A stretch of DNA of 23,577 nucleotides from a virus, in IMG/VR virus record IMGVR_UViG_3300028844_001286, positions 1-23,577 of that record, one strand, 5' to 3'. Numbering within the stretch: position 1 is the first letter of the stretch; the number at the start of each line of letters is the position of its first letter. Positions 1 to 23,577 of this stretch are shown piece after piece. Below the pieces are notes generated by a model. That model searched no databases, was not told where the DNA came from, and saw only the letters and a list, made by a program, of their open reading frames with translations. The position numbers were made by a program, and so were the translations under genes.

Positions 1-1020
1 TCAAAGGTTATCGACAAGACGCCTGACCGCAAGTTCGAGATCATCCACTGTGTCCGACCGAGGGTCGAGGTGGACAAGGCTCGCAAGGACGCCAAGGGCA
101 AGACCTATGCGTCATACTACGTATCGGTTGAAGGTAACTCGATGCTCAGTGAAGGCGGATACGACAAGTTCCCCTTCATGGTGTCACGCTATGTGACCGG
201 GCCTGGCGAGCTATACGGCCGAAGCCCGGCTATGTTGGCGCTGCCGGCTATCAAGGTTCTCAACGAGCAGAAGAAGACAATGCTGACGCAGGGGCACCGC
301 GCAGTCGCGCCCGTGCTGCTGACGCACGACGACGGCGTTCTGGACACGGTGAGTATGAAGCCGGGCGCCATGAACCCTGGCGGGGTTAACGCCGACGGCC
401 GCGCGATGGTTCACGCGCTGCCAGTGGGCAACCTGTCGGCCGGTCAGGAACTGATGGATATGGAGCGTCAGGTCATCAACGACGCCTTCCTCGTCTCGCT
501 GTTTCAGATTTTGGTTGAGACACCCGCTATGACCGCGACCGAGGTGTTGGAACGCGCCCGTGAGAAGGGCGCGCTGCTGTCGCCGACTATGGGCCGTCAG
601 CAGTCAGAGATGTTGGGGCCGATGATCGAGCGCGAGGTTGACGTGCTGCTGAAGCAGGGGCTCCTGCCGCCGATGACACCACTGATGATCGAGGCGCAGG
701 GCGAGTTTGATATTGAGTATGACAGCCCGCTATCCCGCGCGCAGCGCTCCGAGGAGGCCGCAGGTTGGCTACGGACGCTGGAGGCCGCGGTGGGCTACGC
801 CAACACCACACAGGACTTGAGTGTTCTGGATCAGTTCGACATTGACGCTATCCACCGTGACCTGGCCGAGATCAACGCGATGCCACCGTCATGGATGGCG
901 TCGCCGGAACAGGTCGAGCAGAAACGGTCTGAGCGGCAACAGCAGCAGCAGGACCAGCAGATGATCGAGGCCGCGCCGGCAGCGGCGGGCGTAATGAAAG
1001 CCTTGGGCGGGGCTGGTTGA
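1..1020 (+). CDS. Portal (head-tail connector) protein, 3' part
   Basis: The reading frame is open from the first base, so the 5' end lies outside the window; about 339 codons remain. The product is the dodecameric portal at the capsid vertex, through which DNA is packaged and ejected. Visible hallmarks of the podovirus head-tail connector family are the FPFMVSRY..GPGELYGRSPAM segment, a long helix with VLNEQKKTMLTQGH, the AVAPVLLTHDDGV stretch, and the TATEVLERAREKGALLSP motif followed by a coiled wing/barrel tail. The last 40 residues are glutamine-rich (about SERQQQQQDQQ) and then Ala/Gly-rich, a low-complexity tail typical of portal C termini. An apparent GTG start at 70 is internal, since homologous-looking sequence precedes it. 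The stop overlaps the next start (TGATG), implying translational coupling. Confidence 0.93.
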   Translation, partial: SKVIDKTPDRKFEIIHCVRPRVEVDKARKDAKGKTYASYYVSVEGNSMLSEGGYDKFPFMVSRYVTGPGELYGRSPAMLALPAIKVLNEQKKTMLTQGHRAVAPVLLTHDDGVLDTVSMKPGAMNPGGVNADGRAMVHALPVGNLSAGQELMDMERQVINDAFLVSLFQILVETPAMTATEVLERAREKGALLSPTMGRQQSEMLGPMIEREVDVLLKQGLLPPMTPLMIEAQGEFDIEYDSPLSRAQRSEEAAGWLRTLEAAVGYANTTQDLSVLDQFDIDAIHRDLAEINAMPPSWMASPEQVEQKRSERQQQQQDQQMIEAAPAAAGVMKALGGAG

Positions 1021-1271
1021 TGAAGGTTAAGGACTATCTCAGGTCACGCCAACAGTCGTATCGCCAGACGTTCAAGGGGATATTCGGCGAATATGTTCTG
1101 CAAGACCTCGCGAAGTTCTGCCGGGCTGACGAAAGCACGTTCCACACCGACGCCCGTATTGAGGGGATTATGCAGGGGCGCCGAGAGGTGTGGCTCCGCA
1201 TATCGAAGCACCTGAATTTATCTGATGAACAGTTGCACAAATACTTTAACCCTGGAGGAGACACTGAATGA
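1020..1271 (+). CDS. Bbp19-like small phage protein
   Basis: This 83-aa protein resembles the Bbp19-like phage family (named for Bordetella phage BPP-1). Shared features are an F..IFGEYVLQDLAKFCRADESTF block near residues 20-40 and a G.REVWLRI helix near residues 55-65. The family usually lies next to the portal and scaffold genes of podoviruses; its function is not established, and a head-assembly role is inferred from position. I chose ATG 1020, which overlaps the portal stop as TGATG; a TTG three bases upstream would add one residue. The stop overlaps the following ATG (ATGA), and a GGAGGAG ribosome-binding site for the next gene sits inside its 3' end. Confidence 0.78.
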   Translation: MKVKDYLRSRQQSYRQTFKGIFGEYVLQDLAKFCRADESTFHTDARIEGIMQGRREVWLRISKHLNLSDEQLHKYFNPGGDTE

Positions 1272-2128
1272 GTGACGAAAATGGGTCCGTTGACGCGGGC
1301 AACCCGGAAGCGCCAGCACCGGTCGTGGAAGCACCGGCACCAGCACCAGCCGAAGGCGGCTGGATAGACGGGATCGAGAACCCGGAAACACGGGCGTGGG
1401 CCGAGGCCAAGGGTCTACAGAACGGCACGATTGGAAACGTGCTGGGCAGCTATCACAATCTTGAGAAGATGATGGGCGCGGACAAGGCCGGCCGCACAGT
1501 TGTGCTGCTGGGCGACGACGCGACACCAGAACAGACAAGCGAGTTCTATGGCCGGTTGGGCCGACCTGAAGAGCCAGCGGGTTATGGCCTTGCGGCGCCC
1601 GACGGTGAAGACGGCTCTTTTGCCGAGTGGGCGGGTAACACCTTCCACGAGGCCGGGCTGTCGAACAAACAGAGCGCGTTCCTCGCCGAGAAGTGGCAGG
1701 GGTATGTGGGCGACCAGGTGCAATCCACAGCCGACGCTGAAGCCATGAGCGCGGCCGACGCCACTGCTGTACTCCAGAAGGAATGGGGCGCGGCGTATGA
1801 CCTCAAGATCGCTGGCATCGACGTAGCGGCCAACAAGCTGGGGTTTACAGAAGACCAGCTCTTAGGTCTGCGAGACTCGATGGGGCCGGTTGAGGCGCTG
1901 AAGTTCGTGGACAACCTGAACACCCAGATGGGCGACCACACCTACGAGTCTGGTGCGGCTGACACGTCTGGCGTAATGACGCCGGAACAGGCGCAGAACG
2001 CCATGAGTGAGTTGACCGGCAACAAGGAGTTTAACGAAGCCTGGATGGACAGAAACCACCCCGGCCACAAGGCGGCGGTTGCGAAGAAGTCTGAACTGTC
2101 TCGCCTTATCTCCGGTATTGCCGCATGA
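1268..2128 (+). CDS. Scaffolding / capsid assembly protein
   Basis: The 286-aa acidic protein has the position (between portal and capsid) and composition of a podovirus scaffold, the internal core protein that directs procapsid assembly and leaves before maturation. Residues 13-30 are an Ala/Pro-rich linker (APAPVVEAPAPAPAEGG). Residues 31-70 carry a W-DGI.NPE.RAWAEAKG..N....LGSYHNLEKMMG block, and residues 92-107 a FYGRLGRPEEPAGYGL block. Both are typical of scaffold-like proteins in phages of alphaproteobacteria. The C-terminal third contains an AAVAKKSELSRLI helix, which fits a basic capsid-binding tail. The start ATG is preceded by GGAGGAG at 1254-1260 and overlaps the previous stop; the stop overlaps the next start (ATGA). 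Confidence 0.83.
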   Translation: MSDENGSVDAGNPEAPAPVVEAPAPAPAEGGWIDGIENPETRAWAEAKGLQNGTIGNVLGSYHNLEKMMGADKAGRTVVLLGDDATPEQTSEFYGRLGRPEEPAGYGLAAPDGEDGSFAEWAGNTFHEAGLSNKQSAFLAEKWQGYVGDQVQSTADAEAMSAADATAVLQKEWGAAYDLKIAGIDVAANKLGFTEDQLLGLRDSMGPVEALKFVDNLNTQMGDHTYESGAADTSGVMTPEQAQNAMSELTGNKEFNEAWMDRNHPGHKAAVAKKSELSRLISGIAA

Positions 2129-2310
2129 AGCAGATCAGGCTGGAGGCGTTGAGGTTGGCGGTAGGTGAGGGCGAGCGGGAGAATACCCTGTCTCGCGCGG
2201 AAGCCTTTGTCAACTTCATCGAGAACGGCTATAGTGATAAACCCCCGGCGAGAAAGCGTCGAGTGCGAAACGCCAAACAGGAGACTGACGATGGCTCTGG
2301 CCAAACGTAA
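2125..2310 (+). CDS. Small hypothetical protein in head module
   Basis: I do not recognise this 61-aa product. It begins with an ATGA overlap on the scaffold stop, so it is probably translated by coupling. The N-terminal 35 residues look like a helix pair (RLEALRLAVGEGERENTLSRAEAFVNFIENG), followed by a basic, disordered tail (PPARKRRVRNAKQ). The pattern of a leucine/glutamate helix ending in FVNFIENG is seen in small phage proteins near capsid genes, but no function is known to me. Its last 20 bases overlap the next gene in another frame and contain that gene's ribosome-binding site. Confidence 0.6.
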   Translation: MKQIRLEALRLAVGEGERENTLSRAEAFVNFIENGYSDKPPARKRRVRNAKQETDDGSGQT

Positions 2311-2737
2311 CGCGGTAGACGACACACTTGCGCTTGTTCGCGATGTGGACAAGTTCAAGGACCGCATCGAGCAGTTGGCCAAGGCTGAACGCTCGGCCAT
2401 GAAGGTGCAGAAGAAGTCCGCCGACAAGTGCAAGGCGCTTGCCATAGAGATGGACGATATGCGCGCCGCCGCACAGCGCGAGGTCAACGACGCCCGCGCG
2501 AGAGCTAAATCCGAGATCGCCTCTATCTCTCAGGAGAAAGACGCGGTCATGGAGGAACAGGGCAAGGTTGACCGCAAGCTCAAGGCGCTGGGCAATCGCG
2601 AAGACAAACTCGCGCAGGACAAGGCTATCATGGCCAGTGAGCGCGGTATGTTGGACGACGCGGTTAAATCCTTCGACGTGAAGGTCGCCGCGTTCAACGA
2701 CGCCGTGGCTTCGGCCAGTAACATCGCCGTAGGCTAA
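2291..2737 (+). CDS. Coiled-coil protein of head module
   Basis: The product of 148 aa is almost wholly predicted coiled coil. Heptad-like K/E/A/L runs extend from about residue 15 (DVDKFKDRIEQLAKAER) to residue 125, and the ends are shorter and less charged. I chose ATG 2291 rather than an earlier in-frame ATG at 2165 because AGGAG lies 7 bases upstream (2279-2283) and the upstream codons are the out-of-frame body of the previous gene. The function is not recognisable. A second scaffold-like or head-completion role is inferred only from its place between the scaffold and the virion protein genes. The stop is followed two bases later by the next ATG. Confidence 0.72.
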   Translation: MALAKRNAVDDTLALVRDVDKFKDRIEQLAKAERSAMKVQKKSADKCKALAIEMDDMRAAAQREVNDARARAKSEIASISQEKDAVMEEQGKVDRKLKALGNREDKLAQDKAIMASERGMLDDAVKSFDVKVAAFNDAVASASNIAVG

Positions 2738-2739
2738 TC

Positions 2740-4839
2740 ATGGCGACGCCATCGTCACGGAAGAGATCGGCCAACAAGGGTCACCACTTTGATGGCACCC
2801 TTGTTACCTACGCTAACGGAACAGAGGGGTTTCGGCAAAACGTCACAGCCGGCGTGGAACCGTTGCTGGCCTTTTCCACAGCCACACTGCTTGGCAATGC
2901 CGAGACATACGACAGCGGCATTCTCGACCTTCGCGACTACACGCAGGTCCAGACGGATATCCTTTCCACTGGGGCCAGCGGCACGATCACGATTGACTTT
3001 ATTCGGGACGAAGCCGGGACGGACGTTCTACGCACCCTGTCGATCCCATACACGGACGGCGACGGCTATTCTATGTTTAGCTCGGTCGCATTTACGCCGT
3101 ATGTCCGTTATCGGTTTACGACCAGCAGCGCCGGTCAGACCGATTTCTATTTTGATACTAAATTTACGCAGACGGCTCTCTCCGCACAGATACTAGGCGT
3201 CAATTCGTTCATTGCTCCCGCGATGGTATCGTCGCTCACCCGCTCTGTTGTGGTGGGCCAGACCGAGGGCGGCGCGTTCAAAAATGTGCCGGTAGACGCT
3301 CAGGGCAAGTTCAAAATCAGTCAGCCGCTGACCGCTTTCGGTGAAATTCAGGTCGCCCAGAAAACTCCCGAGGTGCAGTTAAAATTCAGCAACGGCATCC
3401 TCACTGATCAGATTGACACGCTGGTCAACAAAACCGGCTCGGCTGTGACCGAGGACGAGGGAACGCTGACTGTGACAGTCGCTGGTGCTGCCGAGGCATT
3501 CAGTCAGCTACGGTCACGGGATGTCGTGCGGTACGAACCGGGCGTCGGCGTAGATTGTAAATTTACCGCCGCGTTTTCTGCCGGCCTGGCCGACAGTTCG
3601 TTGCTGGCCGGATTGGGCGACGATGATGAGTTCGTTGGCGTCGGCTATGTCGGCACACAGTTCGGCATCTCATATAAATCATTTGGCGAGCTTGAGGTTC
3701 GACAGTTGATCTTCACGCAGGGCGGTGACGCTGATGGCGGGACGTTTACGCTGACCGTCGATGGCACGGCCATTACAATCACAGTGCCGGCAGGATCAGC
3801 GTCGATTGCTGATGTCGTGGCGCTTTGTCAGGCAGCGTCAGACGATTTTGCAGCAGCCGGTCGGGGCTGGGAAATTCACATCGACGACAGCAAGCGCATC
3901 CGTCTCGTGTCGATGGTCGCGGAAGCGGCGGGTGGTGCGTTCACATTTGCTGATGTGGACAGTGGCGTGACGGCAACTGCGGGGTGGACAACGGTTCTGG
4001 CTGGCGCGGCACCGGAGACAACATTCGTGGCGCAGACGGATTGGAACGTGGATCCAATGGACGGCACAGGTCCGTCAGGCATGACGCTGGCAGCGGGTGC
4101 GGACCTCAACACGCTGACCAATATGGACCCCGCATTCCTGAATGTGTGGGATATCTCTATGCAGTATCTTGGCGCTGGTAATGTCCATGTGTATCTGGAG
4201 AGCCGCGTAACGGGCGAGTTTGAGGAGGTTCACCAGTTCAATTTCGCTGGGTCGCGGACGAAGGCGACGTTCCGCAACCCGACGTTCAACACGTCCATCA
4301 TTGCACAGACAGACGCAGGTTTCTCAGGTGCCGCCCAAACGATCAAGACAAGCTCAATGGCAGGATTTGTCGAAGGCAAGGAGACGACATTCGGTATCCG
4401 CAAATCGGTAAAGCAGACGGTCTCGACAAATGGGACAACGGAAGTCTGCGGGTTCGTCATGCACAACGGCGAAACTTTCAGCAACCACCGAAACAAGGTA
4501 GTCGTCTACCCCGATTTCCTGTCGCTGATCAACGAATCCACAAGGTCGGTCGCGTTCCGGCTGGTTGCAAACCCAACACACATCGATGCCGGTGCAACGC
4601 TGGTGGCAGTGGATGCTGCGAATTCGGTGATTGAGACAGCGGGACCGGGCGGCACTATCCAAGGCGGCGAGGAACTCAGCCCGTTCTCGGTCCCTGCAAA
4701 TAGCAGCACCAACGTGGACATCAAGCAACTGGATATTAAGATCAGCCCCAAAGACAGTCTGATTATCGCGTTCACGAAAGAGACAGGTGGCACAGATGGT
4801 GATGTCACGGTCGGCCTGTCGTGGGTGGAGCGGATTTAA
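2740..4839 (+). CDS. Large beta-rich virion surface (decoration/head-fibre-like) protein
   Basis: This 699-aa protein is dominated by Thr/Val/Gly beta-strand sequence and has no signal peptide. The region near residues 263-330 (YEPGVGVDCKFTAAF, then GVGYVGTQFGISYKS.GELEVRQLIFTQ), a tandem beta segment near 335-415, and a third block near 433-520 (DWNVDPMDGTGPSG, YLGAGNVHVYLE, then VHQFNFAG) match, from memory, a structural-protein type found repeatedly in marine phages and some large eukaryotic viruses. The C-terminal 150 residues form another beta domain. It sits between scaffold and major capsid genes, which suggests a decoration or head-fibre protein, but a tail appendage is not excluded. 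The start ATG follows the previous stop by two bases in the junction TAATCATGGC. Confidence 0.7.
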   Translation: MATPSSRKRSANKGHHFDGTLVTYANGTEGFRQNVTAGVEPLLAFSTATLLGNAETYDSGILDLRDYTQVQTDILSTGASGTITIDFIRDEAGTDVLRTLSIPYTDGDGYSMFSSVAFTPYVRYRFTTSSAGQTDFYFDTKFTQTALSAQILGVNSFIAPAMVSSLTRSVVVGQTEGGAFKNVPVDAQGKFKISQPLTAFGEIQVAQKTPEVQLKFSNGILTDQIDTLVNKTGSAVTEDEGTLTVTVAGAAEAFSQLRSRDVVRYEPGVGVDCKFTAAFSAGLADSSLLAGLGDDDEFVGVGYVGTQFGISYKSFGELEVRQLIFTQGGDADGGTFTLTVDGTAITITVPAGSASIADVVALCQAASDDFAAAGRGWEIHIDDSKRIRLVSMVAEAAGGAFTFADVDSGVTATAGWTTVLAGAAPETTFVAQTDWNVDPMDGTGPSGMTLAAGADLNTLTNMDPAFLNVWDISMQYLGAGNVHVYLESRVTGEFEEVHQFNFAGSRTKATFRNPTFNTSIIAQTDAGFSGAAQTIKTSSMAGFVEGKETTFGIRKSVKQTVSTNGTTEVCGFVMHNGETFSNHRNKVVVYPDFLSLINESTRSVAFRLVANPTHIDAGATLVAVDAANSVIETAGPGGTIQGGEELSPFSVPANSSTNVDIKQLDIKISPKDSLIIAFTKETGGTDGDVTVGLSWVERI

Positions 4840-5017
4840 AACACTGTTGCATCTGAACCACTGTTGTATTAATGTTACATAGAGCGCGCCGGTCTATCGG
4901 CGTCGAACGGGCCACGCTGACAACCCTCACCGGCCAGCACCGGCTTCATTCGTGGCCCCGCTTCGCGGACAAGCCTTCAGCTTTTTGTTTTAACAGACAG
5001 AAGGAAGGCATAATCCA
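4840..5017 (+). promoter_or_regulatory. 178-bp intergenic region before the capsid gene
   Basis: This is the longest non-coding stretch in the module. Its left part holds a direct repeat, CACTGTTG at 4842-4849 and 4859-4866, each followed by (C/T)AT, in AT-rich sequence (TATTAATGTTACATAG to 4882). That could be a promoter or binding site, though no good -35/-10 pair is visible. Its right part holds small inverted repeats: CCGG at 4930-4933/4940-4943, GGCTT/AAGCC at 4942-4946/4971-4975 enclosing CCGC/GCGG, and AAGC/GCTT at 4971-4974/4980-4983 followed by TTTTTGTTTT. The last could be a weak terminator. A purine-rich AAGGAAGG ribosome-binding site precedes the capsid start. No gene is seen here. 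Confidence 0.4.
4842..4869 (+). repeat. Short direct repeat upstream of capsid gene
   Basis: CACTGTTGCAT and CACTGTTGTAT are spaced 17 bases start to start, with one mismatch in 11. They lie immediately after the stop of the 699-aa gene. A regulator-binding or polymerase-recognition role is a guess. Confidence 0.45.
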
Positions 5018-5884
5018 ATGTCTAACGAAATCCTCGATTGGTCAGTTATTGACTACAAATCGACGGTCGAGCATCTGCTCCAGCAGCGAGGCTCCAAGCT
5101 CCGTATGTGCGTGATGGAAGACTCCTATCACGGCAAATCCGGTGCGGCCGTCAATCAGATTGGTGCTGTCACCGCCCAGGCACGGACGACCCGACACGCC
5201 GACACACCGCTTATTGAGACACCCCATGACAAACGCTGGGTTTTTCCCACCGATTACGAGTGGGCCGATCTCATCGACAGCCAGGACAAGCTCCGCATCA
5301 TCGCCGACCCAACCTCGCCATACGCCATCAACGGCGCTATGTCCCTTGGTCGGGCAATCGACGATCTGATCATCACCGCTGCGACGGCCTCGTCGCTCAC
5401 TGGTGAAGACGGAACGACCTCAACGGCCTTCCCTGCTGCTCAGACCGCCGCAACTACCTCTGGTGGCCTCACGGTCGCCAAGCTGCGAGAAGCCATGCAG
5501 TTGCTTATCGCCGCTGAAGTCGATGTGGACAACGAGCCCCTCTACTGTGCTATCGGCGCACAGCAGCACGACGATCTGCTCGGTGAAACTCAGGCTGTCA
5601 GCCTCGACTTCACCAACAAGCCGGTCCTCGTAGACGGTCGCATAAAATCCTTTATGGGCTTCAACTTCATCGACAGCCAGCGTCTGGCGCTGTCGGGCAC
5701 AGACCGCACAGCAATCTGCTGGGCCAAGTCCGGTCTGCACCTTGGGGTCTGGGGCGATATCAACGCCCAAATCTCAGAACGCGCCGACAAATCTTATTCA
5801 ACTCAGGTCTACGTCAAAGGCACTTTCGGCGCGACGCGAGTTGAAGAGAAAAAGGTTGTCGCCATTACCTGTTCGGAGGCTTAA
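5018..5884 (+). CDS. Major capsid protein
   Basis: The 288-aa product is the shell subunit, inferred to be HK97-fold. Features seen in podovirus capsid proteins of this size are a short N-terminal arm, a RW.FPTDYEWADLIDSQDKLRIIADPTSPYAINGAMSLGRAIDD spine-helix region near residues 70-115, the LTVAKLREAMQLLIAAEVDVDNEPLYCAIGAQQHDDLL block near 150-190, and an FMGFNFIDSQRL segment near 210-225. The C-terminal VYVKGTFGATRVEEKKVVAI strand is also characteristic. It is the first gene after the only sizeable intergenic gap and has a strong AAGGAAGG ribosome-binding site, consistent with high expression. A following terminator (6358-6386) would keep this message abundant relative to downstream genes. 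Confidence 0.9.
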   Translation: MSNEILDWSVIDYKSTVEHLLQQRGSKLRMCVMEDSYHGKSGAAVNQIGAVTAQARTTRHADTPLIETPHDKRWVFPTDYEWADLIDSQDKLRIIADPTSPYAINGAMSLGRAIDDLIITAATASSLTGEDGTTSTAFPAAQTAATTSGGLTVAKLREAMQLLIAAEVDVDNEPLYCAIGAQQHDDLLGETQAVSLDFTNKPVLVDGRIKSFMGFNFIDSQRLALSGTDRTAICWAKSGLHLGVWGDINAQISERADKSYSTQVYVKGTFGATRVEEKKVVAITCSEA

Positions 5885-5886
5885 TC

Positions 5887-6351
5887 ATGGCAACTGTTTA
5901 CAGTGTCCAAAAGACCAAGTGGGACCAAAACAGTCCCACCACGAACATCAAGCCCAATGAGAACCACGGGCGAGTTCGTATGGCATACGCGCTGTATGAA
6001 CTCTCCGGGTCGGTTGTGGGCACGGTTGTGGAGATGTTCAATCTCCCCAACGGCGCTCGCATCTTGTCGGGCGAACTCACCAACGACGCGCTGGCGTCGT
6101 CCACCACAATTTCGGTGGGTCACACAGCGTATACCGACAGCTCAGGCACTGCTGTTGTGCTCGATGTTGACGAGTTCCTGGCCGCAACTGATACCTCTGG
6201 TATCGCGACCACTGATGTTGCCGCCACTTCCGCGCTCGGTAAGAACACGGTTGTGAACGCTGATCAGACCGGCATCCCGATTACGTGTGTTGTCGCTGGC
6301 GCTACCGCCACCGGCACCATCGAGTTGGTGATGTATTACGTGGTTGACTAA
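5887..6351 (+). CDS. Small head structural (decoration-like) protein
   Basis: This 154-aa protein starts two bases after the capsid stop with GGAGG upstream (5874-5878). It is beta-rich with an N-terminal arm (MATVYSVQKTKWDQNSPTTNIKPNENHGRVR) that resembles an extended capsid-gripping peptide. The core reads GTVVEMFNLPNGARILSGELTNDALASSTTISVGHT. Proteins of this size and sequence style follow the capsid gene in many podoviruses and are usually called structural or decoration proteins. The specific role is inferred from position. Shared transcript with the capsid gene and a downstream terminator suggest expression comparable to capsid. Confidence 0.65.
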   Translation: MATVYSVQKTKWDQNSPTTNIKPNENHGRVRMAYALYELSGSVVGTVVEMFNLPNGARILSGELTNDALASSTTISVGHTAYTDSSGTAVVLDVDEFLAATDTSGIATTDVAATSALGKNTVVNADQTGIPITCVVAGATATGTIELVMYYVVD

Positions 6352-6357
6352 AGTTCA

Positions 6358-6386
6358 GGGGGCGGCGCAAGTCGCCCCCCGTCTTT
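6358..6386 (+). terminator. Rho-independent-type terminator after capsid genes
   Basis: A 9-bp stem pairs 6358-6366 (GGGGGCGGC) with 6371-6379 (GTCGCCCCC), including one G-U pair, and is capped by a GCAA tetraloop of the stable GNRA class. The following tract CGTCTTT is only modestly T-rich, so partial termination (attenuation) is more likely than full. It lies 6 bases after the stop of the small head protein and 18 bases before the ribosome-binding site of the next gene, separating abundant capsid proteins from the tail module. Confidence 0.75.
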
Positions 6387-6404
6387 CCAGAATAGGAGGA
6401 CCAC

Positions 6405-6974
6405 ATGCCGACGCATGAACTGGCCTATAAAAGTATCGAAGAACTGACGGAAGACAGCAGCGCGCCAGCAGCCGGCGATTGGCTGGTCCGTTGGGACGAC
6501 AGCGCCGCTGTCGTAAAGAAGGTTGACGCCACCGATATGGTTGCGGCGCTTGGCGTCACTGCCACCGTGGCTGAACTCAACTTGGCCGCAGATAGCTCCG
6601 CCAATGTTGAGATTGTCACAGCCACCAACATCATCACCGCCGCAGAGAGCGGCAAGACGTTCTTCCTCAACAACGCTACAGGCTTCGTCAGCACCCTCCC
6701 TGCCATCGCGGCCGGGTTGCGTTTCAAGTTTGTTCTGACGACTGTTCTGTCATCCGGCAATCACACGGTCGTGACCAGCGACGCCTCGAACATCATCGAG
6801 GGTAATCTCATGGTCGCGTCAACTGTTGTGCCGGCGGTTAACGAAGACAGCATCAACTTCCTTGTCACCGACGGTGATGTTGGGGATTGGTGTGAAGTTA
6901 TCTGCGACGGCACGAGTTGGTTTCTCAGCGGTTCTGCCACCACTGCTTCTGGCATGTCCGTAACCGCCACTTAA
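6405..6974 (+). CDS. Structural protein, beta-rich
   Basis: This is a 189-aa protein with an excellent ribosome-binding site (AGGAGG at 6394-6399, 5 bases from the ATG). The N-terminal part (ELAYKSIEELTEDSSAPAAGDWLVRWDDSAAVVKKVDATDMVAALG) is the kind of leader-like segment seen in phage fibre and appendage proteins. Residues from about 65 onwards form a beta domain with GKTFFLNNATGFVSTLPAIAAGLRFKF and a terminal DGTSWFLSGSATTASG strand. This resembles small head-fibre or appendage proteins in phage capsid modules; I cannot assign it further. It is the first gene after the terminator. Confidence 0.6.
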   Translation: MPTHELAYKSIEELTEDSSAPAAGDWLVRWDDSAAVVKKVDATDMVAALGVTATVAELNLAADSSANVEIVTATNIITAAESGKTFFLNNATGFVSTLPAIAAGLRFKFVLTTVLSSGNHTVVTSDASNIIEGNLMVASTVVPAVNEDSINFLVTDGDVGDWCEVICDGTSWFLSGSATTASGMSVTAT

Positions 6975-6992
6975 CCCAAGAGCGGGGTCAAC

Positions 6993-7568
6993 ATGACCGA
7001 CTCAGTCAGTATCTGTAACCTCGCTCTACAGCGTGTGGGCGCCAAGACCATCTCCGCGCTCACCGACGACACAACCGCTGGGCGGGCCTGCAATCGTGTT
7101 TACGCGCAGGCCCGCGACAGCGAGTTGAGGGCTCACCCCTGGAGCTTCGCCCGCGGGCGAGTGCAGATCGCCGCCGACAGTGTTGACCCGGTGTTCGGGT
7201 ATGCAAAGCGGTATCTCCTGCCTTCAGATTGGTTGCGTATCCTCCCCACAAACGGTGTGGACTCTACGCCCGTTCAGGACGACTTTCAGATCGAAGGCCG
7301 GTATCTCCTGACGGATATGGCGTCGCCGATCAATCTGGTGTATATTAAGCGCGTGACCGACGAAGAGACTTTTGACTCTTTGTTCATCGAACTGCTCATC
7401 GCGCGCATCGCAGCCGACGTGTGTGAGAAGGTCACGCAGTCTAATACCAAGAAGGCTGTGGCACGGGAGCACTACATGGATATGAAGAAAGAAGCCCGCC
7501 GGGTCAACGCTTTCGAGCGTCCCCCGCAGCAGCCGCCAGAGGACGTGTGGCTGACGGCGCGTCGATAG
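6993..7568 (+). CDS. Tail tubular protein A-like (gp11-like)
   Basis: The 191-aa product fits the T7 gp11 family that forms the ring between portal and nozzle. It starts with the family-typical SVSICNLALQRVGAKTISALTDD, then residues 30-75 carry the RACNRVYAQARDSELRAHPWSFARGR motif. Next comes a YAKRYLLPSDWLRIL stretch (about residues 70-85) and a helical C-terminal region. Length is close to the roughly 200 aa of the family. It is followed directly, with no spacer, by the gp12-like gene, the standard order in podoviruses. The start ATG is preceded by AAGAGCGGGG, a weak ribosome-binding site. Confidence 0.87.
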   Translation: MTDSVSICNLALQRVGAKTISALTDDTTAGRACNRVYAQARDSELRAHPWSFARGRVQIAADSVDPVFGYAKRYLLPSDWLRILPTNGVDSTPVQDDFQIEGRYLLTDMASPINLVYIKRVTDEETFDSLFIELLIARIAADVCEKVTQSNTKKAVAREHYMDMKKEARRVNAFERPPQQPPEDVWLTARR

Positions 7569-10091
7569 ATGCCTAAAGCCAGCACCATTCAGACCAGCTT
7601 CAACGGTGGCGAACTGTCGCCGTTGCTGCATGGGCGCCCTGACCTTGATCGCTACAAGACCGGGCTGCAAAGCTGCCTGAACTTCATCCCGTTGATCCAG
7701 GGGCCGGCGGAGCGCCGCCCCGGCACACAGCACATCGTCGAGGTCAAGACCAGCAGCCTGTCTACTCGGATTATAAGGTTCGAGTTTTCGACCACTCAGG
7801 CGTATATTATCGAGTTTGGCAACCAGTATTGCCGATTTATCAAGGATACGGCCCAGATCGTCAGTGGCACACCCATAGAGCTTGTCACCACATATCTGAC
7901 CGCAGACCTGTTCGATCTTAAATACGCGCAGAGCGCGGATACGCTCTACATCACCCACCCCTCATACCCGCCGCGCAAGATCACACGCACGTCCGACACC
8001 GCGTGGACGATCACGGACATCACGTTTCAGGACGGACCGTTTCTCAACACCAACACCACGGCCACGACGTTGGGCCTGTCCGGCACAACCGGGTCGGTAA
8101 CAGTCACTGCTTCTGCCATAACTGGCATCAATTCGGACACCGGTTTCCAGACAACTGACGTTGGCCGACAGATACGCTGGGAAGACGCGGCAGGTAACTG
8201 GACCTATTTAACCATCACGGCGCGCGCCAGCACCACCAGTGTGACGGCTGACATCGACGGACCCGATGCATCGGCCACAACTGCGACGGTTGTGTGGCGC
8301 CTGGGTGTGTGGTCTGAGACTACCGGCTACCCCGCCGCAGTGACGTTCCACCAGAACAGGCTGGTATTTGCCGGGCCGACCGATAACCCGCAGCGTATTG
8401 ATATGAGCCGCACGGGTGACTTTGAGAATTTCGCGCCCACTGAGGCGGATGGCACGGTGGTTGACGATAACGGGGTGACTGACACTCTGTCGGCCGACAC
8501 GGTCAACGTGATCCGATGGTTGGCTGACGACGAAAAAGGGCTTCTGTCTGGCACGGTCGGCGGCGAGTGGGTGACGCGCTCGTCCACAGCCGGCGACGTT
8601 GTGACACCGTCCAACGTGCAGAGTAAGCGGTCGTCGGCGTTTGGCAGCGGTAATCTACAGCCCACGCGCGCGGGACGCGCTCTGCTGTTTGTCCAGCGCG
8701 CGCTGCGTAAAGTGCGCGAGATGTCCTACGTCTTTCAGGACGACGGCTTCGTGTCGCCCGACCTGACGCTGATATCAGAGCACGTCACACAAACCGGCAT
8801 TATTGATATGGCCTACCAGCCAGAGCCGCAGAGCTTGCTGTGGATGTGCCTCACAGACGGCACCCTGCTGTCGCTGACGTATGACCGGGAACAGAAGGTC
8901 GCCGGGTGGAGCCGACACGTCGTGGGGGGCACCAGCGACGCCGCTGGCACCCAAGCTAAGGTCGAGAGTGTGGCGGTCATACCTAACACGGCGGGCACGG
9001 CTGACGAGCTGTATGTGGTGGTCAAACGCTACATCAACGGCGCGACCGTCAGGTTCATTGAGTATCTGAAGCCCCACTGGTCCGACGCCAACGACAGCGA
9101 GGATGCCTTCTTTGTGGACAGCGGCCTGTCGCTGGACTCCGCGATTACCGTCACTGGTGTCACCGCTGCTGACCCCGGTGTTGTTACCGCGGCGTCGCAC
9201 AGTATCTCAGATGGCTCCGAGGTCCGGTTCACTGATGTGAAAGGTATGACACAACTCAACAAGGTGTCATACAAGATGGGGCAAAGTGCTACAAACACAT
9301 TCGAGCTTTTCGCGAACCAGCCTATCGCGCCGGTTATCACCGCGGCGACGAAGGCGAACCCGGTTGTTATCACATCGGTAGCACATGGCCTGTCTGACAG
9401 CGACGAGATTATGATCGTTGACGCGGGCGGCATGACCGAGATCAACGGGCTGGGCTTCACCGTCGCTAACAAGACCGCTGATACGTTCGAGCTTTCAGGG
9501 ATCAACGGCACCGGCTATACGACATACACATCAGGTGGCCGCATACACCACGCGGTTGACACATCGGACACCGACAACTTCAGCGCCTACGTGTCTGACG
9601 GTAAGGTCCGAGTGCGGTCCTCCACTATCTCAGGGCTGACCCATCTTGAGGGCGAGACGGTTCAGGTGTTGGCCGAGGGGGCGACGCACCCCGATGTTGT
9701 TGTGGCATCAGGTGCGGTTACACTTAACCGCAAGGCGTCGAAGGCCCACGTCGGACTGACCTACACGTCGAATTTCGAGATGCTTCGCATTGAGGCCGGC
9801 AGCGCCGACGGGACCGCGCAGGGTAAATTCCAGCGTGTCCACCATCTTGTCGTTCGATTTTGGCAAACGCTTGGCGGTGGCATTGGGCCAGATGTAAGCA
9901 ATCTCGATAATATCGTGCTTCGCGAGGGCGGCGATCCGATGGATACCGCAGTCGCCCTGTTCTCTGGCGACTACGAGACAGATTGGGACAGCGAATACGG
10001 CAATGACAACCACATATTTATTCAGCAGACACAACCGCTTCCAATGACTATCCTAGCTGTGATGCCACAACTTCATACGCAGGATAGCTGA
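7569..10091 (+). CDS. Tail tubular protein B-like (gp12-like nozzle / stabilisation protein)
   Basis: The 840-aa product is the podovirus nozzle protein that extends the tail tube. The N terminus SFNGGELSPLLHGRPDLDRYKTGLQSCLNF, followed by the GPAERRPGTQHIVEV block at residues 38-55, is a clear family signature. The central part has the HQNRLVFAGPTDNPQRIDMSRTGDFENF motif near residues 258-285 and an RKVREMSYVFQDDGF segment near 375. Residues about 529-586 and 588-657 hold two beta repeats of similar sequence (PGVVTAASHSISDG..V.. and NPVVITSVAHGLSDSDEI..), resembling FCCH-type insert domains known from phage tail proteins. Its start abuts the previous stop; its stop overlaps the next ATG (TGATG). 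Confidence 0.9.
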   Translation: MPKASTIQTSFNGGELSPLLHGRPDLDRYKTGLQSCLNFIPLIQGPAERRPGTQHIVEVKTSSLSTRIIRFEFSTTQAYIIEFGNQYCRFIKDTAQIVSGTPIELVTTYLTADLFDLKYAQSADTLYITHPSYPPRKITRTSDTAWTITDITFQDGPFLNTNTTATTLGLSGTTGSVTVTASAITGINSDTGFQTTDVGRQIRWEDAAGNWTYLTITARASTTSVTADIDGPDASATTATVVWRLGVWSETTGYPAAVTFHQNRLVFAGPTDNPQRIDMSRTGDFENFAPTEADGTVVDDNGVTDTLSADTVNVIRWLADDEKGLLSGTVGGEWVTRSSTAGDVVTPSNVQSKRSSAFGSGNLQPTRAGRALLFVQRALRKVREMSYVFQDDGFVSPDLTLISEHVTQTGIIDMAYQPEPQSLLWMCLTDGTLLSLTYDREQKVAGWSRHVVGGTSDAAGTQAKVESVAVIPNTAGTADELYVVVKRYINGATVRFIEYLKPHWSDANDSEDAFFVDSGLSLDSAITVTGVTAADPGVVTAASHSISDGSEVRFTDVKGMTQLNKVSYKMGQSATNTFELFANQPIAPVITAATKANPVVITSVAHGLSDSDEIMIVDAGGMTEINGLGFTVANKTADTFELSGINGTGYTTYTSGGRIHHAVDTSDTDNFSAYVSDGKVRVRSSTISGLTHLEGETVQVLAEGATHPDVVVASGAVTLNRKASKAHVGLTYTSNFEMLRIEAGSADGTAQGKFQRVHHLVVRFWQTLGGGIGPDVSNLDNIVLREGGDPMDTAVALFSGDYETDWDSEYGNDNHIFIQQTQPLPMTILAVMPQLHTQDS

Positions 10092-10519
10092 TGCTCACGT
10101 TCATCCCCTTCCAGGCAGCGCATTTAGCGGCGATCAAACTACAGGGCGCGCAAGGCTACCTGTCGGATTGGGTCACGTATGAACAGGCCGCTGCGCTTGT
10201 GGAACACCACAGCTCCACGGCCATGACTGACGACGGCGAGCCGGTGGCCGCGGCGGGTATTATCCCGATGTGGCAAGGCCGGTCGATGGTGTGGGCGTTT
10301 CTGTCGGACCTTGGCCCGGCCAACTTCCTGTGCGTCCACCGAGAGGTCAAACGCTTCCTCGACGGTTGCTACACCCAGCGCATCGAGATGACTGTTGATT
10401 GTGACCACAAAGAGGCGCATCGGTGGGCCGGTATGCTAGGCTTCAAACTGGAGGCCACACGTATGCGAGCCTACGCGCCAGACGGTCACGACTGTGCATT
10501 ATACGCGAGGGTATTATGA
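10091..10519 (+). CDS. gp13-like protein with GNAT-type fold
   Basis: The 142-aa product corresponds to the small GNAT-like gene (gp13 family) found between the nozzle and ejection genes of T7-like phages, where T7 gp13 is needed for normal virion morphogenesis. Visible elements of the acetyltransferase fold are the strand pair PVAAAGIIPMWQGRSMVWAFLSD near residues 50-75, the helix FLCVHREVKRFLDG, and the terminal AHRWAGMLGFKLEATRMRAYAPDGHDCALYARV segment. The canonical acetyl-CoA pyrophosphate loop (Q/RxxGxG/A) is not evident, so catalysis is doubtful. It overlaps its neighbours at both ends (TGATG and ATGA), placing it firmly in the tail-ejection operon. Confidence 0.75.
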   Translation: MLTFIPFQAAHLAAIKLQGAQGYLSDWVTYEQAAALVEHHSSTAMTDDGEPVAAAGIIPMWQGRSMVWAFLSDLGPANFLCVHREVKRFLDGCYTQRIEMTVDCDHKEAHRWAGMLGFKLEATRMRAYAPDGHDCALYARVL

Positions 10520-11010
10520 CGGGCGCTGAAGTTATGCTCGCAGTTCAGATAGCCAGTGCGGCTGCGGCGGCTGCGGGTGCTATGCAACAGGCCAAGGCTG
10601 CGTCCGACGCGGCGAACTTCAACGCTCAGGTGGCCAACAACAACGCCATCGCCACGCGCGCAGCAGCAGCCGAGAACGCCAAGCGCGAAGGTCGTGCCGG
10701 CGACAAACGCATGGGCGCCATACGCGCGCGCGGCGGCATGGACCAGATGGACCTGTTGGTTGACAGCGCGATGGAAGAAGAGCTGGGGATACAGTCGATA
10801 CTACACGCGGGTGAGCTTCAGGCTACCGGCTTCGCTAACACGGCGTTGCTGGACACAGCCAGCGCACGTAACGCTCGCGCTTCCGGCAACATAACCGCCG
10901 CCTCAACACTGCTATCCGGCGCCGCGAGCGCAGGGGGCGATTTCCTCGACCGGCAACCGGCCGGCGGCACGACACCTAGCCCATTACGCTTTGAGGGCCG
11001 CGGGCGATAA
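10516..11010 (+). CDS. Internal virion protein, gp14-like
   Basis: The 164-aa product matches the small ejection protein of podoviruses (T7 gp14 role: outer-membrane part of the ejected DNA conduit). It has an N-terminal hydrophobic alanine-rich helix (residues 6-22, MLAVQIASAAAAAAGAM), a long helix with NFNAQVANNNAIATRAAAAENAKREG, then GIQSILHAGELQATGFANTALLDTASARN and a Gly/Pro-rich tail. I chose ATG 10516, which overlaps the previous stop (ATGA). The reading frame extends 31 codons further upstream, but only inside the previous gene and with arginine-rich, non-protein-like sequence. Position directly before the gp15- and gp16-like genes supports the assignment. Confidence 0.8.
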   Translation: MTGAEVMLAVQIASAAAAAAGAMQQAKAASDAANFNAQVANNNAIATRAAAAENAKREGRAGDKRMGAIRARGGMDQMDLLVDSAMEEELGIQSILHAGELQATGFANTALLDTASARNARASGNITAASTLLSGAASAGGDFLDRQPAGGTTPSPLRFEGRGR

Positions 11011-11023
11011 GGACGAATGACGT

Positions 11024-13348
11024 ATGGCAACCTTTAGCACATATGACGCACCAGCCAACGTAACCGGGGCTGTCGGTGGGCGCCGTGCGTCTGCGGCTGA
11101 TTTCGGGCCTGACGTGTCAAGCGCGGGCGCAGGGTTGCAACAACTGGCCGAGACGCTGCGCGTTCGTGAGGATAAACGCAGCATCACCCAGGCCCGTGTT
11201 GGCCTCAACGACTTCGAGGTCGCCTTCACGGCTGATGCTCAACGTATAGCGAGTGAAGCTCCGGAGGGGGCGCCAAATCTTCCTGCCGACACCTTGGCTG
11301 AGTTTGACTCCCGCATGGCTGATTTTAACGCGGGCCTTAACAACATACAGAAGGATAGCGTGGGGCCGCGGCAAGGAGTCTTGCGGGCCGCTTTTGCTAA
11401 AAGTGCTTTAGAAACACAGGCAGCTTCTGTAGTGCGGTTGGACATAAGAAACGTTGGCAAGTTACAAATATTTCACGGCCAGCGGGTATACGGCGGGCTG
11501 GACCCCCGTGAAGCCATGGCTGAGTTTGCGGCAGATTTGAGCGACACCACGTCATCTGCTGAATTGACAGCAGCAACCTTAGAAGCTGCTGAACCAGTCT
11601 TTATAGACCAATATCTCGCCGGTATGACTGTGCGGCCCGAAGTTGGGATCGAAGCACTCGACAGTGGCATGTTAGATTGGGTGCCAGCCGACCGGCGAGA
11701 CACCTTCAGAAAGGCTTTGGAGGATCGACAAGACCACCTTGAAGCCCGCGCAGCGCGCACAGGCACCCCCGCAATACTCGCGCGTGTGGAGGGGGATGTG
11801 ACGACGTGGTTGGGCGAAACACTGCCAGGCTTAAAGGTGGATGCTGCCGCAGATGGTGAGGGTTATCCCGAGCAGGTTGCTCAGTCACTTGACGAAATGT
11901 TTGCGAAGACCACCGAGGGTATGTCCGAGATGGAACTGGCGCGCGTTCAGCCGACGCTGACACAGCGCCGACGTGAATTGATGGCCATAGCTGAAGCCCA
12001 CGCGACCACGTTAGCAACCGCCGCCACAGCGCGTGATGTAGATAGGGTCGAGCGCGCGTTGTTAGACCGCGCAGCCACCGGGCAAACGCCGCCAGAGGAG
12101 GTTAAGGCAGAATACGCAATGATGTTGGCCGCTGATAAAAAACTATCCGACGGCGAGCGAGCGAAGAAATCTGCTGCTTTTGAAGGCAAGTTGCGATCAG
12201 CCCTTATCTCGGGAATTGAGAGCCGACCAGACGCACGACAGTCGCTCATTGATTTGAATAACGGCAAGTATAACTCGGCGCTAACACAGTCTGAACGAGA
12301 TGAATTACGTCCGAAACTCGTGGCTAAAGTGGTGAAGCAGGACAAGGTCCAAAAGACCGAAGACCTGGCCAGCTGGATTATCAATTCCGGGGACGCGGCT
12401 GACCGAGTGTTTGCTGGGCGTATAGACGCCCGCGAGTTGCAGAGTATGTTCGAAGACCCTGCCGACCCGGTCCTCACTTCTTTGCTTAAAACACTGAGAC
12501 AACAGACGACACCACTCAGGACACCGGAGCAGATCGCCGTGCGCGAAGGCGAGATTTTTAATATGTATTCCGAGCTTGGGGTATCCAGAGACAACGGCCA
12601 ATATAAAACGGAAGAAGGGCTTCGGAAGTTGGCTGACTTTTATGAGTTCGCAACCCAGTCGGTCGCGGATGGTTTCGCCTCCCGCGCAGGAACGCAGAGT
12701 TACCTGAACCGCGTCCGCGCGCTGATGCCCAGCGCGCTGGAGGCGCAGGGCGGCACCGGGTGGTTGGGTGAGCACACTTTTGAGGACACACCTTTTGATC
12801 ACCTAGTATCTCAGGTCAGAAGCCAGGTCACAGTTGCGGGGTCACAAACAGCGGTTGTTGTCCGGGTGAACACCCAACTGCGCGAGGCGGAAGCAGCGGG
12901 CACCCCCATTGATCCCCAAACCATAGGCGACCTCGTTGACCAGGCGTGGCGGGCCGAGTTGGCCGATCACGGATACATAATACCGCCCGACAAACCCATA
13001 CCAACCGGCTCGATCCGCGCGACTGATGGCCGGTTGATCCACACGAATGCGGTTGGTGGTCAAGTTAAGCCACAACAGCCAAAGACAATAGACGAAGTGT
13101 CGGTAGGCACGGTGGTATACGTAGATGGCAACCCTTTTGTGAAAACTTTGGATAATAATGGTGAAGTTAAATTTGTCTATCTGACACCAGAACAGGCCGC
13201 CAAGCGCCGCGGGGAGAACCCTAATGAGCCGCCCCTCGTGCCAACAGACGCCCCCGTGGAGAACACTAATGAGCCGCCCCGCAAACCCGTGGACGTAGAG
13301 CCCAAAACCGAAGACCCGTGGCTGATTGATCCAGAGAGTGGTGCTTAA
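11024..13348 (+). CDS. Internal virion protein, gp15-like
   Basis: The 774-aa product is strongly helical and in the position of T7 gp15, an ejected internal core protein that forms the periplasmic part of the DNA conduit. T7 gp15 is about 747 aa, close to this length. The N terminus (FSTYDAPANVTGAVGGRRASAADFGPDVSSAGAGLQQLAE) is typical of such proteins: an extended arm followed by a long helix. Residues 60-600 are nearly all helix, without membrane segments. The last 110 residues are proline-rich, with a small beta domain (SVGTVVYVDGNPFVKTLDNNGEVKFVYLTPEQA) and a duplicated ENPNEPP/ENTNEPP motif. The short spacer to the next gene is 2 bases. Confidence 0.78.
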   Translation: MATFSTYDAPANVTGAVGGRRASAADFGPDVSSAGAGLQQLAETLRVREDKRSITQARVGLNDFEVAFTADAQRIASEAPEGAPNLPADTLAEFDSRMADFNAGLNNIQKDSVGPRQGVLRAAFAKSALETQAASVVRLDIRNVGKLQIFHGQRVYGGLDPREAMAEFAADLSDTTSSAELTAATLEAAEPVFIDQYLAGMTVRPEVGIEALDSGMLDWVPADRRDTFRKALEDRQDHLEARAARTGTPAILARVEGDVTTWLGETLPGLKVDAAADGEGYPEQVAQSLDEMFAKTTEGMSEMELARVQPTLTQRRRELMAIAEAHATTLATAATARDVDRVERALLDRAATGQTPPEEVKAEYAMMLAADKKLSDGERAKKSAAFEGKLRSALISGIESRPDARQSLIDLNNGKYNSALTQSERDELRPKLVAKVVKQDKVQKTEDLASWIINSGDAADRVFAGRIDARELQSMFEDPADPVLTSLLKTLRQQTTPLRTPEQIAVREGEIFNMYSELGVSRDNGQYKTEEGLRKLADFYEFATQSVADGFASRAGTQSYLNRVRALMPSALEAQGGTGWLGEHTFEDTPFDHLVSQVRSQVTVAGSQTAVVVRVNTQLREAEAAGTPIDPQTIGDLVDQAWRAELADHGYIIPPDKPIPTGSIRATDGRLIHTNAVGGQVKPQQPKTIDEVSVGTVVYVDGNPFVKTLDNNGEVKFVYLTPEQAAKRRGENPNEPPLVPTDAPVENTNEPPRKPVDVEPKTEDPWLIDPESGA
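13214..13280 (+). repeat. Direct repeat in 3' end of gp15-like gene
   Basis: Two copies of a 22-base element at 13214-13235 and 13259-13280 differ at one position and are 45 bases apart (15 codons), keeping frame. They encode the motif EN(P/T)NEPP(L/R). The repeat lies in the disordered proline-rich tail and looks like a recent in-frame duplication. Confidence 0.75.
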
Positions 13349-13350
13349 TC

Positions 13351-16300
13351 ATGGCTGAACTCGCACAGACCCTGAACGAAGAAGAAGAAGAAGAAGCACA
13401 GGCCGCCGCCGTCGCGGACATCCCACAGTCGCCTGAAGACGACACACCTACGTGGGATGGAACCGGCGAGTTTACCTACGACGAGGAACCTGTCGAGGAA
13501 CCCGCGGCTACACCTACGTGGGACGGCGGCGGCGAATTTCAACTCGAAAGCACCGAGCCCCACACAGTTGCTATGCCCGATGGACAAGTGGTCGAACTGC
13601 CGGAGGGCGGGCTGGGGCGACTTATCAACATCTTCGACAGGAGCTATGATAAGGGGTCGGCCCAGTATCAGGCGTCCGTAGTTGGCTACCAAATTCTTCA
13701 ACGTGGCGCGGCAAATGCAGACCCAAAACTTGAGGCCAGATACGCCCAACTTATGACGGAGTCGTCGGGTGTCATCCCCGCGGAGGGTTGGTGGGAGGAG
13801 AGTATCGGCGCCGCCGCCTCACAACTCCCTCAATTGTCCGCTATGGCCGGCAACATGGCCAAGCGCGGACTTGAAGGCGGGCTCGTTGGTTTGCTGACCG
13901 GCTTGATGCCGGTCGACCCAAGGAGAGTTGGAGTTAAAGGTGTGCCCACAATGGCCCGCCGGGCATTAGCAGGCGTATCGGCGGGCTCGTTGGTGGGGGG
14001 CGCGGAAAGCAACTTCTATCAAGCATCCGCAAACGCCTACATGGAGATACGTGAGATAAAAGACACCAACGGCGTTAAGGTAAACGACAAAGCAGCCCAG
14101 CTCATGGCCTACGCTGCCGGCGCCGCCAGCGCAGGGTTGGAGTTCATCCCGCTTGGCGTATTGTTCAAAATGGTCCCCGGCAGTAAGCAAATGTTTGCAA
14201 ACGCTGGCCTCCGTATGGCTGGCAGCCTGATGCTCCCGAAGACAAAAAAGGCCGCCGTTAATTTTCTCATAAATTTAAGTGCTTTGAGTGCTGCCGAGGT
14301 GAGCACCGAGGTAGCGCAGGAGGCAGTCGTCATTGGCGCGGGCGAGGTGGCAAAAATGCTGAGTCCTGAAGACAACTTTGAAAGTGTCGCCGCGAAATAC
14401 CTGTGGGATCGTTTGGCCCAAACGGCTGAAGAGGCGGCTAAGGTTACGACTATTCTCGGGCCGTTGGCTTCGGCTCCAAGATTGGCTACCGACTTTGTGA
14501 CGCCGATAGAGCTTGATGTTGTTCCTGACGATCCACAGGCTACCGCAGTGCGCCACGTCTCCATAGTCGAGGTTGACACGTTGGCCCAGAAGATCGCCGA
14601 CGCACCTATATCAGAGGACTTAGAGACCTACGATGTAGGGCCGCTGTCACCGCAGGAGCGCGAGGCTATGGAGTTTGCGGGGTTGGAAGTTACCCCCGAA
14701 GGCCAGATGCCCGCCAAAGTCGCGGAGTTGTTTGCGGGCGAGAGAGCGCGCCGCATGGCTCTACTAACTGAACGGGCTTCAGCGTCGCAGACACAGACCG
14801 AAAAGGATGAGGCATCCGCCCTGCGTAAAGTTGCCCGCGGGGCGATCCGTAAACTGGATAACACTATTAAAAATCTGGATGTTCAGGTTGACGACACACT
14901 GACGATTATCGCGGAGCGCGAGGCGCAAGGTAAGCCCGTAAAATCACAGAAGAACAAGATCAACCGACTGCTCAATGCGCGGGAGAAGCTCGACGAAGAG
15001 CGCGCCGGGCTGCTGACTGACGAAACCCCGGTGGGTGATCGGTTGAGCCAGGCTCGTCAGGCGTTGGACAACGACATCGAGTTGAAGGGCACCGAGCTAT
15101 TCAAAGCGGAACAACGTTTGCAGGTCGCGAAAGAGCGCGCGTTCAACAAAGGGTTGAAGGACGGTTCGAGATTGGCGCGCACAGATACAAAGGCGGCGCA
15201 AGAGGCCGTCATCGAGATGCTGGAGAGTGAAGCCACCGACCCTGATGTGAAGTTGCCGTCGAAGAAGCCGCGCACCAAGAAAGAAAACATTAGCAAGAAG
15301 GCCAAGCGCAAAGAGGGCCGACTGTTTAAGTTGAGCGACACAGCCAAGGCCAAGTTTATCAAGCGGCTCAAGAACGTGCAGGGCGCCGAGCAGTTCAACA
15401 AGGTTATGGACGACCTTCAGTCCGCTATTAACGTCGCTGTAACAAAGGAGCGGCGCAAGGTTGCCTTGAAGAAGCTGGACAAAGAATTGAGGTCGTCCGG
15501 CGTCAAAAAACGCAAGGGTAGGTTTGGCCCCGAGGCCCAGGCCGACCTGGACGGTATGGCTAAAAACTACCTGAACATGACCGCGGAGAAGGCACGGGAG
15601 GCGCTGGCTAAACTACCGCCGCAAAAAACCTCGCATGAACGATTGATAAAAGGGATGTTGACCTTACGGGCGGACCCTGAGTCTTTCAGCGCCCAGCAGA
15701 TCGAGGACATATTACTGCGCGTCATCCAGACAAAAGCCGAGGGTAGACAGAGCATGAAGGACGGCCGCAGCAGGGCGGATAAGCAGGTTGACGACACAAA
15801 AGCCGAGCTTTTGGACCAGATGGGCGAGGGGAGGGACGAGTCGGACAAAGGCCGTAATATTCGAGAGTTCTTCGCTGCGGTTGAAGTAGTCTCGTTTTTG
15901 GGGTTGAGCGGGTCGTGGCGCGTCAAGATGCGGCGCATACTTAGAACGTCTGACGGCTCTCGCGCACAGGCGCTTATAGACAAGCTGGGATTGTTCGCAG
16001 AAACGCGAGTGTTCAACGCCGGTAAGGTCGACATGACGCAAAAGTTCAGCGATATGGCAACCGCTGCGCTGGGGCTTGGATCGGAGCGCCAGTTGCGGAA
16101 GAAGCTCGCCAAAGACGAGGTAGAAAAATTAAATCTAGGTAAGTTCAGACATGAAAATGGTGAGTTCAAAACACTGGACGTGAGAACCCGCGCGCAAGCC
16201 CGAGCGCGGGTGATGCAGATGCGCGATCCAGACTTGGAGAAGAGCTACCGCGATGCAAAGGGTAACGGCTACACGGATGATATAATAGCCGCCATAGAGG

Positions 16301-17838
16301 GCGCGCTGGACGAGTCGGATTACCAGTTGATCGAGGTGCAGGTGGAGTTTTACGAAGCCTACTACGAGCGCATTAACCAAGTATATGAACGGATGAATGG
16401 CTTCTCGCTGCCAAAACTCGTGCAATATAGCCCGATACGGCGCGAGAACGTGGATTTTGTCCAGAACGAGTTTTTTGAGTCTATACATTACCAAGGTTCT
16501 GTCGCACCGGGCAGCCTCAAGTCGCGTGAACCTAGTGTCCGGCGCACAGTTTCCACGGGCGACTTTACCACTCTTCAATCTCACATCATGGAGATGGAAT
16601 ACTATATTGCGTATGCCGAGAAGGTCCAGTTTATCTCCAGTGTTATGCGGTCGCCCGAAGTGCAGAACCGCATCGACGACGTGTTCGGCAAGATGATACG
16701 GACTACAATAAATCAGGACTTGGACTTCTTCCAAAGGAAAGGAGGCCGAGACTCGTGGGCTGTGGAGAAGCTGAGTGCAACGCTGTTGAGAAACTTTACG
16801 TTCGCGCAGCTTGGGTTCAAACCGCAGATTGGATTGAAACAGTTGGCGTCGATGTCGATATACGCGCAGGACGTTAGCACGGTGGATTTCGTCCTCGGGA
16901 TGGCGGAGTTTGCCAAAAACCCCCGCGCCGCGCTGAAAGTCTTGGCCGAGAGTGAGCAGTTCGCTACTCGGGGTATGAACATAGACAAGGACTTCGAGGC
17001 TCTTCTGAGCGACAAATCAATGCTGAACCTAGTCGGTAAGAACCCTGGTCTTGCCAAGGTTATCATGGTTCCCATTCGGTATGGCGATAAGGGGGCTATC
17101 GCTCTCGGTGGTTACGCGCACTACCACGCCATGATGAAGAAGAACGGCGGCAACCACAAGGCTGCGCTCGACTCGTTCGACCGCATGACCGTTGATACTC
17201 AGCAGTCAAACGATATTGACCAACTGTCTGTGCTCCAACGGTCCAGCCCGTTGCTGCGTGTCCTGTCGCAGTTTATGTCTTCAGCCAACGCCTTGGCCCG
17301 CTCTGAGTATAGCGCCGTGCTCGATATGAGATCGAAGCGTATAAACAAAAGAGAATTTGCCAAGCGGCTGTTCATCCTGCATTTCCTTATACCCAACACC
17401 ATACAGTATATAGCTAACGGGTTTACTTGGGACACCGAAGACCAATTGAGAGCCTCGCTAGTGGGGGCGCTCAACGGCGTGTTTGTCTTCGGTGACTTGG
17501 TTGATGCGGCGGCGCGGTTCGCTACGGGTGGAGTAGAAGATGTCAACGATATCGGGGTGCGCCACCAGTTTGAGTTCTTCGAGGATATTGTAAAACTTAT
17601 GGAAGAGTTGACCGACGACGACATCAGCTTCGAGGATTGGGAGGACGCCATGCGCGTATTAGACCCTGCGGGTAACGTGGTTGGCGCGTTAACGGGCATC
17701 CCGTTAACCACCGTAATCAACGAGTTCCGGGGCTTAACGGATATCGGGCGCACCAGACGTGAAGGTGACGCGCGAGCCGCCGGTATGCGTATACTGGGCT
17801 ACGCGGACTTCGCCGTTAAAAAGGTGCAGGAAAGATAA
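13351..17838 (+). CDS. Large internal virion (ejection) protein, gp16-like
   Basis: At 1495 aa this is the largest gene and takes the place of T7 gp16 (about 1318 aa), which spans the inner membrane during DNA ejection. Residues 1-65 are acidic (E10-E15 run) with a duplicated PTWDGxGEF motif at 33 and 55. Residues 165-360 hold several glycine/alanine-rich hydrophobic helices (GLEGGLVGLLTGLMP, ALAGVSAGSLVGGAES, LMAYAAGAASAGLEFIPLGVLFKMV) and an AEVSTEVAQEAVVIGAGEV segment, plausible membrane-inserting elements. Residues 455-860 are charged coiled coil with a Lys/Arg-rich patch near 640-670. The C-terminal third (FKPQIGLKQLASMSIYAQD, SSPLLRVLSQFMSSANALA) resembles C termini of large phage polyvalent or ejection proteins. 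Unlike T7 gp16, I see no N-terminal lytic transglycosylase motif. Confidence 0.8.
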   Translation: MAELAQTLNEEEEEEAQAAAVADIPQSPEDDTPTWDGTGEFTYDEEPVEEPAATPTWDGGGEFQLESTEPHTVAMPDGQVVELPEGGLGRLINIFDRSYDKGSAQYQASVVGYQILQRGAANADPKLEARYAQLMTESSGVIPAEGWWEESIGAAASQLPQLSAMAGNMAKRGLEGGLVGLLTGLMPVDPRRVGVKGVPTMARRALAGVSAGSLVGGAESNFYQASANAYMEIREIKDTNGVKVNDKAAQLMAYAAGAASAGLEFIPLGVLFKMVPGSKQMFANAGLRMAGSLMLPKTKKAAVNFLINLSALSAAEVSTEVAQEAVVIGAGEVAKMLSPEDNFESVAAKYLWDRLAQTAEEAAKVTTILGPLASAPRLATDFVTPIELDVVPDDPQATAVRHVSIVEVDTLAQKIADAPISEDLETYDVGPLSPQEREAMEFAGLEVTPEGQMPAKVAELFAGERARRMALLTERASASQTQTEKDEASALRKVARGAIRKLDNTIKNLDVQVDDTLTIIAEREAQGKPVKSQKNKINRLLNAREKLDEERAGLLTDETPVGDRLSQARQALDNDIELKGTELFKAEQRLQVAKERAFNKGLKDGSRLARTDTKAAQEAVIEMLESEATDPDVKLPSKKPRTKKENISKKAKRKEGRLFKLSDTAKAKFIKRLKNVQGAEQFNKVMDDLQSAINVAVTKERRKVALKKLDKELRSSGVKKRKGRFGPEAQADLDGMAKNYLNMTAEKAREALAKLPPQKTSHERLIKGMLTLRADPESFSAQQIEDILLRVIQTKAEGRQSMKDGRSRADKQVDDTKAELLDQMGEGRDESDKGRNIREFFAAVEVVSFLGLSGSWRVKMRRILRTSDGSRAQALIDKLGLFAETRVFNAGKVDMTQKFSDMATAALGLGSERQLRKKLAKDEVEKLNLGKFRHENGEFKTLDVRTRAQARARVMQMRDPDLEKSYRDAKGNGYTDDIIAAIEGALDESDYQLIEVQVEFYEAYYERINQVYERMNGFSLPKLVQYSPIRRENVDFVQNEFFESIHYQGSVAPGSLKSREPSVRRTVSTGDFTTLQSHIMEMEYYIAYAEKVQFISSVMRSPEVQNRIDDVFGKMIRTTINQDLDFFQRKGGRDSWAVEKLSATLLRNFTFAQLGFKPQIGLKQLASMSIYAQDVSTVDFVLGMAEFAKNPRAALKVLAESEQFATRGMNIDKDFEALLSDKSMLNLVGKNPGLAKVIMVPIRYGDKGAIALGGYAHYHAMMKKNGGNHKAALDSFDRMTVDTQQSNDIDQLSVLQRSSPLLRVLSQFMSSANALARSEYSAVLDMRSKRINKREFAKRLFILHFLIPNTIQYIANGFTWDTEDQLRASLVGALNGVFVFGDLVDAAARFATGGVEDVNDIGVRHQFEFFEDIVKLMEELTDDDISFEDWEDAMRVLDPAGNVVGALTGIPLTTVINEFRGLTDIGRTRREGDARAAGMRILGYADFAVKKVQER
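13444..13523 (+). repeat. Duplicated PTWDG coding motif
   Basis: ACACCTACGTGGGA occurs identically at 13444-13457 and 13510-13523, 66 bases apart (22 codons), encoding the repeated TPTWDGxGEF motif in the acidic N terminus of the gp16-like protein. Confidence 0.75.
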
Positions 17839-17850
17839 GGTGCTGGATCA

Positions 17851-17898
17851 ATGACCGCCATTCGTGGTAAGCTTAGACAACCGCAAGGAAGTGTGTAA
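17851..17898 (+). CDS. 15-codon mini-ORF upstream of tail fibre gene
   Basis: ATG 17851 opens a 15-residue frame, MTAIRGKLRQPQGSV, whose stop TAA ends exactly one base before the fibre ATG at 17899. AAGG lies 10 bases upstream (17837-17840), an acceptable but distant ribosome-binding site. The fibre's own AAGGAAG site is at 17885-17891, inside this mini-ORF, so its translation would pass over it and could couple or tune fibre expression. The sequence (xIxGKLxxPxGS) also looks like the first strand of small fibre N-terminal domains, so it may be a vestige of a lost gene. Chance is a real alternative. Confidence 0.3.
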   Translation: MTAIRGKLRQPQGSV

Positions 17899-19482
17899 AT
17901 GACTGTCACTACAACCACGACCCGCACAAGCTCTGCCGGCGACGGTATCGTTACGGCGTTCAGCTTCCCATACAAGTTCTTTGCGAACGATGATCTAACC
18001 GTAATCCTCGTGGTGGACGCCACCAACGTGGAGACGACGCAGACCATCACGACAGAATATACCGTGGCGGGTGCCGGCGTAGAAGCCGGCGGCACCGTCA
18101 CGATGGTGACAGCTCCAGCGTCAGGTGAGACGCTGGTGATCTTGCGCGAGGAGCAGTTCACACAGGGGCTTGACCTGGTCGAGAACGATCCGTTCCCCTC
18201 CGCGCTGGTCGAACAGCAATTAGACACGCTGACCATGTTGGCGCAGCAGACCGACACACAGGTTGGCCGCTCACTCAGGTTTGTTGAGGGTTATACCGGT
18301 AGCGTCGATCCTCGTATGCCCGCGCCTGTAGCCGGCGCGTTTCTAACGTGGAACTCCACGGGCACTGCCGTCACAACATCTACGGACACCGCTACCCAAT
18401 GGCTAGGGGGTAACGGCACAGAAAGTCTGCCGTATTACTCCTTCACCTCAGACCCAAATTCGGGGTTCTACCGGGTTGGCGCAGACAATATTGGTCTGAC
18501 ACTTGGTGGGACTAAGCGCGTTGATTTTGGTGCCGCGACTACAGGGTTCACGGGCGAAGTAACCGCCACGGGTTTCACCGGCACGTTGGACGGCACGCTG
18601 GGTGGAGGGACACCCGCCGCAGCCACCGTCACAAACCTGACATCGGGCGGCAATATTGTCTCAGATACAGACAGCACAGACGATCTCGGGACAACCGGGG
18701 TTCGGTGGCGCAAACTGTGGGTTGACGACATCCAGACGACGGCTGACGCGGACATAGCGGGCGATCTTACAGTCACCGGCAATCTTACGATTAACGGCAC
18801 AACGGTCACAAACGACGCCACGAACACAGTAATCAAAGACCCCTTGATCGAGTTAAACACCGGGGCCGCCAGTAATGCCAATGACCTCGGGCTCGTCATG
18901 GAGCGCGGCTCTACCGGTAATAATGCCTTTATGGGCTGGGATGAAAGCGCCGACAAGTTCGCGTTTGGCACCACCACAGCCACTGGCTCTTCGACCGGGA
19001 ACATCACCTACGCTGACGCGCAGATTCTCGCAGAGGGCGCGACATTCTCCGGCACCTCTTCAGACTTGGGAACCGTCACGACCGTTGACATCAACGGTGG
19101 CACGGTGGACGGTGCGGTGATCGGCGGAGCGGCGGCTGCGGCGATAACGGGCACCACGATAACCGCCAGCACATCTCTCGCTCTAGCATCCGGCGCGACG
19201 ATCACGGGTTTCGCTGACGAGGACACGATGTCCTCCGATAGCGCCACGCTTGGCGTCACACAACAGAGCGCCAAGGCGTATGTGGACTCAAGCGTCAAAG
19301 CCCCAGGCGTTCAGATGCTGTGGGAAACCACGACCACTGACACTGATCAGGGCGCAGGCAAGGTGTGGGCGAACAACGCCACGCTGGCGAGCGCCACGGT
19401 ATTGTATTTTGATGATGACGTCGGCGAGCACATACTCCAAGGTGGCAGTGACCCATGTGGCCACGTTTGGGACTTTGGTTGA
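17899..19482 (+). CDS. Tail fibre protein, N-terminal part (frame-broken)
   Basis: This frame encodes 527 aa. Residues 1-135 form a T7 gp17-type fibre N-terminal domain that attaches to the tail: GDGIVTAFSFPYKFFANDDLTVILVV, a TVTMVTAPASGETLVILREE strand, then DPFPSALVEQQLDTLTMLAQQ. The shaft contains motifs frequent in phage fibres: YYSFTSDPNSGFYRVGADNIG near 175-195, GDLTVTGNLTINGTTV near 289-305, and DPLIELNTGAASNANDLGLVMERG..NAFMGWDESADKFAF near 315-350. The frame ends abnormally at 19480-19482 soon after VLYFDDDVGEHI, while fibre-like sequence continues in the +1 frame. The shift point appears to lie near 19420-19445. As it stands, the product lacks the receptor-binding tip encoded downstream. 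Confidence 0.85.
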   Translation: MTVTTTTTRTSSAGDGIVTAFSFPYKFFANDDLTVILVVDATNVETTQTITTEYTVAGAGVEAGGTVTMVTAPASGETLVILREEQFTQGLDLVENDPFPSALVEQQLDTLTMLAQQTDTQVGRSLRFVEGYTGSVDPRMPAPVAGAFLTWNSTGTAVTTSTDTATQWLGGNGTESLPYYSFTSDPNSGFYRVGADNIGLTLGGTKRVDFGAATTGFTGEVTATGFTGTLDGTLGGGTPAAATVTNLTSGGNIVSDTDSTDDLGTTGVRWRKLWVDDIQTTADADIAGDLTVTGNLTINGTTVTNDATNTVIKDPLIELNTGAASNANDLGLVMERGSTGNNAFMGWDESADKFAFGTTTATGSSTGNITYADAQILAEGATFSGTSSDLGTVTTVDINGGTVDGAVIGGAAAAAITGTTITASTSLALASGATITGFADEDTMSSDSATLGVTQQSAKAYVDSSVKAPGVQMLWETTTTDTDQGAGKVWANNATLASATVLYFDDDVGEHILQGGSDPCGHVWDFG

Positions 19483-20251
19483 TGGCGATACCATTGGCGT
19501 CATCTTTTCATTCTCTGGGGATAATGGTGCTGGCACTGGAGATGTGTCTGGCCCGGCGTCTGCGACGGATAGTGCCATCGCGCTGTTCGATGGTGCTGAC
19601 GGCAAAACGCTCAAAGATTCCACCTACACAATTACGGCGGCGGGCGCAGCCCTGTTGGACGACGCGACAGCGGCTGACCAGCGCACGACCTTGGGTGCAG
19701 CCGCGTCAGGGTCAAACTCCGACATCACCGCGCTGACCGGTCTGACCACTGATCTATCGGTGGCGCAGGGCGGCACGGGGGCATCAACCCATACTGCCAA
19801 TAGCGTTCTGGTAGGTGCTGGCACATCAGCGATCACATCTGTGGCCCCATCGACCAGCGGCAACGTCCTGACATCTAATGGGACATCGTGGACCTCTGCT
19901 GCGGCTGGGGGTATTTTTTCCGCTGAATACATATCGACGGGGCAGACCTTTACGGCTGATAGTGTTTTGACACTGGCACATAGTCTGGGTGCGAGGCCTT
20001 CTGTTGTAGAGCTTTGGCTAAAGTGTGGAACCGCAGACAAGGGTTATGCCATCGGGGACTTCATCAGCTACCCGCAGGACACGGCAGGGATTGATGCTGG
20101 CTTCGTCCTTCAGGTGGACGGAACGAATATCGAGTTGATCACAGGGTCAAACATACGAGCATTGGACCAGTCCACATTTAATGAGGTTAGCCTCACAACA
20201 TCGAGCTGGACCATTTACGTGGTCGCGTATCTCGGAGGGACGGTAAGCTAA
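19412..20251 (+). CDS. Tail fibre protein, C-terminal part in shifted frame
   Basis: This frame continues the fibre. From about 19430 it reads TYSKVAVTHVATFGTLVDGDTIGVIFSFSGDNG, then the shaft motif GTGDVSGPASATDSAIALFDGADGKTLKDS common in phage fibres, TTLGAAASGSNSDITALTGL, and SVAQGGTGASTHTANSVLVG. A final 110-residue beta domain (LTLAHSLGARPSVVELWLKCGTADKGYAIGDF) is probably the receptor-binding tip. ATG 19412 is simply the first ATG nearby; a better re-initiation site may be GTG 19448, with AAGG five bases upstream. Without re-initiation or repair this part is untranslated. I treat it as the 3' half of one broken gene; whether it is expressed is unknown. Stop overlaps the next start (TAATG). 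Confidence 0.75.
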   Translation: MMTSASTYSKVAVTHVATFGTLVDGDTIGVIFSFSGDNGAGTGDVSGPASATDSAIALFDGADGKTLKDSTYTITAAGAALLDDATAADQRTTLGAAASGSNSDITALTGLTTDLSVAQGGTGASTHTANSVLVGAGTSAITSVAPSTSGNVLTSNGTSWTSAAAGGIFSAEYISTGQTFTADSVLTLAHSLGARPSVVELWLKCGTADKGYAIGDFISYPQDTAGIDAGFVLQVDGTNIELITGSNIRALDQSTFNEVSLTTSSWTIYVVAYLGGTVS

Positions 20252-20592
20252 TGGTTGAAGTCACAAAACATTACCGGGACGAGCACGGTAACCATATCGG
20301 AGCCTTTGTATTCTCCGGTGTTGGGCAGCATCCAGATGTCCCCGCAGGGGCGATAGAGTGTCCCGCACCTCCAAGCGGAAAAGCTAAATGGGTTAATGGG
20401 GAGTGGGATTATACACCGCCTTACGACCCTGTTAGAATGAGAATGTATGAGGAAGCCGGCATCACTGATGCTGGCCGCATTGATGCCTTGTGGGACGCAA
20501 TCATGGAAACTGATACTACTAAAGCTGACGCATTAAAGGTGGCACGCGATGCCGTCCGTGCTGATCCTCTCTTTCCAGTAAAGGCAGTCTAA
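20251..20592 (+). CDS. Small tail-fibre-associated protein
   Basis: The 113-aa protein begins with a phage fibre-accessory pattern: HYRDEHGNHIGAFVFSG..PDVPAGAIECPAPP, then KAKWVNGEWDY near residues 45-55. The second half is helical (DAGRIDALWDAIMETDTTKADALKVARDAVRADPLFP). Similar layout occurs in small proteins encoded directly after tail fibre genes, where some act as assembly chaperones. I infer an association with the fibre but not a mechanism. A strong GGAGGG site lies about 12 bases upstream. TAATG overlaps at both ends tie it to its neighbours. Confidence 0.55.
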   Translation: MVEVTKHYRDEHGNHIGAFVFSGVGQHPDVPAGAIECPAPPSGKAKWVNGEWDYTPPYDPVRMRMYEEAGITDAGRIDALWDAIMETDTTKADALKVARDAVRADPLFPVKAV

Positions 20593-20963
20593 TGCGCTGG
20601 CTGGCGGTAGCTGTAGCACTGGCCGGTTTACTGGCCGCTCGGCCCACGTTGGGCGCAGACTGCTACACACCAGCAGAGATCGACGGGGCGATGTCAGTGG
20701 TCCACCCGGCGTTTAGCGACCGTGTGGTCTACGACGGCGTTCAGGGCGCTACACTTATCGCCGTGTGGAATGACGGTATGAACCGCCCCAAGGTAGACGC
20801 CGACACATTTATTGCTTACACGATGGGGCAATCTACGTTAGTGTGGGCCTTCAAAGACAACTGCCGAGTGTGGGCCGTGGATAACCAACCTTTGTTTATG
20901 CCGACACAGTTTCTCGGTGCGCTGATAACCGCCGCAGAGCGGCGCATGGATACTCAGTCGTGA
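20592..20963 (+). CDS. Secreted protein of unknown function
   Basis: The 123-aa product has a clear Sec signal peptide: MRW, a hydrophobic core LAVAVALAGLLAA, and a probable cleavage after LGA at residue 22. The mature part is about 100 aa with two cysteines (CYTPAEIDG and DNCRVWAVD) that may form a disulfide, and motifs FIAYTMGQSTLVWAFKD and MPTQFLGALITAAERRM. It has no lipobox and no second membrane segment, so it is neither an obvious o-spanin nor i-spanin. A periplasmic or cell-surface role is inferred. It lies between the fibre accessory gene and the lysis genes; superinfection exclusion or lysis assistance are only possibilities. The stop overlaps the next GTG start (GTGA). Confidence 0.65.
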   Translation: MRWLAVAVALAGLLAARPTLGADCYTPAEIDGAMSVVHPAFSDRVVYDGVQGATLIAVWNDGMNRPKVDADTFIAYTMGQSTLVWAFKDNCRVWAVDNQPLFMPTQFLGALITAAERRMDTQS

Positions 20964-21178
20964 GCGACGAGCTACTGACCAAGTTGATCGCGTCATCCGC
21001 CCGTATCGAAGAGCGGGTGGACAACGTGCGGGAGGATGTGGGCTACATGAAAGGTAAGATCGACAAGCTCCAGCACGACGCCATCGTTGGCAAGACCAAG
21101 GTGGCCTTTATGAGTGGCGGTCTGGCAGTTGTTGTCAGCGCCGTCGGGGCATGGGTAGCCTCCGCGATGCGGGTTTGA
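20960..21178 (+). CDS. One-TM coiled-coil membrane protein, holin/XhlA-like
   Basis: The 72-aa product has an N-terminal charged coiled coil (residues 3-42, IEERVDNVREDVGYMKGKIDKLQHD) and one C-terminal transmembrane helix (residues 48-69, VAFMSGGLAVVVSAVGAWVASA). This layout is that of XhlA-type haemolysin/holin-associated proteins in phage lysis cassettes. It starts at GTG 20960, overlapping the previous stop, and ends four bases before the lysozyme start, which supports a lysis role. A separate three-TM holin lies further downstream, so this may be an accessory, a pinholin or an antiholin. Confidence 0.65.
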   Translation: MSDELLTKLIASSARIEERVDNVREDVGYMKGKIDKLQHDAIVGKTKVAFMSGGLAVVVSAVGAWVASAMRV

Positions 21179-21182
21179 CGGC

Positions 21183-21590
21183 TTGAGAATAGCCGACGTT
21201 ACAAAATCACTTATTGCTGAAGAGGGGCTACGGCTCAAGCCCTACCGTGACACGGTGGGCAAGCTCACCATAGGCGTCGGCCGCAACCTCGACGACGTGG
21301 GCATCACAGAGGATGAAGCTCTCGCTCTGTTGGAAAACGATATTGACCACGTCGCCCGGTCACTGGACGCCCTACTGTCCTGGTGGTCACGGCTGTCACA
21401 AGACCGACAGAACGTGCTCGTGGAGATGGGCTTCCAGCTTGGCGTCGCCGGGCTGCTGAATTTCAAAAACTTTTTACTGGCTCTGGAGATGGGAGATTAC
21501 GAAGGCGCGAAAGACGAAATGCTGGACAGCAAGTGGGCACGTCAGACCCCTGACCGTGCGGCGCGTCTGGCTGAACGCATGAGAGGATGA
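21183..21590 (+). CDS. Endolysin: T4-type lysozyme (glycoside hydrolase 24)
   Basis: The 135-aa enzyme cleaves the N-acetylmuramic acid-N-acetylglucosamine bond of peptidoglycan. The T4 lysozyme catalytic triad is recognisable: E14 in EEGLRLKPYRDTVG, D23 in the same motif, and T29 in LTIGVGRN (E11, D20 and T26 in T4). The family's RQNVLVEMGFQLG.....F.NFL helix block (about residues 78-103) and the final RQTPDRAARLAERMR segment follow. At 135 aa it is slightly shorter than T4 lysozyme (164). The start is TTG 21183, with no ATG upstream of the catalytic motif and no strong ribosome-binding site, so translation may depend on coupling to the previous gene. No signal or SAR helix is seen, so release needs a holin. 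Confidence 0.9.
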   Translation: MRIADVTKSLIAEEGLRLKPYRDTVGKLTIGVGRNLDDVGITEDEALALLENDIDHVARSLDALLSWWSRLSQDRQNVLVEMGFQLGVAGLLNFKNFLLALEMGDYEGAKDEMLDSKWARQTPDRAARLAERMRG

Positions 21591-21593
21591 CAC

Positions 21594-22781
21594 ATGGACG
21601 TAGTCGGACTACGACCCTACGCCACCCCCCGACAACTCGAAATACTTGAGGCAATAGCGAGCACCGGCAGCAAGAGACAGGCGGCGCTGGCGCTTAAGAT
21701 ATCCAGACCTAACGTGCAGGAGGCTGTGCGCGCGGTCGAAACAAAGGCGGCGAAGCAAGGCTACGCCCCTGAGCACGACCTTACCCACACAATACCCGAT
21801 GGACAGAAGCTCCGCGGCGTCTCGACCTACTACAACGCCGACGGCAAGGTCCAAGGCCAGTGGGTCAAGTCGGCCGAAGATAAAGAGCGGATGCTCGAAC
21901 TCTACCGCGAGGCGATAGCGGGCCTCGTGTCGAACGTGGAAGCGATGAAGCGCATCGCCAAGCCCAGCAAGTGTGAAGACCTGCTGGTTGGCTACCCCAT
22001 AAGCGACCACCACTTCGGTATGCTGTCGTGGCACGAGGAGACAGACCACGACTACGATCTCGACATCGCCAGCCAGATGCTCGCCGGCGCGATGGATCAC
22101 CTGGTTGACCGGGCACCCAAGTCAAAGAAAGCCCTGATCGGTGTGCTAGGCGACTACTTCCATTACGACAGTTTCGAGAGCGTCACGCCGCGCGGTCGTA
22201 ACCAGTTGGACAGCGACACGCGGTTCCCGCGCATGATCCGCGCCGGGCTACAGGGGTTGATCCACCAGATCGCCCGCGCGCTGGAGAACCATCAGGAGGT
22301 CGAGGTCATAATCGAACTCGGCAACCATGACCCCGCGTCAGCTATCTGGCTGATGCTCTCGCTGCAACAGATATTCAGCTACAACCCACGTGTGACGATC
22401 AACAGCTCACCAAAGAATTTCCACTACTATCGCCACGGCAAGACGCTCATAGGTGTGCATCATGGGCACGGCCCCAAGATGGCTGACCTGCCGCTGATCA
22501 TGGCGACCGACCGCCCCGCGGATTGGGGTTTGACAGAGAACCGCTACTGGTGGAGCGGCCACGTCCACCACGACCAGATGAAAGACATACAGGGGGTGAA
22601 AGTTGAGAGTTTTCGAATCTTGGCACCAGGCGATGCTTGGGCGAATAGCAAGGGGTATCGCTCGAAGCAGAGCATGGTATCAATTACATACGACCCGGAT
22701 TACGGTGAAGTCGCTAGAAATTCTGTTTCGGGTGCGATGTTTTTTAGTCAGGGCCGAAGCAAACGAAAGCGTGGAGGCTAA
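21594..22781 (+). CDS. HTH-metallophosphoesterase (calcineurin-like)
   Basis: The 395-aa protein has an N-terminal helix-turn-helix (residues 10-55: TPRQLEILEAIASTGSKRQAALALKISRPNVQEAVR), a GVSTYYNADGKVQGQWVKS linker (about 75-93), and a C-terminal calcineurin-like phosphoesterase. Motifs are all present: D138-x-H140 (ISDHHFG), G186-D187, G243-N244-H245-D246, H289-H290-G-H292, and G322-H323-V-H325. The metal-dependent active site is therefore intact. Targets could be phosphodiester bonds in DNA, RNA or nucleotides. HTH-MPE proteins occur in podoviruses but their substrate is not known to me. It has a good GAGAGGAT site and lies between the lysozyme and holin genes, an odd place for a DNA enzyme. 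Confidence 0.85.
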   Translation: MDVVGLRPYATPRQLEILEAIASTGSKRQAALALKISRPNVQEAVRAVETKAAKQGYAPEHDLTHTIPDGQKLRGVSTYYNADGKVQGQWVKSAEDKERMLELYREAIAGLVSNVEAMKRIAKPSKCEDLLVGYPISDHHFGMLSWHEETDHDYDLDIASQMLAGAMDHLVDRAPKSKKALIGVLGDYFHYDSFESVTPRGRNQLDSDTRFPRMIRAGLQGLIHQIARALENHQEVEVIIELGNHDPASAIWLMLSLQQIFSYNPRVTINSSPKNFHYYRHGKTLIGVHHGHGPKMADLPLIMATDRPADWGLTENRYWWSGHVHHDQMKDIQGVKVESFRILAPGDAWANSKGYRSKQSMVSITYDPDYGEVARNSVSGAMFFSQGRSKRKRGG

Positions 22782-22788
22782 CACCACT

Positions 22789-22905
22789 GTGGTCCGCTGG
22801 CTGAAACATGGCGACCCTCTACCGCGCGGCTGGCGACCTACACCGGGACAGCACCGGCACCACTTGAGATACAGCGTTCTGATCGAGCGCATACAGGAGG
22901 ACTAA
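22789..22905 (+). CDS. Tiny conserved-type phage protein
   Basis: This frame encodes about 38 aa from GTG 22789, with GGAGG at 22773-22777 upstream. The sequence WLKHGDPLPRGWRP...RHHLRYSVLIER resembles small proteins (motif PLPxGW...HH..YS.LI) that I recall next to lysis genes in podoviruses; their function is unknown. An earlier GTG at 22771 would add six residues; the frame also runs back to 22603 but that part is a shadow of the phosphoesterase gene. It is basic and Trp/His-rich, with no membrane helix. It ends two bases before the holin ATG, and its 3' end carries the holin's AGGAGG ribosome-binding site. Confidence 0.6.
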   Translation: MVRWLKHGDPLPRGWRPTPGQHRHHLRYSVLIERIQED

Positions 22906-22907
22906 TT

Positions 22908-23321
22908 ATGAGCATACTCGGAACACTACTGGGCGGCGGGCTGACATCACCGATTGAGGCCGTCGGTAAGGTCGTGGACAGTCTGTTCACGTCTGACGAG
23001 GAGCGGCTGGACAAACAAGCCATGCTCGCGCGGCTCGCGCAGAACCCGGCCAAGTGGCAGACGCACATCAACTCTATTGAGGCCAGCCACCGCTCGGTGT
23101 TCGTCGCGGGCTGGCGCCCGATGGTCGGTTGGGTGTGCGCGGTGTCACTGCTCTACAATTTTGTCCTGCTCAACCTGCTAGGCTGGGCGTTCTCCATCTG
23201 GGCACCGCTCATGGTTGCGCCGCCGGCGATACAGATGGAACATCTCATCACGATCCTGTTGGGTATGCTCGGCCTGGGTGGTCTTCGGACGGCTGAGAAG
23301 TTACGGGGTGCTGCGAAGTAG
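22908..23321 (+). CDS. Holin of the 3TM superfamily
   Basis: The 137-aa product matches the three-TM holin family linked to gene-transfer-agent and phage release in alphaproteobacteria. Residues 64-75 have the diagnostic FVAGWRPMVGWV motif, followed by hydrophobic segments at about 73-92 (GWVCAVSLLYNFVLLNLLG) and 93-104, and a C-terminal ITILLGMLGLGGLRTAEKLRG block at 114-133. The N terminus (ILGTLLGGG.TSPIEAVGKVVDSL) is amphipathic. Holins make inner-membrane holes that let the endolysin reach the cell wall. A perfect AGGAGG site lies 8 bases upstream of ATG. It is the last rightward gene in the window; the next genes lie on the other strand. Confidence 0.88.
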   Translation: MSILGTLLGGGLTSPIEAVGKVVDSLFTSDEERLDKQAMLARLAQNPAKWQTHINSIEASHRSVFVAGWRPMVGWVCAVSLLYNFVLLNLLGWAFSIWAPLMVAPPAIQMEHLITILLGMLGLGGLRTAEKLRGAAK

Positions 23322-23326
23322 CGCCA

Positions 23327-23461
23327 TCAAATTATACTCCCAGGAACGCACTCCAAAAGCGTGTTGCCGTGTTCTGTTAGCCGCCACCAGAGGAGCTGGC
23401 AGTCGGTGAGGTGCTCGGTAAAGAGCCAGCGGTCAAGTGCGAGTATGAAATATCCGGCCAT
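23327..23461 (-). CDS. Small minus-strand protein (44 aa)
   Basis: On the minus strand ATG 23461 opens a 44-residue frame, MAGYFILALDRWLFTEHLTD then CQLLWWRLTEHGNTLLECVPGSII. It has a strong GGAGG ribosome-binding site 9 bases upstream (23471-23475 on the complement) and overlaps the stop of the preceding minus-strand gene as TGATG, both good signs of a real gene. I do not recognise it. It is Trp/Leu/Cys-rich with an N-terminal amphipathic helix, possibly membrane-peripheral. It ends 5 bases from the stop of the rightward holin gene, so the two transcripts converge; no terminator hairpin is evident between them. Confidence 0.6.
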   Translation of the reverse strand: MAGYFILALDRWLFTEHLTDCQLLWWRLTEHGNTLLECVPGSII

Positions 23462-23577
23462 CACGCGGCCCCTCCTGTTAAATGTTTCACGAATGTTTCC
23501 ATCCACCGGGCGTTGCCTTCGACTCGTGCTACCACAACATCGTCCAGCGTATCCTCACAGATCAGCGTTGTCACCTC
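23461..23577 (-). CDS. Minus-strand gene, 3' part (truncated by window edge)
   Basis: On the minus strand the frame is open from the right window edge to a TGA at 23463-23461. The visible 38 residues, VTTLICEDTLDDVVVARVEG then NARWMETFVKHLTGGAA, read like a protein and are not the complement of any + strand gene. A GTG three bases from the edge could be the start, but the gene probably begins outside the window. Function is unrecognised. Together with the next gene it marks a change of transcription direction after the late module. Confidence 0.5.
   Translation of the reverse strand, partial: EVTTLICEDTLDDVVVARVEGNARWMETFVKHLTGGAA

Follow-up and report, generated by a model that had tools for sequence, protein, structure and literature searches.

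A tail-fiber gene in the window (the whole stretch of DNA analyzed here, a virus record of 23,577 bases) runs in two reading frames. The first extends from 17899 to the D-D codons that end at 19416, and the second resumes at 19418 (T-S-A-S-T-Y-S), leaving 1 base between them. The locus raises the question of whether the gene is broken, whether such a break would lie in the DNA of the phage or in the contig, and whether a fiber spread over two frames could instead be the design of the gene.

The window and its fiber gene

The genome appears to be that of a T7-like podophage (HTVC010P-type), a group in which both gene order and family matches place it. Family matches were obtained for the portal (head-tail adaptor in PHROGs), major head protein, tail protein B, fiber, lysozyme, and exonuclease; the presumed genes for scaffold, tail tubular A, and internal virion proteins take their names from position. 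The fiber gene comes after the portal, the major head protein gene, the tail tubular genes, and the presumed internal virion genes, as does the fiber gene of a T7-like podophage, and the N terminus of its product is a tail-attachment domain that matches phrog_1640 over residues 1 to 128 (E value, 1.4e-27) and phrog_13893 over residues 1 to 126. The best-ranked matches of tail tubular B come from Pelagibacter phages with 45 to 47% identity (HTVC035P, HTVC010P, and others), and a DNA search of isolate phages returned no match. No positive sign of a prophage emerged: the window is itself a virus record, and one scan of genome contigs with the first open reading frame (ORF1, 17899 to 19482, 527 amino acids, stop at 19480 to 19482) yielded 3 partial relatives with 44 to 67% identity, all of them in metagenome-assembled genomes.

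Two frames meet at 19417/19418

The features of the locus are as follows.

17899..19416, plus strand: tail-fiber N-terminal part in the start frame, with the tail-protein N-terminal domain (residues 1 to 128), shaft, and first half of a beta-rich domain (ORF; phrog_1640, E value of 1.4e-27; relatives to residue 506)
19417..19418, plus strand: joint, at which approximately 137 bases of the relatives (140 versus the next subtype), not a multiple of three, are absent (alignment and domain-pair counts)
19417..19482, plus strand: out-of-frame tail of ORF1, 21 residues, with the premature stop at 19480 to 19482 (ORF list)
19418..20251, plus strand: remaining fiber in the other frame, with the second half-domain, shaft, and C-terminal part; stop at 20249 to 20251 (ORF; match to contig L002 over residues 1 to 269; stop scan)
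20251..20592, plus strand: next gene, the ATG of which overlaps the terminal stop of the fiber (TAATG) (ORF list)

In a DNA alignment with 11 relatives, the window reads ...TTTGATGATG through 19417 and then immediately ACGTCGGCGAGCACATACTCC from 19418; where its GATGATG abuts the latter, the relatives have D-D-V codons, approximately 45 further codons, and mostly V-T-S-A-S-T-Y-S. An earlier note on this DNA had placed the change of frame near 19425 to 19430. The frame switch that it described exists, but its actual place is 19417/19418, so that the third D and the residues VGEH are already in the wrong frame. Its main claim, that an internal out-of-frame loss has broken the fiber gene, is confirmed, as two frames meet at the joint and the relatives are read in one.

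The second frame continues without a stop as far as 20251. None was met in 276 codons scanned, whereas the two remaining frames have 10 and 16, and the chance of none is approximately 3e-5 by an independent-base estimate. The gene at 20251 to 20592 is without a match in Pfam (E values up to 1) and in PHROGs (E values up to 0.1); since its ATG overlaps the fiber stop, its translation may be coupled to that of the fiber. If it is coupled, the premature fiber stop would uncouple this gene (TAATG at 20249 to 20253).

Homologous domain copies give the size of the loss

Comparison with homologous copies of the beta-rich domain shows that bases are missing from the window relative to all relatives examined. 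The 213 other loci listed include 85 with paired domain copies; in each of the 130 distinct pairs, 129 to 147 bases lie between the two points at which the window has 1. Every length is a multiple of three (129, n = 2; 135, n = 1; 138, n = 50; 141, n = 61; 144, n = 14; 147, n = 2), and no copy is out of frame or contains a stop (0/130). A pair was counted if both half-domains matched at E values up to 0.01 with near-flush ends, a rule that set aside 14 distinct unpaired first halves and 2 unpaired second halves; 1 of the 14 lies near a contig end, and the other 13 stay open for at least 60 codons, with no break seen. With other landmarks, 29 of 101 loci gave a total of 42 pairs (35 distinct), not counting 5 loci that show one landmark only; all 42 are in one frame and have gaps of 138 to 153 bases, versus 10 in the window. 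The upstream and downstream halves of the domain share a single ORF in all 29 of these loci, and the N terminus belongs to the same ORF wherever it is present (24/24). The single continuous frame to the tip that is expected of such a fiber is thus kept across the domain in 29 of 29 loci and is interrupted in the window by the stop at 19480 to 19482.

Because the commonest lengths are 141 and 138, the loss amounts to approximately 140 or 137 bases; L002 and L029, which are closest to the window in the residues that precede the joint, have 138, which puts the absent stretch at approximately 137. The earlier note had proposed, from other fibers with this domain, that a middle segment of 40 to 50 residues was missing, which is right (approximately 46 residues by the relatives), and had suggested looking for homologues with 110 to 150 additional nucleotides at this point; when this check was run, the relatives proved to carry 129 to 147 bases versus 1.

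Consequences for the protein

The missing stretch is the middle of the beta-rich domain, corresponding to approximately residues 71 to 116 of the relative L029. In a model of the intact L029 domain (16 sequences), residues 31 to 150 are predicted in blocks with mean pLDDT values of 67 to 90, whereas both ends are below 50; the lost residues include a short helix, a complete strand, and the greater part of a second strand, and five strands flank the gap. From this model, we infer that the cut domain would be unable to fold normally. The model has a mean pLDDT of 66.8 and both of its ends are poor, so no fold is named; a fold search with the intact L029 domain gave no PDB match at E values up to 0.001 (0/365), and the domain has no Pfam match above the cut-off.

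The ORF1 product would retain the N-terminal attachment domain and shaft, followed by 21 wrong residues and a stop, and would lose the remainder of the domain and the tip. The claim that the stop at 19480 to 19482 removes the shaft end and tip holds, as the ORF1 product would end 21 residues past the joint. In 11 of the 29 loci (some of them near-duplicate contigs), the fiber ends 58 to 76 residues past the start of the second half-domain while the domain is whole, indicating that short fibers exist in the family.

Origin of the loss

We consider it somewhat probable, and the likeliest cause, that this podophage fiber gene lacks approximately 137 bases out of frame through a misjoin and not in the DNA of the phage. 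The bases would have dropped out while a mixture of strains was amplified or assembled, and the phage DNA itself would be whole; both halves of the fiber gene are open, as one would expect of a gene that is intact in the phage. The sibling contig IMGVR_UViG_3300028829_001884 (L103), the only contig of the same species found among the matches listed, favors a misjoin over a genuinely defective phage or a variant of altered host range, as it carries two other out-of-frame indels. The sibling is 98.8% identical in DNA to the window over 1 to 18148 (158 differences, two gaps), and the differences are clustered in patches amid nearly identical kilobases. One of its indels is a 49-base loss in tail tubular B (window position 8825), leaving ORFs of 419 and 389 residues versus 840 in the window; the other is an 8-base tandem duplication at 13639, near the start of a long late gene (13351 to 17838). 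The window is intact at both sites. The 49-base loss is at the edge of a diverged patch: the 168 bases on its left contain 23 differences and the 230 bases on its right 0, with scattered ones again beyond. In our view, misjoins in a strain mixture account more readily than separate deleterious mutations for two contigs of one species with breaks in different late genes; the indels of the sibling might themselves be real.

Assemblies also tend to break in this gene, as the sibling stops at fiber residue 83 and L024, the best DNA match to the fiber of the window (82%; 86% protein identity), ends before the joint at residue 387. In a long-read virome paper (PMC6487183), HTVC010P-type phages are described as microdiverse, which fragments their short-read assemblies, and as sharing an island bounded by tail-fiber proteins; the same paper documents fragmentation, not misjoins, and reports no chimerism in its own mock assemblies. 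No contig of the same population spanning the joint was among the matches listed for ORF1, ORF2, the long late gene, the downstream exonuclease, the domain alignment, and the L002 domain, including the best 80 of 233 for ORF1 and the best 80 of at least 508 for the domain alignment. An exact scan found the 28-base junction sequence in no other viral contig searched, a set from which records near the genome of the window may be omitted.

A recent illegitimate deletion in the fiber gene of a real genome, defective or of altered host range and abundant enough to assemble, is a serious possibility, though we would stop short of calling it probable. The sequences on the left and right of the joint are compatible with a single parent domain of one subtype. 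When the two sides were compared ungapped with 13 relatives, L002 and L029 ranked top on the left (37/40 and 35/40; 93 and 88%) and, by a narrow margin, on the right (31/38 and 32/40; 83 and 81%), where L022 and L035 equal L029 when counted ungapped. Separate donors are not indicated by this comparison, with which a simple deletion within a single genome agrees equally well. A chimera of two domain subtypes at the joint was considered and not seen, L002 and L029 being top on both sides; over longer pieces, BLAST identity to L002 drops from 86 to 63%. The alignment of the relatives allows approximately two bases of microhomology at most, and such a near-blunt join, as in illegitimate recombination, is not the mark of k-mer collapse and counts against a misjoin. 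The loss may also have occurred between direct repeats; none flanking the joint is reported in the window, in which one copy would vanish with the deletion. The short fibers of the family are also in line with a real deletion, but the domain is whole in all 29 of those loci and in 130 of 130 paired copies, and the unrelated breaks of the sibling suggest a common technical cause. Moreover, since the large late genes of the window are open and the downstream frame has no further stop, a real event would have to be recent, which counts against it. If real, the deletion would be an ordinary loss-of-function or host-range mutation, yielding particles with tipless fibers that are non-infective or dependent on intact kin.

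That the fiber is made from two ORFs by design, through a programmed frameshift or bypass or through an internal start for the second frame, seems very improbable. The downstream frame is open, and a GTG codon at 19457 has AAGGTGG upstream (19439 to 19445), but this SD-like stretch is the K-V of S-K-V-A-V, which is kept in most relatives, so no other reason is needed for its presence. The GenBank record of HTVC010P also splits fiber sequence over two CDS in different frames, but there the split lies between whole domain copies. Recoding would leave the absence of approximately 46 domain residues unexplained, and no relative examined has a two-ORF layout inside the domain (0/29 loci, 0/130 paired copies), which makes a programmed shift unlikely; this candidate was rejected. 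These two observations support the view of the earlier note that an out-of-frame deletion and not a programmed shift is present, and the check for homologues that share the two-ORF arrangement, also suggested there, found none in the 29 loci. We give scant credence to a split that is real and used, with a short tipless fiber and a separate C-terminal piece made from an internal start, whether as a two-piece fiber or as a truncated form that persists in the population and changes its host range. A sequencing error of one base, without any further loss, would give two frames too and is hardly conceivable, being refuted by the alignments, in which relatives have 129 to 147 bases and the window 1.

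Implications

The gene is broken in an ordinary manner, probably through a fault of the contig; an assembly fault or a dead variant is most likely, and not a new mechanism. As a caution, the fiber should not be recorded in databases as one that is short by nature, nor should host range be inferred from it, and frame breaks in fiber or virion genes should be backed by reads when they occur in contigs of microdiverse viruses.

Comparison with related fibers and known faulty joints

The fiber N terminus of Caudoviricetes sp. MW202898 is 54% identical to residues 1 to 149 of the window fiber, and those of 12 Pelagibacter phages are 34 to 38% identical; the named kin fibers are those of the Pelagibacter podophages HTVC010P, HTVC034P, HTVC035P, and Skadi. 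Tail tubular B of MW202898 matches that of the window with 53% identity over 74%, a shorter match but a closer one than those of the Pelagibacter phages, among which HTVC010P has 46% identity over 90%.

Six IMG/VR contigs (L002, L022, L027, L028, L029, and L035) have single-copy fibers with the same domain subtype and order as the window and are 71 to 86% identical to it in protein over the 70 residues before the joint, but their frame is unbroken, with 147 bases between the outer landmarks versus 10 in the window. Elsewhere the copy number of the beta-rich domain varies, with two to four or more recognizable tandem copies in L085, L087, L089, L090, L095, L097, and L116. Beyond the domain, the C-terminal parts of the fibers look to be exchanged as modules (window 19418 to 20251 versus L002 to L021). 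The last 114 residues of the window are matched by L002 only, among the loci tested, and 14 of the 20 loci match just 49 to 79 residues, within residues 80 to 162 of the second frame.

Faulty joints in contigs of microdiverse viral populations resemble the present case in the two frame-breaking indels of the sibling, one of them at the edge of a diverged patch, and differ from it in that no donor switch across the joint of the window could be shown.

In HTVC010P (L116, KC465898.1; 2641 to 4513, corresponding to 16666 to 18538 of the record), the fiber is annotated as two CDS in different frames (16666 to 18012 and 18002 to 18538). The break lies in a collagen-like stretch, with a one-base length difference from L085, L087, L089, and L090, which read through, and it may reflect either a sequencing slip or a genuine change of frame. 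As annotated, this split is a separate matter, which shows that frame breaks in these fiber genes also stand in the record of an isolate. HTVC010P, which is not among the 13 records matched by the N terminus, has three copies of the same beta-rich domain, all whole, and its frame is split between copies, whereas the window has one copy and is broken inside it.

Follow-up and report, generated by a model that had tools for sequence, protein, structure and literature searches.

A phrog_704 helix-turn-helix metallophosphoesterase within a phage lysis cluster as a candidate late DNase

Introduction

What would a protein with a helix-turn-helix (HTH) and a metallophosphoesterase (MPE) active site do between the endolysin and the holin of a phage? 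This question is raised by a gene in IMG/VR record IMGVR_UViG_3300028844_001286, of which we analysed positions 1 to 23,577 (23,577 nucleotides, hereafter the window). We propose, with moderate confidence, that the gene is an accessory late gene, and that its product is a two-metal (calcineurin/Mre11-type) DNA phosphodiesterase acting as a DNase on host DNA. Such a function would identify, for many phages, the enzyme that degrades and recycles host DNA, and would account for a conserved gene of unexplained role next to the lysis cassette of T1-type phages.

Results

The gene lies in the following arrangement.

20960-21178, plus strand: 72-aa protein with a coiled coil and a C-terminal transmembrane segment (sequence reading; weak phrog_1103 match, 0.0037)
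21183-21590, plus strand: phage-lysozyme endolysin with the listed TTG start (PF00959, 3.6e-14; phrog_7, 4.7e-23)
21594-22781, plus strand: HTH-MPE of the phrog_704 family, 395 aa (ORF; phrog_704, E = 1.3e-108; AF2 pLDDT 91)
21627-21755, plus strand: N-terminal HTH, residues 12-54 (Pfam HTH_1, 2.7e-5; three AF2 helices)
21756-21878, plus strand: family-specific linker domain, residues 55-95, with a beta hairpin and the invariant W90 (alignment conservation, AF2 model)
21975-22733, plus strand: MPE domain, residues 128-380, five motifs
22771-22905, plus strand: possible 44-aa ORF, GTG start, between MPE and holin (sequence reading)
22908-23321, plus strand: holin, GTA_holin_3TM (PF11351, 3.8e-13; phrog_3427, 2.5e-32)

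The first-pass annotation had described an HTH protein with an intact five-motif active site between endolysin and holin, and we could confirm the reading frame, the motifs and the neighbours. The gene starts with ATG at 21594 and stops at 22779-22781. All five MPE motifs are intact (D138xH140, GD187xxH190, GNH245D, H290 and GH323xH325). Residues 13-51 match Pfam HTH_1 (LysR type, E = 2.7e-5) with a score of 24.4 bits, slightly under the curated cut-off of 26.6, and the AF2 model (mean pLDDT 91.1) places helices at 12-24, 27-34 and 38-54. Pfam Metallophos matches are weak for the single protein (E 0.014-0.43); the phrog_704 profile covers residues 14-381. This profile match, together with the HTH-linker-MPE architecture and its catalytic residues, places the protein in phrog_704, while the five metal/catalytic motifs and the MPE fold place it in the calcineurin-like MPE superfamily. 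Matches to the Pfam models GCP_N_terminal and CAP12-TIR were weak and under cut-off, and were treated as chance.

Endolysin and MPE genes are separated by 3 bp, and a search for promoter or terminator matches between them returned none. The two genes are therefore likely co-transcribed, and this operon structure makes the late expression with the lysis genes assumed in the first-pass annotation likely as well. The possible 44-aa ORF overlaps the end of the MPE gene, and a search for a PHROG match to it gave none. Judged by its sequence, the 72-aa protein upstream of the endolysin is a possible accessory or second holin, or another lysis accessory.

The head and tail genes of the window resemble those of HTVC010P-type pelagiphages (capsid and tail PHROGs), and its tail tubular protein B is about 46% identical to theirs.

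5018-10091, plus strand: major capsid and tail tubular genes
11024-13348, plus strand: 774-aa ORF lying between the tail tubular and tail fibre genes, without a PHROG match
13351-17838, plus strand: 1495-aa ORF in the same interval, likewise without a PHROG match

The 774-aa and 1495-aa ORFs probably encode internal virion or ejection proteins. No MPE family member is present in the complete HTVC010P genome, and 26.7 kb read from a second relative showed none either. A virion of this type can thus do without the gene, and a role in packaging becomes less likely. These comparisons suggest gain or exchange of the lysis region as one module.

To what family does the protein belong? By tblastn, relatives occur in 2,065 of 50,697 phage records (about 4%), including nearly all T1-like phages, and in 1,844 of these records the alignment spans 80% or more of the query. 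All of these relatives are less than 60% identical to the window MPE. Eight plasmid records also contain a match. Conservation was measured in 107 relatives, the representatives of clusters at 75% identity. D138, H140, D187 and H325 are invariant in this set, and 105 of the 107 keep all eight catalytic residues. Since the catalytic residues are kept across these relatives, the active site is under selection and is not a chance match. W90, T198, D206, D208, R210, R266 and D347 are family-specific residues that are invariant or nearly so. Two sequences, L185 and L260, show altered catalytic residues in the alignment (H323N; several motifs lost), and may be decayed copies or alignment or sequence errors. 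The annotation of phrog_704 is "DNA repair exonuclease", and our literature search found no published assay of any member. The window MPE adds a divergent new member to this known and widespread but uncharacterised family.

The HTH region is found in nearly all family members, with a best Pfam model that varies from member to member (HTH_1, HTH_50, Fis-type, Sigma70_r4, MarR and others). Column entropy is 2.62 for the HTH and 2.76 for the putative recognition helix, the least conserved segment of the family, against 1.85 for both the MPE domain and the linker. The first 60 residues are basic. Members of the CP30A type, at about 317 aa, align only from residue 75 and have no HTH part. The variable type and low conservation point to a general DNA tether or to phage-specific targets rather than to one conserved site, and the first-pass suggestion of an HTH that directs the enzyme to a specific site finds no support as a conserved property. 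Among a spread of 30 records listed by a search with the N-terminal part only, proteins were annotated as phosphoesterase, exonuclease or DNA-binding, or had no annotation; none was a clear unrelated host protein, and we rejected the idea of a free-standing shuttle domain.

The structure-based search for the nearest phosphoesterases ranked a DNA exonuclease first. The best PDB fold matches are PolD DP1 (5.9e-7), GpdQ, Mre11, VPS29 and Rv0805, with TM-scores of 0.3-0.4 by query length. GpdQ, VPS29 and Rv0805 score like PolD DP1 and Mre11. The modelled fold is that of the MPE superfamily, and the first rank of a DNA exonuclease is not decisive for the substrate. Against PDB sequences, profile searches gave no significant match; the sole MPE proteins listed were SbcD/Mre11, at non-significant E values of 0.1-0.5.

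The first-pass annotation had also supposed a constant co-location with lysis genes. In 22 annotated phage records, a named lysis gene lies within 3 kb of the MPE gene in 10, possibly in 3 more and in 8 not at all, with 1 record unannotated. Across 264 loci grouped into 48 clusters at 60% identity, known lysis families occur within 3 kb in 25 clusters, a test that is biased because its seed families were drawn from loci near an MPE. At 3-8 kb the representatives show 2 lysis-family matches upstream and 0 downstream. A family-blind PHROG tally pointed the same way: it found endolysin phrog_7 eight times and holin phrog_3427 six times among 140 proteins up to 1.5 kb downstream, and phrog_7 four times among 141 proteins upstream, whereas at 4.5-7 kb no lysis family ranks among the 25 commonest. 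If at most one control match is assumed, Fisher tests give p = 0.04 for endolysin and 0.06 for holin, so that on single families this unbiased form of the test is only modestly significant. In Drexlerviridae, an exonuclease-holin-endolysin-spanin core module has been described in 508 of 522 phages (PMC13164509). We take its "DNA repair exonuclease" to be phrog_704 because our search retrieves Drexlerviridae members of that name. Elsewhere, lambdoid phages carry the MPE gene in the nin/Q-to-terminase interval, in Ackermannviridae it adjoins a primase, and in Guernseyvirinae (L019, L020) it sits with a small next gene on the opposite strand within the structural genes, like a moron. Lysis co-location is thus real and recurrent but not constant: it is absent in those members of Guernseyvirinae, Ackermannviridae and Fletchervirus that were read and in others, and its near-constant case, Drexlerviridae, was already published.

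Small neighbouring genes were also considered. A conserved small partner directly upstream, which annotated phages had led us to suspect, was rejected as a general feature, since in a family count a 71-aa family occupies that position in at most 4 clusters. A gene of 72-76 aa, which may be DUF3310-like, recurs near the MPE gene in seven clusters (L024, L025 and relatives).

Genes that handle deoxynucleoside monophosphates (dNMPs) form the more informative association, seen in several unrelated phages. In Klebsiella phi1_146005 (L132) and ACG-M12 (L135; polynucleotide kinase annotated, dNMP kinase recognised by HMM), both of these kinase genes come directly after the MPE gene. The same position holds dNMP kinase in a cyanophage (L133), dNMP phosphatase in a Ruegeria phage (L138), and nucleotidase with dNMP kinase in a Thermus phage (L139). 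With each 75% cluster counted once, 13 clusters have a dNMP kinase within 8 kb, and in 9 of them it is no more than 1.2 kb downstream; the binomial value of 4e-8 is optimistic, as the seed families came from loci near an MPE. In the PHROG tally, dNMP kinase phrog_139 appears four times within 1.5 kb downstream and does not rank among the 25 commonest families at 4.5-7 kb. Most MPE loci have no recognised kinase neighbour, and no dNMP kinase was recognised in the window, whose record is a fragment. In Drexlerviridae the same kinases occupy the slot after the exonuclease and have been read as nucleotide supply (PMC13164509). A dNMP kinase or nucleotidase just downstream is what would be expected if the MPE releases dNMPs. 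The link to kinases and nucleotidases, and the distribution and lysis proximity in unrelated phages beyond Drexlerviridae, are modest additions to what was published.

Discussion

How might this enzyme work? The first-pass annotation had listed nicking or degradation of DNA among several functions, and a DNA-acting nuclease is the best reading of the phrog_704 assignment, the predicted fold and the gene neighbourhoods: dNMP-handling neighbours and the PolD DP1/Mre11 fold matches favour a DNase that releases dNMPs. The analysis shows the predicted fold, the intact catalytic residues, the HTH, the operon position and the association with lysis and dNMP-handling genes; from these we infer DNA as the substrate, host DNA as the target, the time of action and what the HTH does. 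Together with the W90 linker, the HTH would bring the protein onto DNA, probably with little sequence specificity, and the MPE domain would cleave host DNA and free dNMPs. In several phages a neighbouring dNMP kinase could rephosphorylate these products, or a neighbouring nucleotidase remove them. In the window phage the protein is probably translated with the endolysin and would thus act late, degrading what remains of the host DNA before lysis or while it proceeds. Several observations count against a DNase: the five motifs are common to phosphomonoesterases and cyclic-nucleotide phosphodiesterases, the phage Gp48-type MPEs (phrog_221) and T5 A1 (phrog_1745) belong to different families with local similarity only, and a recognised kinase neighbour is missing at most loci. 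A broader version, which we regard as doubtful, would make the protein part of a widespread late module for host-genome demolition, in which an MPE nuclease bound to DNA, in many cases accompanied by a nucleotidase or by a dNMP or polynucleotide kinase, recurrently adjoins lysis genes in unrelated phages and coordinates chromosome breakdown with lysis.

The enzyme could instead process the phage's own DNA, by trimming or cutting either intermediates of replication or recombination or the concatemers to be packaged. At some loci TerL is found 0.5-4 kb downstream (19 downstream matches, 109 clusters), HNH and endonuclease VII families occur among the downstream neighbours, the recombination genes Erf and NinB are nearby in some phages, and the PolD/Mre11-like fold points the same way. 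We consider this role unlikely because HTVC010P, with its related tail tubular protein B, has no copy of the gene in its complete genome, because genome positions of the MPE gene are very different among phages, unlike those of a packaging component, and because the annotated neighbourhoods that were read showed no SbcC/Rad50 partner. Judged by HTVC010P, this phage type does not require the MPE for concatemer processing, a role raised in the first-pass annotation. A dedicated lysis factor working with endolysin or holin would fit the 25 of 48 clusters with lysis families within 3 kb, the very few matches at 3-8 kb and the MPE-holin-endolysin-spanin core of Drexlerviridae (PMC13164509). Many family members lie far from lysis genes, however, kinases stand between MPE and holin in Drexlerviridae, and a middle/late gene junction explains the position equally well, which makes such a factor highly improbable.

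An anti-defence phosphodiesterase that eliminates a nucleotide signal or blocks host defence in some other way seems quite unlikely. The superfamily does include cyclic-nucleotide phosphodiesterases, with Rv0805 among the fold matches, the opposite-strand accessory placement in Guernseyvirinae resembles that of a moron, and a mycobacteriophage MPE has been linked to counter-defence (PMC12287305). That MPE is reported to act via DNA damage (PMC12287305), the conserved HTH region and the dNMP-handling neighbours indicate DNA, and placement among late lysis genes would be poor timing for blocking defence. We think it very unlikely that the protein is a late transcriptional or protein-level regulator whose HTH binds a site and whose MPE domain is a phosphatase (compare lambda PP) or structural. 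The LysR-like HTH_1 match, the annotation of several family members as transcriptional regulators and the location of lambdoid members near Q/nin genes would suit this role; lambda's own phosphatase gene lies near Q/nin genes. The protein has no LysR effector domain, though, and the shorter CP30A-type members begin after the HTH. The catalytic site hardly changes across the family, in contrast to the type of HTH and its putative recognition helix, which argues for catalysis as the conserved function.

Comparison with Known Systems

Mre11/SbcD shares the MPE fold and motif set with the window MPE (fold match E about 1e-6). The TM-score is about 0.35-0.40, there is no significant sequence match, and the window protein carries an extra N-terminal HTH. 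Membership in Mre11/SbcD was rejected on the sequence-family profiles (E 0.1-0.5), and no SbcC/Rad50 partner was seen in the PHROG results for the window, itself a fragment, or in the annotated neighbourhoods. The proofreading exonuclease of archaeal PolD, DP1, is the top PDB fold match (6hmf_B, 5.9e-7), at a TM-score by query length of 0.38 and 14% identity; no polymerase partner was seen.

The mycobacteriophage MPE Gp48 offers a precedent, as an assayed DNase that degrades DNA in vitro and in vivo, activities abolished by motif mutations (PMC12287305). Its relative Bxb1 gp47 (phrog_221, 255 aa) has the five motifs and weak local similarity to the window MPE, but no HTH/linker module. The window MPE has no phrog_221 match and Bxb1 gp47 no phrog_704 match, so we rejected a Gp48-type assignment. 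T5 A1 is required for host DNA degradation (PMC8541194). It shares an NHD...WL stretch with the window MPE and has a dNMPase gene nearby, but belongs to a different PHROG; the profile match to phrog_1745 failed, and hhalign gave a probability of 6% over 20 columns.

The closest relatives are the phrog_704 members themselves (rtp61 and its Drexlerviridae relatives, Guernseyvirinae, Dhillonvirus and others), with which the window MPE shares the HTH-linker-MPE architecture and the catalytic residues. Those from isolated phages are at most about 44% identical to it, and the HTH sub-type differs among members. In Drexlerviridae and Dhillonvirus members the gene is lysis-adjacent, as in the window, but stands beside the lysis cluster, whereas the window MPE lies inside it.
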